Positions 1 through 64,000 of a stretch of DNA of 64,000 bases are shown one piece after another. The number at the start of each line of letters is the position of its first letter. Positions within the stretch are counted from its first letter, which is position 1. Location: positions 1-64,000 of the forward strand of contig NZ_JAIVAH010000011.1 of NCBI RefSeq assembly GCF_020171745.1, given 5' to 3'. The notes beneath the pieces were generated by a model. It had not been told where the DNA came from, did not search any database, and saw nothing but the letters and a program-made list of their open reading frames with translations. The translations under genes and the position numbers were made by a program. The stretch is from Prescottella equi. GTDB taxonomy: Bacteria > Actinomycetota > Actinomycetes > Mycobacteriales > Mycobacteriaceae.

Positions 1-26
1 GGTGGGCGTTCCGTGGAACGCCCACC
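1..26. terminator. Perfect hairpin at the left window edge
   Basis: GGTGGGCGTTCC and GGAACGCCCACC form a 12-bp perfect stem around a 2-nt centre. It has the look of a factor-independent terminator or bidirectional hairpin for a gene that lies mostly outside the window. No T-tract is visible within the window. Confidence 0.5.
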
Positions 27-211
27 ACGGCGGTCTCATCGGTGGACCTCACCACCAGTCGCGGCAACGGTGCGGGACCACGACGTCGTCGAACGCCGTT
101 GCGTCGCAGATCGAGACGGTGGACGACCTTGTCACGGCACAGGTCACAGGAGCATTTCCAGGCGGCCGGGCGGGCGCGCGTTCGAAGGTTCCACCGAATC
201 GGACGTCTGGA

Positions 212-655
212 TCAGCCGAACTCGGAAACCACCGCCTGCGCATGAGGATCGGCCTGCTTCGCAGCGAAAGCAAACTGATTCATGAAGGCTTTGTATGCGG
301 GGTAACCATGCAACTGCTTCGGCCCGATCGGGACGAAGAGGAACGAATCTTGGCTGACCGTAGCCCCGTCGATCTCCGAGCGCGCATACGAGCCGCCTAC
401 GCGATGTCCGACGCTGACGTGGAACGGCATGACTTCGAACTTCAGCTGCCCACCGCGTGCGGCTCGCCGCACCATGAAGTGCAGAACCGAGGGGTCACCT
501 CCGAGATACTCGATCCCGTAGGCCGTGACCTGCCCCAGAGTGGGCGATGTACGGACCGACGTCGCTATGCCGATACATACCTCGGCGAGCTGGTGTATCG
601 GCATCGCCGAGCTGATTTCGACATACGCGTTCTGGTTCTTGTGTCGTGCACGCAT
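212..655 (-). CDS. Hypothetical protein, 147 aa
   Basis: I do not recognise a family. The start is supported by a strong ribosome binding site (GGAGGGGG) about 7 nt upstream of the ATG at 655. The sequence has no signal peptide or membrane segment. It begins with a basic stretch (MRARHKNQNAYVEISS) and contains mixed beta-like segments, so a small soluble domain is likely. Reading frames on the opposite strand across the same DNA have poorer composition and look like high-GC shadows. Existence is likely; function is unknown. Confidence 0.6.
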   Translation of the reverse strand: MRARHKNQNAYVEISSAMPIHQLAEVCIGIATSVRTSPTLGQVTAYGIEYLGGDPSVLHFMVRRAARGGQLKFEVMPFHVSVGHRVGGSYARSEIDGATVSQDSFLFVPIGPKQLHGYPAYKAFMNQFAFAAKQADPHAQAVVSEFG

Positions 656-807
656 CCAATACCCCCTCCTGCTGGGCCGCCCCAGCGCAGAATCGAGGGC
701 GACACTACTGCGGGAGACGACCCCCGCGCTCGAGAACCGGAATAGTCGCCAGGGACACGGGTTACGGCACTACACCGCATCGGTCGCCACAGACCGCGTC
801 GATTCCG

Positions 808-1404
808 TCAGGAATCCAGCCGGCCGAATCCGACGACGGCACCGTCCGACAGCCAGTCCAGATCGTGCACCCGGATCTTGCCGAGCTCGTTGCCACCCAC
901 GGTGGTAGCGGTGTCACCATCGACCGCGACGACGAAGTTGGTGTGCTGACCGATCCGGAACTCGTTGTCGTACAGCACCGTGTCCCCAGTCTTGGGTCGG
1001 TAGCCGTTGCCGATCGGTTCGAAGCGCCCCTGGGATTCGTAGTACTCCTGCAGCGTGTACACACCAGGGATGCGCCACGACCCCGAGTTCGGGCTCGAGA
1101 ACGGCTCACCGGCCTCGCGCATGACCCAGCTGACGAAATTGGCGCACCACGGCTCCTTGACACCCTCCGAGTAGAACGTGCCGGGACGCTGCTCGCGATG
1201 CTCGTTCTCGAGGAGCCCGACGACCTTGGCCTGGGTGGGCGTCAGGGCGGAGGTGTCGACGTCGGGGAACGACGCCGTGTCCCACGGCAGGTAGCGCGGC
1301 GGTGCCCACCACAGCACGGCGCCCGCCACCAGGACCAGCGCCGCGAGCACGGAGGAAATCCACATGGCGAGGCGCCGACGACGGGCGACCGGCTGTGCGC
1401 TCAT
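808..1404 (-). CDS. CHAP-domain membrane-anchored or secreted protein
   Basis: The 198-aa protein has an N-terminal basic stretch and one hydrophobic segment (about residues 13-35), then a CHAP-type amidohydrolase/peptidase domain. The putative catalytic Cys is C87 in WCANFVSW and the catalytic His is H154 in GQHTNFV. CHAP domains cleave peptidoglycan cross-bridges or stem-peptide amides, or glutathionylspermidine. With an N-terminal anchor, action at the cell wall is the natural inference. The gene stands alone between two genes on the same strand, 76 bp downstream of the lipoprotein gene. Confidence 0.8.
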   Translation of the reverse strand: MSAQPVARRRRLAMWISSVLAALVLVAGAVLWWAPPRYLPWDTASFPDVDTSALTPTQAKVVGLLENEHREQRPGTFYSEGVKEPWCANFVSWVMREAGEPFSSPNSGSWRIPGVYTLQEYYESQGRFEPIGNGYRPKTGDTVLYDNEFRIGQHTNFVVAVDGDTATTVGGNELGKIRVHDLDWLSDGAVVGFGRLDS

Positions 1405-1480
1405 GCCCTCGAATGTAGCCGGAACCGCGACGGTGCGGCCGAAGCCGTCGATCCGTGGAGTCGGGTACGAACAGGTGTTC

Positions 1481-2095
1481 TCAACGGAACTCGACGATCA
1501 GCTGGGGCGGATCATCGACGGTGACGACCTCGAACGGCGCCGGACCGGTACGAATCCCGATGAAGGACTGCGTTATTCCATTCCCGTCACGCGTATCGGG
1601 CAGCAGGTAGAGCTGAGCCACGCGGGAATCCTGCGGGCCCGTCATCGGTGTCGCGTCGCCGTACAGGTGCCGCGCGGGCAGTGAAGTGTCCATGACGTCG
1701 ACCTGCATGATCGTCCGCCCCGAGACGGAGAGCGTCGGACCGCCGCGGTGCGGGACGGCCTCGGCGACGTACCCCACCTTCCAGAACGGAATCCCCTCCC
1801 CGGTGAACGAGTAGACGACCCGGTCGACGCCCGATACCGGATCGGATTCGACGCGCACGTCACTGATAGCGGCCGAGGGCTCCGACGCGTCGGCCGACGG
1901 CACGTCGGTGCCGGGCACTAGGGCGACCGTGGGCGGCGGCAGCGTGGGAGGATCCCCGATCTGGATCCGGCCGGTGCGATCGGCGGGCGTCGAGGTCGCC
2001 GACCGATCGGATTGCGGCGCGGCCGGATCGGTACTGCAAGCACCCGCAATCGTCACACAGACGATCGCGCCGACGATCGAAGACGTTCTTCGCAC
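1481..2095 (-). CDS. AMIN-like domain lipoprotein
   Basis: I chose the GTG start at 2095 because a GGGGGAG ribosome binding site lies just upstream and the protein then starts with a typical signal (basic MRRTSS, hydrophobic core, Cys20 in TIAGAC). The lipobox is imperfect (AGAC). A Pro/Ser/Thr-rich linker is followed by a C-terminal beta-rich domain of about 115 residues, resembling the AMIN-like domain of mycobacterial and rhodococcal lipoproteins (motifs VVYSFTG, GTPLIVEF-like C terminus PQLIVEFR). AMIN-type domains target proteins to the cell envelope or bind peptidoglycan. A longer ATG-started frame reaches 2263 but lacks a signal peptide at its start. 204 aa. Confidence 0.75.
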   Translation of the reverse strand: MRRTSSIVGAIVCVTIAGACSTDPAAPQSDRSATSTPADRTGRIQIGDPPTLPPPTVALVPGTDVPSADASEPSAAISDVRVESDPVSGVDRVVYSFTGEGIPFWKVGYVAEAVPHRGGPTLSVSGRTIMQVDVMDTSLPARHLYGDATPMTGPQDSRVAQLYLLPDTRDGNGITQSFIGIRTGPAPFEVVTVDDPPQLIVEFR

Positions 2096-2309
2096 GATTC
2101 TCCCCCTGCACTCGTATGCCCCACGTACGACTCTACGTGTCGGGCACCTGATCGGGCTTCGACCTCGGAATTTGCCCGCGCCGTTGGAACACTCTGCCTT
2201 CCTGCGATATTCGGTGGCGACGACACTGCCGAGCAGACTTCGCAATGCGTTGATAGCGTTCAAGTCGTACCAATCGGTTCGTGTTCTACCGACTGTGAAG
2301 GAGTGTCAG

Positions 2310-2429
2310 ATGTTCTCCAGTGTGACCGACCTGTTCACCCTCATTCTGAATCTGGGATTCCACGTGGGCTCCGCCGGCTTCGATATGACCGGCTCGGCCG
2401 GCGGCGGAGTCGAGAACCCGCCCACGTAG
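2310..2429 (+). CDS. Small hydrophobic peptide, 39 aa
   Basis: A short gene with a strong ribosome binding site (GAAGGAG, 6-7 nt before the ATG) and a hairpin after the stop. The peptide starts MFSSVTDLFTLILNLGFHVG, an amphipathic or hydrophobic N-terminal half, and ends in a Gly-rich, polar tail. No classical signal peptide is visible. Size and composition recall the tiny channel-forming peptides of Corynebacteriales (PorA/PorH class), but no sequence identity is claimed. Confidence 0.55.
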   Translation: MFSSVTDLFTLILNLGFHVGSAGFDMTGSAGGGVENPPT

Positions 2430-2451
2430 GGATAGCACTTCGCTGGTTCCA

Positions 2452-2489
2452 GGCCCTGCGCCCCGGGCACATGTCCGGAGCACAGGGCC
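2452..2489. terminator. Bidirectional terminator hairpin between convergent genes
   Basis: GGCCCTG (2452-2458) pairs with CAGGGCC (2483-2489), with an inner CCGG/CCGG pairing (2463-2466 with 2475-2478). It sits between the stop of the 39-aa peptide gene and the stop of the converging minus-strand gene. Confidence 0.5.
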
Positions 2490-2514
2490 GACCTGCTTTC
2501 GGTGCGAGGAGCGC

Positions 2515-3651
2515 TCAGCCCTGCAATTCTTCATTCCAGTCGGGGTGCTCCCGACTGGTGTCGCACACCCAGGTCGTCCGAGCGTCGCTGTCCAGGCCCA
2601 CGACGTCTGTGAGCCAGTAGGTTTCGTCGGGCGCCCATCCCGCAATGACACTGGCAGTGCCTGTATCGACCTCGATTGCGGTACCCGCCGCGGCCAGATA
2701 TCCGGCGATGGTGAGGTGCACGCCGTCGTACCGTTCGGCGATGCGCGGCCAGTCGGGAACGACCCATGGTCCCGACCGCCCGGTGGTGCGGTACCAGTCG
2801 TGTCGCTTCTGCGCGGTGACGTCGACAGGGAACTGTCTGCACAGTTCTGCCCACGCATCCGCACTGTCTACCTCGTAGACGCCGGCTCCGGCGGGGACGT
2901 TCACGCGTCGCGCGACGGCGCGCTTCCAGCCCATGCTGTCCTCGACGAACCACAAGCCAGTGGGGGTCCCGTCGTCCAGCGGGCGGGTCGAACTGCGAGT
3001 GGGTGGGGTCGACCACCACCAGCCGGACCAGTTCGCCGACGGATCTGCCGGGCGATCGCGTTCCGATCGCAGTTCCTCTTCGACGGTCTCGTCACGCCAG
3101 GCGCGGAGGAGTTCTGCGGCCGACTGTTCTGTGGCCGACTGCTCTGCGGCAGCCGGGACGCTGGATTCGGCGCTCTCGTCGACCCAGCCCACCAACCACT
3201 GATCGGCCGCGGCGAGGCCCGTCGTCCACCACCACGCATGCGGGGAGCGTGCGATGTGCTCGGCAACCCGTCGAAGCTCACGCCGGACGGGCTCGGTGGC
3301 GACGAGGATGTCCTCACCGTCCGGGTCCTGCCAATAACGCGCCATGTCCACCGCGTGGGCGAGCGCCGAACGGAGCGCAACGGCCGACACTTCCGGAAGC
3401 GGCACCCTCGACAAGCGGTCCGCCACCTCGTCCGGAGGTATGACCGTCTGCCGGGCCTCCTCTGCGCCGGGTCCGAACAGCACTCGCGCACCTTCTCGAC
3501 CGGACTCGAGGTGATACGACGCCAGGAACACCCCAGCACCGAATGAGTTGTCGTTGCACTCAGAGCGTGAAATCGACTCGGCGCCCATCGCGTAAGCAAG
3601 CAACAACCGGCGCCCCCGCGGGCCGGCCAACAGTGCGTCTGCAGTGTTCAT
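2515..3651 (-). CDS. Hypothetical protein, 378 aa, divergent from the HNH nuclease
   Basis: No family recognised. The ATG at 3651 (MNTADALLAG) is chosen; an in-frame extension to 3735 would run into the SOS box and the promoter of the divergent gene. The protein is rich in Trp and acidic residues, has no signal peptide or membrane span, and includes a low-complexity Ala/Glu/Ser stretch near the middle (AAAEQSATEQSAAELL). It faces the SOS-box-bearing intergenic region shared with the HNH endonuclease, so co-regulation by LexA is possible but unproven. Confidence 0.7.
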   Translation of the reverse strand: MNTADALLAGPRGRRLLLAYAMGAESISRSECNDNSFGAGVFLASYHLESGREGARVLFGPGAEEARQTVIPPDEVADRLSRVPLPEVSAVALRSALAHAVDMARYWQDPDGEDILVATEPVRRELRRVAEHIARSPHAWWWTTGLAAADQWLVGWVDESAESSVPAAAEQSATEQSAAELLRAWRDETVEEELRSERDRPADPSANWSGWWWSTPPTRSSTRPLDDGTPTGLWFVEDSMGWKRAVARRVNVPAGAGVYEVDSADAWAELCRQFPVDVTAQKRHDWYRTTGRSGPWVVPDWPRIAERYDGVHLTIAGYLAAAGTAIEVDTGTASVIAGWAPDETYWLTDVVGLDSDARTTWVCDTSREHPDWNEELQG

Positions 3652-3722
3652 ATGTTCACCACCATAGGGATTCGAGCCCACATGCGCCCCTCCTCGTGAA
3701 GTTCTGGGGTCAGAGTATCCCA

Positions 3723-3751
3723 TTGACTCGAACATAAGTTCGAACTACATT
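3723..3751 (+). promoter_or_regulatory. Sigma-70-type promoter with an embedded LexA SOS box
   Basis: A -35 element TTGACT (3723-3728) and a -10 element TACATT (3746-3751) are separated by 17 bp. The spacer is occupied by TCGAACATAAGTTCGA (3728-3743), a perfect match to the actinobacterial SOS box TCGAAC-N4-GTTCGA. The expected transcription start, about 7 nt after the -10, is the A of the ATG at 3758, so the transcript would be leaderless. LexA bound here would block RNA polymerase. Confidence 0.8.
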
Positions 3752-3757
3752 CGAGTC

Positions 3758-5059
3758 ATGAATCCGGGGGGACTCAATAATTCGCGCACCGCAGTCGCCA
3801 CTCTGCGGTCCGGCGACATGCGCTCGCTGCCCGAGGCATCGCTGCTGCAGACCACTCTGGATATCCGCCGGGAGATCGAGCGCCTCGAAGCGTTGTGCGT
3901 CGAAGGCGTCGGCGAAATCGACAGTCGTGCAGTTTCGTTAGACACCCTCGGGTTTCGGAGCGTCAAACAGTGGCTGGCCGCCAACACCCTGCTGGAGGTG
4001 TCGACCGCGGCTCGGATCCTCGCGTTAGGCAAGATGCTCGGCCGGCAACCCGAGATCGCCGACGCCTTCAACGCAGGTGAAATTTCTGCCGAGCATGCCG
4101 CCCTGATCGGGGAGTTCTGCGAGACCCCGCCGCGTGGTATGCCGAACGAGGCGTTGGATGCGTGCCGGAAGGTGTTGCTGGACAGCGCCACCGGCCCCGC
4201 CGCGACCACGACGACGGTCCGCACGTGCATCTCCAGGTTGGAGCGGATCTTCGAATCCGACGAACTTCCGCCCAGCGAAGACACCGAGCGCAACGAGTTC
4301 CACGCCTCGAAGACCCTGAACGGGCGCGTCGCTGTGAAGGGCGATCTGGACGCCGTCACCGGCGAGATGCTCCTGACGGCACTCTCGTCGCTGACCAAGC
4401 CACGGAACCCGATGGACGACCCGACCAACACTCGCACGCCGGCGCGGCAGCGCGCGGACGCGTTCGCAGAAATCCTGCGCCGCTACCTCGACTCCGGAGA
4501 CGCACCCATCGAGGGCGGAGAACGACCACACCTATCCCTGCACGTGAACGCGCAAGACCTCGCGCGATCCCAGTCGAACCACGAGTGGACAGGCTCGGAC
4601 GGCGATCCGGACCTGTTCGGCGACAAAGACGTTGCACGCATGCCGCACATGGGGCCACTCTCGATCGCCACCGCCCGCCGCCTGGCCTGCGACTGCCACC
4701 TCACCCCGATCGTCATGAGCGACGGCGTCCCGATCGACCTGGGTCGCTCGAGCAGAACGGTGTCGAAAAAGCAGCGCCGCGCGTTGATCGCCCGCGACCA
4801 CGGCTGCGCATTCCCCGGCTGCGGAGCAGTACCCGCCCACTGCGAAGGCCACCACGTCACACATTGGGCTGACGGCGGACCAACCGACCTCGACAACCTC
4901 GTGCTGCTGTGCCGCTACCACCACGGACTGCTCCACCACTCCCACTGGGAAGTGAAAATCGGCACCGACAGAAAGCCGTGGTTCACCCCACCGAGCACCG
5001 TCGACCCCTACAAGAAGCTCATCCCCGCCCACAATCGGGCAGGACCACAGGCAGCATGA
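3758..5059 (+). CDS. HNH endonuclease, DUF222 / 13E12-repeat family
   Basis: The 433-aa protein has an N-terminal DUF222 helical region (about residues 25-300) and a C-terminal HNH nuclease motif: paired cysteines in GCAFPGCG, then EGHHVTHWADGG and CRYHHGLLHH (about residues 350-395). These are the marks of the actinobacterial 13E12-repeat family. Members in Mycobacterium tuberculosis belong to the LexA regulon, and this copy has a perfect SOS box in its promoter. No ribosome binding site precedes the ATG, in keeping with a leaderless mRNA. The biological role of the family is unsettled; a DNA-damage-linked nuclease or a selfish nuclease are both possible. Confidence 0.9.
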   Translation: MNPGGLNNSRTAVATLRSGDMRSLPEASLLQTTLDIRREIERLEALCVEGVGEIDSRAVSLDTLGFRSVKQWLAANTLLEVSTAARILALGKMLGRQPEIADAFNAGEISAEHAALIGEFCETPPRGMPNEALDACRKVLLDSATGPAATTTTVRTCISRLERIFESDELPPSEDTERNEFHASKTLNGRVAVKGDLDAVTGEMLLTALSSLTKPRNPMDDPTNTRTPARQRADAFAEILRRYLDSGDAPIEGGERPHLSLHVNAQDLARSQSNHEWTGSDGDPDLFGDKDVARMPHMGPLSIATARRLACDCHLTPIVMSDGVPIDLGRSSRTVSKKQRRALIARDHGCAFPGCGAVPAHCEGHHVTHWADGGPTDLDNLVLLCRYHHGLLHHSHWEVKIGTDRKPWFTPPSTVDPYKKLIPAHNRAGPQAA

Positions 5060-5066
5060 CGCTGCA

Positions 5067-5094
5067 GCCGGCACCCAGGGGAAGGGGTGCCGGC
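5067..5094. terminator. Bidirectional terminator hairpin
   Basis: GCCGGCACCC (5067-5076) pairs perfectly with GGGTGCCGGC (5085-5094), 8-nt loop, 7 bp after the HNH gene stop and before the converging phoD stop. Confidence 0.7.
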
Positions 5095-5149
5095 CACAGC
5101 GGGGTGCGCGGGCTGACGAGTCATGACCGCACAGGCCAGGGCGAACAGA

Positions 5150-6817
5150 TCAAGGGGCAAGCGGGGTAGCAACCGGGTGCACCTGCTGAGTGCCATCCGC
5201 GACCCGGTAGCTCATCGCGTGGCGGGCAACTCCGCGCGGATCCGCCGGATCGGTCACGTAGAACCAGTCCATCTGCGCCCCAGACCGGTTCACCTCGAAC
5301 ACACCGTATCCGTGGGAGTCGAGTTCGACGTACCGCACGTGGCGGTTGAACGCCTTGAACGCCTCTTCCGCGGCCACGGTCGCGGTGCGCGGGGGAACCT
5401 TCAGCATGTCGTCGATGTTCGGCGACGTCACCGACGGCACCACGAACTCGGTGCCGACCGTGCCGGCAGCCGGGTAGTTCGCCGCGTCCACCGGCAGGTC
5501 GCACGCCCACGACGTGTGGATGTCGCCGGTGAGGAACACGGTGTTGCGGACCCCGTTCGCGGTGATCGCGTCGAACAGACGTCGACGGTCCGCGGTGTAC
5601 CCGTCCCACTGATCCGTGTTGTAGGGGATACCGGCGTCGGGCACCCCGATCATCTCGGTGATGGCGCCCATCGTCCGGTTGTCCAGAGGCGGGAACACGC
5701 ACGGCGTGATCATCACCGGGTTGCCGACGATCTTCCACTGCGTCGGCGCGGTGACGATGCCGCTCGTCAGCCAATCCATCTGCGCGCGACCGGTGATGGT
5801 CCGGTCGGGGGAGTCGACCTCACGCCACCCGGCACCCGCGGACGCCTGCTCGTCGCGGTAGGTGCGCAGATCGAGCATCGACAGTTCGGCCAACGTGCCG
5901 AACCGGAAACGCCGGTACAACGCGGCGTCGGCCCCGGTCCCGTTGACTCGCACCGGCATCCACTCGAAGTAGGCACGTGTCGATGCGGCCTTGCGGGCAT
6001 CCCAGTCACCCTCGGTGGTCGGATCGTGGTTCTCGGCGCCGCCGTCGTACGAGTTGTCGGCCGACTCATGGTCGTCCCACATCGCGATGAACGGGATCTT
6101 CGCGTGCAGCGCCAGGAGATCGGGGTCGGTCTTGTACTGCGCGTGCCGGATTCGGTAGTCGGCGAGCGTGACGATCTCGTGCGCCGGGTCGTGCAGGCGC
6201 ACCGAGCCGCCGCGTGCCCCGTACTCGCCGCGACCGTACTCGTAAATGTAGTCGCCCAGGTGGACGATCACGTCCAGGTCGTCGCGCTCGGTGAGATGCC
6301 GGTACGACGCGAAGTACCCGGCCTCCCAGTTGGAGCACGACACCACACCGAAGCGCAGGCGTGCGACGTCGGCGTCCGTCGCCGGTGCGGTGCGGGTCCG
6401 GCCGACGGGGGAGACGATCCCGAGCCCGGTGAACCGGTAGAAGTACCCGGTACCGGGCCGCAGGCCGGTCACGTCGACCTTCACGGTGTGGTCCGCGTCC
6501 GGGCCCGCGGTGACGGTGCCAGTGCGGACGACCGTCGCGAAACCCGGGTCGGTCGCGACCTGCCAGGTCACCGACACCGTCGGCCCCACACCCGATCCCG
6601 GCAACGCCTCTGCGGACGGGGTGAACCGGGTCCAGACGATCACACGGTCGGGGAGCGGGTCACCGGACGCCACCCCGTGGACGAAACCCGGCGCCGGCGT
6701 GCCGGCCGATGCCCGTCCCGCCGCCGCGGCCGCGATCCCGGCCCCCGCGAGCACCATCGAGCCGCGCAGCACCCCGCGTCGACTCACCCCAGCGATGTCG
6801 TTGTTCTCGAACACCAC
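5150..6817 (-). CDS. phoD: Alkaline phosphatase D (PhoD-like), Tat-exported
   Basis: Phosphodiesterase/alkaline phosphatase of the PhoD family, releasing phosphate from organic esters outside the membrane. The N terminus carries a twin-arginine signal (SRRGVLRG followed by a hydrophobic Ala-rich stretch ending ASA). A PhoD_N beta domain is followed by the metallophosphatase core with metal-ligand motifs HLGDYIYEYG, MWDDHESADN and LTGDIHTSW, which bind Fe/Ca in characterised homologues. The start is uncertain: GTG codons at 6817 or 6814 put the Tat motif about 11 residues from the N terminus, while an upstream GTG at 6907 would add 30 residues. About 555 aa, normal for the family. Confidence 0.88.
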   Translation of the reverse strand: MVFENNDIAGVSRRGVLRGSMVLAGAGIAAAAAGRASAGTPAPGFVHGVASGDPLPDRVIVWTRFTPSAEALPGSGVGPTVSVTWQVATDPGFATVVRTGTVTAGPDADHTVKVDVTGLRPGTGYFYRFTGLGIVSPVGRTRTAPATDADVARLRFGVVSCSNWEAGYFASYRHLTERDDLDVIVHLGDYIYEYGRGEYGARGGSVRLHDPAHEIVTLADYRIRHAQYKTDPDLLALHAKIPFIAMWDDHESADNSYDGGAENHDPTTEGDWDARKAASTRAYFEWMPVRVNGTGADAALYRRFRFGTLAELSMLDLRTYRDEQASAGAGWREVDSPDRTITGRAQMDWLTSGIVTAPTQWKIVGNPVMITPCVFPPLDNRTMGAITEMIGVPDAGIPYNTDQWDGYTADRRRLFDAITANGVRNTVFLTGDIHTSWACDLPVDAANYPAAGTVGTEFVVPSVTSPNIDDMLKVPPRTATVAAEEAFKAFNRHVRYVELDSHGYGVFEVNRSGAQMDWFYVTDPADPRGVARHAMSYRVADGTQQVHPVATPLAP

Positions 6818-6971
6818 CGGATCACAACGCAATTCGGACGGGCGTTCAAGAAGAATCGGGCAACGTTCCGAGCGTTCACCGACTGTTCCCCTTCGCGTTT
6901 CGCGCACTTAGCGCGGAGGAAACGCCCCGGAATGCGCGACAAGTGCGCAGAACGCGGGGGAGGTGTGAGGG

Positions 6972-7739
6972 TCAGGGGTGGTGTGGACCGGATGTCCGGG
7001 GGCGGTGGACGACTCCGCGGGCGACGAGTTCGATCGTCGTAGCCACCGAGCACGTCTGCGCGAGCAGCAGCCCGACGAGAACGAGGATCTGCACCGCACC
7101 GGCCTGCACCGCGGACCCGGTCGCGAGCAGCACGCCGACGAACGCTCCCGGCAGCGTCACCAACCCCACCGTGCGAGTCTGATCGAGGCCCGGCAGCAAC
7201 GCATCCGAGGCCGCCGACCCGACCACCTCCATCCGGGCGTCCCGCGTGCTCAGCCCCAGACTGAGCGCGGCCTCCACCTCGCCCCAGCGCTGCTCGATCG
7301 CGTCCAGGCCGCGTTTGGCGGCGAGGGACGTGGCCGTCATCGCGTTGCCGAGGACGATGCCGCCGATCGGGACCAGGGCCACCCCTTCGAGCGGCACCAC
7401 ACCGCTGACGAGCATCAACGGGATCACCACACCGACACCGACGGCCAACGCCGACGCCAGCCACACCGCCGACCGGCCCGCCCGCGACCGGCGGGCGGCC
7501 GTGAACGACGCGGCCACGAACATCACCGCGAGCACCAGCAACGACGACCACAGGTGCGCGAGCGCCGCGGCCAGGATCAGCGACACCGCCGCCAACTGCA
7601 GCGCACCACGCGCCGCGGCCCACGGCGCGGTGAGCGGGTTACCGAGCCCCGCGAAGCGGTACACGACAGCCGCGCACCCGACCATGACCGCGCACAGGAC
7701 GAACAGCGCGAGGCCGGGGTTCGCGAGCGAACTGCTCAC
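6972..7739 (-). CDS. fetB: UPF0014 / FetB-like ABC transporter permease
   Basis: The 255-aa protein is almost entirely hydrophobic, with about seven predicted membrane segments, and matches the FetB/UPF0014 permease family (conserved region GGIVLGNAMTATSLA and RRGLDAIEQRWGEVEAALSLG-like). In Escherichia coli FetAB exports iron under peroxide stress. The GTG start at 7739 overlaps the TGA of the upstream merR gene (GTGA), so translation is coupled. No FetA-type ATPase gene lies next to it, which is unusual for this family. Symbol is by family only. Confidence 0.8.
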   Translation of the reverse strand: MSSSLANPGLALFVLCAVMVGCAAVVYRFAGLGNPLTAPWAAARGALQLAAVSLILAAALAHLWSSLLVLAVMFVAASFTAARRSRAGRSAVWLASALAVGVGVVIPLMLVSGVVPLEGVALVPIGGIVLGNAMTATSLAAKRGLDAIEQRWGEVEAALSLGLSTRDARMEVVGSAASDALLPGLDQTRTVGLVTLPGAFVGVLLATGSAVQAGAVQILVLVGLLLAQTCSVATTIELVARGVVHRPRTSGPHHP

Positions 7740-8188
7740 GGTTCGACGGCCTGGGGCAGGAAGTCGTCCGCGAAGTCCTCGCCGGACAGCGCCGCGTCGA
7801 CGCGGGCCCGGATGTAACCCCCGGTCATGGGGCAGTCCCGCGCCCGATCGGTGCGGCAGCCGAGCATGTGCTCGAGCACCGCGACCGCGCGGGACAGGTT
7901 GCCGATGCGCTCGCGCATCCGGGCGGCTTGATCCTCGATCAACCGGCTGCGGTCGGCCACCGTGTCCGAGTCGACGATCGCCTGCGTGTCGGCGAGCGAC
8001 AGCATGCCGTCCCCGTGCCACAGCTGGATGTACGCCAGACGACACAGGTCGTCACGGCTGTAGTAGCGGACCCGGCCGCGACGCTCGGACGCCTCGATGA
8101 GGCCGCGCTCCTCGTAGTACCGCAGCGCCGGCACGGACAGCCCGAAGGCGCGCGCGACGTCGGCGATGGAGAAGAGGTCGTCGGGCAT
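7736..8188 (-). CDS. MerR-family transcriptional regulator
   Basis: 150-aa DNA-binding protein. It starts MPDDLFSIADVARAFGLSVPALRYYEERGLI-like, the canonical MerR winged helix-turn-helix, then a dimerisation coiled coil and a C-terminal effector part with two cysteines (C in MLGC and RDC) that could bind a metal or react with a thiol reagent. It is not SoxR: the four-Cys cluster motif is absent. Start chosen at the ATG at 8188, preceded by GGAGGTG. The gene is coupled to the FetB-like permease and divergent from an MFS exporter, with a perfect palindrome between them. A regulator of one or both transporters is the natural inference. Confidence 0.88.
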   Translation of the reverse strand: MPDDLFSIADVARAFGLSVPALRYYEERGLIEASERRGRVRYYSRDDLCRLAYIQLWHGDGMLSLADTQAIVDSDTVADRSRLIEDQAARMRERIGNLSRAVAVLEHMLGCRTDRARDCPMTGGYIRARVDAALSGEDFADDFLPQAVEP

Positions 8189-8205
8189 GGGACACCTCCG
8201 ACTTG

Positions 8206-8225
8206 CACTCAAGTCCACTTGAGTG
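8206..8225. promoter_or_regulatory. MerR-type operator palindrome
   Basis: CACTCAAGT-CC-ACTTGAGTG is a perfect 9-bp inverted repeat with a 2-bp centre. The core CTCAAGT..ACTTGAG is the classical dyad of MerR/SoxR-type operators. It lies in the divergent region between the merR start (8188) and the MFS start (8264). A TTGAGT/TACTCC pair (8219-8224, 8241-8246) could be the MFS promoter overlapping the operator. Confidence 0.75.
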
Positions 8226-8263
8226 TGGACGCTGTGAGCCTACTCCGCGGAAAGGAACGCTCA

Positions 8264-9484
8264 GTGCAGTCTTTGCAGACCGGTGCCGCACCGGCCGCAC
8301 CGGCCCGGGCCGGCGTCGGCGCCTCGGCGGTGCTGCTCGTCGCGGGCTTCGTCCTGATCAGCGCGAACACTCGCGTCGCCTTCGGTCAGATCGGCCCGCT
8401 GGCGCCGGTCGCCGGATTCGACGCCTCCACCGTCACCCTGCTCGGGCTGATCCCGCCGCTGGTCATGGGACTGTTCGCGCCGCTCGCCGTCGTCGCCCGC
8501 CGACGCCTCGGCGAGGAGCGTGCGCTGTTCGCCGCCAGCGCCCTGCTCCTCGTCGGGGCGCTGGTCCGGATGGCGGGGATGCCCGGACTGATCGCCGGCA
8601 CCGTCGTCGTCAGCATTGCGACCGCGGTCGTGAACGTCCTCGTCCCGGTGTTCGTGCGCAAGCGGTTCGCGCCCGAACGGACGGGCGTGATGATGGGCGT
8701 GTACGCGATGTCGATGGGCGCCGGATCCGCCGTGATCGCCGCACTGATGATCCCGGTGTTCCGGGCGACCGGCGAATCCTGGCCGCCGGCAATCGGACTC
8801 GCCGTCATTCCGGCGGTCCTGGCGCTCGCCGGCACGGTTCCGCAGCTGCGGCACGCGAGCCGGCCCGACACCCACGCCGCGACGGCGGAACACGACCGGC
8901 CGCGGGTGCTGCGCACGTGGACCGCGTGGAGCCTGACGATCTTCTTCGGCATCCAGACGCTGCTGTTCTACGCGACGCTCGCGTGGCTGCCGTCGATCCT
9001 GGTGGCCGCCGGAGTAGCCGACGGGACGGCCGGAAACATGCAGGCGCTGTTCATCGTCGGCGTCGCCGCGGGTGGGCTGGTGGCACCGATCCTCGCGGCC
9101 GCGAGCATCGACCAGCGCCCCCACATCCTGGCGATCGTCGCCGTGTGCGCCGCGGGCTTCGCGGGCCTACTGATCGCGCCCGGCACCGTGCCCGTCGTGT
9201 GGGCGTTGATCCTCGGTGTCGGACTGGGCGCCGGGCAGGCCGTCGCCGGTGTGCTCTACGCCCGGCGCGGGCGCACGCCGGACCACGTGGCCGCGCTGTC
9301 GACGGTGGCACAGACCGGTGGCTACCTGATCGCGGCGACCGGCCCGATCCTCGCGTCGCTGCTGCACGACGCCACCGGCTCGTGGACCGCACCGGTCACC
9401 GCATTCCTCGTCCTGCTGGCCGTCAACGCCGGCGCGAGCATGCGCGCCGGATACGACCCGAAGCCGGGAAGACAGGCAGGCTGA
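8264..9484 (+). CDS. MFS transporter, CynX/NimT type
   Basis: A 406-aa protein with about 12 hydrophobic segments and sequence features of the cyanate/2-nitroimidazole (CynX/NimT) branch of the major facilitator superfamily (NTRVAFGQIGPL near the N terminus; VLIPVFVRKRF-like loop). I chose the GTG at 8264, preceded by GAAAGGAAC; longer in-frame readings would cross the operator and the divergent merR gene. Divergent from merR across a palindrome, so induced export or uptake of a small organic compound or drug is likely. The substrate cannot be read from sequence. Confidence 0.85.
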   Translation: MQSLQTGAAPAAPARAGVGASAVLLVAGFVLISANTRVAFGQIGPLAPVAGFDASTVTLLGLIPPLVMGLFAPLAVVARRRLGEERALFAASALLLVGALVRMAGMPGLIAGTVVVSIATAVVNVLVPVFVRKRFAPERTGVMMGVYAMSMGAGSAVIAALMIPVFRATGESWPPAIGLAVIPAVLALAGTVPQLRHASRPDTHAATAEHDRPRVLRTWTAWSLTIFFGIQTLLFYATLAWLPSILVAAGVADGTAGNMQALFIVGVAAGGLVAPILAAASIDQRPHILAIVAVCAAGFAGLLIAPGTVPVVWALILGVGLGAGQAVAGVLYARRGRTPDHVAALSTVAQTGGYLIAATGPILASLLHDATGSWTAPVTAFLVLLAVNAGASMRAGYDPKPGRQAG

Positions 9485-9502
9485 CGACGAGTGCCGCCGG
9501 AC

Positions 9503-9922
9503 TCACGGAAGCACGAAACAGGCCGGACCCAATGGGATTCCCGTTCCCACCGGCACTGTCACGTCGGGACCGCCCGCCGACGTGTGGTACGCCATGATCC
9601 GGTGATCACCGGGGGTGCGCGGAATCCACCCGACTGTGGCCGTACCGTTCAGAACGGGCGCCAGCGCGCTCGGCAGGATCGTGGCCTGCTGGAAATCGAA
9701 GAACGAGACGGGGTTCGGCCACGTCGTCTCCGCGGTCACCGCATAGATGCAGTTGGTTCCGAACTTCTCCTCGAAACCACGCTCCGGGGTCCACGTGTAG
9801 CTGAGTCCGGGATGGGCATCCACTCGAACGACGTCGGCCGCGGCCGTCGGCACGCCGAGGATGAGTGCCGAGAGCGCCGTACCGGCCACAACAGAGCCGA
9901 CCGTCCCTTTTGTTAATTTCAT
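9503..9922 (-). CDS. Secreted hypothetical protein, 139 aa
   Basis: Starts MKLTKGTVGSVVAGTALSAL, a Sec signal peptide likely cut after the TAAA stretch near residue 29. The mature part of about 110 residues has two cysteines (NCIYAV and the C-terminal ACFVLP) that could form a disulfide, and several aromatic beta-like segments. No family recognised. It is monocistronic, facing the divergent DNA-binding protein gene across about 100 bp. Confidence 0.7.
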   Translation of the reverse strand: MKLTKGTVGSVVAGTALSALILGVPTAAADVVRVDAHPGLSYTWTPERGFEEKFGTNCIYAVTAETTWPNPVSFFDFQQATILPSALAPVLNGTATVGWIPRTPGDHRIMAYHTSAGGPDVTVPVGTGIPLGPACFVLP

Positions 9923-9985
9923 GCCGGTTTCATCGCACGGGAGTGGCCCGCATTACACGTCGCGCCCAAATGGTGTGAACATCTT

Positions 9986-10008
9986 GTTGTCAATACTTCG
10001 TTGACAAC
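9986..10008. promoter_or_regulatory. Inverted repeat, likely operator
   Basis: GTTGTCAA (9986-9993) and TTGACAAC (10001-10008) form a perfect 8-bp dyad separated by 7 bp, just ahead of the gene for a helix-turn-helix protein. The right arm contains TTGACA, a consensus -35 hexamer. It is a good candidate for an autoregulatory operator; the cognate protein is inferred from position only. Confidence 0.55.
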
Positions 10009-10020
10009 GCGGGTTCCTCA

Positions 10021-10443
10021 ATGGATGCTCGAAGCATGACCTCGGACGAATTCACCCCACCCAACCCGAGCAGGGAGCGCGTCCATCGGGAGTACGCGGC
10101 CCTGTTCCGGATCATCGAACGCCACGGCGCCACCCCCGAACAGCGGGCGCGTCAGTCGCACCCCGAAATCCTGGAACCCCTGGGAGCCATCCGGGTCGTG
10201 GCGGCACTGGCGGGCGGCGTTCACACTCCCGAGCCCGGCGAACCGGATGTCGACGATGCCGACATCACCGCGGCCCTCGGACTCTTCCCGAAGGCCCGCG
10301 CCGAGATGGATCAGCTCGAGGCGTTGTTTCTGCGTATCGCTCGCCAGCGCGGAATGACCTGGCGCGAAATCGCGTTCGGGCTGGGGCTGGGAAGCACCCA
10401 GGCGGCACGGCAGAGATACGAGCGACTGGTCGAACGCACCTGA
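10021..10443 (+). CDS. Small helix-turn-helix DNA-binding protein
   Basis: 140-aa soluble protein. The C-terminal third (MTWREIAFGLGLGSTQAARQRYERL) reads as a helix-turn-helix resembling sigma-factor region 4 or response-regulator recognition helices. The N-terminal part is charged and helical. Such short proteins are common in rhodococci and are usually annotated only as DNA-binding. Start ATG 10021 is used; ATG 10036 (MTSDEF) is an alternative. A 23-bp inverted repeat lies immediately upstream and suggests autoregulation. Confidence 0.75.
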   Translation: MDARSMTSDEFTPPNPSRERVHREYAALFRIIERHGATPEQRARQSHPEILEPLGAIRVVAALAGGVHTPEPGEPDVDDADITAALGLFPKARAEMDQLEALFLRIARQRGMTWREIAFGLGLGSTQAARQRYERLVERT

Positions 10444-10453
10444 GCTCAACACA

Positions 10454-10496
10454 CGTGTAGGGCCCGAAGCCGGTGAGAGACTTCGGGCCCTACACG
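10454..10496. terminator. Strong bidirectional terminator hairpin
   Basis: CGTGTAGGGCCCGAAG (10454-10469) pairs perfectly with CTTCGGGCCCTACACG (10481-10496): a 16-bp stem and 11-nt loop between two converging genes. Confidence 0.8.
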
Positions 10497-10522
10497 AGTC
10501 GGCCGGTTCACGGCCACACCCG

Positions 10523-10654
10523 CTAGACGAGCAGCGCGGCGAACGCCCCGATGGCGGCGATCAGACCGGCGAAAGCCCCCACCGCTTCCGCACCTGCGAC
10601 AACCTGATCGAAGTCGACCGAACCCAGAGCCGTAGCGAACTCCTCAGAACCCAT
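10523..10654 (-). CDS. 43-residue hydrophobic peptide
   Basis: ATG at 10654 follows AAAGGGGAAG, a very good ribosome binding site. The peptide starts with a short acidic segment (MGSEEFATALGSVDFDQ) and ends in an uninterrupted hydrophobic Ala/Gly/Leu/Ile helix (GAFAGLIAAIGAFAALLV). There is no cleavable signal. A 16-bp-stem terminator follows. Small acidic/hydrophobic peptides without signal sequences are known as mycomembrane channel subunits in Corynebacterium (PorA 45 aa, PorH 57 aa). Similarity here is in size and character only, so the porin idea is inference. Confidence 0.65.
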   Translation of the reverse strand: MGSEEFATALGSVDFDQVVAGAEAVGAFAGLIAAIGAFAALLV

Positions 10655-10819
10655 TGTCTTCCCCTTTGTTCCCGTGAAGCTGGTGCTTCGTCTCAGTCGC
10701 CGTTGTCGGCGCCACTGCATGTGTAGCGGACTGCGACAACGGATTCCAAGCGGGGAAGGCCCTGAATCGCAATCCATTACAGAATGGAAACGCTCGAGCG
10801 CACGGGCGTAAAAATGGCG

Positions 10820-13318
10820 TCATACGTCGTTAACACCGAGGGTCCGGACGCGCAGATCCCGGGCCAGGTGATCGCGCTGTTCGAGCACCAGGCGCCGCAG
10901 CGCAGCGGGAGCATCAGCGTTGGCCGTCAGCCAGGCGTCGACCGAATCGAGCGAATCGGACGCCGGGAACAGGCCCAGCACGATGCGCCGGGCGATCTCG
11001 ATGCTCCGCGACCCCCATACGTCGCGGATCGCCGCGAAGTAGGCGTCGTCGTACGACGCGATCAGGTCGCGCCGGTCGCCGGCCCGGAACCCACCGATGA
11101 CGGCGTCGAGTTGGTCGTTGCTGAGCCCGAGGTCCTCCAGGGCGGCCCGCCAGGCCTCGTCCTTGACCTCCGCCAGCGGGCGGGCCGTTAGTGCGCGCAG
11201 GTGAGCGGTGCGGCCGGACGCGGTGTCGTCGCGGCCGAGTTCGGCGTCGAGGTCCGGCGTATCGGCATGCCCCGTCGCGGCGAGCGCGGTCCACAGCGCC
11301 CAGCGCAGATCCGGATCGAGTGACAGGCCGTCGGGTGCCGGTGCGGCGCCGTCGAGCACGGCGCGGATCTGCGGCGCGAAGCGATCGTCGACGACCGCTG
11401 CCGACGCCACCGCCCGCGCCCACGCCAACTGCGCACCCGAACCGGGCCGCGCGTCCCACAGCGCCGCCCAACACGATTCGAGCCACCGGCCCCGCCACTC
11501 GCCACGTGCCGTATCCGGAAGGTAATGCGCGACGGCATATCCGGCGTTCGCGAGGACCGCCGCCATCAGTGCGGTGTTGGTCTCCGACGGCGCAAAGGCC
11601 TGCGCCATCGCCAGGTAGCGTTCGGGGGCGAGTTCGCCGTCCCGGGTGGCGTTCCACAGCGCCGACCAGATCAGCCCCCGGGCCAGTGGGTCGACGACGC
11701 GATCCAGCGACCGCTCCACGGTGTCGAGCGAGCCGGCGTCGAGCCGGACCTTCGCGTACGTGAGGTCGCCGTCGTTGAGCAGGCGCAGCGGCGCGTCCGG
11801 CAACTCGACCGGCGTGCGTTCGTTCTCGAGGTCCAGCTCGATGCGCTCGCGGCGAACGAGGTTGCCCGACTCGTCGAAGTCGTAGAGTCCCAGCGCGATC
11901 CGGTGTGGCCGCGGATCGGTCTGCACGATCTCGTAGCCACCGGCGCCGCGTTCGAGGGTCAGCGTCGACATCCCCGTGGTCTGGAGCCACGCCCGCGCCC
12001 AGGCGGCGAGGTCGCGGCCCGACGCCTCCGACAGCTCCGCCAGCAGGTCCGCCAGCGTGGTGTTGCCGAAGGCGTGCGCACGGAAGTAGCTGCGCGAGCC
12101 CTCGAAGAACGCGTCCCGGCCGACGTACGCGACCAGTTGCTTGAGCACACTGGCGCCCTTCGCGTACGTGATGCCGTCGAAGTTCAGTTTCGCGGCCTCG
12201 AGGTCGACGATGTCGGCAACGATCGGGTGCGTCGTCGGCAGCTGGTCCTGCGAGTACGCCCACGCCTTGCGCCGATTCGCGAACGCGACCCACGCATCGG
12301 TCCACTCGGTGGCCTCCGCGCTCGCGAGCGCACCCATGTAGTCGGCGAAGGACTCCTTGAGCCACAGGTCGTCCCACCACACCATCGTGACGAGGTCGCC
12401 GAACCACATGTGCGCCATCTCGTGCAGGATCGTGTTCGCCCGCCCCTCGTACTGCGCGGCGGTCGCGGCGCCGCGGAACACGTAGGCCTCGGTGAACGTG
12501 ACGCAGCCCGGGTTCTCCATCGCACCGAGGTTGTACTCGGGAACGAACACCTGGTCGTACTTGCCCCACGGGTACGGGTAGTCGAAGTTCTCGGCGAAGA
12601 AATCGAGGCCCTGGCGGGTCACCTCGAAGATCGTGTCGGCATCCAGGTGGCGGGCGAGCGAAGCGCGGCACAGCACACCGAGTGGAATATCGAGATCGCC
12701 TCGGCGCCATTTCGATTCGACGCGGTGATACGGACCGGCGACGATCGCGGTGATGTACGTCGAGATGGGCAGAGTGGGGGAGAACTCCACCCACTGCCGG
12801 TCCCCGTCGTCCTCCACGATCGCGGCGGGGCGGTTGGACACCACCTCCCAGCCGGACGGTGCGGTGACGGCGAACGTGAAGGGCGCCTTCATGTCCGGCT
12901 GCTCGAAGCATGCGAACACCCGGCGCGCATCCGCCGGCTCGTACTGCGTGTAGAGGTACGTCGCACCGTCGACCGGATCCTGGAAGCGGTGCAGCCCTTC
13001 CCCGGAACGGCTGTATCCGCCCACCGCACTGACCACGACGGTGTTCGAGCGCCGCAAGCCGTGCAGCGGAATCCGGGCGCCGTCGTACTCCACGTCGACG
13101 AACTGGCCGTTGACGATCACCGAACGCACCTCGAGGCCGAGGAAATCGAGCCACGTCTCCGACTCGGTGGCGTCGAACTCCACCGTCGTGGTGGTCAGGA
13201 ATCCCGCCTCGGTCTCGTCGGGGGCGTCCGTCACGTCCAGTTCCACCCGATATGCGCGGACTGTCACGGCCGCCGATCGTGCGGCGGTCTCGGAGCGGGT
13301 CAGATTCGCGATACTCAC
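10820..13318 (-). CDS. pepN: Aminopeptidase N (M1 family)
   Basis: 832-aa zinc metallo-aminopeptidase, cytosolic, removing N-terminal residues from peptides. The exopeptidase motif GAMEN is at residues 265-269, the zinc motif HEMAH at 299-303 with the third ligand E322 in KESFAD. The N-terminal beta domain, catalytic thermolysin-like domain and C-terminal helical ERAP1-like domain are all present and of normal length. GTG start. Monocistronic, divergent from an enoyl-CoA hydratase. Confidence 0.95.
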   Translation of the reverse strand: MSIANLTRSETAARSAAVTVRAYRVELDVTDAPDETEAGFLTTTTVEFDATESETWLDFLGLEVRSVIVNGQFVDVEYDGARIPLHGLRRSNTVVVSAVGGYSRSGEGLHRFQDPVDGATYLYTQYEPADARRVFACFEQPDMKAPFTFAVTAPSGWEVVSNRPAAIVEDDGDRQWVEFSPTLPISTYITAIVAGPYHRVESKWRRGDLDIPLGVLCRASLARHLDADTIFEVTRQGLDFFAENFDYPYPWGKYDQVFVPEYNLGAMENPGCVTFTEAYVFRGAATAAQYEGRANTILHEMAHMWFGDLVTMVWWDDLWLKESFADYMGALASAEATEWTDAWVAFANRRKAWAYSQDQLPTTHPIVADIVDLEAAKLNFDGITYAKGASVLKQLVAYVGRDAFFEGSRSYFRAHAFGNTTLADLLAELSEASGRDLAAWARAWLQTTGMSTLTLERGAGGYEIVQTDPRPHRIALGLYDFDESGNLVRRERIELDLENERTPVELPDAPLRLLNDGDLTYAKVRLDAGSLDTVERSLDRVVDPLARGLIWSALWNATRDGELAPERYLAMAQAFAPSETNTALMAAVLANAGYAVAHYLPDTARGEWRGRWLESCWAALWDARPGSGAQLAWARAVASAAVVDDRFAPQIRAVLDGAAPAPDGLSLDPDLRWALWTALAATGHADTPDLDAELGRDDTASGRTAHLRALTARPLAEVKDEAWRAALEDLGLSNDQLDAVIGGFRAGDRRDLIASYDDAYFAAIRDVWGSRSIEIARRIVLGLFPASDSLDSVDAWLTANADAPAALRRLVLEQRDHLARDLRVRTLGVNDV

Positions 13319-13444
13319 GCCCTCGATCCTGCCAGCCGCGGGAGCACTCCGAGGTATCTCCCGTCATCCACCCGGACGCCACCTGCACCGCGCCACGGGG
13401 CGTCGTAGCATCGGCTTGCGGGCGCTCGACGGAAGAGGTGCGAC

Positions 13445-14224
13445 ATGGACGATCCGATCACGACCCACGTCGACGGCGCGACGGGCATCGCGCGTCTCGT
13501 CCTGAACCGGCCCGAACAACGGAACCCACTGTCCACCAGCATGATGCGATCCGTCACCGCCACGCTTCGAAAGCTCGGTGACGACGAATCCGTCCGCGTC
13601 GTGGTCCTCTCCGCGACCGGCCCGGTGTTCTCCGCCGGCCACGACCTGTCCGAAATGGTCGGACGCAGCCTCGAGGACGAGCAGGAGATCTTCGAGGTGT
13701 GCACCGAGATGATGGACGCCGTCCAGGCGATCCCACAACCGGTGATCGCGGCCGTCCAGGGTCCGGCGATCGCGGCGGGATGCCAACTGGCCGCGTCATG
13801 CGACCTCGTCGTGGCGGCGTCGACCGCGGTGTTCGGAACACCGGGTGTACGGATCGGGCTGTTCTGCTCCACCCCGATGGTGGCGCTCAGCCGCGCCGTC
13901 GGGCGCAAGCGTGCGATGCAGATGCTGCTCACCGGGGAGACCATCGACGCGAACACGGCAGCGGAGTGGGGGCTGGTCAATATCGTTGCCGCACCGGACC
14001 AACTGGACGTTCGGGTGAACGAGTTGGCCACGAGGATCGTCGAGTCCAGCCCCCTCACGCTGGCGATCGGCAAGCAGGCGTTCTACCGCCAGATCGATCT
14101 TCCCCAGGACGAGGCGTACGAACTGATGTCCCAGACGATGGCCGACAACGCGGTCACGTGCGACGCGCAGGAGGGCATGAGCGCGTTTCTCGCCAAGCGG
14201 AAACCGAAGTGGACGGGCAAATGA
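13445..14224 (+). CDS. Enoyl-CoA hydratase/isomerase family protein
   Basis: 259-aa crotonase-fold protein. The oxyanion-hole regions SAGHDLSEM and GPAIAAGCQLAASCDL are conserved, and the C-terminal part ends in the usual helices (AYELMSQTMADNAVTCDAQEG). It probably hydrates or isomerises an acyl-CoA in fatty-acid or aromatic catabolism; the substrate is unknown. It stands alone between pepN (divergent) and a terminator. Confidence 0.88.
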   Translation: MDDPITTHVDGATGIARLVLNRPEQRNPLSTSMMRSVTATLRKLGDDESVRVVVLSATGPVFSAGHDLSEMVGRSLEDEQEIFEVCTEMMDAVQAIPQPVIAAVQGPAIAAGCQLAASCDLVVAASTAVFGTPGVRIGLFCSTPMVALSRAVGRKRAMQMLLTGETIDANTAAEWGLVNIVAAPDQLDVRVNELATRIVESSPLTLAIGKQAFYRQIDLPQDEAYELMSQTMADNAVTCDAQEGMSAFLAKRKPKWTGK

Positions 14225-14229
14225 GAACG

Positions 14230-14268
14230 ACGGGTGGTCCGGGACGATTCACGTCGCGGACCACCCGT
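14230..14268. terminator. Bidirectional terminator hairpin
   Basis: ACGGGTGGTCCG (14230-14241) pairs with CGGACCACCCGT (14257-14268), a 12-bp perfect stem between two converging genes. Confidence 0.7.
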
Positions 14269-14309
14269 GCTCACCGATGTCCGTCACCGAGGGCGACGGG
14301 ACATCCACC

Positions 14310-15923
14310 TCACTTCAGGAGCGAGTTCCGGCGGCGGAGCAGTGCCCATCCGACGACGCCACCGGCCGCGATCAGCAGCGCGACGCCGGCAGCGACCATG
14401 CCGCCGTTCGACGAGCCGCCGTCAGCGCCGAGACCGGCGTCGATCAGCCCGGGCGCGCCGCCACCCTGCGGAGCCGCGTCGGGGCGGGGCTGGGTGCCCG
14501 GATCGGCGGGCGGGGTAGCGGTGCCGGTGGTCGGCGCACCCGGCGCAGGGGGTGCGACGGGCGTCTCCGGCGCAGCAGGCGGGGCCACCTGGGTCGGTTC
14601 GCTCGAACCGGCGGGCGCTTCGGCCCAACCGCTGGAACCGGCAGGCAGGTCCACCGAACCCAACGCCAGCGAACCCAGCGCGAGCGAGCCGAGTCCACCG
14701 ATGACCGGGATGATCGGGATGTCCACCGAGCCCGAGGCCGGATCGCCGGACAGCGACGCGCTGGACTCACCGGACTCCACCGGATTGTTCCGCGGATCGG
14801 TGCCGATCGCCTGCGCGACATTGTCGACGCGGCCGGTATCGATATCGGCCTGGGTGAGCGTGTACTCGGCGTAGCAGGTCACGCCTTCACCGGGTTCGAT
14901 CGATTCCGCCCTGGTCGGGCAGGTGACCTTCGACAGCTCGCCGGATCCGGTGAAATCGACCTCGTCGATCGAAACGTCGGACACCGGAACGTCACCGGAG
15001 TTGGTGACCGCGAAGCTGTAGGTGACCTCGGTCCCGACGGCGAACTTCGCGGGATCCGACGGGGAGGCGGTCTTGACCAGCTCCAGCGCGGGCGCCATCG
15101 GCGTCGGCACCGTCACCGACGACGGCTCCGACTCCTCGAATCCGTCGTCCTCGACGGTTGTCCACCCACCCAATGCCGTTGCGGTGTTGTCGACGAAACC
15201 GGCCTCCACGTCGTCCTCGGTGATCGTGTAGGTGGCCGTGCACACCGCGGTCAGCGTCGGCAGCAGGGCTTCTTCGGGACAGACCGCGACGGGAGCTTCG
15301 CCGGTTCCGGTGAACGCCTGCTCCCTGATGAAGAGGTGAACGAGTCGAATGTTGCCGGTGTTCGTCACCGCGAACGAGTATTCGATCTGCTCGCCTGCCT
15401 CGAAATCCCCCCACGTAGCACTCTTCTCGAGGGTGAGCGACGGCGCGGCCGCATACGGGACGACGTACGACGCCTCGTTGGAGCGGATCCTCTCGGCGGC
15501 GCCCTCCGGCAATGCCGTCGCGGCCGCCGCAAAGCGGACCTCACCCGCCTCGATGTCGGCGTCCGTCAACGTGTAGTCCACGGAACATCGCAGTCCCCCA
15601 GTAGGTTCGAGCACTTCCGGGTCGGTCGGGCAAGTGATGTCCGACAGTGTGCCGGATCCGGTGAACGAGATCGTCTCGATCTGAACGTCACCCAGCCGAC
15701 CGTCACCCGCGTTCGCGACCCCGAACCGGTAGGTGATCGACTGTCCGGCCACGAAGCTGTCGGCATCGTTCGGGGCCGACCACATCTCCAACGAGACCCG
15801 CGGCGACGGGGCGGGCTCGGCGGTCGCCGACGCCGTCGTGGCCGTCAGCGCCCCGGCCACCATCGCCGCCGACACAACAACCTGTAAGGCGCCTTTCAGG
15901 AAAGCACCGTTCCTTAGTTTCAT
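14310..15923 (-). CDS. Secreted DUF11-repeat surface protein with C-terminal membrane anchor
   Basis: 537 aa. A signal peptide (MKLRNGAFLKGALQVVVSAAM, cleavage near ATAEPA) is followed by three DUF11-like beta-sandwich repeats of about 120-125 residues. Each has the pattern '..G..ITY.F.V.N.G......V.I....FTGSG....CP......L.PG....C...YTLT..DI..G.V.N.A.A.G'. A Pro/Ala/Gly-rich wall-spanning stretch then leads to a hydrophobic segment and a basic tail (WALLRRRNSLLK). There is no LPxTG motif, so anchoring would be by the membrane segment, not sortase. Cysteines occur in pairs per repeat. Likely a cell-surface protein; partner unknown. Confidence 0.82.
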   Translation of the reverse strand: MKLRNGAFLKGALQVVVSAAMVAGALTATTASATAEPAPSPRVSLEMWSAPNDADSFVAGQSITYRFGVANAGDGRLGDVQIETISFTGSGTLSDITCPTDPEVLEPTGGLRCSVDYTLTDADIEAGEVRFAAAATALPEGAAERIRSNEASYVVPYAAAPSLTLEKSATWGDFEAGEQIEYSFAVTNTGNIRLVHLFIREQAFTGTGEAPVAVCPEEALLPTLTAVCTATYTITEDDVEAGFVDNTATALGGWTTVEDDGFEESEPSSVTVPTPMAPALELVKTASPSDPAKFAVGTEVTYSFAVTNSGDVPVSDVSIDEVDFTGSGELSKVTCPTRAESIEPGEGVTCYAEYTLTQADIDTGRVDNVAQAIGTDPRNNPVESGESSASLSGDPASGSVDIPIIPVIGGLGSLALGSLALGSVDLPAGSSGWAEAPAGSSEPTQVAPPAAPETPVAPPAPGAPTTGTATPPADPGTQPRPDAAPQGGGAPGLIDAGLGADGGSSNGGMVAAGVALLIAAGGVVGWALLRRRNSLLK

Positions 15924-16053
15924 TCTCCGTGCCCTTTTCGCTCAATTGCCAATGGGAACGGCTCGCGACTTTCCCCGCAAAGCCGATAAACAACGCATTC
16001 TGGATACACAAAGGTCAGCACGGCCGGGCGGAGTGTGACGCAGCGCACACACC

Positions 16054-16085
16054 AAGGTGGTTCGGGACAAAGGTGGTTCGGGACA
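16054..16085. repeat. Perfect 16-bp tandem duplication upstream of mihF
   Basis: AAGGTGGTTCGGGACA occurs twice head to tail (16054-16069 and 16070-16085), in the noncoding region between the surface-protein gene and mihF, about 115 bp before the mihF start. It could be paired binding sites or a recent slippage duplication. Confidence 0.6.
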
Positions 16086-16199
16086 TTCGGGACGAAGTAG
16101 GGCGTTCCGCTCGACACGCGGAGCCAACTTGCCGCGCGCAGAAGCCGATTGCGTTCTAGCCTGGGGACCATTCCGGGTACCGCGAGAGAGAGGCACATC

Positions 16200-16514
16200 A
16201 TGGCATTGCCCACGTTGACCCCCGAGCAGCGCGCCGCCGCCCTCGAGAAGGCAGCAGCATCCCGCAAGGCTCGCTCCGAACTGAGGGAAGGCCTCAAGTC
16301 GGGCAAGCTGACGCTGGTGGAGGTTCTCGACAAGGCAGACACCGACGAACTGGTCGGTAAGACGAAGGTGTTGTACCTGCTCGAATCCCTGCCGAAGGTC
16401 GGCAAGATCAAGGCTCGCGACATCGCCGAGTCCGTCGGCATCGCCGAGACGCGTCGCGTTTCCGGCCTGGGCGCCCGTCAGCGCGCCGATCTGATCGCCA
16501 AGCTCAGCAGCTGA
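16200..16514 (+). CDS. mihF: Integration host factor, actinobacterial type (mIHF)
   Basis: 104-aa basic nucleoid protein of the actinobacterial mIHF family, essential in mycobacteria and needed for phage L5 integration. The C-terminal H2TH-like region is clear (LLESLPKVGKIKARDIAESVGI, RRVSGLGARQRADLIAKL). Start chosen at ATG 16200 with GAGAGAGAGG upstream; this gives the typical 104-105 residue form. A 16-bp-stem terminator follows directly. Confidence 0.93.
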   Translation: MALPTLTPEQRAAALEKAAASRKARSELREGLKSGKLTLVEVLDKADTDELVGKTKVLYLLESLPKVGKIKARDIAESVGIAETRRVSGLGARQRADLIAKLSS

Positions 16515-16527
16515 CGCAGTAGCTCTT

Positions 16528-16563
16528 CGGAACGGCCCGCGCTCTACAGCGCGGGCCGTTCCG
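16528..16563. terminator. Strong bidirectional terminator overlapping the eutC stop
   Basis: CGGAACGGCCCGCGCT (16528-16543) and AGCGCGGGCCGTTCCG (16548-16563) form a perfect 16-bp stem with a CTAC loop. The eutC stop codon (TAG on the minus strand, 16544-16546) lies in the loop, so the terminator serves mihF from one side and eutBC from the other. Confidence 0.85.
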
Positions 16564-17290
16564 CGTCTGCAAGGGCGGGATCGCGCGACGAATCCTTGAG
16601 CGCGACACCGGAAGCCCCGAGTCGTCGCGCCCCGCCGACGAGTGCCGCGACGACCCGCGCCGCATGCTCGTACGTCATCCCGTCCGGCGGATGGATGTTC
16701 GAGACGCAGTTGCGTTGGGCGTCACTGCGACCGGGACGCGGGTGGTGGGTCAGGTAGATGCCGACGCTGTCGGCGACGGACAGTCCGGGGCGTTCCCCGA
16801 TGAGCACGAGCATCGTCGCGACTCCCAGTAGTTCACCGATGTGGTCGCCCAACGCCACCCTGGCCTGGGTCGCGATCACCGGAGGAGCGAACGTCAGACC
16901 CGGCAGGGCACGGACGATCGCGGCCACCAGAGCAGGACCGTGCGCCGCGAGCGCCGTCGCGGAGAGCCCGTCGCACAGTGCGATCCCTATGTCGGAGCCG
17001 TTGTGCGGCAGCGCCGTTCCCGGCTCCAGGATCCGTCCGAGATCGGGTCGGCGCAGGTACGTGGCTCGATCGCCCGCCGCGCTGCGCACGATCAGTGGGG
17101 TTCCGATACCCACCTCGCGGATCCGGTCCGCCGAGTCCGCCACGTCGAGTGGCGCGTGCACCGCGTCCCGCGCCGCGGCGTGGGCCGCGACGAACTGGAG
17201 GTGTCGCGAGGTCGGCACTCCGTTCCCCGTGCGGCCCAGCCCGATCCGCGCCTGCGTGTGCCGACGGAGGTCGTCCCACGGATCGGTCAT
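16544..17290 (-). CDS. eutC: Ethanolamine ammonia-lyase small subunit
   Basis: 248-aa small subunit of adenosylcobalamin-dependent ethanolamine ammonia-lyase, which with EutB converts ethanolamine to acetaldehyde and ammonia. Conserved EutC regions are seen: RTGNGVPTSRHLQF, DRATYLRRPDLGR, IVIGERPGLS-like LVLIGERPGLSVADSVGIYLT, and the C-terminal RNCVSNIHPPDGM with a Cys near the cobalamin site. The ATG overlaps the eutB stop (ATGA), so the two subunits are translationally coupled. No microcompartment or reactivase genes are nearby. Confidence 0.93.
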   Translation of the reverse strand: MTDPWDDLRRHTQARIGLGRTGNGVPTSRHLQFVAAHAAARDAVHAPLDVADSADRIREVGIGTPLIVRSAAGDRATYLRRPDLGRILEPGTALPHNGSDIGIALCDGLSATALAAHGPALVAAIVRALPGLTFAPPVIATQARVALGDHIGELLGVATMLVLIGERPGLSVADSVGIYLTHHPRPGRSDAQRNCVSNIHPPDGMTYEHAARVVAALVGGARRLGASGVALKDSSRDPALADAERPAL

Positions 17291-18699
17291 GCGGCACCGC
17301 CGAGTGCCCGCAGCGGCGATGCCGCGACGTCGACGGGGAGGATCCGGCCGGCGTCGTCGGCCATCCCGAGTTTGCGGAGCCACGCCTCGAATTCGGGTGC
17401 GGGCCGCAGGTTCGCGGCCTCCCGCACGTACAGCGCATCGTGGAACGACAGCGACTGGTAGCCGAGCATGACGTCGTCGGCGCCGGGCACCGTGATGACG
17501 AACGCCGTGCCGGCGACGGCGAGCAGCGTCAGCAGGGTGTCCATGTCGTCCTGGTCGGCCTCGGCATGGTTGGTGTAGCAGACGTCCACGCCCATCGGCA
17601 GCCCCAGCAACTTGCCGCAGAACTGGTCCTCGAGCCCCGCCCGCACGATTTGCTTACCGTCGTAAAGGTATTCGGGTCCGATGAAGCCGACGACGGTGTT
17701 CACCAGCAGGGGCCGCAGGTCGCGCGCCACCGCGTACGCGCGGGCCTCGAGCGTCTGCTGGTCCACCGGGCGGCCGCCGGTCCCCAGATGGGTTCCCGAC
17801 GACAGCGCCGAACCCTGGCCCGTCTCGAGGTACATGACGTTGTCCCCGACGGTGCCGCGCCCCAGTGCCCGGCCGGCCTCGTTGCCCTCCCGTAGCAGCG
17901 CCAGATCCACCCCGAAACCTCGGTTGGCGCCCTCGGTCCCGGCGACGGACTGGAACACGAGGTCGACGGGCGCGCCCCGCTCGATGAGGTCGATGGTGGT
18001 CGTGACGTGGGTGAGCACGCACGACTGGGTGGGGATCTCGAACCGCTCGCGGATGTCGTCGAGCAGGTGCAGCAGGTCGGCAACGGCATGCGGCGAATCG
18101 CTCGCCGGGTTGATCCCGACGACCGCGTCGCCGCACCCCAGCAGCAGTCCGTCCAGGATCGCCGCGGCCACACCACGCGGATCGTCGAGCGGGTGGTTCG
18201 GTTGCAGTCGGGTCGCCAACCGTCCGGGCAGCCCGATCGTGGTCCGGAACGCACTGGTCACGGACGCTGCGCGGGAGACCGCGATGAGATCCTGGTTTCG
18301 CATGATCTTGCTGACCGCCGCGACGATCTCCGGCGTGAGACCGGGGGCGAGGGCGGCGAGGACGTCGGCCGAGTCCGGCAGCGCCGCCACCGCGAGCAGA
18401 TGGTCGCGCAGTCCGCCGACGGTGAGATGGGCGATCGGCACGAACGCGGCCGCGTCGTGGGTGTCGGCGATCAGCCGGGTCACCTCGTCGGTCTCGTACG
18501 GCACCACCGACTCGGTGAGGAAGGTGCGCAGCGGCACCTCCGCGAGGGCCCACTGGGCGGCTGCCCGCTCCGCATCCGAATGCGCTGCGCACCCGGCGAG
18601 TTCGTCGCCGGAGCGGCGCGGCGACGCCTTGGCGAGCAGGTCCACCAGGCCGTGGAACTCGTACGCGGCACCGCCGAGTCGCTGTCGGTACACGGTCAT
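17287..18699 (-). CDS. eutB: Ethanolamine ammonia-lyase large subunit
   Basis: 470-aa catalytic TIM-barrel subunit of ethanolamine ammonia-lyase. Conserved regions include LLLGCGDAVVGINPASDS, TQSCVLTHVTT, FQSVAGTEGANRGFGVDLALL, YLETGQGSALSSGTH and GVDVCYTNHAEADQDDMD, which bind substrate and cobalamin in the known enzymes. The ATG at 18699 gives a normal length. It forms a two-gene operon with eutC. No ethanolamine permease, EutA reactivase or regulator is adjacent, so the enzyme probably works with genes elsewhere, using ethanolamine as a nitrogen or carbon source. Confidence 0.95.
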   Translation of the reverse strand: MTVYRQRLGGAAYEFHGLVDLLAKASPRRSGDELAGCAAHSDAERAAAQWALAEVPLRTFLTESVVPYETDEVTRLIADTHDAAAFVPIAHLTVGGLRDHLLAVAALPDSADVLAALAPGLTPEIVAAVSKIMRNQDLIAVSRAASVTSAFRTTIGLPGRLATRLQPNHPLDDPRGVAAAILDGLLLGCGDAVVGINPASDSPHAVADLLHLLDDIRERFEIPTQSCVLTHVTTTIDLIERGAPVDLVFQSVAGTEGANRGFGVDLALLREGNEAGRALGRGTVGDNVMYLETGQGSALSSGTHLGTGGRPVDQQTLEARAYAVARDLRPLLVNTVVGFIGPEYLYDGKQIVRAGLEDQFCGKLLGLPMGVDVCYTNHAEADQDDMDTLLTLLAVAGTAFVITVPGADDVMLGYQSLSFHDALYVREAANLRPAPEFEAWLRKLGMADDAGRILPVDVAASPLRALGGAA

Positions 18700-18798
18700 C
18701 GCACGGTCACCTCCGGGAGTCGACGCACCCTCGACTGCACCCTCAGTATGTGGCCGGGCCCGCCCGCCGTCGAGTGGACGGCGGACGGTTCGACTCCG

Positions 18799-19464
18799 TC
18801 AGGCCTGCACGACCCCGACCACCGGCGCGAAATCGCACGCCGGCAGATCCCGGCTGGTGTTGTCGATCATGCTCCCCGAGATCAGGAAAACGACCGTGCC
18901 CCGGCCGGTTTCGATCGTGTTGGACAGCGTGCGGGGACTGTCCGCGGGACGCTCCTGGACCAGCGGCGCCGTTCCGGAGCGCATGGTGTTCAGGTTCAGC
19001 CAGGACACTGTCATCGGATCGCCGCGGTGCGGCGTGGACATCGACGTGCCCAGCCCGGAGAAGAGCACGTTGACCGTGCCGGGCGGAAGGACCGGCGTCG
19101 GCAGGCTGGTGTCGACGGCCGGGCCGGCGATGGCCTGCGCGACACCGATCGAGTCGTCACCGAGGGCATTGGGCAGCAGGCAGTCGGATGCGGACGTGTC
19201 GTACAGGAACGGTTGGACGACGCCCTCGACCAGGTGTGCCGAACGGGGGAAGTAGGCGGCGCGGGGCACACCGGCGGTGACGCGCCCGAGGGTCTCCAGC
19301 ACCGACTGCGGGGTGAGCGTGCCGACCGGCAGTCCCGCGCCGAACGCCGTCCGGACCGCCGTGAAGTCGTCCACCTGCACAGGCTGCGCGGCGGCGGGCG
19401 CCTGGCTTCCCAGGCCCACCAGGATTCCCACGGAAGCAGCAATCCCCACAATTCGTCTGATCAT
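18799..19464 (-). CDS. Secreted hypothetical protein, 221 aa
   Basis: A Sec signal peptide is clear (MIRRIVGIAASVGILVGL, cleavage after APAAA). The mature protein has two cysteines (SDCLLP and PACDFAP) and a beta-rich character with an AMIN-like or immunoglobulin-like feel (GTVNVLFSGLGTSM, GTVVFLISGSMID). I do not recognise the family. It precedes, on the same strand, neither operon partner closely; the kinase-like gene starts 15 bp further but reads the same way upstream. Confidence 0.7.
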   Translation of the reverse strand: MIRRIVGIAASVGILVGLGSQAPAAAQPVQVDDFTAVRTAFGAGLPVGTLTPQSVLETLGRVTAGVPRAAYFPRSAHLVEGVVQPFLYDTSASDCLLPNALGDDSIGVAQAIAGPAVDTSLPTPVLPPGTVNVLFSGLGTSMSTPHRGDPMTVSWLNLNTMRSGTAPLVQERPADSPRTLSNTIETGRGTVVFLISGSMIDNTSRDLPACDFAPVVGVVQA

Positions 19465-19478
19465 GCGGGGATGGTAGA

Positions 19479-20360
19479 TCAGCGCAACAGAACACGCGCG
19501 ATCGAGACCTGCTCCGCCTGCAGCCGCCGCTCACCGTCCTCGATGTCCCACAGGCCGTTCTGCAGTACCCGCCCCAGGGTCCAGGCCCGCGCGCGATCCC
19601 GGTCGAGGGCGAGGACGTCGGTCATGAGGTCGAACCGCCACCGGGTCTCGTCGGGCTCGAAGCGGTCGGTCAGGGCGGGCAGCAGTTCGAAGCCGGGATC
19701 GCCGGCGAGTGGTTTCGGATCGATCGCGAGCCACGGCTCGCGCTCCGATGCGAGGACGTTGTCGTAGTGGAGATCCCAGTGCAGCAGCCTGTTTCCGGGT
19801 TCGTCGACCATCTCGCGTATCGCCGCGGCGCAGTCCGTCAGCAGATCTCGGTCGTCCGGATCGTCGAGCAGGAGGACCGCGGACGGCGTCTGCTCGAGCA
19901 TCGCCGCAGCCACGTCACCGAGGCGGCGCAGACCGTCCGGCGCCTCGTGCGCGGTGAGGCGTACCAGCAGTTCGGCGATGGTCCGCACCGCCGCGCGGGT
20001 GTCCGTGACGCTCGACAGGTGCCGCGACGTATCGAGACGTTCGAGCAGCATCGCCCCGGTGTCGGCGTCGTGGGCAAGGAGACGGACGGCGCCGTCGCCG
20101 TTCCAGATCCGCAGCGCGACGGATTCGCCGACGGTCTCCTCGTCCACGGCCTGCAACTTGAGGACGGCGTCCCGGCCGTCACCGTCCCGGACCGGCAGCA
20201 CCAGCGCCGCCATACCGTGCATCGGTGGGCCGACCGGACGGAGATTCCAACGCTCGAGCATCTCGTCGGCGAGCCGGGGAAGGTCGGCGATGAAGGCGCG
20301 CCCCGCGACGCCGCCGTATCTGTGCTGTGCGGCGACGAGCGCCTCGGGAACCTCGATCAC
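19479..20360 (-). CDS. Aminoglycoside/hydroxyurea phosphotransferase-like kinase
   Basis: 293-aa protein with the APH kinase fold, closest in look to the APH(6)/streptomycin 6-kinase branch. The catalytic loop HWDLHYDN and the metal-binding IDPKPLAGDPGFEL are intact; the N-lobe lysine is probably in AVLKLQAVDEET. I chose the GTG at 20360 (MIEVPEALVAAQ). It may confer aminoglycoside resistance or phosphorylate an unrelated metabolite; housekeeping paralogues are common in actinobacteria. Its 3' end lies 14 bp from the start of the secreted-protein gene, so they may be co-transcribed. Confidence 0.82.
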   Translation of the reverse strand: MIEVPEALVAAQHRYGGVAGRAFIADLPRLADEMLERWNLRPVGPPMHGMAALVLPVRDGDGRDAVLKLQAVDEETVGESVALRIWNGDGAVRLLAHDADTGAMLLERLDTSRHLSSVTDTRAAVRTIAELLVRLTAHEAPDGLRRLGDVAAAMLEQTPSAVLLLDDPDDRDLLTDCAAAIREMVDEPGNRLLHWDLHYDNVLASEREPWLAIDPKPLAGDPGFELLPALTDRFEPDETRWRFDLMTDVLALDRDRARAWTLGRVLQNGLWDIEDGERRLQAEQVSIARVLLR

Positions 20361-20383
20361 CCTCCGACCGTATCCGGGTCGGC

Positions 20384-20731
20384 TCAGTGCAGCCTGTCCG
20401 CCCAGTCGGCGGGCACCCGGTCGGCCGGACCGGGCACCGTCTGGTCGACCGGATGATGCTGCGGCGGGGCCAGTTCCGGTCCGTCGGCGAAATTCTGGAT
20501 GCGGTAGTCCCAGAACCACTCCTCACCCGGTTCGTAACTGCGGATGATCGGGTGCCCCGCCGCGGCGGCGTGTGCGCTCGCGTGTTGCGCGGGTGAGGAG
20601 TCGCAGCAGCCGACGTGACCGCACGCGGCACACCGGCGTAGATGGAACCACCATCCGCCGACGGCATCGCATTCGGCGCACCCGGCGCCGCTCGGCGGCA
20701 CGGTCGGGTCGATGTCGGGTGTCTCGGTCAC
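20384..20731 (-). CDS. UBP-type zinc-finger protein
   Basis: 115-aa protein made mostly of one UBP-type zinc finger. Zinc ligands are seen in GCAECDAVGGWW, LRRCAACGHVGCCDSSPAQHASAH and the following His. The C-terminal WFWDYRIQNF region is typical of the bacterial stand-alone members. GTG start at 20731 is preceded by GGAGGTATCC. The role in bacteria is not established. A second copy is at 53166-53495, next to a Na+/H+ antiporter. Here it sits 23 bp upstream of the kinase-like gene and could be co-transcribed with it. Confidence 0.85.
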   Translation of the reverse strand: MTETPDIDPTVPPSGAGCAECDAVGGWWFHLRRCAACGHVGCCDSSPAQHASAHAAAAGHPIIRSYEPGEEWFWDYRIQNFADGPELAPPQHHPVDQTVPGPADRVPADWADRLH

Positions 20732-20889
20732 GGATACCTCCTCGACGCGGTGGGGTCCGGCTCCCATTATCGTCCGAGGCTCGTCCGCGCACCCGGGATG
20801 CGTGACCGGGATGCGCACACCGCTCGGCGGAATCGGGCTAACGTGCAGTACAGACCTCTTTTCACGAGTGAGCCGACCCGGAGGACCCG

Positions 20890-22410
20890 ATGAGCGAAAC
20901 CGACGCGACCACGCCCCAGCACGTCGACGTCCTCATCGTCGGGGCCGGGCTGTCCGGGATCGGCGTCGCCGCCCGCCTGCGGCGCGAGCACCCCGAGCGG
21001 ACCGTCACCATCCTCGAGTCCCGCGCAGACTCGGGCGGAACCTGGGACCTGTTCCGGTACCCCGGCATCCGCTCCGACTCCGACGTCCAGACCTACGGGT
21101 ACGACTTCAAACCGTGGAAGGGCCGCAAGGCACTCGCGCCGGCCGCCGACATCCTCGGCTACATCCGCGAGACCGCCCGTGAATACGACCTCGATCGGCA
21201 CATCCACTACCGACACCGGGTGATCCGTGCCGACTGGTCGCAATCCGATGCCCGCTGGACGGTCGTCGCACGGATCGGCGACACCACCGAGACCACGACG
21301 TTCACGACGAACTGGTTCTTCTGCGCCAGTGGCTATTACAACTACGACCAGGGATACACCCCACGGTTCCCGGGCGTCGAACGCTTCCGCGGGCAACTCG
21401 TGCATCCGCAGCACTGGCCCGAGGATCTGGACTACGCCGGCAAGCAGGTCGTGGTGATCGGTTCCGGCGCCACCGCGGTCACGCTCATCCCGGCGATGGC
21501 CGACGCCACCGGGCACGTCACGATGCTCCAGCGGTCGCCGTCGTACGTCATCCCGTTGCCGGCCGAGGACGCACTGTCGAGCGTGTTCCGCCGCGTGCTG
21601 GGCGACGAGCGCGGCTACCGGCTCACCCGGAAGAAGAACATCGCCCAGAACGTCTGGATCTACAAGCTCTGTCAACGCTTTCCGCGGCAGGCCCGGGCCG
21701 TCATCCGGGGGCTCAACAAGCGCCTGCTTCCCGCCGGCTTCGACGTCGACACCCACTTCAATCCCCGCTACGACCCGTGGGATCAGCGGCTGTGCGTGGT
21801 GCCGGGCGGCGACCTGTTCAAGACGATCCGCAAGGGGAAGGCATCGGTCGTCACCGACGGCATCGACACGTTCACCGAGACCGGGATCGCGTTGAAGTCG
21901 GGGCGGCACCTCGACGCCGACATCGTCATCACCGCAACGGGACTCGATCTGCTCGCGCTCGGCGGCATCGAACTGCGACTGGACGGCGAACCCGTCGACA
22001 TCACGAAGCGGCTGGCCTTCAAGGGCACCATGCTCTCCGACATCCCGAACTTCTCGTTCGCCGTCGGCTACACCAACGCCCCCTGGACGCTCAAGGTCGA
22101 TCTGGTCGCCGAGTACCTGTGCCGCGTCCTCACCGAGATGGATCGGCGCGGCGCGGACGTCGCCGTCGCCGAGAACCACGAGGACGGCATGGACACGCGG
22201 CCGCTGCTCGACTTCGCCGCCGGCTACGTCCAGCGGTCGCTGGACCTGTGGCCGCAGGCCGGCACGAAGGACCCCTGGAACCTGCAGATGGACTACTACA
22301 AGGACGTCGCGGTCCTGCGAGAGACCCCGGTCGACGACGGCACCCTGACGTTCTCCGCGGCCCAGCCGAGACCGACGAGGCCGGACGGCGACCTCGTCAG
22401 TCCCGACTGA
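20890..22410 (+). CDS. Flavin-dependent Baeyer-Villiger-type monooxygenase
   Basis: 506-aa FAD/NADPH enzyme. The FAD-binding GAGLSGIG is near residue 18, the BVMO fingerprint FRGQLVHPQHWP follows, and the NADPH-binding Rossmann motif GSGATAV comes next. These three together mark type I Baeyer-Villiger monooxygenases and related flavin monooxygenases, close to the mycobacterial EthA group by general pattern. It would insert oxygen into a ketone or oxidise a sulfur or nitrogen atom. Substrate unknown. Monocistronic, divergent from the UBP zinc-finger gene. Confidence 0.9.
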   Translation: MSETDATTPQHVDVLIVGAGLSGIGVAARLRREHPERTVTILESRADSGGTWDLFRYPGIRSDSDVQTYGYDFKPWKGRKALAPAADILGYIRETAREYDLDRHIHYRHRVIRADWSQSDARWTVVARIGDTTETTTFTTNWFFCASGYYNYDQGYTPRFPGVERFRGQLVHPQHWPEDLDYAGKQVVVIGSGATAVTLIPAMADATGHVTMLQRSPSYVIPLPAEDALSSVFRRVLGDERGYRLTRKKNIAQNVWIYKLCQRFPRQARAVIRGLNKRLLPAGFDVDTHFNPRYDPWDQRLCVVPGGDLFKTIRKGKASVVTDGIDTFTETGIALKSGRHLDADIVITATGLDLLALGGIELRLDGEPVDITKRLAFKGTMLSDIPNFSFAVGYTNAPWTLKVDLVAEYLCRVLTEMDRRGADVAVAENHEDGMDTRPLLDFAAGYVQRSLDLWPQAGTKDPWNLQMDYYKDVAVLRETPVDDGTLTFSAAQPRPTRPDGDLVSPD

Positions 22411-22419
22411 CCGGACGGC

Positions 22420-23109
22420 TCAGTCGCTGCTGCTGCTCGTGGTGGTGCTCGACGGCATCCGCGCGCGCAGCCAATCGACCAGGTCGGTGGCGCTGCGGGT
22501 CTGCATCCAGACGCGGCCCGGGCCGGTGAACTCGGTGACGATGCCCTCGCCACCGAGGAACATCGACTTCCAGCCGCCCGCCTTGCGGATGCGGTACTCG
22601 ACGGTCTCCTCGAACGCGACGACGTGCCCCGAGTCGAGCACCATCGTCTCGCCGGCGTCGAGCGTGATGGGGCGGATGGCGCCGTAGCTGGACAGCAGGA
22701 TCTCCCCGTGTCCGGTGCAGCGCAGCAGCACCAGGCCGGCCCCGCTGAAGAAGCCTTTGTGCCCACCCCATTTGGAGTCGACGTCGACGGTGGGGTCCGA
22801 CGCGATCCAGCAGCCGGACTGCACCAGCAGCGCCGTCTCACCGAGGGTGGTCTCGACGAGATCGCCCGGCAGCGCGCCGGCGACGCCGACGACGCCGCCG
22901 TTCTCGCTGCTGAAATCGTTGACGAAGAAGCTCGATCCGCCCAGCGAACGGCGCAGTCCCTTCATGAATCCACCCCGGGTCGAGGTGGTGATCGCGACGT
23001 CGCCGCGCATCATCGCCATCGCGCCGGCCTCGACCCGGACGGATCCGCCGGGCGGGACGTGGATCTCGGCGAGCGCGAACGCGGGTCCACAACTGATCTC
23101 GGTCTTCAC
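22420..23109 (-). CDS. AIM24 family protein
   Basis: 229-aa soluble beta-rich protein of the AIM24 family (conserved GDVAITTSTRGGFMKGLRRSL, FLGGEGIVTEFTGPGRVWMQTR). GTG start at 23109 is preceded by GAGGACACC. Family members in bacteria have no settled function; the yeast relative is a mitochondrial inner-membrane organisation factor. Located 37 bp downstream of the PrsW gene on the same strand, so likely in that operon. Confidence 0.87.
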   Translation of the reverse strand: MKTEISCGPAFALAEIHVPPGGSVRVEAGAMAMMRGDVAITTSTRGGFMKGLRRSLGGSSFFVNDFSSENGGVVGVAGALPGDLVETTLGETALLVQSGCWIASDPTVDVDSKWGGHKGFFSGAGLVLLRCTGHGEILLSSYGAIRPITLDAGETMVLDSGHVVAFEETVEYRIRKAGGWKSMFLGGEGIVTEFTGPGRVWMQTRSATDLVDWLRARMPSSTTTSSSSD

Positions 23110-23146
23110 GGTGTCCTCTCGATGGTTGAAGTTCGAAATGGGGTGG

Positions 23147-24331
23147 TCACAGGACCGGGGACGGAATCCCGGCCCGGATGCGGGCAACCTCGTCGCGCGC
23201 GAACATCACCCGATCGGTGCCTTCGCCACGGGCGGAGGCGAGTTCGTCGGCGAGGTCGAACGCGGCCTCGAGTACGTGCGCACGTCTCTTTCGCCCGCGG
23301 TGATCGGGCGCCGCCTTCCGGAATGCTCGGCGCGCCTTGCGGTCACCGCACATCGCCTCGAACTCCTCGGCGGTCAGAACGCCGTGAGCCACCTCGGGGG
23401 CGACGATGTCGCGCAGGAACTCACGCTCGCGGGTCACGGTCATCGTGAAGACACGGACCACCAGGACCAGCGCAACCACCATGACGCCCGCCATCAGGAG
23501 GTAGGTCAGTCCGAGATTTCCGCCGGCGATCGCCCCCATCGAATCCCAGAGCCCGTGCAGGACCATGGCGCCCGCCATCAGCGCGAGACCACGCCCCACG
23601 CGCCGCGGCTCGGCCGGTCGGCCCAGCAGGTAGACGAGTCCGGCACAGAACACCGCGCTGTAGAGAATGTGGGCCGTCACCCCGAGCACCATCCGCATGA
23701 CGATCGTGCCCATCGCGGCGCCCACCTGGTTCGCACCGAACTCCGAGCCGGCCGACGTCATCGCGTACGCGACGTCCTCGACGATCTGGAAGCCCAGACC
23801 GATGAAGGCACCGAGGATGAAGCCGTCGAAGGCGGTGCGAATCAGTCTGGGCGCCATCGCGATCAGCAGCACCAGGCCGGCACCCTTCGCGATCTCCTCC
23901 GTGAACGGCGCTGCGAGGCCGGCGCCCCAGTCGAACGACCATGCCTGCCCCAGACCCTTGGCGTACAGGGCACGGATCGCGTCGTTCGCGTGCGCGGCCA
24001 TCGCCCAGGTGGCGGCGAAGCCACCCCACACGAAGGCCACCACCATCAGTTTCACGGGCTGGCGTGCGTAGCGGTCGATGTGCTGGGTGAACCACCCGAA
24101 CACGGCACCGTAGAGGGCGAACAGGACCACCGCCACCGTGATCGCCTGCGGGTACGCGTCGTACGACCGCGTCAGCGCCGAGACGAACGTGGCCGTCCCG
24201 GACACGACCAGCAGGAGGTAGGCCCAGAAGGCCAGGTTGCGTGGTTGGTAGAACGTGAACGATCGGCTCCACCCCGAGTCGTGGATCGCGTCGAAACGTG
24301 TGCTCTCGAGGTCGGTTGCGGTGCTGGACAT
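23147..24331 (-). CDS. PrsW-family intramembrane metalloprotease
   Basis: 394-aa membrane protein with about eight hydrophobic segments. The PrsW signature EEIAKG (in APFTEEIAKGAGLVLL) and the downstream conserved GLGFQIVEDVAYA and MVLGVTAHILYSAVFCAG with His match the family of intramembrane glutamic/metallo proteases. In Bacillus PrsW cleaves an anti-sigma factor. A soluble charged C-terminal tail of about 100 residues follows. The ATG overlaps the stop of the upstream gene (TGATG), so the two are translationally coupled. A substrate in this locus is not evident; the coupled single-pass protein is a candidate. Confidence 0.85.
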   Translation of the reverse strand: MSSTATDLESTRFDAIHDSGWSRSFTFYQPRNLAFWAYLLLVVSGTATFVSALTRSYDAYPQAITVAVVLFALYGAVFGWFTQHIDRYARQPVKLMVVAFVWGGFAATWAMAAHANDAIRALYAKGLGQAWSFDWGAGLAAPFTEEIAKGAGLVLLIAMAPRLIRTAFDGFILGAFIGLGFQIVEDVAYAMTSAGSEFGANQVGAAMGTIVMRMVLGVTAHILYSAVFCAGLVYLLGRPAEPRRVGRGLALMAGAMVLHGLWDSMGAIAGGNLGLTYLLMAGVMVVALVLVVRVFTMTVTREREFLRDIVAPEVAHGVLTAEEFEAMCGDRKARRAFRKAAPDHRGRKRRAHVLEAAFDLADELASARGEGTDRVMFARDEVARIRAGIPSPVL

Positions 24332-25002
24332 CAGGACTTCCCCTCGCTCACGTGCTCGATGCTGGTGATCATCGCGGCAACGTCTGCCGCGGTACCGGCG
24401 GTGGCGTCCGGGGCCCCGTACGCCGTCACCTGCACGCCGCGGTCTCCGAAGACGAAGGCCGCGATCAACCCGTCCGAGCGGGCGCCCTGGAACCGCGCGA
24501 CGACACCGCGGTCACCGCGTGCCGTGACGATGTCGGTGGGATCGCTCGTGAAGTGGAAGCCCTGGCTTCCGTCCAGCGCCGTCGTCGTGGTCCGAATCTG
24601 CTCGAGCAGAGCGTTCGCATCCCCCTTGAACGGTGCCGTCCTGATCGAGAACGAGTCGTCACCGTCCACGACCGTCGCGGTGTCGGGGTACGACCCGCTC
24701 AGCGGACGCTGCCCGGCCCGCACGCCGTCGGTGATGCCCCACCCCACGGTGGGAACGAACGTGACGCCGCCGTCGACCTCGATGACATCGCCGGCCACGA
24801 CCTTGTCGTCGTACGCCACCGACTCGTTGATCGCGGGGAGCACGCTGCCCATCAACAGGGCCAGAGCGAGCACGACCAGAGCCGGGACGACGGTTCGTCG
24901 GTCCAGGCCGAGCCACCGTCGATCGACGGGCACCCAGCGGTCGCCAGGATCGAATTCGTCGTGCACGGCCGGTGGCTCCGGCCGAATTTCCGTACCCGTC
25001 AT
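24331..25002 (-). CDS. Single-pass membrane protein coupled to PrsW
   Basis: 223 aa. The ATG at 25002 follows GGGGAGGCAGC. A cytoplasmic N terminus of about 40 residues is followed by one membrane segment (TVVPALVVLALALLMGSVL) and an extracytoplasmic domain of about 150 residues with beta-like segments. No family recognised. Its stop overlaps the start of the PrsW protease gene by one base. Topology (single span, outside domain) resembles anti-sigma factors or other PrsW substrates, but no anti-sigma domain is visible; being a substrate is inference. Confidence 0.75.
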   Translation of the reverse strand: MTGTEIRPEPPAVHDEFDPGDRWVPVDRRWLGLDRRTVVPALVVLALALLMGSVLPAINESVAYDDKVVAGDVIEVDGGVTFVPTVGWGITDGVRAGQRPLSGSYPDTATVVDGDDSFSIRTAPFKGDANALLEQIRTTTTALDGSQGFHFTSDPTDIVTARGDRGVVARFQGARSDGLIAAFVFGDRGVQVTAYGAPDATAGTAADVAAMITSIEHVSEGKS

Positions 25003-25149
25003 GCTGCCTCCCCGAACACTCGACCGAATCGGACATTCGAAAGATAGTGGCGATCGCGCCCTCATGCGTGCCGAACGGCCCGTACAGGGCCGATGCGGAT
25101 CACCGCGGCGGTACCGTCGAGGGGACACCCACGAGAGCCTGGGAGCGTC

Positions 25150-27498
25150 ATGGTGGAGGCAGCGTCCGATGCATATTCGCGGCGGCGCGAACGGCTACGC
25201 CGACTGAGGGAACCCGCCCTGTTGGTGGTCACCCTCGCGGCGCTCGTCGCCGGCGGAATCGCGTGGCTCGCCGGTGCGCGCGATGTCGCGGACGCGTGCT
25301 GGATCGCCGGGACGGCCGTCGCGATCGTGCCCGCCACGTGGTGGGTCGTCGATGCGCTTCGGCACCGCCGCGTCGGCGTCGACCTCATCGCCGTGCTGTC
25401 GCTGATCGGCACGCTCCTGGTGGGGGAGTACCTCGCGGGCGCCCTGATCGGGGTGATGCTGGCGACCGGTCAAGCCCTCGACGCGGCCGCGGAACGGCGC
25501 GCCACCAAGGACCTGCGGTCGCTGCTCGACCATGCGCCGCGGACCGCGCGACGCCGTGTCGGCGACACCGTCGAAACCGTCCCGCTCGAGGACGTCGCCG
25601 CCGGAGACGCCCTCGTCGTCGGTCCCGGCGAGGTGGTGCCCGTGGACGGCTGGGTCACGTCGGAGGCGGCGGTCCTCGACGAGTCGGTACTCACCGGCGA
25701 ACCACTCGCCGTGCAGCGTCGTCGCGGCGAGGCCGTCCGCAGCGGAACCGTCGACGCCGGAAGCGCTTTCGAGATGCAGGCGCGCACCACCTCGGAGCAG
25801 AGCACGTATGCCGGCATCGTGCGCCTGGCGCAGGATGCCGCCGCCGAGAGCGCTCCCGTCGTCCGGGTCGCGGACCGCATCGCCGGGTGGTTCCTACCCG
25901 TCGCGCTCGCCGTGGCCGGTGCCGCGTGGCTCTTCAGCGGCTCGGCGACCCGCGCCGTCGCGGTGCTCGTCGTCGCGACACCGTGCCCACTGCTGCTGGC
26001 CGCGCCGGTCGCGATCGTGTCGGGGCTGTCCCGGGCCTCGCGCCGCGGCGTCGTGATCCGCAACGGTGGCGCACTCGAGAATCTCGGGCATGCAACCACA
26101 TTGGTGATGGACAAGACCGGAACCCTCACCACCGGACGGCCTACCGGAACCGACGTGCTCACCGCGCCCGGCGGCGACGCCACCGAGGTGCTGCGCCTGG
26201 CCGCGTCGGCCGATCAACTGTCGCCGCACGTACTCGCGGAGGCCATCGTGCAGGAGGCGAAGGTGCGGGGCCTCGACCTGTCCCTGCCGACCGACGTGGA
26301 CGAGGAGGCGGGCACCGGGGTGACCGCCACCGTGGACGGCCATCGGGTCACCGTCGGCACCCTGACGCTGCCCGACGACGCTCCCGGCTGGGCGCGGTCG
26401 GCGCACGGGCGGGCCGTGCTCGACGGCGCCGCGACCGCGTGGGTCACCGTCGACGACACACTCGCCGGCGCGATCCTGCTGATCGACCCGGTGCGCCGGG
26501 ACGCCTCCCGCACCCTCCGGCGCCTCCGCGCGGCCGGCCTGAACCGACTGGTCATGCTCACCGGGGATCGCCGCGAACCCGCGGAGGAGATCGGGGCGGT
26601 CCTCGGCCTCGACGCCGTCCGCGCCGAACAGACCCCCGCCGACAAGGTGGCCGGGGTGCGTGCCGAGCGGGATCGGGCGGTCACGGTGATGGTCGGCGAC
26701 GGGGTCAACGACGCTCCCGCACTGGCGGCAGCGACCGTCGGCGTGGCGATGGGCGCGCGCGGGTCGACCGCGACGTCCGAGGCTGCGGACGTCGTGCTCA
26801 CCACCGACCGCCTCGACCACCTCGCGGACGCGATGGCGATCGCGCGCCGCTCACGCCGGATCGCCGTCCAGAGCGCATCCGTCGGCATGGGGTTGTCGTT
26901 GGTGGCCATGGGCTTTGCCGCCTTCGGTCTGTTGCCGCCCGCGGCCGGCGCGCTGCTGCAGGAGGGCATCGACGTGGCGGTGATCCTCAACGCGCTGCGC
27001 GCGCTGCGCGGCGACCGGGCCGAGGAGGTTCCGCTGCCCGAGGACACCGAGGCGATGCTGCATCGGTTCTCCGCGGAGCACGACGAGCTGCGCGACCAGC
27101 TCACGATCCTGCGGGACACCGCGGACCTGCTCGCGACCGGAGATCTCGCGGCCGCACACGCCGCGCTGCGCCGCGTCGACAGGTTCCTGTTCGACACCCT
27201 GCTGCCGCACGAGGAGGCCGAGGACCGCGAGCTGTATCCGGCGCTCGCCACGCCCCTCGGCAACGCGGAGGCCACAGCGACGATGAGCCGCATGCACGCC
27301 GAGATCGACCGTCTCGCCCGACGACTGCGCACCCACCTCACCCGCGCCGACGCGGCCGGGGGCATCACTGCCGATCAGGTCGACGACCTGCTCGCGTGCC
27401 TGTACGGGCTGCACGCGCTGCTACGACTGCACTTCGTGCAGGAGGAGGAGAACTATTTCACCCTCGCGGCCGAACCGGACACCACCCCGAACAGCTGA
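25150..27498 (+). CDS. P1B-5-type metal ATPase with C-terminal hemerythrin domain
   Basis: 782-aa P-type ATPase. Actuator motif LTGEP, membrane metal-site motif TPCP (in VVATPCPLLLAAP), phosphorylation motif DKTGTLT, and hinge GDGVNDAPAL are all intact. There is no N-terminal heavy-metal domain. The C-terminal 150 residues form a hemerythrin-like HHE domain (HRFSAEHDELRDQL, LLPHEEAEDRELYP, MHAEIDRL, LHFVQEEENYF). TPCP plus a hemerythrin tail define the P1B-5 subgroup, linked to Ni/Fe export in characterised members. ATG at 25150 chosen. The hemerythrin domain may bind a diiron centre and couple export to oxygen or iron state. No adjacent regulator. Confidence 0.92.
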   Translation: MVEAASDAYSRRRERLRRLREPALLVVTLAALVAGGIAWLAGARDVADACWIAGTAVAIVPATWWVVDALRHRRVGVDLIAVLSLIGTLLVGEYLAGALIGVMLATGQALDAAAERRATKDLRSLLDHAPRTARRRVGDTVETVPLEDVAAGDALVVGPGEVVPVDGWVTSEAAVLDESVLTGEPLAVQRRRGEAVRSGTVDAGSAFEMQARTTSEQSTYAGIVRLAQDAAAESAPVVRVADRIAGWFLPVALAVAGAAWLFSGSATRAVAVLVVATPCPLLLAAPVAIVSGLSRASRRGVVIRNGGALENLGHATTLVMDKTGTLTTGRPTGTDVLTAPGGDATEVLRLAASADQLSPHVLAEAIVQEAKVRGLDLSLPTDVDEEAGTGVTATVDGHRVTVGTLTLPDDAPGWARSAHGRAVLDGAATAWVTVDDTLAGAILLIDPVRRDASRTLRRLRAAGLNRLVMLTGDRREPAEEIGAVLGLDAVRAEQTPADKVAGVRAERDRAVTVMVGDGVNDAPALAAATVGVAMGARGSTATSEAADVVLTTDRLDHLADAMAIARRSRRIAVQSASVGMGLSLVAMGFAAFGLLPPAAGALLQEGIDVAVILNALRALRGDRAEEVPLPEDTEAMLHRFSAEHDELRDQLTILRDTADLLATGDLAAAHAALRRVDRFLFDTLLPHEEAEDRELYPALATPLGNAEATATMSRMHAEIDRLARRLRTHLTRADAAGGITADQVDDLLACLYGLHALLRLHFVQEEENYFTLAAEPDTTPNS

Positions 27499-27651
27499 TG
27501 CGGCCGCCGGGGACCCCCACGGCGGATCCCCCACCCGGCACGGGGCAAATCCCCCTACGACCCGCGACGACGCGGCACTAGCGTTCAGAAGTGCCGGACG
27601 ATTCGTCGGACGGCCCACGGCCTCCCGGACCCCCGACCTGGCAGGCCGTGG

Positions 27652-27691
27652 TCGGGTGGTGGCGCAGAACGCGTTCGGCGCCACCACCCGA
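27652..27691. terminator. Hairpin between converging ATPase and cutinase genes
   Basis: TCGGGTGGTGGCGC (27652-27665) and GCGCCACCACCCGA (27678-27691) form a perfect 14-bp stem with a 12-nt loop, 154 bp after the ATPase stop. Confidence 0.6.
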
Positions 27692-27725
27692 ACCCCGAAC
27701 AGTTGAAAACAGCCAAGACGACGCA

Positions 27726-27759
27726 GGCCCCGGCCGCTCAGGAATGAGCAGCCGGGGCC
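27726..27759. terminator. Hairpin downstream of the cutinase gene
   Basis: GGCCCCGGC-C-GCTCA and TGAGC-A-GCCGGGGCC pair with one mismatch around a GGAA loop, 21 bp past the cutinase stop (minus strand). Together with 27652-27691 it fills most of the 282-bp convergent region, in which no gene is seen. Confidence 0.65.
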
Positions 27760-27780
27760 GAGTCGTCCGGGCGGGACGCG

Positions 27781-29523
27781 CTAACCGCTCGGTGTCGGGA
27801 CGGCGCTGGAGGGCGTCGTGGTCGGAGCCGCCGTCGTGGTCTGCGGCGCCGAGGTGGACGTACTCGTCTGCGGCGAAACGGCTTCCGTCGTGGACGTCGC
27901 AGTCTCGGATGCCACGGCTTCCGGCGTCACGGCGGGCACGGGCGTCGGCGAGGTCGGAGGGGTCGGCGACGCGGCGTCGGTGTCCGCCGACTGCTCCGTG
28001 ACCGGACCCGGCGTCGGCTGGGTGGACGCATCGCTCGGCTGTGCGGAGGACGGGGCCGCCGAGGACGTGACCTCGCTCAGGGCCGCCGCCAGTTCGGCCG
28101 CGCTCGGCTTCGCCGCCGGATTCACCGGCTGCCCGTTCTGGGCCTGCTTCGCCAGGTACGTCAACCACGCGGCCGCGTAGTCGGCCGACGTGAGCGGCTT
28201 GCCGTTCGCCTGGTCGGCGTCCCGCCAGTAGTCGAAGTGATGGCCGACGTCCGGGCCCAGCGTCAGCTGGTACGGGTCGCTCATGATCACCGGGATCGTG
28301 TTCTGGTTCGTCACGATCAGGCCGACGATCTCCTTGAACAGCTTCTGCGGCAGGTACGCCAGCGGAGACATCTTCTCCGTCGTGATCGAATCCTTCTGTC
28401 CCGAAACGGGAGTGGAAATGTCCGAATCGGCAGCGGCATCGGTCGCGGATCCCGGCTGCGTCGTCGTCGTGGTCGGCGTCGCGGTGGGCCGCGCGTACGA
28501 CGGGTTCGACACCGTGAGCAGTACGTCCAGGAACGTCTCGTCGTTCTGCATCCAGTCCGGCTGCGCCTTGATGTGTGCGAAGGCGTCCAGCGCGATGCGC
28601 GAGAAGACCGTCGCGACATCGATGCCGGTGGCCGGGGTCAGCTGTTCCCGCTCGAGCGCATCGACGTTCAGCTGCCGGCCCACGTTCACCACCAACTGCA
28701 GCAACGAGATGTTCTGCGGCGCCGCACAGGTGAGGTCGCCGTCCGAGCAGAACGACGCGATGCGGCCGGCGAGCGCGCCGAAGTCGGAGCCGCCGGTGTC
28801 CGGTGTCACGCCCTGGCCGGGGACGGGGTTCTTGCCGTTCTGGTATTTCACGTCGAAGCCGTCCGGATTGGTGAACGGATTCGTCGCGCCCGGGAACGGA
28901 CCCTGACCGTCGGCGCGGCCGGCGTCGGCGAGGATGACGACCCCGACGACGTGCGCCGGATCGACGATGCCGTACCAGCCGTCGGAGTCCGGCTCCTGGT
29001 GGCCGACATTCATCGCGACACGGCGGGCCACGTCGGCGCCCTCGCTGTAGCCGACGATCGCGAACTTGGTGTCCGGGCAGGATGCCTTGATCGCCTTGAT
29101 CACCGATTGGGTGTTCGCGACGCCGGTGTCCACGGACTTCTCGTAGCTCGACATGTCCGCCGGGTAGGCGATGTACATCGCGGCATAGGAGCCCGGCGCG
29201 ACCGCCGCAGTCGGCGCGTTGGCCGTCCGGTCGATCCAACTGCTCACGTAGTCGTCCGCCGAGGCCGCGGGCAACTCCCGGCCGTCGGCGTCGACGAGCA
29301 TCTTCGTGGTGCCGGGGCGGGGCGTGTCACCGCGCCCGGCGATCGACAACGTCACCATGTCGTGGCAGTCGGTGGTCGACGCCGTCAGCGCGGTGTCGAT
29401 GGTGCGCGGCGGCGCGGACCACAACGCCCACGCCAGGACCACCAGCAGCGCCACCCCCAGTGCGATGGGGGTGATCACCCGCGTCGCGCTCCGATGCCGC
29501 TCGAGAAAGCCGTGAATAGCCAT
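27781..29523 (-). CDS. Cutinase-family esterase with long S/T/P tail
   Basis: 580-aa secreted or membrane-anchored alpha/beta hydrolase. One N-terminal hydrophobic span (about residues 15-35) precedes a cutinase-like domain with the nucleophile elbow GYSEGA and paired cysteines (CHDM, ASCPDT, SFCSDGDLTCA). The fold and spacing recall the mycobacterial Culp6/Rv3802 group, which act on lipids in the mycomembrane, but this is by pattern. The last 120-130 residues are Ser/Thr/Pro/Ala low complexity, probably wall-spanning or glycosylated. The ATG at 29523 is preceded by GGGGAGTGG. Longer than most cutinases because of an extra middle region and the tail. Confidence 0.82.
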   Translation of the reverse strand: MAIHGFLERHRSATRVITPIALGVALLVVLAWALWSAPPRTIDTALTASTTDCHDMVTLSIAGRGDTPRPGTTKMLVDADGRELPAASADDYVSSWIDRTANAPTAAVAPGSYAAMYIAYPADMSSYEKSVDTGVANTQSVIKAIKASCPDTKFAIVGYSEGADVARRVAMNVGHQEPDSDGWYGIVDPAHVVGVVILADAGRADGQGPFPGATNPFTNPDGFDVKYQNGKNPVPGQGVTPDTGGSDFGALAGRIASFCSDGDLTCAAPQNISLLQLVVNVGRQLNVDALEREQLTPATGIDVATVFSRIALDAFAHIKAQPDWMQNDETFLDVLLTVSNPSYARPTATPTTTTTQPGSATDAAADSDISTPVSGQKDSITTEKMSPLAYLPQKLFKEIVGLIVTNQNTIPVIMSDPYQLTLGPDVGHHFDYWRDADQANGKPLTSADYAAAWLTYLAKQAQNGQPVNPAAKPSAAELAAALSEVTSSAAPSSAQPSDASTQPTPGPVTEQSADTDAASPTPPTSPTPVPAVTPEAVASETATSTTEAVSPQTSTSTSAPQTTTAAPTTTPSSAVPTPSG

Positions 29524-29645
29524 GTCCACTCCCCAAACCCGACTCACGGAAGACGCGTGGACAGCCCCCCGTCCGCGCGTCACGTCATGGAGAAAGTCGG
29601 GCAGTCGACCTGACGCGTTACATCACGCGCCCGGATCTCCCGGAG

Positions 29646-30938
29646 TCACGGGATCGGCAATTCGGACGCTCTGTCCTCCAACCGCTTCCGTTCCCGGGCG
29701 TTGGCCGTCAGCTCGGCCGCCGCCGCGAACTCGGTCCGCGCCTCCTCGTTGCGGCCGAGGCGCGCGAGGAGTTCCGCGCGCGTCGCAGGCAGGTACCGGT
29801 ATCCGGCGAGCCGGCCGTCCGCGACGAGACCGTCGATGATCTCGAGCGCCGCACCGGGCCCCGACGCCATCGCGACCGCGGCGGCGCGGTTGAGGTCGAC
29901 GACGGGGGAGGGCGCGAGCCGCCCCAGCGCCTCGTACAGCAGCACGATCCGCTCCCAGTCGGTGTCGTCGACGGACGGCGCGCTCGCATGGCATTCCGCG
30001 ATCGCCGCCTGCAGCGCGTAGGCGCCGCGGCCGCGTCCCAGCTCGTCGGAGCGGGCGAGCGCGGACCGGCCACGGGTGATCGCGCCGCGGTCCCAGCGTC
30101 GTCGATCCTGGTCGGCGAGCAGCACCGGATCACCGTTCGGGTCGAGCCGTGCCGGGAACCGTGCCGCCGTCAGTTCCATCAGCGCAACCAGTGCGTGCGG
30201 CTCGGGTTCCCGCGGCACGAGCTCGACGAGCACACGGCCGAGCCGCAACGCCTCCCGGCTCAGCTCCGGGCGCATCCAGTCGTCACCGGCGCTCGCCGAA
30301 TGCCCCTCGTTGAACACGAGATACAGCACCCCGAGCACCGTTCCCAGCCGCTCCGCGAACGCGGCGCGCTCGGGCACCGCGAACGGCACCTTGGCGGCGG
30401 AGAGGGTCTTCTTGGCGCGCACGATCCGCTGCTGCACCGTCGAGGTCGGCACCAGGAAGGCGCGGGCGATCTCCTCGCTGGACAGGCCGCCGACCACCTT
30501 GAGCGTCAACGCGACCCGGGCCTCGCGGGAGAGCACCGGATGGCACGAGACGAAGACCAGCCGCAGGACGTCGTCGTCGATCCGGTCCGGATCCCACGGC
30601 AGCGCGTCCGGGTAGGTGTTCTCGTCCGTCTCGAGGTCGTGGGCGATCGCGGCGAGACGCTCGTCGTACCTCTCCTGCCGGCGCCAGCCGTCGATGGCCT
30701 TGCGCTTGGCGACGGCGGTCAGCCACGCGCCGGGATTGGCGGGGACGCCGGTCTGCGGCCACCGTGCGAGTGCGTCGGCCAGGGCCTCCTGTGCGAGATC
30801 CTCGGCCCGGCCGAAATCACCGACGATCCGGGTGAGCGTCGCGACGATGCGGGCGGACTCGATCCGCCACACCGCCGCGACAGAGCGCCGCGCGGACTCC
30901 GTCGGATCCGCGCGACGCTCGGTCGGGACGTCGGGCAT
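29646..30938 (-). CDS. ECF RNA polymerase sigma factor, ECF42 (DUF6596) group
   Basis: 430 aa. Sigma region 2 (RIVGDFGRAEDLAQEALADALARWP) and region 4 (LKVVGGLSSEEIARAFLVPTSTVQQRIVRAKKTL) are followed by a long C-terminal DUF6596/TPR-like helical extension of about 230 residues. That layout is the ECF42 group, which lacks a dedicated anti-sigma factor and pairs with DGPF/YCII proteins. The partner gene is directly upstream, ending 4 nt before this ATG. The C-terminal extension is required for activity in a studied Streptomyces member. The upstream promoter matches the ECF42 motif, suggesting autoregulation. Confidence 0.92.
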   Translation of the reverse strand: MPDVPTERRADPTESARRSVAAVWRIESARIVATLTRIVGDFGRAEDLAQEALADALARWPQTGVPANPGAWLTAVAKRKAIDGWRRQERYDERLAAIAHDLETDENTYPDALPWDPDRIDDDVLRLVFVSCHPVLSREARVALTLKVVGGLSSEEIARAFLVPTSTVQQRIVRAKKTLSAAKVPFAVPERAAFAERLGTVLGVLYLVFNEGHSASAGDDWMRPELSREALRLGRVLVELVPREPEPHALVALMELTAARFPARLDPNGDPVLLADQDRRRWDRGAITRGRSALARSDELGRGRGAYALQAAIAECHASAPSVDDTDWERIVLLYEALGRLAPSPVVDLNRAAAVAMASGPGAALEIIDGLVADGRLAGYRYLPATRAELLARLGRNEEARTEFAAAAELTANARERKRLEDRASELPIP

Positions 30939-30942
30939 GCGG

Positions 30943-31365
30943 TCAGGCCTTACGGTTCTCGAGTTCCTCGCGCCAGCCCTCTTCCTTCTCGATCCACTCG
31001 TTGTCCTGCGGGAAGTCCTCGGGGCCGGTCACCCGACGCACCTCGAGCTTGGTGCCGGGCCCGAGCGGGGCACGCCTGGCCCACTCGGCGGCCTCCTCCT
31101 TGGATGCGACCTCGAGGATCCAGAAGCCGTTGAACAACTCCTTCGTCTCGCCGTACGGGCCGTCGGTCACCAACGGAGTCTCGCCGGTGAAGTCGACGAC
31201 GAAGCCCTCCTGCGCGTCCGAGAGCCCCTCACCGGCGAGCAGCACCCCGGCCTTCATCATGGCCTCGTTGTACTTGCCCATGTCCTCGATGATCTGCTCG
31301 AACGGGATGTCCTTCGACGCCTCGATCGCCTCGTCGGTGACGCGCATGATCAGCATGTACTTCAT
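30943..31365 (-). CDS. DGPF/YCII-related protein, partner of ECF42
   Basis: 140-aa protein with the YCII/DGPF fold (MKYMLIMRVTDEAIEAS, the TDGPYGETKELFNGFWILE signature region). Such proteins accompany ECF42 sigma factors in conserved operons; their function is not known. ATG at 31365 follows GAAGGAG. The stop is 4 nt before the sigma-factor start, so translation is coupled. Confidence 0.9.
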   Translation of the reverse strand: MKYMLIMRVTDEAIEASKDIPFEQIIEDMGKYNEAMMKAGVLLAGEGLSDAQEGFVVDFTGETPLVTDGPYGETKELFNGFWILEVASKEEAAEWARRAPLGPGTKLEVRRVTGPEDFPQDNEWIEKEEGWREELENRKA

Positions 31366-31414
31366 CTGTCCGCTCCTTCGTCCGGGGTCGCGAATCGACC
31401 CTCTCATTCACGAC

Positions 31415-31441
31415 GTCGAACGGGAAGACGGCGGATCGACA
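31415..31441 (-). promoter_or_regulatory. Candidate ECF42 promoter
   Basis: Reading on the minus strand, TGTCGA (31441-31436) and CGAC (31418-31415) are separated by 17 bp. TGTCGA with CGA/TC is the -35/-10 pair reported for ECF42 targets. The expected transcript would start about 40 nt ahead of the DGPF gene. This would make the DGPF-sigma operon self-controlled. Confidence 0.55.
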
Positions 31442-31452
31442 AGTTCCGAGAA

Positions 31453-31758
31453 TTATTTTTCGGAAGTTTTTTCGACCGGCGTGACGTGCATCAGTTCCGT
31501 TCGCGCGACCACGCGGTCGCGTTCGTCGGCGAGGGCGAGACGACGCTCGTCGCCCAGGTACCCGTCGAGCGCCTCCTGCGACTCGAACTCGAACATCTGG
31601 ATCTCCAGCGGCTGGTCGCCCGATCCGTCGGTGCGGACGCGCTGCAGGACCCGACCGCGATGTTCGGGGATCAGTGCCAGCACCTTGTCCTCGTAGGCGA
31701 TCAGAGCATCGTCCTGCCCGGAACGGGCCCACAGCAGGCAACAGAGGGAGACGGCCAT
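31453..31758 (-). CDS. Small DUF1330-like protein
   Basis: 101-aa soluble protein with a dimeric alpha/beta-barrel (ferredoxin-like) look, DUF1330-type (QMFEFESQEALDGYLGDERRLAL). No catalytic residues are obvious. It lies 19 bp after the DJ-1-like gene and 87 bp before the DGPF gene, all on the same strand. A weak A/T-rich hairpin (TTCCGA/TCGGAA, 31444-31465) covers its stop codon. Confidence 0.7.
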   Translation of the reverse strand: MAVSLCCLLWARSGQDDALIAYEDKVLALIPEHRGRVLQRVRTDGSGDQPLEIQMFEFESQEALDGYLGDERRLALADERDRVVARTELMHVTPVEKTSEK

Positions 31759-31777
31759 GTCGGGAGGCTAACCGACG

Positions 31778-32461
31778 TCAGAGGAGGGCGGCGACCTGCT
31801 CGGCCGTCGCCTTGGCCGACTGCGGATTCTGACCGGTCACCAGGCGCCCGTCGACCACGACCTTGGAAGTGAAGGGCAGCGTGGCCTTCTCGTAGATCGC
31901 GCCGCGCTGCTTCATCTCCTCCTCGGCGTTGTACGGCACCTTGCCGGAGACCCTGGCCAGCACCTCCTCCCGCCACGAGAAGCCGGTGAGCCGCCGCCCG
32001 GCGACGAGGAGCGTGCCGTCGGACAGCTTCGCGTTCAGCAGGCCGCAGTAGCCGTGGCAGACGGACGAGACGATCCCGCCGTGCTCCCAGATGTCGCACG
32101 TGAGCCGCTGCAGCCCGAGGCTGTCCGGGAAATCCCACATGACGGCGTGCCCGCCGGTGAGGTAAATCGCGTCGAAGTCCGCGGTGTCGATCTCGTCCGG
32201 TCGCGCCGTGTCCGACAGCAACGCCATGCGGGCGTCGTCGGCCAGCCACGCCTTCGCCGTCGCGTCGATGTTCGGCCACTTGAGGGAGCGCGGTTCGAGC
32301 GGCGAACGCCCACCCCGCGGGCTGACGATGCGCTGCTCGAACCCGCGCTGCTCGAACACCTCGTAGGCGTGGGTCAGCTCCGACAGCCACAGTCCGGTCG
32401 GCTCGGACGGATCGTCGTAGTGCGAGACATTGCTGACGACGTGCAGTATTCGGCTGGTCAA
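31778..32461 (-). CDS. DJ-1/PfpI-family protein (class I glutamine amidotransferase-like)
   Basis: 227 aa. The nucleophile elbow SVCHGYCG carries the conserved Cys, with an acidic residue from the AIYLTGGHAVMWDFP region, as in Hsp31/glyoxalase III and related DJ-1 superfamily members. I chose a TTG start at 32461 (GGGAGGACC upstream), because no ATG or GTG gives a better fit; the protein then begins LTSRILHVVSNVSHY. Likely role is methylglyoxal detoxification or protein repair, by family only. Probably first gene of a run with the DUF1330-like gene. Confidence 0.8.
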   Translation of the reverse strand: MTSRILHVVSNVSHYDDPSEPTGLWLSELTHAYEVFEQRGFEQRIVSPRGGRSPLEPRSLKWPNIDATAKAWLADDARMALLSDTARPDEIDTADFDAIYLTGGHAVMWDFPDSLGLQRLTCDIWEHGGIVSSVCHGYCGLLNAKLSDGTLLVAGRRLTGFSWREEVLARVSGKVPYNAEEEMKQRGAIYEKATLPFTSKVVVDGRLVTGQNPQSAKATAEQVAALL

Positions 32462-32598
32462 GGTCGGTCCTCCCTGTCGGCCGGGGATGCCCCTCGCCGG
32501 TGTGGTCCACGGTATCGACCGCCACGCCTGTACCCCCGGCAATCGCCGCAATCTCCGCATGCCGCCCCGTACGCTGAGGCGAGGCGAAGGAGGCAGTT

Positions 32599-33279
32599 GT
32601 GGCGACGACATCCGAGACGACGGTCGACGGCGTGCTGGCCGAACTGACGGCCCTCGAGGACCCGAAGATCCGTGCGGTCAACGAACGCCACGGCGACGAC
32701 CACGGCGTCAATCTCACCAAGCTGCGGGCGGTGGCCAAGCGCCTGAAGACGCAGCACGACCTCGCGGGTCAGCTGTGGGGGACCGGCGACACCGCGGCCC
32801 GACTCGTCGCGATCCTGATCAGCCGCCCCAAGGCGTACAGCGCGGCGGAACTGGACGCCATGCTCCGCGACGCGCGGGTCCCCAAGGTGCACGGCTGGCT
32901 GGTGAGCTACGTCGTGAAGAAGAACCCCCACGTCGAAGAGTTGCGCACCGCATGGCTGGCCGATCCCGACCCGGTCGTCGCGAGTGCCGGGTGGGCACTC
33001 ACCAGCGACCGTGTCGCGAAAGATCCCGAGGGACTGGATCTTTCCGGGCTCCTCGACACCATCGAGGCACAGATGACGGACGCCCCGGAGCGCCTGCAGT
33101 GGGCGATGAACGAATGCCTCGCCACCATCGGCATCCATCATCCCGAGCACCGGGCCCGCGCGATCGGGATCGGCGAGAGTCTCGAGGTGCTGAAGGACTA
33201 CCCGACACCACCCAACTGCACCTCGCCCTACGCGCCGATCTGGATCGACGAGATGGTGCGTCGGCAGGCACAGAAGTAG
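32599..33279 (+). CDS. DNA alkylation repair (AlkD-like HEAT-repeat) protein
   Basis: 226-aa all-helical protein of the AlkD/DNA alkylation-repair superfamily (NLTKLRAVAKRLK, WGTGDTAARLVAILIS, WLVSYVVKKNP, WALTSDRVAKDP). AlkD glycosylases remove bulky or cationic alkyl bases without base flipping. Conservation of the key Trp/Asp/Arg set cannot be proven by eye. GTG start at 32599. Divergent from the DJ-1-like gene; the small membrane gene starts 9 bp later. Confidence 0.8.
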   Translation: MATTSETTVDGVLAELTALEDPKIRAVNERHGDDHGVNLTKLRAVAKRLKTQHDLAGQLWGTGDTAARLVAILISRPKAYSAAELDAMLRDARVPKVHGWLVSYVVKKNPHVEELRTAWLADPDPVVASAGWALTSDRVAKDPEGLDLSGLLDTIEAQMTDAPERLQWAMNECLATIGIHHPEHRARAIGIGESLEVLKDYPTPPNCTSPYAPIWIDEMVRRQAQK

Positions 33280-33288
33280 GGGGAGACC

Positions 33289-33558
33289 GTGTTACTCGGA
33301 ACAGCCATAGGTGCGCTGCTGCTCGGCGCCGCCTTCCACGTCTTCGGAGAGCGGCAGCGGGAACGCCACTTCCACACCGCGGGTTGGGTCCTGAGCATCA
33401 TCGGCGCCCTCGCGCTGGGGGATGCGCTGTGGGACTCGCGGCCTGGAGTGAGCATCGCCGTCGTCGTGGCCGCGCTCGTCTTGGTCAACGGCCTGCCCAG
33501 TCTGATGGCGAGCGTCCTGCGCCATCGTGCTCGGCAACCCGGATCTTCCGTCGGATAG
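33289..33558 (+). CDS. Small membrane protein, 89 aa
   Basis: Begins MLLGTAIGALLLGAAFHVFG (GTG start) and holds three hydrophobic segments with short basic loops (GERQRERHF between the first and second). No family recognised. It starts 9 bp after the AlkD-like gene and is probably co-transcribed. Its 3' end overlaps the 3' end of the converging gene by 74 bp. Confidence 0.6.
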   Translation: MLLGTAIGALLLGAAFHVFGERQRERHFHTAGWVLSIIGALALGDALWDSRPGVSIAVVVAALVLVNGLPSLMASVLRHRARQPGSSVG

Positions 33559-34054
33559 TTCGCCCTTCGGGTTCAGTCCGAACCACCGAAGACCAGATGC
33601 GGCGACCGAGGAACTCGAGATCCGTCACCGGCCCGGTCGGTCGAGCGTGGTGGTGCCCGACCCAGTGGGTGACGGGTGGGGTGACCGCCAGATAGCGTCC
33701 GGGGCCAGGGATCTGCACGTTCTGCAGTTCGGTGCGACGCGGCCGGTCCGGGTCGGCGGTGAAGTCCCACGCCGCGACACCGTCGCTGACGAACCACACC
33801 TCGCCGTCCATCGATTCGATGCGCGATCGCCGTCCCCAGCGGTACAGCCGCACGCCCTCGCGACGCATCGGCAGGAACACCGGCTCCTCCCCGTAGGTCC
33901 CGTAGTAGAAGCGGAAAGGTTTGTCCGAGTTCCGGTACGGCACAACGACACCGCGAACCGGTTGCGACGGCCCGTCCGCCATTGCCACCAGCATCTGCAC
34001 CCAGTCGGTCATCGTTGCCTCCGGTTCGAGTTCACGGTTCAGCGGCTCAGACAT
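33485..34054 (-). CDS. Hypothetical soluble protein, 189 aa
   Basis: No family recognised. ATG at 34054 (MSEPLNRELEPEATMTDW) overlaps the stop of the preceding gene by 8 nt, so translational coupling is likely; ATG 34012 (MTDWVQ) is an alternative. The sequence is rich in aromatic and arginine residues, with no signal or membrane span. It may be the partner of the 440-aa gene upstream. Confidence 0.6.
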   Translation of the reverse strand: MSEPLNRELEPEATMTDWVQMLVAMADGPSQPVRGVVVPYRNSDKPFRFYYGTYGEEPVFLPMRREGVRLYRWGRRSRIESMDGEVWFVSDGVAAWDFTADPDRPRRTELQNVQIPGPGRYLAVTPPVTHWVGHHHARPTGPVTDLEFLGRRIWSSVVRTEPEGRTIRRKIRVAEHDGAGRSPSDWAGR

Positions 34055-35369
34055 ACAGCACCCCATCGACGGCCTCCGACGCCGGTGGGTAGGCGTGCGT
34101 GCCGGCCTGTTCCATCAACTCCGGCCGCACGTGCGCGAGGAATCCGTCGAGTCGGGTGCCCTGCTCGTCGTAGAGGCGGAGCCGGGCGACCAGGATCAGC
34201 CCCGGGTAGTCGACGTGCCGAAACCTGACTTGCACGTGGCCGTCGGGCCACCCACCCACGAACGAGGCGGACACCTCGTCGACGGCGTCCGAGAAGCGCA
34301 ACCCGTCCAACCCGCCCACGCAGTACGCCACGTACGAGTCGTGGTCCAGCGGTTCCGGCCCCACTGGCCGACAGTGGGCGGTGATGTCGATACCGTCGAC
34401 CGGGACGGGATGGAGCCGACCACCCAGGTCTGCGACGAGAAGCGCACGGCCCGTTGATGTTTCCGACTTGGTAACCATCCAGAGGTGCCCCGCCGCCGCG
34501 GCTCCGTGGATCACCCGCACCTCGGGTAGGTCGATCTCCGCCACCGGCGGTGACGCGCCGGACCGGTAGGTCCGCACGATCGTGACGCCGACACGCGCGG
34601 GGTCGAGGCCCCAGTGCCAACGTATCCCCGTGTCCACGGCGCGTTTACGGCGGTGCGCCTCGTTGTAGAAGGTGTCGGCGTACTCGCTGGTGTACTGGGC
34701 CCGACGCCCCGGCGCATGCGGGGTCGTGTCGGGACCTATGCGATCCGGGACCGGCTCGTCCAGCAGGACCCGCAGCACCGACGAGCTGTACCGAACCGAG
34801 AATCCCTCCCGAGCATCGCCGGCCTTCCTCGAGGTCGGAATCCTTTCCCACGGAGCATGTTCGACCCCGACGAACAGCGACGACTCGTCGTATTCGACCG
34901 ACACCACCGCCGCACCGTCCACGACGACGCGACGCGTCCCACCCCCGGTGAGCGCCACCAGCAATGTCGGCAGCCGCGGCGAGCGGCGTGGCGGAACGTC
35001 GGGCGCGGACGCAATGTCGTTGCGGCGCCGTGGAAAGCTCGCGCACCAGGCACCGGAGGTCCCGGCGCAGATCAGTTGGTGGCCTTCGACGTATTCGGCA
35101 CGAACGATGCCGTCGACACCGACGCGCGCCAGCGGCCCGTCCGGATCGTTCTGCACCCAGAGGCCGTCAGCATCGGCCACGATCTGCGGTGGCGGGGCGC
35201 CTCTCGCGGGCGGGGGAAGATCGGTCCACGACACCAGACGCACGGATCGAGCGGTTCGTGGATCGAACAACGCCGCGACCGGTTGGGTTTCGTCGACCAC
35301 CCAGATGTAGCCGCCGGCGGAGAACACATAGCGTGGACGCAGGAACCTGCGCCGAGGATCGGCGCTCAT
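34047..35369 (-). CDS. Hypothetical protein, 440 aa, possible beta-propeller
   Basis: No family recognised. The sequence is beta-rich with spaced repeats of the type 'GGYIWVVDE', 'DGLWVQND', 'AGHLWMVTK' and 'SSLFVGVE', which suggests a propeller fold. There is no signal peptide. It overlaps the following hypothetical gene by 8 nt and they probably act together. Confidence 0.65.
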   Translation of the reverse strand: MSADPRRRFLRPRYVFSAGGYIWVVDETQPVAALFDPRTARSVRLVSWTDLPPPARGAPPPQIVADADGLWVQNDPDGPLARVGVDGIVRAEYVEGHQLICAGTSGAWCASFPRRRNDIASAPDVPPRRSPRLPTLLVALTGGGTRRVVVDGAAVVSVEYDESSLFVGVEHAPWERIPTSRKAGDAREGFSVRYSSSVLRVLLDEPVPDRIGPDTTPHAPGRRAQYTSEYADTFYNEAHRRKRAVDTGIRWHWGLDPARVGVTIVRTYRSGASPPVAEIDLPEVRVIHGAAAAGHLWMVTKSETSTGRALLVADLGGRLHPVPVDGIDITAHCRPVGPEPLDHDSYVAYCVGGLDGLRFSDAVDEVSASFVGGWPDGHVQVRFRHVDYPGLILVARLRLYDEQGTRLDGFLAHVRPELMEQAGTHAYPPASEAVDGVLYV

Positions 35370-35426
35370 GCGCCTTTCTGCCGAGTCATGTCGACGACGC
35401 TACCAGGCACCGGCGAGCTTTCGCGG

Positions 35427-36389
35427 CTAGTCGCAAGGACCCACACCGTCGGCTCGGCGTGGAGTCGTCGCCCAGGACGGGCGCCACGCGCCCTCCGCGA
35501 GCGGTGCCAGGGTGCCCAGGTGGTCGACGATCCCACGCAGCGCCGGGTGTGGATCCGTCCCACGGAGGATCAACGAGATTGGGTACGCAAGAACCGGATT
35601 CACGATCGGAATACGACGGAGGTCGTAGTGCACCGGCCAGAGGTACCGGTCACGCGCGGCGATCAGGGTGGCCACGTCGGCGGAGTCGGCGAGGGTGTCG
35701 AGCAGGACCTCGTTGCCGAAGTTCGGGCCCGCGGCATCGATGCGGAGATCGAACTCGATGGCGAGCTGATCGTAGAACTCCGACCATTCACTGCCGGGCA
35801 CTATGCCGGGCACCCAGATCCGATGCCGACGCAGCTGCGGTGGCGTCAACGTTCGCGCGGCGGCGAGCGGGTGTCGCGGTCCGACGAGAAGTTCGAGGGG
35901 TGAATCGAACGCGTGGATCATCCGCACGTCGCGCGGCAACATCGCCGGATCGGTGACCGAGCGGAACGAGGCATCGATCTCGCCCGCCTCCACCGCGGCG
36001 ACCGCCACACGCGGATCGTCGACCTTGAGGGTCACCACATCCAGGTCGATCTCCGGATGTGATCGCCAATAGTCGTGCAGGACAACGGCCTGAGCGGATC
36101 GCAGGCCGAGTACGTCGATCCGCAGGGCACGCGACCCCGGCCTCACCGCGGCGACCGCGCGGTCGACACCGGTGACGATGGTGCGCGCATGCGGAAGGAA
36201 CGCCTGGCCGTCGAGGGTCAGCTCCACACCGCGAGGAGTGCGGGAGAACAGCCGGACGTCCAGCTCCCGCTCCAGGCCCGCGATCCGCTTAGAGACGGCC
36301 TGCTGCGTCACGCCCAGCTCGTCCGCCGCGTGCCGCAGTTGTCCGAGCTCGGCGGCCCGGACGAACGAACGCAGTGCCTCGGTGTCCAT
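35427..36389 (-). CDS. LysR-family transcriptional regulator
   Basis: 320-aa regulator. The N-terminal winged helix-turn-helix is clear (FVRAAELGQLRHAADELGVTQQAVSKRIAGLERELDVRLFSR), followed by a periplasmic-binding-protein-like effector domain. It is divergent from an MFS transporter, which it probably regulates. The intergenic region carries a CACAAC-N5-GTTGTG dyad suited to a LysR site. Confidence 0.9.
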   Translation of the reverse strand: MDTEALRSFVRAAELGQLRHAADELGVTQQAVSKRIAGLERELDVRLFSRTPRGVELTLDGQAFLPHARTIVTGVDRAVAAVRPGSRALRIDVLGLRSAQAVVLHDYWRSHPEIDLDVVTLKVDDPRVAVAAVEAGEIDASFRSVTDPAMLPRDVRMIHAFDSPLELLVGPRHPLAAARTLTPPQLRRHRIWVPGIVPGSEWSEFYDQLAIEFDLRIDAAGPNFGNEVLLDTLADSADVATLIAARDRYLWPVHYDLRRIPIVNPVLAYPISLILRGTDPHPALRGIVDHLGTLAPLAEGAWRPSWATTPRRADGVGPCD

Positions 36390-36407
36390 CGCCCGAGCCT
36401 ATGCCCG

Positions 36408-36424
36408 CACAACCGCCTGTTGTG
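36408..36424. promoter_or_regulatory. Dyad suited to a LysR-type operator
   Basis: CACAAC (36408-36413) and GTTGTG (36419-36424) are an inverted repeat with a 5-bp centre, 18 bp upstream of the lysR start and 87 bp upstream of the MFS start. Position fits autorepression and activation of the divergent gene. Confidence 0.5.
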
Positions 36425-36511
36425 GCACACCGGGCATCGGGTTGTTTGATCCAGTGCGGATGCAGCTGTTGTCATTCGAGACCCGAGGATCGGTTGTCGC
36501 GAAGGAGGCGC

Positions 36512-37738
36512 ATGCGCGGGCAGTTGGGACACAGCTTCGGGTGGCTGTGGTCGGCCTACGCCGTGAGCACCTACGGCACGTGGATCGCCTTCGGGGCGTT
36601 CCCACTCATCGCGGTGCAGGTGCTGCACTCGACGGCATTCGCCGTCTCGCTGCTCGAGGCGGCCGGGCTCACCGTCTCGGCGCTCGCCGCGGTCCCGTTG
36701 GGGCCGTGGGTCGAACAGCGAGCGAAGCGGCCGGTGATGGTCGCGGCAGACCTGGCCCGGTTCGTCGCGCTGGCGAGCGTCCCGGTCGCCTACCTCCTCG
36801 GCCTGCTGACCTACGGCCAACTGCTGGTCGTCTCGATCGTGTCCGGCACGGCCGCCATCGCCTTCACCGCCGCCTCCGGGGCCTACCTGAAGCACCTCGT
36901 CCGCGGCGAGCGCCTCCTCGTCGCGAACGGCAGGTTCGAGGGCACGAGCTGGGTGGCGACCGCGGTGGGGCCACCGCTCGGCGGGGCGCTAGTCGCACTG
37001 CTCGGACCGGTCGTCACCGTCGCCGTCGACGCCGTCAGCTTTCTGCTGTCCGCGTTCGGGATCCGCCGCATCCGTGGCAGCGACGCCACCTCGCCGTCAG
37101 CCTCCAGGATTCGCGCCACCGACCTGCTGGCCGGCTGGCGATTCATCCTCCACGACCGCATCCTGAGGTGTCTGTTCCTCAACTCCGTGACGGTCGGTGG
37201 CCTGATCATGGCCGCTGTCCCGCTCCTGGCCGTTCTGATGCTCGGCGAATACCAGTTCCCGGCTTGGCAATACGGTCTCGCGTTCGGCATCCCGGCGCTC
37301 GGCGGCTTCGTGGGCGCCCGCCTCTCGTCGCGCCTCGTCGCCCGCTACGGCTGCCATCGCGTCATGACCGTCTCCGGCTGGCTGCGCTCGATCTTTCCGC
37401 TCGGTCTCGCCCTCGTCCAACCCGGCATCGCCGGGCTGCTCACGGTGATCGCCGTCGAGGGCCTGCTGATTGTCTGTATGGGCGTCTTCAACCCCGTCAA
37501 CGCGACCGAGCGGCTGCAACGCACTCCCGCCGATCGCGCCGCGCGGGTCCTCACCGCGTGGAGCGTCAGCAGCAGGCTCACCCAGGCCGCCCTCGTCGCG
37601 GCCTGGGGCGTCCTCGCGACCGTCACCAGCCCGCTGACCGCGATCACCGCGTCCGGCGTCCTGCTGCTCGCGACCCCGCTCCTGTTGCCGAGGCGGGCCG
37701 AAATCCCCGAATCCGCCGACGGGGTCCGGGTCGCCTGA
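36512..37738 (+). CDS. MFS transporter
   Basis: 408-aa membrane protein with about 12 hydrophobic segments, in the MFS branch of drug and siderophore exporters (SAYAVSTYGTWIAFGAFPLIAVQ; the GTSWVATAVGPPLGGALVALLG motif-C-like region). The ATG at 36512 follows GAAGGAGG and fits the first membrane segment. It is divergent from a LysR regulator and converges on the SRPBCC gene with only one base between the stops. Confidence 0.87.
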   Translation: MRGQLGHSFGWLWSAYAVSTYGTWIAFGAFPLIAVQVLHSTAFAVSLLEAAGLTVSALAAVPLGPWVEQRAKRPVMVAADLARFVALASVPVAYLLGLLTYGQLLVVSIVSGTAAIAFTAASGAYLKHLVRGERLLVANGRFEGTSWVATAVGPPLGGALVALLGPVVTVAVDAVSFLLSAFGIRRIRGSDATSPSASRIRATDLLAGWRFILHDRILRCLFLNSVTVGGLIMAAVPLLAVLMLGEYQFPAWQYGLAFGIPALGGFVGARLSSRLVARYGCHRVMTVSGWLRSIFPLGLALVQPGIAGLLTVIAVEGLLIVCMGVFNPVNATERLQRTPADRAARVLTAWSVSSRLTQAALVAAWGVLATVTSPLTAITASGVLLLATPLLLPRRAEIPESADGVRVA

Positions 37739-37739
37739 C

Positions 37740-38219
37740 TCAGCTCTCCGCCGGCGGCGTGCCCGCCTCACCCGCGCCGTGGTTGCGCGCTTCGATGGCC
37801 TCGATGGACTTCTTCAACTGACCCCCCAGGACCCGGGACCCGAAGGCGCTGAGCACGCCCGCGAGCAACTTCCCCCGGAGGTTCTTGCCGTCCCGGACCA
37901 CCACCACGTCCACGTCGGTCTCCCCGTTGGGTTCCTGGGTGAGGGTGTAGACGTGGCCCGAGGCGCCGCCCCACAGATTGGAGTCCGTCGTCGTCATCAC
38001 GACACGATGGGGATCGGTCCAGTCGTAGTGCAGGCGCTCCCAGATGCCGCTCGAGCCCTCGGTGACGTCGGCATCGTGCGCGCCCTCGCTGTGCACCTTC
38101 AGGTAGCCGTCGGTGCTGTTGCCGAACAGTTCCCCGCGACCGGGCCCGAAATCGGTGAGTCCGGCCAGGAACTCCTCCGGCGTCGCGGTGGTCTTCTCGT
38201 GGAGATGGATCGTCGTCAT
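37740..38219 (-). CDS. SRPBCC/polyketide-cyclase-like protein
   Basis: 159-aa protein starting MTTIHLHEKTTATPEEFLAGL and holding a START/Bet v1-type fold (IWERLHYDWTDPHRVVMTTTDSNLWGG; C-terminal amphipathic helix RVLGGQLKKSIEAIEAR). Such proteins bind hydrophobic ligands. No catalytic assignment is possible. Its C terminus is a polar low-complexity tail. Confidence 0.78.
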   Translation of the reverse strand: MTTIHLHEKTTATPEEFLAGLTDFGPGRGELFGNSTDGYLKVHSEGAHDADVTEGSSGIWERLHYDWTDPHRVVMTTTDSNLWGGASGHVYTLTQEPNGETDVDVVVVRDGKNLRGKLLAGVLSAFGSRVLGGQLKKSIEAIEARNHGAGEAGTPPAES

Positions 38220-38392
38220 GGCGTCTTCCTCGACAGTCGAATGATCCGCCCCGGTCCCGGAGACCGGGGCGGTGACCTATCCAGAACACCACTTGTGCGC
38301 GCCTCGCGGAAGAGGGCAGCTCCGAGCTCGGGAAAGTCGCGGAACGGACGCTCCGCACGTTCACCGCCAATCGGCACCAGCTCGAACAAAAC

Positions 38393-38438
38393 CACTGGGC
38401 GCCGGACACGTACTCGGTACGTGATCCGACGCCCAGTG
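38393..38438 (-). terminator. Intrinsic terminator of the 392-aa Ig-like gene
   Basis: CACTGGGCG (38393-38401) pairs with CGCCCAGTG (38430-38438) and an inner CACGTAC/GTACGTG stem continues the hairpin. On the minus strand the stem is followed by GGTTTTGTTC, a T-tract, so this is a good intrinsic terminator 35 bp past the stop. Confidence 0.82.
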
Positions 38439-38473
38439 CCGCCGACGGGCTACCGCCGGTCGTGCCCCACGTG

Positions 38474-39652
38474 CTAGTTGGAGGAACCGAAGCCGCTCAG
38501 CAGGGACCCGAGGCTGCCCAGACCGCCTCCGTTCTCTCCGCCGTTCCCGGCGGATGCGACGGTGACGGTCGCCTGGCCGGTGCTGGCACCGACCACGCCG
38601 TGACCGTCGAATTCAACGGTGATGACGTGCTGGCCGGCCGCCGCGGGAGTCCACTCCAGAGCGGCGGTGCCATCCGCACCGATGATGGCGGTGCCGATGA
38701 CCGTGTCGCCGTCCTTGAAAGCAACCGTTCCACCCGGTGACGCGGGGACGACCGTCGCGGTCAACGTCGCGACCTCACCCACCTTCGCGCCCGGCACCGG
38801 GGCGAGGGTGGTCGTCGAGGCGACGCCGGATGCCGTGACCGTGACCTGCTGGTCGGCAGACTGCGAGGCATTGGAGAACGCGGTGCCGAGGTACTTGACG
38901 CTCAGCGTGTGAGCGCCCACGGTGGCGGGAGTCCAGGCGAGGGTCGCGGCACGGTTCGCGTCGAGAACTCCGGTGCCGATCTTGGTGGCGCCGTCGTAGA
39001 ACTCGACCGTGTCGCCCTGCGCGCCGCCGCCGGTGAGGGTCGCGGTCAGCGTGCTCTCCTGGCCTGCCACCGCACCGGTCACCGGAGCCAAGGTGGTCGT
39101 CGGACTGTTCTTGCCGACGGTGATGGCTGGGCCCTTGGTGGTGTAGGTGCCGGGACCACGCGAACCGCCGTAGGCCATCCCGGTGGTGAAGTTGGTACCA
39201 CGGTCGCAGTTGTAGCCGGCCGTGTACTGCATGCTCAGGACCGGGGTGTCGACGTTCCTCTTCGACGTCGGCTGGTAGCCCAGCGAGACGAAGTCGACCG
39301 CGGCGAAGTCGGATTGGATCTCGACGAACGGCTCGATCTCATGGACACCGGCGGCGTCCGTCACCTTGGCGGAGCCGGGCACATAGGTCAGGCAGGTCGG
39401 GTGGAAGTCCTTCACCCAATTGAGCGCCTCCCAGTTCGCGTCCGTGCGGGCCCACTTGGTGGTCACCGTGACGATGTCACCGCCGACCGGAGTGACGTTG
39501 TCGATCGTGCGGGTGAAGGTCGAGGACTGGTCGGCCCAAGTGATGCTTGCGGGCGCCGCATCGGCAACGCTGGTACCGAACACGGACAGAACGCCGATCG
39601 CGAGTGTGGTGGCCGCGCCCGCGGCCCCGCCGCGTCGTGTTGCTCTGGGCAT
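38474..39652 (-). CDS. Secreted Ig-like repeat surface protein, 2 repeats
   Basis: 392 aa. Signal peptide (MPRATRRGGAAGAATTLAIG, cleavage near ADAAP), then the island's shared N-terminal domain of about 140 residues with two conserved cysteines (PTCLTYVPGSA and GYNCDRGT), a first Ig-like repeat (TLAPVTGAVAGQESTLTATL...) and a second (TLAPVPGAKVGEVATLTATVV...), and a tail GGGLGSLGSLLSGFGSSN. Ig-like repeats of this Big_3_5 type are adhesion modules. ATG follows GAAGGAG. Own terminator downstream, and a hairpin pair separates it from the upstream gene, so it likely has its own promoter. Function in adhesion or envelope structure is inference. Confidence 0.88.
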   Translation of the reverse strand: MPRATRRGGAAGAATTLAIGVLSVFGTSVADAAPASITWADQSSTFTRTIDNVTPVGGDIVTVTTKWARTDANWEALNWVKDFHPTCLTYVPGSAKVTDAAGVHEIEPFVEIQSDFAAVDFVSLGYQPTSKRNVDTPVLSMQYTAGYNCDRGTNFTTGMAYGGSRGPGTYTTKGPAITVGKNSPTTTLAPVTGAVAGQESTLTATLTGGGAQGDTVEFYDGATKIGTGVLDANRAATLAWTPATVGAHTLSVKYLGTAFSNASQSADQQVTVTASGVASTTTLAPVPGAKVGEVATLTATVVPASPGGTVAFKDGDTVIGTAIIGADGTAALEWTPAAAGQHVITVEFDGHGVVGASTGQATVTVASAGNGGENGGGLGSLGSLLSGFGSSN

Positions 39653-39726
39653 CTCAATACTCCTTCGTTCGAGGGGTGTGCTGCTTGTGCAGTTCTGTGC
39701 CGCAACGGCACTCGCGCAAGATTCCG

Positions 39727-39774
39727 GATCCCGGGCTTCGGGGCCTCGAGGTTGTGACGCCGAAGCCCGGGATC
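39727..39774 (-). terminator. Strong hairpin downstream of the 1220-aa gene
   Basis: GATCCCGGGCTTCGG (39727-39741) and CCGAAGCCCGGGATC (39760-39774) form a perfect 15-bp stem between the giant repeat gene and the next paralogue, followed by little T-tract. It is the second of two hairpins in this gap. Confidence 0.75.
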
Positions 39775-39781
39775 AGGGGGC

Positions 39782-39819
39782 GGCTTCCGTCGCCGTTCCG
39801 GTAGACGACGACGGAAGCC
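39782..39819 (-). terminator. Hairpin immediately past the 1220-aa gene stop
   Basis: GGCTTCCGTCG (39782-39792) and CGACGGAAGCC (39809-39819) form an 11-bp perfect stem 11 bp after the stop codon. Confidence 0.65.
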
Positions 39820-39829
39820 GTGTCAGCCG

Positions 39830-42800
39830 CTAGCTGCCGAAGCCGCCGAACAGGGAACCGAGGCTGCCGAAGCCGCCGCCATTGCCGCCGGCGGGTGCGA
39901 CGGTGACGGTCGCGTGGTCGGTGCCGGCCTCGACCGTGCTGTGACCGTCGAACTCAACCGTGATGACGGGTGAGCCGGCCGCCGTTGGGGTCCACTGCAG
40001 GGTGGCGATTCCATCCGCGCCGATGATCGCGGTGCCGATGACCGTGTTGCCCTCCTTGAAGGTGACCGTGCCACCCGCAGCAGCCGGACTCAGCGTGGCC
40101 TTCAGCGTGGTGATCTGACCGACCTTCGCACCTGAGATGGGGGCGAGTTCGACCGACGACACCACATCGGCGTCGGCGACCGTCACCTGCTGGGTGGTCG
40201 TGGAGCCGAGGACGCCTGTGCGGCCGGAGAACTCCGCCTCCAGGGTCCGGGCACCGGCGGTTGCCGGGGTCCAGGTGGTGGTGGCCCTTCCGTCAGCGCC
40301 GACATTGCCGGTGCCGATAACGGTAGCGCCGTCCTTGAACTCGACCGTGCCACCCGCAGCAGCCGGCGACACCGTCGCCGTCAATGTGGTCGGCTGGCCG
40401 ACCTTCGCACCCGAAACCGTGGCGAGGGTGGTCGCGGACGCGACATCAGCCGCGTCGACCGTGACCTGCTGGCTCGTGGTCGACCCGAGAACACCCGTGC
40501 GACCGGAGAACACTGCCTCCAGCGTCCGCGCACCACCCGACGTCGGGGTCCAGGAGGTGCTGGCGGTGCCATCGGCGGCGACCGGAACGGTCGCCAGAAC
40601 CGTAGTACCGTCCCGGAACTCGACCGAGCCACCCGCAGCGGCGGGGCTGACCGTCGCCGTCAACGTCGTCGGCTGGCCGACCTTCGCGCCCGAAACCGGA
40701 GCCAGGGTCGTCGTGGAAGCAACATCGGCTGCCTCGACCGTGACCTGCTGGGAAGTGGTCGATCCAAGAACACCAGTGCGCCCGGAGAACACCGCCTCCA
40801 GCGTGTGGGCACCGCCCGCAGCCGGGGTCCACGAGGTAGTGGCGATGCCATCAGCACCGACGTTGGCGGTGCCGATCACGGTGGCGCCGTCCTTGAACTC
40901 GACCGTGCCACCCGCAGCAGCCGGCGACACCGTTGCCGTCAATGTGGTTGCGACACCGGCCTTTGCGCCAGTCACAGAACCGAGCAGGACCGACGAAGCA
41001 ACGTCCGCTGCCTCGACTGTGACCTGTTGGCTCGTGTTCGACCCGAGAACACCATTGCGGCCGGAGAACACCGCATGCACCGTGCGCGCTCCACCGGCAG
41101 TCGGGCTCCACACGGTGCTGGCCGTGCCATCGGCACCGACCTCGACCGAAGCGATCAGTTCAGTGCCATCACGGAACTCGACCGTGCCACCCGCAGCAGC
41201 CGGCGACACCGTCGCCGTCAACGTGCTCGCAACGCCGACCTTCGCACCCGAGACCGGAGCCAGAGTGGTCGTGGAAGCGACATCCGCCGCCGCTACCGTC
41301 ACATCCTGCGTCGTGGCCGACGCGAGAACACCTGCATGACCGGCGAACTCAGCCGACAGGATCCGGACACCATCGGTAGCCGGCGTCCAGGGCGTGGTAG
41401 CCGTGCCATCCGCAGCAACAGTTCCGGTACCGATCACATCAGCGCCGTCCTTGAAGGTCACCGTGCCACCCACAGCCGCCGGACTGACCGTCGCCGTCAA
41501 CGTGCTCGCAACGCCGACCTTCGCACCCGACACCGAAGCCAGGGTCGTCGTCGAAGCAACATCAGCCGCCGCAACCGTCACATCCTGCGTCGTGGCCGAC
41601 GCGAGAACACCTGCATGACCCGCGAACTCAGCCGACACAGTACGAACACCATCGGTGACCGGCGTCCACGAAGTCGTAGCCGTGCCATCCGCACCAACAG
41701 TTCCGGTACCGATCACATCAGCGCCGTCCTTGAAGGTGACCGTGCCACCCGCAGCCGCCGGACTGACCGTAGCCGTCAACGTGCTCGCGACGCCGACCTT
41801 CGCACCCGACACCGGAGCCAGAGTGGTCGTGGAAGCGACATCGGCCTCGGCAACCGTCACGGACTGGCTGGTCGTCGATCCGAGAACACCCTCACGACCC
41901 GAGAACACCGCCTCGAGCGTCCGCGCACCACCGGTCATCGGGGACCACGAAGCGCTGGCCGTGCCATCGGTACCCACGGTAACCGTGTCGATGACGGTGG
42001 CACCGTCACGGAACTCAACCGTGCCGCCCGCACCGGCGGGATTGACCGTCGCCGTCAGCGTGCTGACCTGGCCGACCTTCGCGCCAGTGACCGAACCCAA
42101 CTCGACCGACGACACAACATCAGCCGCGGCAACTGTCACATCTTGCGTGGTCGCCGATCCGAGAACACCAGCGCGGCCGGAGAACTCCGCCGACAACGTT
42201 CGGGCACCATCGGTAGCCGGCGTCCATGACGTCGTCGCGAAGCCATCAGCACCAACATTGGCGCTGCCGATGACGGTGGTGCCGTCCTTGAAGGTGACCG
42301 TGCCACCCGCAGCCGCCGGCGACACAGTCGCCGTCAACGTGCTGACCTGGCCGACCTTCGCGCCAGTGACCGAACCCAACACGACCGACGACACAATATC
42401 CGCATCCGCGACCGTCACATCCTGCGTAGTCGTGGATCCGAGAACACCGGTGCGGCCGGAGAACACAGCCTCCAGGGTCCGCGCACCACCTGCGGCCGGC
42501 GTCCACGAAGTGGTGGCCGTGCCATCCGCAGCAACGGTTCCGGTGCCGATGACCGCAGCGCCATCACGGAACTCGACCGTTCCACCCGCACCGGCCGGCG
42601 ACACCGTCGCCGTCAACGTGCTCGCGATACCGGCCTTCGCGCCCGACACCGGAGCGAGAGCGATCGACGAAGTCACGTCAGCCTGCACCGTCTGCGGCGT
42701 CGACTGGGACGCGTTCGCAACGGTGGTGCCAACGAACTTCGCACTCAGGGTGTACGCACCCGCGACCGCGGGAGTCCAGGCATAGCTGGCGATGCCGGAC

Positions 42801-43492
42801 GCATCGAGGGTGCCCTGGCCCAACTTGGTTGCGCCGTTGTAGAATTCGACGACGTTGCCCGAAGCGCTGCCGCCCCCGACGACGGTAGCGGTCAAGGTCG
42901 TCGACTGGCCCACCCGGACGCCGGTCACCGGGGCGAGCGTGGTGACAGGGTTACCCTTGCCAACCGTGAAGTTGGGTCCACCGAAGCCGTAGTAGCCGGC
43001 GCCGCGGTCACCGCTGTAGTCCATGCCGGTCGCCAGCGAGGTGCCGATGGCGCAGTTGGCACCGACCGTGTACTGCAAAGCGTAGGTCGGGTTGTTCGTG
43101 CCCGGTGCGTTGGCCCAGCTGCCGTTGATGGTGGCGATGCCGCTCGGCGGTGTGCCACCCCGGTTGGGGTTGACCGTGGGGGTGATCGGGACGCCGTTCA
43201 TCGTGGCCGAGCCGGGAACGTAGGTCAGGCAGGGCGGGAACACGTCCGTGGCCCAGGCGATGGTTTCGGTGACGTTGTCGGTTCGCCGCCACTTGGTGGT
43301 GACCGTGATGGTCTCGCCCACCCCGGGAGTGCCGTTGCTGATGGTGCGGTTGAAACTGGTCTTCCCGTCGGCCCAGTCACGCACGACAGGCGCCGCATCG
43401 GCAACGCTGGTGCCGAAAACGGTCAGTACGCCGATCGCGAGTGTCGTTGCCGCGCACGCGGCGACGCCGCGTCGTGTGGCTCTAGATTTCAT
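39830..43492 (-). CDS. Giant secreted Ig-like repeat surface protein, 11 repeats
   Basis: 1220 aa, ATG at 43492 after AGAAGGAAAG. Signal peptide (MKSRATRRGVAACAATTLAI, ending ADAAP), the shared N-terminal domain with its cysteine pair (PPCLTYVPGSA and GANCAIGT), then eleven Ig-like repeats. Ten of these are about 93 residues each, built as 'S.V.LA.VSGAKVG..STLTATVSPAAAGGTV.FKDG..VIGT..VGADG.A.TSWTP...GARTL.A.FSGR.GVLGS.T.Q.VTVA.ADV'; the first is a divergent form. The tail is GGGFGSLGSLFGGFGS. Repeats 5 and 6 are almost identical in DNA. No LPxTG or membrane anchor is present. Probably an extended stalk presenting the N-terminal domain. Confidence 0.9.
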   Translation of the reverse strand: MKSRATRRGVAACAATTLAIGVLTVFGTSVADAAPVVRDWADGKTSFNRTISNGTPGVGETITVTTKWRRTDNVTETIAWATDVFPPCLTYVPGSATMNGVPITPTVNPNRGGTPPSGIATINGSWANAPGTNNPTYALQYTVGANCAIGTSLATGMDYSGDRGAGYYGFGGPNFTVGKGNPVTTLAPVTGVRVGQSTTLTATVVGGGSASGNVVEFYNGATKLGQGTLDASGIASYAWTPAVAGAYTLSAKFVGTTVANASQSTPQTVQADVTSSIALAPVSGAKAGIASTLTATVSPAGAGGTVEFRDGAAVIGTGTVAADGTATTSWTPAAGGARTLEAVFSGRTGVLGSTTTQDVTVADADIVSSVVLGSVTGAKVGQVSTLTATVSPAAAGGTVTFKDGTTVIGSANVGADGFATTSWTPATDGARTLSAEFSGRAGVLGSATTQDVTVAAADVVSSVELGSVTGAKVGQVSTLTATVNPAGAGGTVEFRDGATVIDTVTVGTDGTASASWSPMTGGARTLEAVFSGREGVLGSTTSQSVTVAEADVASTTTLAPVSGAKVGVASTLTATVSPAAAGGTVTFKDGADVIGTGTVGADGTATTSWTPVTDGVRTVSAEFAGHAGVLASATTQDVTVAAADVASTTTLASVSGAKVGVASTLTATVSPAAVGGTVTFKDGADVIGTGTVAADGTATTPWTPATDGVRILSAEFAGHAGVLASATTQDVTVAAADVASTTTLAPVSGAKVGVASTLTATVSPAAAGGTVEFRDGTELIASVEVGADGTASTVWSPTAGGARTVHAVFSGRNGVLGSNTSQQVTVEAADVASSVLLGSVTGAKAGVATTLTATVSPAAAGGTVEFKDGATVIGTANVGADGIATTSWTPAAGGAHTLEAVFSGRTGVLGSTTSQQVTVEAADVASTTTLAPVSGAKVGQPTTLTATVSPAAAGGSVEFRDGTTVLATVPVAADGTASTSWTPTSGGARTLEAVFSGRTGVLGSTTSQQVTVDAADVASATTLATVSGAKVGQPTTLTATVSPAAAGGTVEFKDGATVIGTGNVGADGRATTTWTPATAGARTLEAEFSGRTGVLGSTTTQQVTVADADVVSSVELAPISGAKVGQITTLKATLSPAAAGGTVTFKEGNTVIGTAIIGADGIATLQWTPTAAGSPVITVEFDGHSTVEAGTDHATVTVAPAGGNGGGFGSLGSLFGGFGS
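41264..41640 (-). repeat. Near-identical 279-bp tandem repeat units
   Basis: A 40-bp stretch at 41301-41340 recurs at 41580-41619, a period of exactly 279 bp (93 codons). The surrounding sequence is highly similar for the whole unit, while other units in the gene differ by many substitutions. The pattern shows recent duplication or gene conversion within the array. Confidence 0.75.
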
Positions 43493-43621
43493 GTCTTTCC
43501 TTCTATCGGTAGGGTGCGGTGTTGTGCTGTGCGGCAACGACACTCGCGGAACATTCTGGTGACTTGGATTCCAACGCCGCGCTTGCTGAGCAAGTGCCGG
43601 TGAAAGCCGTTCGTTACCTCG

Positions 43622-45352
43622 CTAGCTGGAGCCGAAACCGCCGAACAGGACACCGAGACTGCCGAGGCTGCCTCCGCCGGTTTCATCGGCGGGTGCAACG
43701 GTGACGGTCGCGTGGTCGGTGCCGGCCTCGACCGTGCCGTGGCCGGCGAATTCAACGGTGATGACGCGCTGGCCGGCCGCCGTGGGGGTCCACTCCAGCG
43801 CGGCGATCCCGTCAGCACCGATGACGGCGGTGCCGATGACGATGTCGCCGTCCTTGAACGTGACCGTTCCGCCCGCCGCAGCAGGGCTGACCGTCGCTGT
43901 CAACGTGGTGACCTGGCCGACCTTCGCACCCGTCACCGAACCCAACTCGACCGAGGACACCGCATCGGCTGCGTCGACCGTGACCTGCTGACTCGTGGTC
44001 GACCCGAGAACACCCGTACGGCCCGAGAACACCGCGTGCACCGTGCGGACACCGCCCTCAGTCGGGGTCCAGGAAGTGCTGGCCGTGCCATCGGCTGCGA
44101 CCGGAACGGTCGCCAGAACCGCAGTGCCATCACTGAACTCGACCGTGCCACCCGCAGCCGCCGGCGACACCGTCGCGGTCAACGTGCTTGCCTGGCCGAC
44201 CTTCGCACCGGTCACCGAACCCAACACGACCGACGAGGTGACATCCGCATCCGCGACCGTCACATCCTGCGTAGTCGTCGACGAGAGAACACCCGAGCGA
44301 CCGGAGAAGACTGCGGTCAGCGTGCGCGCACCACCGGCGGCCGGTGTCCACGAAGTCGTAGCCGTACCATCAGCCTCGACCGGAACAGTCGCCAGAACCG
44401 CAGTGCCATCACTGAACTCGACCGTGCCACCCGCACCAGCCGGATTGATCGTCGCCGTCAACGTGCCCGCGACACCGACCTTCGCGCCCGAAACGGGGGC
44501 CAGGGTCGTCGTCGAGTCGACATCGGGTGCCGTGACCGTGACCTGCTGGTCGGCGGACTGCGAGGCGTTGGAGAATGCGGTGCCGAGGTACTTGACGCTG
44601 AGCGTATGGGCGCCCGCCGAGTCGGGAGTCCAGGCGAGGGTCGCGGCACGGTTCGCGTCGAGAACACCGGTGCCGATCTTGGTTGTGCCGTCGTAGAACT
44701 CGACCGTATCGCCCTGCGCGGCGCCGCCCGTGATGGTCGCGGTCAGCGTGCTCGCCTGGCCCGTCACAGCACCGGCCACGGGGGCCAGAGTGGTCGTCGG
44801 GCTGTTCTTGGCGACATTGATCGCCGGGCCCTGGGTGGGGTAGCTGCCAGGGCCACGCGAACCGGTGTAGGACATTCCGGTGTTGAAGTTGGTGCCACGA
44901 GCGCAGTTGTAACCGACCGTGTACTGCACACTCATGACCGGCGTGTTGACGTTCCTCTTCGACATCGGTTTGTATCCGAGCGAGGTGAAATCGGCCGCGA
45001 TGAAGTCTGATTGGATCTCGACATACGGCTCGATGCCACGGACACCGCCCTCGTCGGTGACCGTGGCGGAACCGGGCACATACGTCAGACACGCCGGGTG
45101 GAAGTCCTTTACCGTACGAAGCTCCTCCCAGTTCGCGTCCGTACGAGCCCACTTGGTGCTCACCGTGACGACGTCACCACCTACAGGAGTGACATTGTCG
45201 ATCGTGCGAGTGAACGTGGTGGCCCCGTCGGACCAGGTCAGGGTTCCGGGCGCGGCAGTGGCGATGCCGCCGGTGAGGAGGGCATACGCGCCGACCGTGA
45301 AGGTGGTGATCGCGCCCGCCGCAATGGCACGAACGGTTGCTCGGTGAGCCAT
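43622..45352 (-). CDS. Secreted Ig-like repeat surface protein, 4 repeats
   Basis: 576 aa, ATG at 45352 (AAGGACGAC upstream). Signal peptide (MAHRATVRAIAAGAITTFTV), shared N-terminal domain (two cysteines: PACLTYVPGSA, GYNCARGT), four Ig-like repeats and the tail GGSLGSLGVLFGGFGSS. The N-terminal domain and first repeat are close to those of the 392-aa paralogue (identical 'VLDANRAATLAWTP'), while the later repeats match those of the giant protein, so the gene looks like a mosaic of its neighbours. Confidence 0.88.
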   Translation of the reverse strand: MAHRATVRAIAAGAITTFTVGAYALLTGGIATAAPGTLTWSDGATTFTRTIDNVTPVGGDVVTVSTKWARTDANWEELRTVKDFHPACLTYVPGSATVTDEGGVRGIEPYVEIQSDFIAADFTSLGYKPMSKRNVNTPVMSVQYTVGYNCARGTNFNTGMSYTGSRGPGSYPTQGPAINVAKNSPTTTLAPVAGAVTGQASTLTATITGGAAQGDTVEFYDGTTKIGTGVLDANRAATLAWTPDSAGAHTLSVKYLGTAFSNASQSADQQVTVTAPDVDSTTTLAPVSGAKVGVAGTLTATINPAGAGGTVEFSDGTAVLATVPVEADGTATTSWTPAAGGARTLTAVFSGRSGVLSSTTTQDVTVADADVTSSVVLGSVTGAKVGQASTLTATVSPAAAGGTVEFSDGTAVLATVPVAADGTASTSWTPTEGGVRTVHAVFSGRTGVLGSTTSQQVTVDAADAVSSVELGSVTGAKVGQVTTLTATVSPAAAGGTVTFKDGDIVIGTAVIGADGIAALEWTPTAAGQRVITVEFAGHGTVEAGTDHATVTVAPADETGGGSLGSLGVLFGGFGSS

Positions 45353-45419
45353 GACGTTGTCGTCCTTAGTGTTTGGTGTGCGAGTAATCGGGAACGCTCG
45401 CCGCGTATGCGGCTCGGAC

Positions 45420-45447
45420 CCCGGCACCGCACGGGTGCAATGCCGGG
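45420..45447 (-). terminator. Hairpin downstream of the 290-aa gene
   Basis: CCCGGCA (45420-45426) and TGCCGGG (45441-45447) form a 7-bp stem with a 14-nt loop, 26 bp past the stop of the 290-aa Ig-like gene. Confidence 0.45.
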
Positions 45448-45473
45448 CCCCGACCGTTGATTGCTCGGTTCGT

Positions 45474-46346
45474 CTAGCTGGAACCGAAGCTGCCGAACAG
45501 GGAATCGAGGCTGCCGGCGACGCCGTCCGACGCGGGCGCCTCCGCGACCGTGACGACGGCACTGGTCGTGGCGGTGCCTGCGGGCCCGGTGTAGGTGGCG
45601 GTGATGGTGCGCTCTCCCGCAGTGGTCGGCGTCCAGGCGCGGGTGGCGGTGCCGTCGGGGCCGACGGTGGCGGTGCCGATGACGGTGTCGCCGTCCTTGA
45701 ACTCGACGGTGCCGGCGGCGGACGGGGTGACGGTGGCGGTCAGGGTGGTCGCGGTACCGACGGCGGCGCCGCTGACCGGGGCGAGTGCCGCGGTGAAGCT
45801 GTCCTTCGCGACGGTGATGGCCGGACCCTTGTTCACGTAGTCACCCTGGCCACGGGAACCGTTGTAGCTCAGCCCGGTGTAGAGGGCCGTCTCGCGGGCA
45901 CAGTCGGCACCGACGGTGTACTGGAAGCTGAGGGTCGGAGTGTCGACGTTCCTCTTGGAGACCGGCTTGTAGCCGGACGTAGCGAAGTCGGCGGCGGCGA
46001 AGTCGGGCTTGATCTCTACGTACGGCTCGACCGCGTGGACACCGGCGATGCCGGTCAGTGTGGCGGAGCCGGGCACGTAGGTCAGGCAGGTGGGATGGAA
46101 GTCCTTGGCCCACACCAGCTCTTCCCAGTGGGCGTCGTTGCGCGCCCAGGTGGTGCTGATGGTGATGACATCACCGGGGTTCGGGGTGGCGTTGCTGACG
46201 GTGCGGGTGAGGTTCGTCCCGCCGTCGTTCCACGTGATGGATTGGGACGCGGCGGTCGCGACGCCGCCGGCGAGAAGGACGGCGGCGCCGGCCGCGAGGG
46301 CGGTGGTGGCAGCGGTGACGCTTCGGATGGTTGCGAGTCGAGCCAT
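45474..46346 (-). CDS. Secreted Ig-like repeat surface protein, 1 repeat
   Basis: 290 aa, ATG at 46346 after AAGGAG. Signal peptide (MARLATIRSVTAATTALAAG), shared N-terminal domain (cysteines in PTCLTYVPGSA and GADCARET), one Ig-like repeat (LAPVSGAAVGTATTLTATV...) and the tail GSLDSLFGSFGSS. Only 61 bp separate it from the next gene upstream, so the two may share a transcript. Confidence 0.86.
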   Translation of the reverse strand: MARLATIRSVTAATTALAAGAAVLLAGGVATAASQSITWNDGGTNLTRTVSNATPNPGDVITISTTWARNDAHWEELVWAKDFHPTCLTYVPGSATLTGIAGVHAVEPYVEIKPDFAAADFATSGYKPVSKRNVDTPTLSFQYTVGADCARETALYTGLSYNGSRGQGDYVNKGPAITVAKDSFTAALAPVSGAAVGTATTLTATVTPSAAGTVEFKDGDTVIGTATVGPDGTATRAWTPTTAGERTITATYTGPAGTATTSAVVTVAEAPASDGVAGSLDSLFGSFGSS

Positions 46347-46407
46347 GTTGGTCTCCTTGTGATCGGCGCGCACGGCGCGCTCGGGACGGTCGCGAAAGTC
46401 GGGCGGG

Positions 46408-47025
46408 TCAGCTGCCGAAGCCGCCGAGCAGGGAGCCGAGGCTTCCGGTGGCCCCGCCGCCGGTGTCGCCGCCGCCGCCGAGGTAGCTCACCGTGATCGA
46501 CGGGCCCTTGGTGGCGTAGTTGCCGGCGCCGAGAGCACCGTTGTATTCCATGCCGGTGGGGAGCTGGTTGCCGCGCGAGCAGTCGGCGCCGACCGTGTAC
46601 TTGACGGTGAGCACGGGCGACTCCGCGGGGTTCTTCTGCACCGTCCAACTGCTGGCGGAGACGTCGGCGGCGACGAAGCCGGGCTTGATCTCCAGATTCG
46701 GCTCGACATCGAGGGTGCCGCGGTTACCGCTGATCTTGGCCGAGCCTGGAACATAGGTGAGGCAGGTGGGGTGATGATCCTTGATCCAGTAGAGCCGCTC
46801 GGCCGTGTCGTTGGTCCGCTCGAACTTCGTGGTGATCGTGATCGTCTCTCCCACACTGGGAGTCTGATTGCTGACCGTGCGCGTGAAGTGGGAGTAGTAG
46901 TCGTCCCACGTGGTCGAAGCAGGGGCGGCCCCGGCGGCACCGGCGCCGAGGAAAGCGGCTGCGCCCAGCGCGAAAGTCGTTGCCGCACCAGCGGCGATCC
47001 CGCGCGCGATTGTTCGATTTGCCAT
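46408..47025 (-). CDS. Secreted protein: island N-terminal domain alone, no Ig repeat
   Basis: 205 aa, ATG at 47025 after GGAAGGA. Signal peptide (MANRTIARGIAAGAATTFAL), then the shared N-terminal domain (cysteines in PTCLTYVPGSA and GADCSRGN) running straight into the tail GGATGSLGSLLGGFGS. It shows that the N-terminal domain plus tail is the minimal unit of the family and that Ig repeats are an insert between them. The domain itself has no name that I recognise. Confidence 0.83.
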   Translation of the reverse strand: MANRTIARGIAAGAATTFALGAAAFLGAGAAGAAPASTTWDDYYSHFTRTVSNQTPSVGETITITTKFERTNDTAERLYWIKDHHPTCLTYVPGSAKISGNRGTLDVEPNLEIKPGFVAADVSASSWTVQKNPAESPVLTVKYTVGADCSRGNQLPTGMEYNGALGAGNYATKGPSITVSYLGGGGDTGGGATGSLGSLLGGFGS

Positions 47026-47134
47026 CTGTGTTCCTTCCGGTGGAGGGATGCGACCGCTCGGCCCCGACGCCGGTGGGTTGCTGGGGTTCGTCGCTCCGGC
47101 GCCAGGAGACGGCAGCGCCGAGGCGGGGTTGGAG

Positions 47135-47851
47135 CTAACTACCGCCGAGGTTCTTGATGAGCTTGGCGATGGTGTCGGCGGTGAAGTCCGACAGCGAACC
47201 GACGGAGCTGAGCTGGCCCTCGGACGAGCCGAAGCCTGCGGCGTCCGCGCTGCCGGTGACGGTCTCGCCCGGGTTCTTCTCCCGCACCGTGAAGCAAGCG
47301 TTGAGGTTCTCCCTCCTGATACCAACCCCGACGGTGCCGCTGACATCGATTCCGCCACTGGTGATCTGGACACCCGGCACGGCGCCCTGCGGGACCCGAT
47401 AGGTGAATTCGGCAGTCACCGAGTTGCCGGAGTTGACGAACCAGCCGGTGCTGCTGACCCGCCAGCCGCCGTCGCCGGTCGGCACCGGGGTGACGTTCTC
47501 CGTCTTCTGCCCCTGAGCGAGGTGGTAGGCCGTGACCTTCGCCGAGACGGGCGCGCCGAATCCTGCAGGCGCATAGTCACGGATGGTATTCACGTAGGGA
47601 TTCCCGATACCCGTGGTCCCGACGACGATCTTGTAGGTCACGTTGGTGCCGGCGGCGGCCTCCGTGACGGTGACGCTCTTGTCGTAGGTGTGGGTGACCC
47701 ACACCGTGCTGGCGTCGTTCTTCGTGGTGTGGCTGGCCTGCTCGCACACCGGCGCGGCGTGCGCGATGCCGCCGCTCACAACGAGGAGGCCTGCGGGCAG
47801 TGCGGCAACCGCCGCGAGAGCTGCGATGCGACGAGCGAAGTTCCGCTGCAT
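47135..47851 (-). CDS. Secreted protein of the surface island, divergent member
   Basis: 238 aa. Signal peptide (MQRNFARRIAALAAVAALPAG, ending AHAAP), mature part with two cysteines (PVCEQA and NACFTV) and a DUF11-like beta pattern (GTNVTYKIVVGTTGIGNPYVNTIRDYAPAGFG). It lacks the CLTYVPGSA domain and the Ig repeat. The tail is longer and amphipathic (SEGQLSSVGSLSDFTADTIAKL) but keeps the Ser/Gly/Leu theme. It is the first gene of the row, 109 bp upstream of the no-repeat member. Confidence 0.78.
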   Translation of the reverse strand: MQRNFARRIAALAAVAALPAGLLVVSGGIAHAAPVCEQASHTTKNDASTVWVTHTYDKSVTVTEAAAGTNVTYKIVVGTTGIGNPYVNTIRDYAPAGFGAPVSAKVTAYHLAQGQKTENVTPVPTGDGGWRVSSTGWFVNSGNSVTAEFTYRVPQGAVPGVQITSGGIDVSGTVGVGIRRENLNACFTVREKNPGETVTGSADAAGFGSSEGQLSSVGSLSDFTADTIAKLIKNLGGS

Positions 47852-48999
47852 GGTTTACCTACTCTCTTCCGTGACGGTCGAGCCGTCAGCGGAAGAAACG
47901 CTGCGTCTCGACGGCATTGAGAATGGTTCCGAGCTTCATGGACGGCGCAGCCATGATCCCTGTCCACAGAATGACGATCCGACCCCCCGTGACCGCATCG
48001 TAATATGCTGCGCTGGATCAATTACTACCACAGCGACGAGCCACTGTCCGGGATTCGAAACCTCGTTTGCGATGCGTAGAATTATTGTTTCGGCACGGCG
48101 CATGTAGACGTCGAATGGACTCGATGGAAATTCACCAAAATGCCGCAAGCAGGGCGTGGCCGGTGGTCGCGAGGAGTGCGCCGCAGACGAGCCGGCGCCG
48201 CACGGAAGCGGCGGAAAGCCATAATACCCGCAGGCCAGGACGCCCATTTCGGAGTCAGCGCCCAGAGGGCGCACGGAAGCCGGACCACTCGCCTCCACGG
48301 GCGTCACCGATCGGGTCGTTGCGCGCACCACGACCACTCACCGAGAATCAAATGGGGGAGTCCGTTTAGCGGCGAACTTCCGCGGCACCGAATCGACGGA
48401 TTCGGAACGTCTTCTTTATCCGGCTACAGCGGGCCGGCGCCCGCCGCAATGGCGGGCGCTATTGTCCACTTATCATTTCTGGATGAAATTCATTCTTCCA
48501 TATCCGAGGAATGATTTTTATTTCGGTTACCCGTAGATGTCGGCCGCATTTTCGGCCGGACTCCGGATGCTTCGATTCGGGTCGGGAAATATGCGGATGG
48601 TGTCGAAATCCGGGCGATCAGTACCCGGTCCCAGCCCCCACTGGGTGTTGTCCATTACGCCTTGCCGGAGCCTCCGCGACGGACGGCATTCGGACACCGC
48701 CACGCCTTGGGACAACTCCTGACGACATGATCCACCTCTCCCCCGTGTGAACGTCCAGACGCACCCGCGCGGCAGGTCTGGCCGAACTACCCGATGAGCG
48801 AGGCGCCGAAGTCACGCGGGCCGGGTGGATGCTCGCGTTCCCCGAGTCGATGCGCGGGCGCCGGGCGCCGGTCCGGTGGGACTGGCGCCGTCATCGGGTT
48901 GGACCGCCCAACCCGGACGATCCAACAACAGGAACCCTAGAGCGCAGCAGCGCTGGAAGAGAAACATCGATTTCCGGATTGATTGACAAGTTTCCGTTG
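47852..48999. other. 1.15-kb stretch without a convincing gene
   Basis: Several short open frames occur here but none has both a ribosome binding site and sensible composition. The part from about 48350 to 48560 is clearly richer in A+T than the rest of the window and contains an isolated perfect hairpin. It must include the promoter and leader of the surface island (start 47851). It could hold an untranslated regulatory RNA or be remnant DNA; nothing can be assigned. Confidence 0.5.
48437..48459. terminator. Perfect hairpin within the A+T-rich gap
   Basis: GCGCCCGCC (48437-48445) and GGCGGGCGC (48451-48459) form a 9-bp stem with loop GCAAT, followed on the plus strand by TATTGTCC. No coding gene ends close by on either strand, so it may end a noncoding transcript. 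Confidence 0.4.
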
Positions 49000-49956
49000 T
49001 CAGTGGGAGATCAGGGCGGGCATGGTTCGCTCGGCGAGGTCTGGCTCCTCCATCGCCCTGACCAGGTCGGGGCGTGCTTCACGCGTGCACCGGGCGACTT
49101 CTACGAAAGCACGAACCAGCGGTGAATCGTTATCTCGCGGCCACCCCACCGCCACCTCGCTCGGAAGGTCTGCGGTCATCGGCACCAGCGTCACTCCCGG
49201 GAAGGGTATCCAGCGGGCGGACGCCACCGTCACCGCGACACCGTCACCGGCCGCCACCTTGTGGTACTCCTCCAACAGCGTCGTCGAGCGGGACACCACC
49301 TGCGCGCGCTTTCCTCCGCGGAGGTGATCGAGTTCCCAGTACGAGTTCCACACCGAGTCGGTACACGCCGCCCCGAAGAGCGGCTCGTCGATCAGTTCGG
49401 CCGCCGCCACCGAGGCGCGATCGGCGAGGTGGTGACCGGACCGCATCATCACCACACGCGGCTCGTGGAACAAGGGCTCGAAGTCGACACCCTCGGCCAT
49501 GAGTGGACGCCGCACGAAGGCCACATCGACGGACCGGTCGTTGAGCCCGGCCGACGGATCGTCATAGTTGAACTGGCGCATCTCGATCGTCACGCCGGGG
49601 TGTCGATTGCGAAAGGCCGACAGGATCGGCTCCGTCAAAACCAGTGCCGCGCCCTCGAAGAAGCCCAACACCAACCGTCCGTGTTCGCCGCGCTCGAGGG
49701 AGCGGGCGCGCTCGGTCGCGTCGTCGAGGGTCGCCAGCAGCCCCCGCACGTCCTCGAAGAAGGCGGCACCGGCCACGGTCAGCGTCACGCTGCGCGTGGT
49801 TCGGGTCAGCAGTGACACGCCGAGGGTCTGTTCCAACTGTTTGATCTGCGCGCTCAGCGCCTGCTGCGCGATGTGGAGTCGCTGTGCTGCCCGGGTGAAG
49901 CTCAATTCCTCTGCCACGGCGATGAAATAGCGAAGTTGACGAGTATGGAGCTCCAT
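49000..49956 (-). CDS. LysR-family transcriptional regulator
   Basis: 318 aa. N-terminal helix-turn-helix is textbook (MELHTRQLRYFIAVAEELSF, QQALSAQIKQLEQTLGVSLL), with an effector domain after residue 90. ATG at 49956 gives the standard start; a longer frame exists upstream but adds a non-homologous stretch. Divergent from the response-regulator/flavoprotein gene, 116 bp away, so it may control that operon or itself. Confidence 0.9.
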   Translation of the reverse strand: MELHTRQLRYFIAVAEELSFTRAAQRLHIAQQALSAQIKQLEQTLGVSLLTRTTRSVTLTVAGAAFFEDVRGLLATLDDATERARSLERGEHGRLVLGFFEGAALVLTEPILSAFRNRHPGVTIEMRQFNYDDPSAGLNDRSVDVAFVRRPLMAEGVDFEPLFHEPRVVMMRSGHHLADRASVAAAELIDEPLFGAACTDSVWNSYWELDHLRGGKRAQVVSRSTTLLEEYHKVAAGDGVAVTVASARWIPFPGVTLVPMTADLPSEVAVGWPRDNDSPLVRAFVEVARCTREARPDLVRAMEEPDLAERTMPALISH

Positions 49957-50072
49957 GGCCGCGAGTGTAGGCGGAACCACCCGCTGCACGGCCGCGATCC
50001 GCCCGACGCCGTTCCCACATCTGCGGCATACTCGAAACCGGCGGCTGAGCGGCGGCCGCACCTGGGAGAACA

Positions 50073-51731
50073 ATGGCACAGCCTGCAATTCTCAGCGTCG
50101 ACGACGATCCGAGCGTCTCCCGCGCCATCGTCCGGGACCTCCGTCGCCGCTACGGCGAGAAGTACCGGATCATCCGGGCCGAATCGGGCGACGCGGCGCT
50201 GGCCGCGCTCGAGGAGATCAAGCTGCGCGGCGACCCGGTCGCGGTGCTGCTCGCCGACTACCGCATGCCGGGCATGAGCGGCATCGAATTCCTCGAACAG
50301 GGCATGGACCTGCATCCCGCGGCGAAGCGGGTGCTGCTCACCGCGTACGCCGACACCGACGCGGCGATCGACGCGATCAACGTCGTCGATCTCGACCACT
50401 ACCTGCTCAAGCCGTGGGATCCGCCCGAGGAGAAGCTGTATCCGGTGCTCGACGCCCTGCTCGACGCCTGGGTGACCTCCGACCGCAAGCCGGTGACCGA
50501 GACCAAGGTGGTGGCGCACCGATGGTCGGCGCGGTCCTCGGAGGTGCGCGAGTTCCTGGCCCGCAACCAGCTGCCCTACCGGTGGTACCTGTCCGACGAA
50601 CCGGAGGGCCAGCGACTCCTCCAGGCGGCGGGCGCCGACGGCATGCACCTGCCGGTCGTGATCACCTCCGACGGGGAGGCGCTGGTGGAGCCGACCGATG
50701 CGGAACTGGCGCTCCACGTCGGACTCGCCACCGTCCCCACATCGGACTTCTACGACCTCGTGGTCATCGGCGGCGGGCCGGCCGGGCTCGGCGCCGCGGT
50801 CTACGGGGCGTCGGAGGGTTTGCGCACGGTGTTGATCGAGCGCACCGCCACCGGCGGGCAGGCCGGGCAGAGTTCCCGGATCGAGAACTACCTCGGCTTC
50901 CCGGACGGGCTGTCCGGGGCCCAGCTCGCCGACCGGGCGCGCAGGCAGGCCGCCAAGTTCGGCGCCGAGGTGATCACCACCCGCGACGTCGTCGGCCTGG
51001 AGGTCAACGGGTCGGCCCGCACCGTTCGGTTCGCCGACGGCGACGCACTGGACGCGCACACCGTCATCCTCGCCACGGGCGTCTCGTATCGGCAGCTGTC
51101 GGCACCCGGACTGAGCGAATTCACCGGCCGCGGAGTGTATTACGGCTCGGCGGTGACGGAGGCCGCGCAGTGCAGCGACCAGGACGTGTACGTGATCGGC
51201 GGGGCGAACTCCGCGGGGCAGGCGGCGGTCTACCTCGCCCGGGGTGCCCGGTCGGTGACCATCGTCGTGCGCGCCGGCTCGCTGGACGACTCCATGTCGC
51301 ACTACCTGATTCAGCAGATCCAACAGAACCCGAGAATCACGGTCCAGACCTGCTCGGAGGTGATCGGCGCGGAAGGCGGCGACCACCTGGAGCGGATCAC
51401 CCTGCGCGACAACACCACCGGCCGCTCCGAATCGGTCGACGCGCAGTGGCTGTTCCTGTTCATCGGGGCCGCACCGCGCACGGACTGGCTCGACGGCGTC
51501 GTGGTCCGCGACGACAACGGTTACGTCGTCTCCGGACCGGACCTGGTGGTCGACGGCCGACGGCCGCCCGGCTGGGAACTCGAGCGCCTGCCGCACCAGC
51601 TGGAGACCAACGTGCCCGGGGTCTTCGCGGCCGGGGACGTGCGCGCCGACTCCGCGAAACGGGTGGCGTCGGCCGTGGGGGAGGGCGCGATGGCCGTCAT
51701 GCTCGTCCACCGCTACCTGGCGAAGCCGTGA
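50073..51731 (+). CDS. Receiver domain fused to thioredoxin-reductase-like flavoprotein
   Basis: 552 aa. Residues 1-125 are a response-regulator receiver (acidic pocket D10-D12, phospho-acceptor D62 in LLADYRMPG, K113). A middle thioredoxin/glutaredoxin-like domain (about 140-215) has ARSSEV where a CxxC would be. Residues 225-552 are a thioredoxin-reductase-like FAD/NAD(P)H module (GGGPAG at 233-238, VIGGANSAGQA, GVFAAGDVR). The redox CxxC is missing; the aligned stretch is YYGSAVTEAAQC, with one Cys (C367). The stop overlaps the kinase start (GTGA). Proteins of this fused type are known by name but their output is not understood. Confidence 0.9.
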   Translation: MAQPAILSVDDDPSVSRAIVRDLRRRYGEKYRIIRAESGDAALAALEEIKLRGDPVAVLLADYRMPGMSGIEFLEQGMDLHPAAKRVLLTAYADTDAAIDAINVVDLDHYLLKPWDPPEEKLYPVLDALLDAWVTSDRKPVTETKVVAHRWSARSSEVREFLARNQLPYRWYLSDEPEGQRLLQAAGADGMHLPVVITSDGEALVEPTDAELALHVGLATVPTSDFYDLVVIGGGPAGLGAAVYGASEGLRTVLIERTATGGQAGQSSRIENYLGFPDGLSGAQLADRARRQAAKFGAEVITTRDVVGLEVNGSARTVRFADGDALDAHTVILATGVSYRQLSAPGLSEFTGRGVYYGSAVTEAAQCSDQDVYVIGGANSAGQAAVYLARGARSVTIVVRAGSLDDSMSHYLIQQIQQNPRITVQTCSEVIGAEGGDHLERITLRDNTTGRSESVDAQWLFLFIGAAPRTDWLDGVVVRDDNGYVVSGPDLVVDGRRPPGWELERLPHQLETNVPGVFAAGDVRADSAKRVASAVGEGAMAVMLVHRYLAKP

Positions 51732-53158
51732 ACGCCGGACCGGTCTGCACGCCGGAACAGCTGCGGACACTCTTCCTCTTCGAGCGGCTCGACGACGCTC
51801 AGCTCGCGGAGCTGTGCCGCGCCGGACGTCTGGAGGTGCTCGAGCCGGGCCCGGTGTACCGCGAGGGCGCCCCGGCGACGTGCTTCTACGTGCTCGTGGA
51901 GGGGTCGGTTGTGCTCACCAAGCAGTCGGGCGACCAGGAGGTGGAGATGGTGCGCACGTCGCACCGCGGCTCCTACTCGGGCGCCTGGACCGCCTACATG
52001 GGCGACCGGGTGCCGCAGGTCTACGGCACGTCGATGACCGTGCCCGAGCGCTCCACCTTCTTCGTCCTCGACGCCGACGACTTCGCCCGTTTCATGGCGG
52101 AGTGGTTCCCGATGGCACTGCACCTGCTCGAGGGGCTGTTCTTCGGCAACCAGAGCTCCCGCGAGATCCTCGCCCAGCGGGAGCGGCTGCTCGCCCTCGG
52201 CTCGCTGTCCGCCGGGCTGACGCACGAGCTGAACAACCCGGCAGCGGCCGCGGTCCGGGCGACGGCGGCGCTCCGGGACCGGGTAGCCGGCATGCGGCAC
52301 AAGCTGGGCATGATCGCCTCCGGGGCGTACGAACCCGCGGCACTCCGCGCACTGATCCGGATCCAGGAAGAGGCGGTGGAGCTGGTCGCGAAGGCCCCCA
52401 CGTTGAGCCCGCTGGAGGCGTCGGACCGCGAGGACACGCTCGGCGACTGGCTCGAGGACCACGACATCACGGGCGGTTGGAACATCGCGCCGACCTTCGT
52501 GCAGGCCGGTCTGGACGTCGCGTGGCTCGAGCGGGTGGCGGCCACGGTCGAGCCGCCGGTGCTCCCCGGCGCGGTGGCCTGGCTCAACTACACCATCGAG
52601 ACCGAGCTGCTGATGAACGAGATCGCCGACTCCACCACCCGGGTCAGCTCGCTGGTCGGCGCCGCCAAGCAGTACTCGCAGATGGACCGCGCGCCGTTCC
52701 AGATCGCGGACGTGCACGAACTGCTGGACAGCACGCTGGTGATGCTCAGCGGCAAGATCGGCGGCGGTATCGACGTCGTCAAGGACTACGACCGGAGCCT
52801 GCCACCCGTCCCCGCGTACGCGGCCGAACTCAACCAGGTGTGGACCAATCTCGTCGACAACGCCGTCGCCTCGATGGACGGCCGCGGCACCCTCACCGTC
52901 CGCACGTACCGGGACGGCGACTGCGTGGCCGTGGCGATCGGGGACACCGGCCCGGGCGTCCCCGAGGAGATCCGCGACCGCATCTTCGAGCCCTTCTTCA
53001 CCACGAAACCGGTCGGCGAGGGAACCGGTCTCGGACTCGACATCTCGTGGCGGATCGTCGACAAGCACCGGGGTGACATTCGCGTCGAATCACGGCCCGG
53101 ACATACCGAATTCGTGGTTCGTCTTCCATCGACCGGTCCGGAGGGCGAGCACTCCTGA
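51728..53158 (+). CDS. cNMP-binding-domain histidine kinase
   Basis: 476 aa. An N-terminal cyclic-nucleotide-binding-like domain (about residues 10-130; EGAPATCFYVLVEGSVVL) leads to a HisKA region with H166 in GLTHELNNP and a HATPase_c domain (N box VWTNLVDNAV, G boxes GDTGPGVP, GEGTGLGL). No membrane segment, so a soluble sensor kinase. The GTG start overlaps the stop of the receiver-flavoprotein gene, so the pair is a single module: the kinase is the likely phospho-donor to D62 of its partner. The conserved effector residues of true cAMP sites cannot be confirmed by eye. Confidence 0.9.
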   Translation: MNAGPVCTPEQLRTLFLFERLDDAQLAELCRAGRLEVLEPGPVYREGAPATCFYVLVEGSVVLTKQSGDQEVEMVRTSHRGSYSGAWTAYMGDRVPQVYGTSMTVPERSTFFVLDADDFARFMAEWFPMALHLLEGLFFGNQSSREILAQRERLLALGSLSAGLTHELNNPAAAAVRATAALRDRVAGMRHKLGMIASGAYEPAALRALIRIQEEAVELVAKAPTLSPLEASDREDTLGDWLEDHDITGGWNIAPTFVQAGLDVAWLERVAATVEPPVLPGAVAWLNYTIETELLMNEIADSTTRVSSLVGAAKQYSQMDRAPFQIADVHELLDSTLVMLSGKIGGGIDVVKDYDRSLPPVPAYAAELNQVWTNLVDNAVASMDGRGTLTVRTYRDGDCVAVAIGDTGPGVPEEIRDRIFEPFFTTKPVGEGTGLGLDISWRIVDKHRGDIRVESRPGHTEFVVRLPSTGPEGEHS

Positions 53159-53165
53159 GGTCGGC

Positions 53166-53495
53166 TCAGCCCATCTCGGCGTGCCGGTAGCACCACCGCC
53201 ACGTCTCGCCCGGCTCGTGCGAACGCATGACCGGATGTCCGGTCTGCTCGAAATGTGCGGTCGCGTGCCGGTGCGGGCTCGAATCGCAGCACCCGACGTG
53301 CCCGCAGGTCAGGCACATCCGCAGGTGTGCCCAGTTCTGCTCGCCGAGCGCCTCGCACTCCTCGCAGCGACCGGGGGTCCGCGCCTCGGGGTCCGGTCCG
53401 GTGGCGTCCGCCAGCTCGACGCACGACTCGCTGGTGGCCGGATCCGGCGATCCGGCCCTGATGGCGTCGGCTGCACGCTGGAGTGCTCTCTTCAT
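53166..53495 (-). CDS. UBP-type zinc-finger protein
   Basis: 109 aa, ATG at 53495 after GGGAGGTG. The UBP-type finger ligands are clear (RCEECEALGEQNWAHLRMC, LTCGHVGCCDSS, HRHATAHFEQTGHPVM). A paralogue is at 20384-20731. It is divergent from the antiporter and convergent with the kinase, ending 7 bp from the kinase stop. Such fingers often lie next to or are fused to CPA1 antiporters in actinobacteria, which suggests a link to ion or pH control. Confidence 0.85.
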   Translation of the reverse strand: MKRALQRAADAIRAGSPDPATSESCVELADATGPDPEARTPGRCEECEALGEQNWAHLRMCLTCGHVGCCDSSPHRHATAHFEQTGHPVMRSHEPGETWRWCYRHAEMG

Positions 53496-53559
53496 CACCT
53501 CCCATCCTGCATGCTTCAAGGAGCGATATCCACACCGGAACGTCGGACGGAGAACCGCC

Positions 53560-55158
53560 GTGAACGTGGCACTGCTCGCCGTCGCGGTGGCGGCGCTGCT
53601 CACCGCCGCCGTCGCGCGCCGGATGAACTGGTCGGCGCCGCTGCTGCTGGTCCTGGTCGGCCTGGTCGGGTCGCAGATTCCCGGGCTCCCCGACACCGCG
53701 CTCGATCCCGACCTGGTGCTGTTCGCGGTGCTGCCGCCACTGCTCTACTCGGCCGCGCTCGACAGCTCCTCGCTCGCGATGCGCCGCAACGCGCGCCCCA
53801 TCGCGTTTCTCGCGATCGGGCTGCCGCTGGCCACCACCGCAGTCGTCGGGGTGGTCGCCTACGCCACCATTCCCCAGTTCTCGCTCGCCGCCGCGCTGGT
53901 GCTCGGGGCCGTCGTGGCTCCACCGGATGCGGTGTCCGCCAGCGCGATCGGACGACGCCTCGGCCTGCCGCGGCGGATCATGACACTGCTCGGCGGGGAG
54001 AGCCTGCTCAACGACGCGACCGCGCTCACCGCATACCGCGTCGCGCTCGCGGCGGCGGTCGGCACCGGCGTCACCCTGCTGGAGGGGGTGCGCACCTTCC
54101 TGGGCGCCGCGATCGGCGGCATGCTGATCGGCTTCGTGGTGGGCATCGCCGTCGCTGCGATCCGCTCGCGGCTCTCGGATCCGGTGATGGAGAGCGGAAT
54201 CGGGCTACTCGTCCCGTTCGTCGCTTACCTGGCGGCCGAGGAGGTGCACAGTTCCGGGGTGATCGCGGTGGTCGTCGCCGGCCTGTATCTCGGGCAACGG
54301 TCGACCAGCGCCGGCTACGCGACCCGCCTGCAGGACACCGCGGTGTGGAAGGCCGTCGACGTCGTCCTCGAATCCTTCGTCTTCCTGCTGATCGGGCTGC
54401 AGTTGCCGAGCGTCGTGCGGGGGCTGCACGACCGCAGCGTGGCCGAGGTGGTCGGCGCGTCCGCGGTCGTGCTCGCCGCGGTGATCCTCGTCCGGGTGCT
54501 GTGGGTCTTCCCCGCGGCCTACCTGCCCCGGCTGATGTCCGGGCGGATCCGCGAGCGGGAGCCGGCGCCCAGCCTGCGGGCGGTGTTCGTGCTCGCGTGG
54601 TCCGGCATGCGCGGGGTGGTCTCGCTGGCCGCGGCCTTCGCGATTCCGCTCACCGTCAACTCGGGGGCGCCCTTCCCCGGACGCGACATGATCCTGTTCA
54701 TCACCTTCGTGGTCGTGGTCGGCACCCTGCTGCTGCACGGGCTGACGCTGCCGTGGCTCATCACCCATCTCGGCGTCGACAACTCGGACGAACGACGCAG
54801 GGACGCCGTGACTCTCGCCGCCGCGCAGGACCGGGCCGCGCGGGCCGCGACGGAGGTGCTCGACCAACTGGTGGCGAGCGCCGACGGGGACCCCGCCGCC
54901 GTCCGGCAGCGCGCCGCCGAGATCCTGCGCGCCTGGAGCGAGCACCGCGCGCACGCCGCCTGGGAACGACTCGGCCGCAGTGACGCCGAGCTGGGCGAGA
55001 GTCCGTCCGCCGCCTTCCGCGCGCTGCGGCTGCAGATGCTCGAGACGGAGCGAAACGTCTTCATCGCCGAACGCGACACCGGACGCATCGACGACGACGT
55101 GCTGCGCCAGGTGTTGCGTGAACTCGACCTCGAGGAGGCGACGCTGAACCGGGAGTAG
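53560..55158 (+). CDS. Na+/H+ antiporter, CPA1 family
   Basis: 532 aa. About 12 hydrophobic segments with the family motifs APPDAVSASAIGRR (ion-binding region) and GESLLNDATAL (the ND pair), then a charged C-terminal cytoplasmic tail of about 120 residues. GTG at 53560 after GGACGGAGAAC. It exchanges Na+ or K+ for protons across the membrane. A UBP zinc-finger gene is divergent from it across 64 bp. Role in pH or salt homeostasis. Confidence 0.9.
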   Translation: MNVALLAVAVAALLTAAVARRMNWSAPLLLVLVGLVGSQIPGLPDTALDPDLVLFAVLPPLLYSAALDSSSLAMRRNARPIAFLAIGLPLATTAVVGVVAYATIPQFSLAAALVLGAVVAPPDAVSASAIGRRLGLPRRIMTLLGGESLLNDATALTAYRVALAAAVGTGVTLLEGVRTFLGAAIGGMLIGFVVGIAVAAIRSRLSDPVMESGIGLLVPFVAYLAAEEVHSSGVIAVVVAGLYLGQRSTSAGYATRLQDTAVWKAVDVVLESFVFLLIGLQLPSVVRGLHDRSVAEVVGASAVVLAAVILVRVLWVFPAAYLPRLMSGRIREREPAPSLRAVFVLAWSGMRGVVSLAAAFAIPLTVNSGAPFPGRDMILFITFVVVVGTLLLHGLTLPWLITHLGVDNSDERRRDAVTLAAAQDRAARAATEVLDQLVASADGDPAAVRQRAAEILRAWSEHRAHAAWERLGRSDAELGESPSAAFRALRLQMLETERNVFIAERDTGRIDDDVLRQVLRELDLEEATLNRE

Positions 55159-55170
55159 GACCGTCCCCGC

Positions 55171-56160
55171 TCAGGCCTCGTCGTACTTCTCCCAGAAACG
55201 CGATCGCAACCGGTACCGAATGCCCTCGTCCAGGTCGTACTTCTGCATCACGTCGCAGGCGTCCAGCAGAAGTGCGCGGTCGATGTCCCGGGGGATCGAC
55301 GGTTTCGCCCGCAGGAGTCCCAACTGGTCTGCGGCAGTGGCACTCTCCTGGAACGACGCGATGACCCGCATCACGACCTCGTCGATCAGCCGATCGTGCT
55401 CGTCACCCTCGGTGTCGTCGTATCCAGGCAGAACCTGCGCCTGGGACCCGGTGGAAACGCTGTAGGCGAGCACGCTGGTCGGGCGTGGTGGCGCCGGGCT
55501 GTGCGGGAGGGACGCGAGATCGAGCGGGGTCCGGACGGTCGGCCGTGCCGCGGCCACCGTGGCGGGCGTCGCGGAGACCCGTTCCGGCGCAACGGCTTCG
55601 GGAACCGGTTGCCGATCGACCTTCAAGACGGAATCGTCGACCGCAGCGCCTTCGATGGTGTCGAGCTCGTCCGCGGCCCGGACGAGATGCCGGCTCACGC
55701 CGTGCGGCCTACCCTCCGCGGACGGCACGGCGAACACCACCACCTGGACGCCGTGGACCTGCGCCTCCTCGACTGCTTCGGTGAGATCGTCGTCGCCCGA
55801 CACCAGGAAGAACACGTCCGATGCCCCGTTGCGCGCGTGGGCCACGAGGTCGAGGCCGATCCGCAGATCGACGCCCTTCTGCTCACCGTTGACTCCGAAC
55901 CGGCCGAGCCGGAGCTTGACCTTGGAGAGCTCGCCGATGCGCTCCTGCTGCGGATCCGGAACGCCGTTGCGCGCCGAGTCGTACCAATGCACCCGCAGCA
56001 CGGGCAGTCCCGACCGGGCTTGTGCCGCGTGCACGAGCGAACTGATCAGCTTGGAGTAGTCGACGTGGATCCCTCCGCGGAGCGAGGTACCGGTGACGCG
56101 AGTGGCAGCCGAGGCAAGCAGGTACCCGGCATCGATGTAGAGCGAGCAGGTCGACCGCAT
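55171..56160 (-). CDS. NYN-domain (PIN-like) ribonuclease family protein
   Basis: 329 aa, ATG at 56160. The N-terminal NYN domain carries the acidic positions of the PIN-like fold (YIDAGYLL, KGVDLRIGLDLVAHA, LVSGDDDLTEAVEEA). A Pro/Ala/Val linker follows, and the C-terminal part is charged and helical (ALLLDACDVMQKYDLDEGIRYRLRSRFWEKYDE). NYN domains are RNases or RNA-processing factors. Monocistronic; stop 12 bp from the antiporter stop. Confidence 0.83.
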   Translation of the reverse strand: MRSTCSLYIDAGYLLASAATRVTGTSLRGGIHVDYSKLISSLVHAAQARSGLPVLRVHWYDSARNGVPDPQQERIGELSKVKLRLGRFGVNGEQKGVDLRIGLDLVAHARNGASDVFFLVSGDDDLTEAVEEAQVHGVQVVVFAVPSAEGRPHGVSRHLVRAADELDTIEGAAVDDSVLKVDRQPVPEAVAPERVSATPATVAAARPTVRTPLDLASLPHSPAPPRPTSVLAYSVSTGSQAQVLPGYDDTEGDEHDRLIDEVVMRVIASFQESATAADQLGLLRAKPSIPRDIDRALLLDACDVMQKYDLDEGIRYRLRSRFWEKYDEA

Positions 56161-56248
56161 GCGCCCACTATGGCATGAGGAACCGACGCCTATGGCGAAC
56201 TCGTTCGACTGACAAGTCGAGGCGACCCGGACGATGTAGCCTGCGCGG

Positions 56249-56725
56249 GTGACGAGAAGGCTTCGCAGAGCTTTGATTCCGGTGACCCTGGCGGCAGCGA
56301 CGCTGACCCTGGCGGCTCCCGCCGCCTCCGCGCACCATCCGGAGCGGGTGCCCCTCCCGACCGTGTACACACTCGGCGAGGGCCACTCACTCCCGTGCGC
56401 CGGTCAGGTCACCAGCGTCCTCGAGACGCCGCACGATCAGCCGGGCGTCGCGTGGGTCACGCTGTCGTGGACACCGTTCTTCACCAGCCCCTGCACGGTC
56501 ACGGCCAACATCAGTGCCTGGAACAACGACACCGGCTGGCACGGCGTCACTCCTGTCCGCCTGACCAACGAGTCCAGCGGCCTGGGCGCGCCAGTTGGTC
56601 GCTGGACCGACCGGGTCCGGATCCCGCTCGGGTCCGGCAACTCCGGACTCACCGTCACCACCGGGACCCTGAGCAGCTTCTACTTCGACCGGAGTTGGAC
56701 GGCACTTCGATTCGTGGTGCCCTGA
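56249..56725 (+). CDS. Secreted hypothetical protein, 158 aa
   Basis: Signal peptide (MTRRLRRALIPVTLAAATLT, cut near ASA), then a 130-residue beta-rich domain with two cysteines (SLPCAGQ and SPCTVTAN). No family recognised. Divergent from the NYN gene; followed by a hairpin. Confidence 0.7.
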   Translation: MTRRLRRALIPVTLAAATLTLAAPAASAHHPERVPLPTVYTLGEGHSLPCAGQVTSVLETPHDQPGVAWVTLSWTPFFTSPCTVTANISAWNNDTGWHGVTPVRLTNESSGLGAPVGRWTDRVRIPLGSGNSGLTVTTGTLSSFYFDRSWTALRFVVP

Positions 56726-56768
56726 CCGGTAGCGTCCGCCCGGGGCTGCGCATGCGGGTGATCCGCCA

Positions 56769-56800
56769 CCCGCCGGAGTCGGTTTGGACAGTCCGGCGGG
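56769..56800. terminator. Bidirectional terminator hairpin
   Basis: CCCGCCGGA (56769-56777) and TCCGGCGGG (56792-56800), a 9-bp stem between the converging secreted-protein and gapB genes. Confidence 0.6.
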
Positions 56801-56823
56801 CGGCGTGATGCGGAATCCCGAGG

Positions 56824-58287
56824 CTAGGCGATCGCTCCAGCGGTAGCGGCCGCGTCGACCGCCGGGTAGATGGGGTACTCCACGCCCGAGAGGTACTGGA
56901 CGGTGCGAACCACCTGGCAGGAGTAGCCGAACTCGTTGTCGTACCAGACGTACAGGATGGCGGTGTCGCCGTCGACGATGGCCGCGTTCGCGTCGACGAT
57001 GCACGCCGCACGCGAGCCGATGAAGTCACTCGACACGGCATCGGTTGCCGCGGTGTAGTCGAGGTTCCGGCTCAATGCTCCGGTGAGTGATTCCTGGCGA
57101 AGGTGCTCCAACACTTCGTCCTTGGTGGCCTCGCGGCCGAGCTGAAGGTTGAGGATCGCGACGGAAACGTCCGGCGTGGGCACGCGGATCGAATTGCCGG
57201 TGATCTTGGCCTTCAGGTCGGGGAGTGCCTTCGCGATCGCGGAGGCCGCACCCGTCTCGGTGAGGACGAGGTTGAACGGCGCCGACCGGCCACGCCGGTC
57301 GGCCTTGTGGAAGTTGTCCAGCAGGTTCTGGTCGTTGGTGAACGAGTGGACGGTCTCGACGTGGCCCCGCACGACGCCGAACTCGTCATCCATGGTCTTC
57401 AGCGGCGGGACGATGGCGTTCGTGGTGCAGGACGCGCACGACACGATCTTCTCGGCCGGATCGATGTCCCGGTGATTGACGCCGTGCACGATGTTGGGGA
57501 CGTCACCCTTACCGGGCGCGGTCAGGACCACCTTCGCCACACCGGGGCGGAGGTGCTGCGACAGCCCGTCGCGGTCACGCCAGATGCCGGTGTTGTCGAT
57601 CAGGATCGCATTGTCGATGCCGTACTCGGTGTAGTCGACGGTCGTCGGATCGTTGCTGTAGATGAACTTGATGACGTTGCCGTTGGCGATGAGGGTGTCG
57701 TTCTCCTCGTCGACCTTGATCGTGCCGTTGAACTGACCGTGGACGGAGTCGCGCCGCAGCAGTGACGCACGCTTGACCAGGTCGTCCTCGCTACCCTTCC
57801 GGACGACCACGGCACGCAGGTTCAGGCCGTTGCCCGAACCGGCCTTCTCGATGAGGAGTCGCGTCACGAGTCGACCGATACGCCCGAATCCGTAGAGGAC
57901 GACGTCCTGGGGCTGCGCGGGGCTCGTCTGGGCACCACCGACCAGGTCGGCGAGGCTCTTCGCGACGAACTCCGGGATCGACGCATCGCCACCCTGGGTG
58001 CGGTACGCGGTGACCAGCAGGCCGAGGTCGATCTTCGACGGCCGCAGATCGAGGTCGGTCAGCGCCTCGAGGAATGGGAACGTCTCCTCGACGGAGAGTT
58101 CGTCGCCGCGGATCTGTCGGGCGAAGCGATGGGTCCGCAGGATCTTGATGACCGACTTGTTCACCAGCGAGCGGCTGTGCAGCAGAATGGTCACCGAATG
58201 CGTGCGGTGCAGGCCGCCGATAATCGGGATCATCGCTTCGGCGAGCGCTTCCTCGGAGTTCCACTGTGTCAGTTCCGGTGCGCTCAC
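56824..58287 (-). CDS. gapB: Glyceraldehyde-3-phosphate dehydrogenase, GapB type
   Basis: 487 aa. The GAPDH core is intact: Rossmann GFGRIGRLVTR, catalytic Cys in SCASCTTNAIVPP, and the C-terminal WYDNEFGYSCQVVRT. An N-terminal extension of about 130 residues makes it longer than the glycolytic 335-aa form; this matches corynebacterial GapB, which works in gluconeogenesis with NADP(H). GTG start at 58287 after AGAGGAACG. Monocistronic. Confidence 0.92.
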   Translation of the reverse strand: MSAPELTQWNSEEALAEAMIPIIGGLHRTHSVTILLHSRSLVNKSVIKILRTHRFARQIRGDELSVEETFPFLEALTDLDLRPSKIDLGLLVTAYRTQGGDASIPEFVAKSLADLVGGAQTSPAQPQDVVLYGFGRIGRLVTRLLIEKAGSGNGLNLRAVVVRKGSEDDLVKRASLLRRDSVHGQFNGTIKVDEENDTLIANGNVIKFIYSNDPTTVDYTEYGIDNAILIDNTGIWRDRDGLSQHLRPGVAKVVLTAPGKGDVPNIVHGVNHRDIDPAEKIVSCASCTTNAIVPPLKTMDDEFGVVRGHVETVHSFTNDQNLLDNFHKADRRGRSAPFNLVLTETGAASAIAKALPDLKAKITGNSIRVPTPDVSVAILNLQLGREATKDEVLEHLRQESLTGALSRNLDYTAATDAVSSDFIGSRAACIVDANAAIVDGDTAILYVWYDNEFGYSCQVVRTVQYLSGVEYPIYPAVDAAATAGAIA

Positions 58288-58767
58288 TACGTTCCTCTGG
58301 CTTTCTGGCTAACTGGCGTGCTCGTGGTCGACGCCGGACAGGATGGAACACACGTCGTACACCGGTGTTGCGGAGAACGGCGTGTGCACCACCAAGCATA
58401 TGTAACCGCCCTATCGGGACGACAGGCACCAGGCAACACAACGGCTGCTACTGCCGGGGAGATACGGGAGGACCCGAGAGACGCGCCGTTCGCACTGTGA
58501 CGAGACTCTCGGCTGTGCCGTCGAGGATTTAGCCCAACGACTACTCCTCGAGCACCAAGTCGTCGAACCAATCAGCTACACAACGCATTTCAGACGTCGG
58601 CCGGGCGCCAGTCGCTCACAAGCAAGCACTTGGCCGGTCGAGCGGCCTCCCGGTGTGGTGTGGTGCCGGGCAGCGTCCCGTTCTTGTTGTGCTGTCGGAG
58701 TGAAAGAAGGTGGCCGCCCATCCCCGTCGAGGGGGTGGGCGGCCACCGGGCATGTGTGGCGCTGGGG
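58288..58767. other. 480-bp region without a gene, upstream of gapB
   Basis: It holds the gapB leader (with the AGAGGAACG ribosome binding site) on one side and the terminator of the YVTN gene (58709-58747) on the other. No frame with a start signal is seen in the middle. Confidence 0.55.
58709..58747 (-). terminator. Strong terminator of the YVTN-repeat gene
   Basis: GGTGGCCGCCCA (58709-58720) pairs with TGGGCGGCCACC (58736-58747) and the stem continues inward through CCCC/GGGG. On the minus strand TTCTTTC follows the stem, 21 bp past the stop. Confidence 0.8.
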
Positions 58768-59589
58768 TCAGGAGGTCCAGGCCGCCGGGTCGAAGGAGCC
58801 GAACGTGCCGAGGGAGCCGGCCGGGGTCGAAGTGGTGTCGGTGATCTCGAGGACCACCGGCAGGACCGCATCGTCACCGATGCCGTTGGTGGCGGTGAGG
58901 GTGAACTCGAACCGTCCGGCGGCGGTGGGGATTCCGGAGATCACTCCCTCCGCCGACAGGGAGAGGCCGTCGGGCAGGTCGCCGGAGGCGGCGGTCACAG
59001 TCGGAGCCGGCTGCCCGGTGACGGTGAATGCGTAGTCGTAGGGCTGGCCCACCGTCCCGGCGGCTGGGGCGCCGGCGAGGGTCGGCGCCTGCTCGATTGC
59101 GATCACCGACACCATGTTGCTGACCTGGTTGGTGACGTAGGCGCGGGATCCGTCCGGTGTGATCGCCACCCCGACCGGGTACGCGCCGACCCGGATGGGA
59201 TCACCGACGACGGTGCCCGTGGCAGTGTCGATCACCGACACCGTGTTGCTGCTCTGGTTGGTGACGTAGGCGCGGGACCCGTCCGGGGTGATCGCCACCC
59301 TGGACGGCTCCGTGCCGACCGGGATGGGGTCACCGATGACGGTGGTCGTGGCGGTGTCGATCACCGACACCGTGTTGCCGGCCGCGTTGGTGATGTAGGC
59401 GCGGGTCCCGTCCGGGGTGATGGCCACCCCGAACGGCTGCGTGCCGACCGGGATGGTCGTGGTCACGGTGTCCGCCGATGCCGGGCTCACCCCGGCCACC
59501 AGTGCGGCGACCGTCAACGCGGCCGCGCCGACACCGGCAGACAGTCGAGCCCGCCACGGCGGCGGATGTGAACGATCAACAACAGTCAT
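58768..59589 (-). CDS. Secreted YVTN beta-propeller-repeat protein with Ig-like C-terminal part
   Basis: 273 aa, ATG at 59589. Signal peptide (MTVVDRSHPPPWRARLSAG..., cut near ASA). Three YVTN repeats of about 42 residues follow (VTTTIPVGTQPFGVAITPDG, RAYITN, NTVSVIDTATTTV and so on). A 7-bladed propeller would need more, so the set is short or completed by oligomerisation. A putative-Ig (He_PIG) domain follows (GTVGQPYDYAFTVTGQP), then a tail TPAGSLGTFGSFD that recalls the GSLGSLF tails of the surface island. No strong ribosome binding site. Likely a surface protein. Confidence 0.78.
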   Translation of the reverse strand: MTVVDRSHPPPWRARLSAGVGAAALTVAALVAGVSPASADTVTTTIPVGTQPFGVAITPDGTRAYITNAAGNTVSVIDTATTTVIGDPIPVGTEPSRVAITPDGSRAYVTNQSSNTVSVIDTATGTVVGDPIRVGAYPVGVAITPDGSRAYVTNQVSNMVSVIAIEQAPTLAGAPAAGTVGQPYDYAFTVTGQPAPTVTAASGDLPDGLSLSAEGVISGIPTAAGRFEFTLTATNGIGDDAVLPVVLEITDTTSTPAGSLGTFGSFDPAAWTS

Positions 59590-59788
59590 GAGAAGCGCGC
59601 CCTTCCCGGTGCAGTCCGCACTCCCGGGGCGCGCAGCAGCCCGCAGGTGCGGGCACCACCAAAGAACATAACGGGCATTCGTCCTGAAAGAGACTGCATC
59701 CAGCGGAAACCCGACACCGGCCACCCAGTCGCAGTCGAATTGGCGCCGCGTTCCGTCAATCTTCGCCGCATCTCGACAGCAGCAGCGA

Positions 59789-62428
59789 CTACCCCCGCGC
59801 CATGTCCACGAACCGCGAGTAGTGCAGCTGGTGGGCGACGGTGATGGTGGCCGTCGGACCGCCACGGTGCTTGCCGAGGATGATGTCGGCCTCGCCGCCG
59901 CGCGGGTCGTCCCGCTCGAAAGCGTCGGGGCGGTGCAGCAGCATGACCATGTCGGCGTCCTGCTCGAGCGAGCCGGACTCGCGGAGGTCGGACACCTGGG
60001 GGCGCTTGTCCGTTCGCTGTTCGGGACCACGGTTGAGCTGACAGATCGCGATCACCGGAACCTCGAGTTCCTTCGCCAGCAGCTTGAGGCTTCGGGAGAA
60101 CTCCGAGACTTCCTGCTGACGGGACTCGACCTTCTTGCCGGATGACATCAGCTGCAGGTAGTCGATCACGATCAGCCGGATGTTGTGCTTCTGCTTGAGC
60201 CGGCGGGCCTTCGCGCGGATCTCCATCATCGTCAGGTTGGGGGAGTCGTCAATGAACAGCGGGGCCTCGCTGATCTCACTCATCCGCCGCGCCAGACGCG
60301 TCCAGTCGTCGTCGGTCATCTTGCCCGAGCGCATGTCCGAGAGCTTGATCTTCGCCTCCGCCGACAGCAGACGCATCACGATCTCGGTCTTGCTCATTTC
60401 CAGCGAGAAGATGACGCTGGCCATGCCGTGCTTGATGGAGCACGACCGCATGAAATCCATGCCGATGGTGGAGTTGTGCGTCGGCACCATCGACCGTCCT
60501 GCGAGATACAGGTGGTCGGCGTTATCGACCTCGACGCACCGCACCGGCACGCTGTCGATCTTGCGGACATCCACGATGTACCGGGACCCGATGCGCGCGG
60601 TCCCGCTGGCAGCGCGACGCTCCTTGTGCAACAGCGCCTTCCGCGACAGCCCGAAGACCTCATCGTCGGCGCCGAAAGTCAGCGTAAACGCCGTCGACGA
60701 CGCCTCCGTCCGCCCACGTACAGCCTTGGTGCTCGTCTGCACGCGGTACCCGAGGCTGACCACAAGTTCCGCGACGTCCCGGACGAGGCGCTCATTGGTC
60801 CCGGTGAACTGCACCGAGCCACCGTTCGTGACCGTGCCGTCCGTGTCGAGCAATCCGGCCAACAGCGCACGGCGCTGCGATTCGGACGCGCGCAGGTACT
60901 GCGTCGGAATGTGCTTGTCGCCCAGCACGCCGAGGGTGCGCAGACGAGAACGAACACTTCCGACGGTGTTCCGGCACGCCTGGCACATCCGAAGCCCGAT
61001 CGACTTGCCGCCGCAGATCGGGCACGTCGGCGCCGGAACCGGAGCGGACACGAAACGGGCCTTACCGCCGCAGGATTGACCACACGTCCGCACCTCGCTG
61101 GTGAACGGTACGAAGCTCTTTCCACACACGACGCAGGCCCGCGCCTCGATCGGGTCCTCGGGCGCAAGCTTGAGGCTGTAGCGCAACCGAGCAGTCTCCG
61201 ACGGCACCACGACGAATCCCTCGGCCTCGATCAACATGATGATCTCGGGATCCGCGGTCGTGAACTGCGAGTTGTCGGAGGTGCCATCACCCAGCCACGC
61301 GCCGAGCGTGTACGGCGGCATGAGCAGATCCTGTGCGGGCAACTGCAGCGGCTCGGTGTTCGTCACCGAGTGATTGATCCGACGGTCCGCCGTCTCGCAC
61401 CGCAGCGTCGTGGCGATCTCGCCCGTCGTCCGCACCTCCGCGAAGGTGCGCTGGGTCTTGTACCGGTTGTAGCCGGTGGCCGCCTGCTGGGCAGAGCGCC
61501 GCGACGCCCGCGTCTCCGTCAGCCACTGGTGCTGCTCGTCGGCGACGATGACGGTGCCGTCCGAGAACTCCACCTCGTAGCAGGGGCGATCGGTCATGAC
61601 CTCGGTGGCCGCGACGACCGTGGTGGGCTTGCCGTGCGCGTCGATCAGCTGATCGCCGACGGCGACCTCGCCCATCGTGGTCCATCCGGTCGGCGTCGCC
61701 AGCGGGGTGTCGAGGGCAAGGGCCTTGCCGACGCCCGGACGAGCCGCCACGATGATCATCTGACCTGCATGAAGGCCGTTGGTGATCTCGTCGAGTTCAC
61801 TGAATCCGGTGGGCACGCCGAGGGAGATGCCGCCGCGGCTGGCGATGGAGTCGATCTCGTCCATCGTGGGCTGCAGCAGCTCCTCGAGCGGCATGAAGTC
61901 CTCGGTGGTGCGGCGCTCGGTGACCTCGAAGATCTCGGCCTGCGCGCGGTCGACCACCTCGGCGACATCCTGGCCGTCGCTACCGGAGTAGCCGTACTGG
62001 ACGATGCGGGTGCCGGCGTCGACGAGGCGGCGCAGGATCGACTTCTCCGCGACGATCTCCGCGTAGAACGCGGCGTTGGCCGCAGTCGGCACCGTCTGGG
62101 TGAGGGTGACCAGGTAGGGGGCGCCGCCGATACGGCGCAGTTCGCCACGACGGTCGAGTTCCGCGGACACCGTCACCGGGTCGGCGGGCTCACCGCGGCT
62201 GTAGAGGTCGAGGATCGCGTCGTACACGGACTGATGCGCGGGACGGTAGAAGTCGCCGGGCCGCAGCACCTCGAGGACATCGGCGATCGCATCCTTGCTC
62301 AGCAGCATGCCGCCGAGCACCGACTGCTCGGCGACCATGTCTTGCGGAGGCTGGCGACCGAACTCCTCGCTGGGTTCGTCGGGGGGTCCCGGGTACTCGG
62401 AATGCCCTCGATCATCTACAACCGCCAA
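59789..62428 (-). CDS. dnaB: Replicative DNA helicase DnaB with intein
   Basis: Hexameric 5'-3' replicative helicase. The start is taken as TTG at 62428 (protein MAVVDDRGHSEY after start conversion, as in mycobacterial DnaB), since the longer frame to 62557 has no homologous N-terminus. The host protein (about 462 residues without intein) has the N-terminal DnaG-binding domain (VAEQSVLGGMLLSKDAI) and RecA-like core: Walker A ARPGVGK|ST split by the intein, Walker B IRLIVIDYLQLM, and QLNRGPEQR. The intein of 417 residues sits exactly between the Walker A Lys and Ser, so unspliced protein cannot bind ATP properly. Confidence 0.95.
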   Translation of the reverse strand: MAVVDDRGHSEYPGPPDEPSEEFGRQPPQDMVAEQSVLGGMLLSKDAIADVLEVLRPGDFYRPAHQSVYDAILDLYSRGEPADPVTVSAELDRRGELRRIGGAPYLVTLTQTVPTAANAAFYAEIVAEKSILRRLVDAGTRIVQYGYSGSDGQDVAEVVDRAQAEIFEVTERRTTEDFMPLEELLQPTMDEIDSIASRGGISLGVPTGFSELDEITNGLHAGQMIIVAARPGVGKALALDTPLATPTGWTTMGEVAVGDQLIDAHGKPTTVVAATEVMTDRPCYEVEFSDGTVIVADEQHQWLTETRASRRSAQQAATGYNRYKTQRTFAEVRTTGEIATTLRCETADRRINHSVTNTEPLQLPAQDLLMPPYTLGAWLGDGTSDNSQFTTADPEIIMLIEAEGFVVVPSETARLRYSLKLAPEDPIEARACVVCGKSFVPFTSEVRTCGQSCGGKARFVSAPVPAPTCPICGGKSIGLRMCQACRNTVGSVRSRLRTLGVLGDKHIPTQYLRASESQRRALLAGLLDTDGTVTNGGSVQFTGTNERLVRDVAELVVSLGYRVQTSTKAVRGRTEASSTAFTLTFGADDEVFGLSRKALLHKERRAASGTARIGSRYIVDVRKIDSVPVRCVEVDNADHLYLAGRSMVPTHNSTIGMDFMRSCSIKHGMASVIFSLEMSKTEIVMRLLSAEAKIKLSDMRSGKMTDDDWTRLARRMSEISEAPLFIDDSPNLTMMEIRAKARRLKQKHNIRLIVIDYLQLMSSGKKVESRQQEVSEFSRSLKLLAKELEVPVIAICQLNRGPEQRTDKRPQVSDLRESGSLEQDADMVMLLHRPDAFERDDPRGGEADIILGKHRGGPTATITVAHQLHYSRFVDMARG
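60473..61723 (-). mobile_element. DnaB intein, class-3-like, with LAGLIDADG endonuclease and cysteine clusters
   Basis: 417 residues in frame in dnaB, from Ala1 to Asn417, followed by Ser+1. Block A starts ALALDTPLATPTGW; block B has QHQW; block F has VRCVEVDN; block G ends MVPTHN. The first residue is Ala, so a Cys1/Ser1 mechanism is impossible; the Trp-Cys-Thr set (W in QHQW, C in VRCVEV, T in VPTHN) is that of class 3 inteins. Two LAGLIDADG motifs are seen (LGAWLGDGTSDN, LAGLLDTDGTVTN). Between them lie four CxxC-type pairs (CVVC, CGQSC, CPIC, CQAC), like two zinc ribbons. Confidence 0.9.
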
Positions 62429-62939
62429 CGCGACCGTCCTTCCCCACGACGAGCCTGCGACGCCACTCGAACCGATGTCCGGGCGGCGTCCTGCACTCTC
62501 TTTGTACTCGCGTCCCCCGACAAATCTCGGCCGCCCCGCGGGCGCCTCGAGAGACACGCTCGCAGCGACGTTAGGGCCCTCGAGGAGCCCACACCAAGCC
62601 GGCCTGTGTACACAGCTGTGGATGAATTGGGGACGCGGGACTCTCGAGTGTTAACCGGCTGGGGAAAACTGGGGACAACCTGTGGATCGACGAACATCAC
62701 ACTCAACAATCCGCAGGTAGACAGCCCTTTTTGTTTTCACACCCCTGTGGATTGAAATTCCCACGGCGTGTCGGCCGAGTTGACAAGCCGGGCGTGTTGG
62801 GTAAACAAACGTCCAACGGAAGTATGACCCAGATCATAAAAGTGGCACCGGGTGGCGAATCTATCCACAAGCCGTCCCCAGCAACGCGAAGGGCCCCGCG
62901 GACCGGAAGTCCGCGGGGCCCTTCGACCGAACGTGTCGA
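62429..62939. promoter_or_regulatory. dnaB-rplI intergenic region with DnaA-box-like motifs
   Basis: 511 bp without a gene. It contains TGTGGATGA (62617-62625), TGTGGATCG (62681-62689), TGTGGATTG (62746-62754) and CTATCCACA (62861-62869), each one or two mismatches from the DnaA box, plus GGGGACAA-type TTGTCCCCA matches (near 62672) and the palindrome CTGTGTACACAG (62604-62615). The dnaB promoter must lie here. The rplI terminator is at 62888-62924. Confidence 0.6.
62888..62924 (-). terminator. Terminator of the ssb-rpsR-rplI operon
   Basis: GAAGGGCCCCGCGGAC (62888-62903) and GTCCGCGGGGCCCTTC (62909-62924) form a perfect 16-bp stem with a CGGAA loop, 15 bp past the rplI stop. Confidence 0.88.
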
Positions 62940-63395
62940 CTAGGCGGCGACGACGTTCAGGTGGAACTTGGCAGCAACCTCGGGGTGCAGGTTGACCACG
63001 ATCTGGTGCTTGCCGGTGGCCTTGATGTGGGCCTTCGGCAGCTCCAGGCTGCGCTTGTCGACGACCGGGCCGCCGGCAGCCTTGATGGCGCCTGCAACGT
63101 CGGCCGCGGTGACGGAACCGAACAGCTTGCCCGAGTCACCGGCGGTCTTCACCGACAGCGACACAGCCTCGAGGCCCTCGATGGCAGCCTTGAGCTCCTT
63201 GGCGTGGTCGAGGCCACGAACCGCGCGCGCTTCCTGCGCACGACGGATGCCCTCGACCTGCTTCTCGGCGCCACGGGTGGCAACGATGGCCAGGCCGCGG
63301 GGGAGCAGGTAGTTACGGCCGTAGCCGTCCTTGACCTCGACGGTGTCGCCAGGCGCACCGAGGTTGTCCACGTCAGCGGTGAGAATCAGCTTCAT
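62940..63395 (-). CDS. rplI: 50S ribosomal protein L9
   Basis: 151 aa. The N-terminal L9 domain is typical ([35 protein letters not shown]), with the long connecting helix and C-terminal RNA-binding domain. It binds 23S rRNA and stabilises the ribosome. Follows rpsR by 17 bp in the conserved ssb-rpsR-rplI order. Confidence 0.97.
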
Positions 63396-63412
63396 GTCGT
63401 CCCTCCCTTTCC

Positions 63413-63655
63413 TCAGCGAGCCGTCGAGACGTAAGGCAGCAGGGCGACCTCACGCGAGTTCTTCACGGCAACCGCGATGTCCCGCTGGTGCTGGACGCAG
63501 TTGCCGGTGACGCGGCGGGCGCGGATCTTGCCGCGGTCGCTGACGTACTTACGCAGCAGAGCCGTGTCCTTGTAGTCGATCTGCGTGTTCTTTTCCTTGC
63601 AGAACGTGCAGACCTTCTTCTTCATAACCTTGTCGCGCAGCGGCGGCTTCGGCAT
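63413..63655 (-). CDS. rpsR: 30S ribosomal protein S18 (zinc-type)
   Basis: 80 aa. Conserved S18 sequence ([59 protein letters not shown]). The CTFC pair and later Cys mark the zinc-binding (C+) form; many actinobacteria also have a zinc-free paralogue used under zinc starvation. Between ssb and rplI in the usual order. Confidence 0.97.
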
Positions 63656-63694
63656 GTCTATCTCCGTTTTCTGGATGTTCCGATCGGGTACGGA

Positions 63695-64000
63695 TCAGAA
63701 CGGCGGTTCGTCGTCCGAGCCACGGGAGCCCCCGAAGGAGCCCGCCTGCGGCGCGCTGCCCCACGGATCTTCTCCGCCCGGGCTGCTGTTGTAGTTGGAC
63801 GCCGGACGTCCGCCGCCGGATCCGCCGGAAGAACCACCGAAGCCACCACCGCCACCGCCTCCGCGGTTGGCCTTGTTGACCTTGGCAGTGGCGTACTTGA
63901 GCGAGGGGCCGATCTCGTCGACCTCGAGCTCCACGACCGTGCGCTTCTCGCCCTCACGGGTCTCGTACGAGCGCTGCTTGAGCCGTCCGCTCACGATCAC
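63695..64000 (-). CDS. ssb: Single-stranded DNA-binding protein, C-terminal part (cut by window edge)
   Basis: The last 101 residues are visible: the end of the OB fold ([39 protein letters not shown]), a Gly/Ser-rich linker with a long Gly run, and the acidic tip SDDEPPF that recruits partner proteins. The N-terminal part lies beyond 64000. First visible gene of the operon with rpsR and rplI; rpsF is expected just outside the window. Confidence 0.95.

Follow-up and report, generated by a model that had tools for sequence, protein, structure and literature searches.

Five of six consecutive secreted-protein genes in the window (the whole 64-kb stretch of DNA analysed) encode proteins ending in a short tail rich in Gly, Ser, Leu and Phe, and it is well supported that this tail works as a C-terminal signal. 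We consider it probable that the tail sorts or anchors proteins to the mycolate outer membrane, most likely by way of O-mycoloylated serines, and that the heads of these proteins are displayed on Ig stalks. We infer that the tail directs proteins to the mycolate membrane, that it becomes acylated, and that the row proteins have an adhesion or coat role. Sequence comparison shows the tail to vary less than any other element of the row proteins, the head included. The sequence-only reading had offered no account of how they are retained at the surface; the tail now gives a testable proposal.

The Gene Row in the Window

The ORF listing and translation of the window place six genes for secreted proteins in an uninterrupted row, all on the minus strand, at positions 38474–47851. 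Starts were chosen with a purine-rich stretch before them and a signal peptide after them. For proteins 2 to 5 (four of the six genes), the first in-frame start codons, at 43543, 45562, 46373 and 47373, respectively, are upstream of the likely starts. Protein 1 (392 aa; 38474–39652, minus strand) consists of a signal peptide, a head, two Ig repeats and the tail. The same plan is seen in protein 2 (1220 aa; 39830–43492, minus) with 11 repeats, protein 3 (576 aa; 43622–45352, minus) with four, and protein 4 (290 aa; 45474–46346, minus) with one, while protein 5 (205 aa; 46408–47025, minus) has a signal peptide, head and tail with no Ig repeat. Protein 6 (238 aa; 47135–47851, minus) is secreted and has a distant DUF11-like body, with an internal GFGSS followed by a different ending; its resemblance to the head is distant (DUF11 E 0.84), and R. 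tukisamuensis, with two copies, and Rhodococcus sp. RD6.2 have relatives of it at 74–82% identity. Adjoining the island is a LysR-type regulator, named by eye (49000–50088, minus strand, first-start ORF), with relatives of 73–74% identity in island-bearing stretches of R. tukisamuensis and RD6.2.

The six window proteins contain no LPXTG according to a motif scan, and beyond residue 60 none of them has a hydrophobic segment of transmembrane strength (top 19-residue mean, 1.42). They thus lack both the motif and the C-terminal hydrophobic segment of sortase substrates. Nor are they of the lipoprotein type, since none has a lipobox where the signal peptide is cleaved. At residue 13 of protein 2 there is a lipobox-like VAAC, but it precedes the hydrophobic core of the signal peptide and was rejected as implausible. 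The six signal-peptide genes in a minus-strand row, the five proteins with a common Cys-paired head, a Gly/Ser/Leu/Phe tail and 2, 11, 4, 1 and 0 Ig repeats, and the lack of a sortase signal or membrane anchor had been described from the sequence alone; the coordinates, the Pfam repeat counts, and the motif and hydrophobicity scans bear this description out.

Heads and Ig Stalks

The head is about 150 residues long and occurs in five of the six window proteins, at 39110–39565 in protein 1, 42956–43402 in protein 2, 44807–45262 in protein 3, 45804–46259 in protein 4 and 46483–46935 in protein 5 (all minus strand). Its Cys pair is invariant in all 27 aligned heads. The head had been called unnamed, a description that does not stand: at E ≤ 0.05 (listed without bit scores), TIGR01451 is matched by 20 of the 27 heads and PF01345 by 13. 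In the window, only protein 5 passes the curated TIGR01451 cut-off of 24, with a score of 29.8; the scores of proteins 2 and 4 are 18.0 and 13.9, the model does not match proteins 1 and 3, and none of the six window proteins passes the curated cut-off of PF01345. On these profile matches, the head is probably a divergent DUF11-type domain. A search of the PDB with the head profile gave no match at E ≤ 1, which counts against identification with a domain of solved structure.

Pfam counts 2, 11, 4, 1, 0 and 0 Big_3_5 (PF16640) stretches in proteins 1 to 6, and the scores of proteins 1 to 4 (94.2, 448.2, 172.9 and 50.6 bits) are above the curated cut-off of 35.5. The repeats lie at 38555–39079 in protein 1, 39896–42925 in protein 2, where the period is 279 bp, 43694–44770 in protein 3 and 45546–45767 in protein 4 (all minus strand). 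The range from zero to 11 repeats supports the earlier view of them as a stalk of variable length in modular secreted proteins. With their group 3 Ig-like repeats above the Pfam cut-off and a probably DUF11-related head, the window proteins are like Big_3_5/DUF11 repeat surface proteins; they differ from these in lacking LPXTG and a transmembrane anchor, and in a head that is single, divergent and Cys-paired.

The stalk bears on one alternative, in which the tail would be a release or export signal and the proteins would cross the mycolate membrane to be shed as extracellular matrix or ligand-binding proteins. The absence of a transmembrane segment, sortase signal and lipobox from the six window proteins fits this, as do several tail-bearing bodies that are stand-alone secreted folds, for example propellers. 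A long Ig stalk that carries its head distally is, however, typical of anchored rather than shed proteins, and we regard release as unlikely.

The Tail and Its Position

The tails, each on the minus strand, are GLGSLGSLLSGFGSSN-COOH in protein 1 (38477–38524), GFGSLGSLFGGFGS-COOH in protein 2 (39833–39874), GSLGSLGVLFGGFGSS-COOH in protein 3 (43625–43672), GSLDSLFGSFGSS-COOH in protein 4 (45477–45515) and GSLGSLLGGFGS-COOH in protein 5 (46411–46446), with a consensus of roughly GSLGSL-x(0-6)-F-G-S-COOH. FGS lies no more than three residues from the end in 57 of 74 head/Ig proteins, as against two of 912 background frames, and a Ser is present within the last four residues in 68 of the 74, as against 255 of the 912. 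When the proteins are taken as found via the head, FGS or FGF is within three residues of the end in 52 of 62 frames (FGS alone in 51), and in 38 of 48 (FGS alone in 37) once genus g21, which contributed rows to the A1 profile (see below), is removed, so that the genera left have no row in that profile. The terminal Ser is not universal, since the endings FGSLGG, FGSSN, FGF, SLGL and SLGG occur; deviant endings include GSF in two g22 proteins and FGSLGSLG plus one residue in two g13 proteins, and one g4 protein lacks FGS.

Head and tail together had been taken as the core of the family. The other Ig proteins of the genome, located outside the window, have different heads or lack the window-type head, and 11 of these 14 carry FGS within three residues of the end (the exceptions are C33:19675, C12:5243 and C29:4795). 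The earlier view therefore holds in part: these proteins mostly keep the tail although their head is another one or missing, and the tail is the more constant part. The spacer comes in lineage versions: GSLGSL in the window genus, and GSxGN[ITVM]FGS in the g23 island proteins, with similar ends on unrelated g23 proteins. In nine sister pairs from two g23 genomes, mean identity is 90% in the last nine residues, 78% in the heads and 80% in the linkers, although in two of the nine pairs the head slightly exceeds this C-terminal stretch in conservation.

The Tail on Unrelated Secreted Proteins

Profile A1 was made from the tail only (24 rows, 16 from the own genome), and A3 is its exact mirror. 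Searched against the whole genome at E ≤ 10, A1 gave 17 matches, namely 12 Ig/head proteins, mostly rows of the model, and five proteins absent from the model, four of which end 0–3 residues past the match and the weakest (E 6.3) 11 residues past it. The mirror profile gave no match in the whole genome, which counts against the tail being an artefact of composition.

In 61 family genomes, the own one included, A1 found 34 matches in 11 genomes and five of 31 genera. All 19 matches inspected at their locus are within seven residues of the stop codon; the remaining 15 comprise nine from the own genome, five island proteins from a pair of same-genus genomes and a single further match. A reach of 11 genomes in 61 counts against the reading as a sorting signal, although the profile is not very sensitive: it missed G024, where each of the four head proteins has FGS at its end. 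Tail-bearing bodies in the relatives include a YVTN beta-propeller, NHL, RCC1 with a putative Ig, a Gly-rich ALK_LTK_GRD and several without a Pfam family. A rough signal-peptide rule is passed by 26 of 27 tail proteins outside the big islands, several of which are mutually related, as against 123 of 912 background frames; the rule was applied leaving out L185 (an 89-residue frame), L156 and the leaderless peptides. The tail is thus a C-terminal element common to unrelated signal-peptide proteins and placed at or near the stop codon, as is expected of a sorting signal.

With a further profile, A6, 69 matches were obtained. Among 22 proteins examined, 15 have the match within seven residues of the stop, and in L197, L199 and L205 it is 10–13 residues away; L191, L198, L206 and L220 (E 0.66–2.61), at least 17 residues away, were dismissed as chance. 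Also set aside were L148, whose tail-like stretch is near the N-terminus, and L130 in G007, a small-peptide match in a 37-residue frame that resembles by eye the end of a larger tail protein rather than a leaderless peptide. An assignment of L090 as an HtaA heme protein was dropped when no Pfam match appeared at E ≤ 0.01. In a class-wide sample, three of 148 genomes matched A1: the own genome and two of one other genus, in which the match is internal, 79 residues before the stop. The class-level matches outside the family (L105, L106) are weak and, being internal rather than C-terminal, were rejected. Since the class scan was stricter at first look than the family scan (six matches in the own genome against nine), it argues only weakly for absence of the tail outside mycolate-membrane bacteria.

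Could the tail be a functionless by-product? It would then be a low-complexity Gly/Ser/Leu linker, carried from gene to neighbouring gene through duplication and recombination. Island growth by duplication would agree with this, window heads 1, 3 and 4 forming one clade in the tree. The codons of the terminal Ser are mostly TCC (60 of 76, with 13 TCG and three AGC), so spread by recombination is possible for the island members. Against a by-product, the mirror profile comes up empty, and unlinked, unrelated secreted proteins have the tail at or close to their stop codon. In addition, average conservation is higher over the last nine residues than in the heads, and genera with far-diverged heads still retain F-G-S at the end. 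We consider a by-product most improbable.

Distribution and Growth of the Islands

Within the genus, 13 of 14 genomes (counting the own one) have the head, as do 36 of 151 sampled family genomes, and it often occurs in rows. The expectation that relatives would have the same gene row was thus borne out in part. In the tree, four of the five window heads nest with genus g21 (support 100/99), while the head of protein 2 is on a long branch and of unsure placement. Elsewhere in the genus (13 genomes), no best match of protein 5 exceeds 54% identity, and at the three single-gene loci examined (16–17 kb) none of 13 window proteins tested was present. Together with the nesting of the four heads, these loci and the low identities speak against the idea that the window island is ancestral in its genus. 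To judge from the tree, islands clearly grow by duplication.

Comparison with Known Surface-Targeting Systems

Short or modular C-terminal elements common to otherwise unrelated secreted proteins are known from LPXTG, PEP-CTERM and the type IX secretion CTD. The tail is like these in being a C-terminal element on unrelated secreted proteins. It differs in that the window proteins have no sortase motif or transmembrane segment, in being far shorter than a folded CTD and in typically having a free F-G-S carboxyl end.

A closer comparison is with PorH, PorA and ProtX of Corynebacterium glutamicum, which share with the row proteins a mycolate outer-membrane host and a Ser in a flexible Gly/Ala/Ser context. 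The 57-residue PorH is O-mycoloylated at S56, with S57 as its C-terminus (PMC12632848). The modified Ser is thus penultimate and, as the tail serines are, near the C-terminus. The S56A change alone leaves PorH surface-exposed, and exposure is stopped only when the PorA site is lost too (PMC12632848). In most cases a mapped O-mycoloylation site is a Ser within a flexible motif that has Ser, Gly and Ala as neighbours. The sites of C. glutamicum follow no strict consensus, which is said to hamper prediction of O-mycoloylated proteins from sequence; orthologues of Cmt1 are reported in Rhodococcus (PMC11066868). Since some proteins have several well-separated sites, internal sites must also exist. 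PorA and PorH have 45 and 57 residues and no signal sequence (PMC11927696); unlike them, the row proteins are larger, with signal peptides and a conserved common tail, whose modification is a proposal. The MspA-type Rhodococcus porins PorARc, PorARr and PorBRr are likewise outer-envelope proteins, but they belong to the MspA family and no such tail is mentioned in the accessible text of their report (PMC9233653). No description of such a tail was found in the open-licence PMC literature, as far as its texts were accessible.

The tail's composition is that of an O-mycoloylation site, a Ser/Thr in a flexible Ser/Gly/Ala-rich stretch, the flexibility here being predicted from the composition. O-mycoloylation sites have no strict consensus, whereas the tail keeps its sequence at the C-terminus, so its reader may be something other than the O-mycoloylation machinery. 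It could be a recognition or insertion signal without acylation, that is, a short hydrophobic C-terminus read by a transport or assembly machine or inserting directly into the mycolate layer. In Gram-negative outer-membrane proteins a C-terminal signal is read by machinery, and the strongly fixed F-G-S end with a spacer in lineage versions is as expected of a protein–protein recognition motif. On the other hand, known O-mycoloylation sites have a flexible context of the same Gly/Ser-rich kind, and modification of a Ser near the C-terminus has its precedent; a tail that goes unacylated is in our view a doubtful possibility.

An acylated sorting or anchoring signal is the preferred reading. The proteins would be exported by Sec, and their free Gly/Ser-rich C-terminus would be recognised in the outer envelope. 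The proteins would next become attached to the mycolate outer membrane, most likely through a mycoloyltransferase that O-mycoloylates one or more tail serines. The number of repeats would set the distance at which the head is displayed outside, and the display would probably serve adhesion or surface coating.

It is tempting to go further, and possible, if tentative, that the FGS tail is a C-terminal address label for the mycolate outer membrane and the first of its kind to be recognised. The free GSL...FGS end would be read and acylated by a dedicated mycoloyltransferase or assembly machine, which would thereby anchor some dozens of unrelated secreted proteins per genome. Co-evolution with the machine would then account for the different tail versions, GSLGSL..FGS in one genus and GSxGNIFGS in another, and small leaderless helical peptides of these genomes, which have similar ends, would be PorH-like partners in the same pathway.

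A C-terminal element of 12–18 residues on unrelated secreted proteins would make a candidate set of outer-membrane proteins predictable, and the tail would be a minimal substrate with which to find the enzyme that reads it.

The Surface-Protein Island and Its Head Domain

The window belongs to a genome of 5.49 Mb, where it forms part of a 195.6-kb contig. In a scan of named genomes, Rhodococcus sp. RD6.2 and R. tukisamuensis came up as the two named relatives, so the organism is taken to be of Rhodococcus type, among the mycolate-bearing actinobacteria. Six secreted-protein genes lie on the minus strand of the window (38474–47851), and each opens with purine-rich sequence and a signal peptide. 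Proteins 1–5 have a head of about 150 residues, then Big_3_5 Ig repeats, and finally a Gly/Ser/Leu/Phe tail; the Big_3_5 matches number 2, 11, 4, 1, and 0, the same counts as in the sequence-only reading. Protein 6 (47135–47851, minus strand) is a distant relative that lacks repeats and ends differently. No LPXTG motif, lipobox at the cleavage site, or hydrophobic anchor was found in the six proteins, in agreement with the earlier statement that a sortase signal and a membrane anchor are absent. Judged by architecture alone, these proteins may function in adhesion or as a coat.

The head, first described as an unnamed domain, is predicted to be a divergent DUF11-type domain, since one head, that of protein 5, scores above the cut-off of the NCBI DUF11-type repeat model (29.8 bits vs 24), and of 27 heads, 20 are matched by this model and 13 by Pfam DUF11 (E ≤ 0.05). 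A sequence search of solved structures for the head gave no matches. Both cysteines are invariant in the 27 aligned heads. The head is found in 13 of the 14 genomes of the window's genus and, in the family sample, in 36 of 151 genomes and 9 of 31 genera, the genome under study being included in both counts.

Proteins 1 and 3 have heads that are 75% identical and first repeats that are 87% identical, yet they carry two and four repeats, respectively, which indicates that stalk length changes among close copies. Repeats 2–10 of protein 2 share 62–92% mutual identity. A tree of 93 heads places four of the five window heads with genus g21 (100/99) and away from the remaining heads of the genome under study; heads 1, 3, and 4 make up one clade. 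For both protein 6 and the LysR gene beside the island, relatives occur within the R. tukisamuensis and Rhodococcus sp. RD6.2 island regions. The history of the island could involve transfer between genera or loss elsewhere, both being possible. Further along the window, at 59789–62557 (minus strand), a candidate intein, read by eye, interrupts a replicative DNA helicase-like protein.

A Second Island and Exchangeable Heads

A second, larger island of nine Ig genes lies on contig 33 of the same genome (979–24845; L009/L010). An acyltransferase-domain gene follows soon after, and a UDP-galactopyranose mutase and an antigen-85-type esterase domain are within 15 kb (Pfam); we read these surroundings as an arabinogalactan/mycolate region. 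In mycobacteria, the repetitive exported protein (Erp) is presumably encoded near the same genes. The second-island genes taken for counterparts have 14, 13, 15, and 11 repeats in four genomes. In genome G003 (L053/L054), with a listed assembly completeness of 79%, many second-island genes are broken into overlapping frames, probably through sequencing errors, and these split genes were excluded from the counts.

More Ig/head members are found on contigs 4, 12, and 29, and the whole genome has 87 Big_3_5 matches. Some Ig proteins of this genome carry alternative heads, either a 230-residue type starting near SFKNTC or a Cys-less DUF11-like type, and in others the Ig repeats begin almost at the start. 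Among the 14 Ig/head proteins outside the window (contigs 4, 12, 29, and 33), 11 have FGS no more than three residues from the end; a GSL-type triplet (GS plus L, V, I, or A) occurs among the final 26 residues of every one of the 14. Therefore, heads can be exchanged, and the tail stays more constant than they do.

Position of the Tail and Signal Peptides

FGS lies within three residues of the stop in 57 of 74 head/Ig proteins, many of them seen before the rule was set and with 18 frames of broken or doubtful genes left out, vs 2 of 912 background frames, each 200 codons or longer. A less circular sample came from stretches of other genera picked by head rather than by tail. There, FGS or FGF is within three residues of the stop in 52 of 62 head-bearing frames (FGS alone, 51), and in 38 of 48 (FGS alone, 37) without g21, which contributed rows to the tail profile A1; a few other tails from g4, g13, and g23 had already been seen. 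By genus, the FGS/FGF counts are 4/4 in g12, 0/2 in g13, 2/3 in g19, 14/14 in g21, 0/2 in g22, 31/35 in g23, 1/1 in g25, and 0/1 in g4. Of the four g23 misses, two come from one locus (L165): a head frame with an early stop and what is probably a shadow frame. The divergent ends are FGSLGSLG plus one residue in g13, GSF in g22, and GSLSSLGG in g4, the signal being variable or absent in these genera.

A rough signal-peptide rule, applied without short frames and leaderless peptides, is satisfied by 26 of 27 tail proteins (big-island genes left out, several of the 27 interrelated) vs 123 of 912 background frames, shadow frames included. The sole exception, L197, belongs to the beta-lactamase family, and its frame start may be mis-set.

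Unrelated Proteins Share the Tail

Profile A1 was built from 24 tails only, 16 of them from the genome under study, two rows each having one wrong residue. Against that whole genome, it gave 17 matches (E ≤ 10), whereas its exact mirror, profile A3, with the same composition and length, gave none. Twelve matches are Ig or head proteins, as expected since they or their like built the profile. The other five are proteins absent from the model, and four of these stop 0–3 residues past the match. They are an unknown of 225 codons (its 186-codon neighbor likewise ends in GSLGSLSFGS), a YVTN beta-propeller, and two unknowns of 310 and 324 codons. In the fifth (E 6.3), 11 residues separate the match from the end. 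In 61 family genomes (own included; E ≤ 0.3), A1 gave 34 matches in 11 genomes and 5 of 31 genera. All 19 examined at their loci are within seven residues of the stop; the other 15 comprise nine own proteins, five island proteins from two same-genus genomes (four of them seen), and one other match.

In genus g23, island tails are mostly GSxGN[ITVM]FGS, or near it, at the very end. A second profile, A6 (24 rows, 20 from g23), gave 69 matches in ten genomes. In the 22 proteins examined, 15 matches are within seven residues of the stop, three are 10–13 residues away, and four are internal; the internal ones were taken as chance. Besides island genes, the A6 matches examined include unlinked secreted g23 proteins with similar ends: a propeller-plus-Ig protein ending GSAGGVFGS, a 187-codon unknown ending GSLDNVFGS, and a 264-codon protein ending GSLGNLGNIFGS, which by eye looks like the counterpart of L077, a protein of the genome under study ending GSLGSLGSLFGSVFS. 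A lineage's own tail version thus seems to be common to its unrelated proteins, which would fit a common reader. In nine sister pairs from two g23 genomes, mean identity is 90% in the last nine residues, 78% in heads, and 80% in pre-tail linkers, the head being slightly more conserved than the last nine residues in two pairs. The source of these pairs is two very large islands (L162 and L164, in G255 and G277), where the portions read contain 11 and 12 head-bearing frames; 22 of the 23 frames end exactly in FGS and one in FGF.

Bodies bearing the tail in the A1 and A6 searches include propeller, NHL, RCC1 plus putative Ig, Gly-rich, and several without a Pfam family. Among the proteins scanned, Pfam and NCBIfam reported no model of the tail itself; a TSP9 match over the end of protein 2 is below cut-off (E 0.032; 15.3 bits vs 25). 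The window also encodes a secreted YVTN-type beta-propeller with a 129-bp tandem repeat (58768–60030, minus strand), whose end, AGSLGTFGSFDPAAWTS, looks like an eroded tail.

A class-level sample of 148 genomes had three with tail matches: the genome under study and two members of a single genus in which the matches are internal. This supports a restriction to mycolate bacteria only weakly, because the first pass was stricter (6 own matches vs 9) and A1 also failed to find G024, a family genome with FGS ends.

Leaderless Peptides

One A1 match, L088, encodes 39 residues behind a good ribosome-binding site and lacks a signal peptide; its product is an amphipathic-looking helix followed by a Gly run and then TGSLGSLFGS. 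Like peptides, with a helix, a Gly run, and mostly a G/S/L-rich end, occur in five more genomes (G033, G214, G241, G058, and G287). Similar ones are found in three genomes of the window's genus, between genes named by eye as acyl-CoA-dehydrogenase-like and 3-hydroxyacyl-CoA-dehydrogenase-like. The leaderless peptides (L088, L127, L128, L129, L131, L140, L143, L144, and L149) are 33–57 residues long. Their link to the tail is suggestive only, because just two of the similar peptides end in FGS or FGSS. Corynebacterial PorA and PorH, of 45 and 57 residues, are likewise short and leaderless (PMC11927696). The peptides are possibly PorA/PorH-like outer-membrane peptides.

A Proposed Mode of Anchoring

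In C. glutamicum, mycolates are put on serines of outer-membrane proteins, mostly in flexible stretches near Ser, Gly, and Ala and with no strict consensus among the mapped sites, and Cmt1 orthologues are reported in Rhodococcus (PMC11066868). PorH is modified at S56; S56A alone left its surface exposure, and stopping it needed loss of the PorA site too (PMC12632848). A Ser is present within the last four residues of 68 of 74 head/Ig proteins. The tail serines are in the same context as the C. glutamicum sites but at a free C-terminus. Anchoring would then proceed through O-mycoloylation of the tail, which we tentatively propose as the most likely mechanism because the tail offers serines in a site-like context.

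The tail is very likely a functional C-terminal signal, and it probably retains proteins in the mycolate membrane. We consider the combined reading, in which acylation would be a favored but not a required step, somewhat probable.
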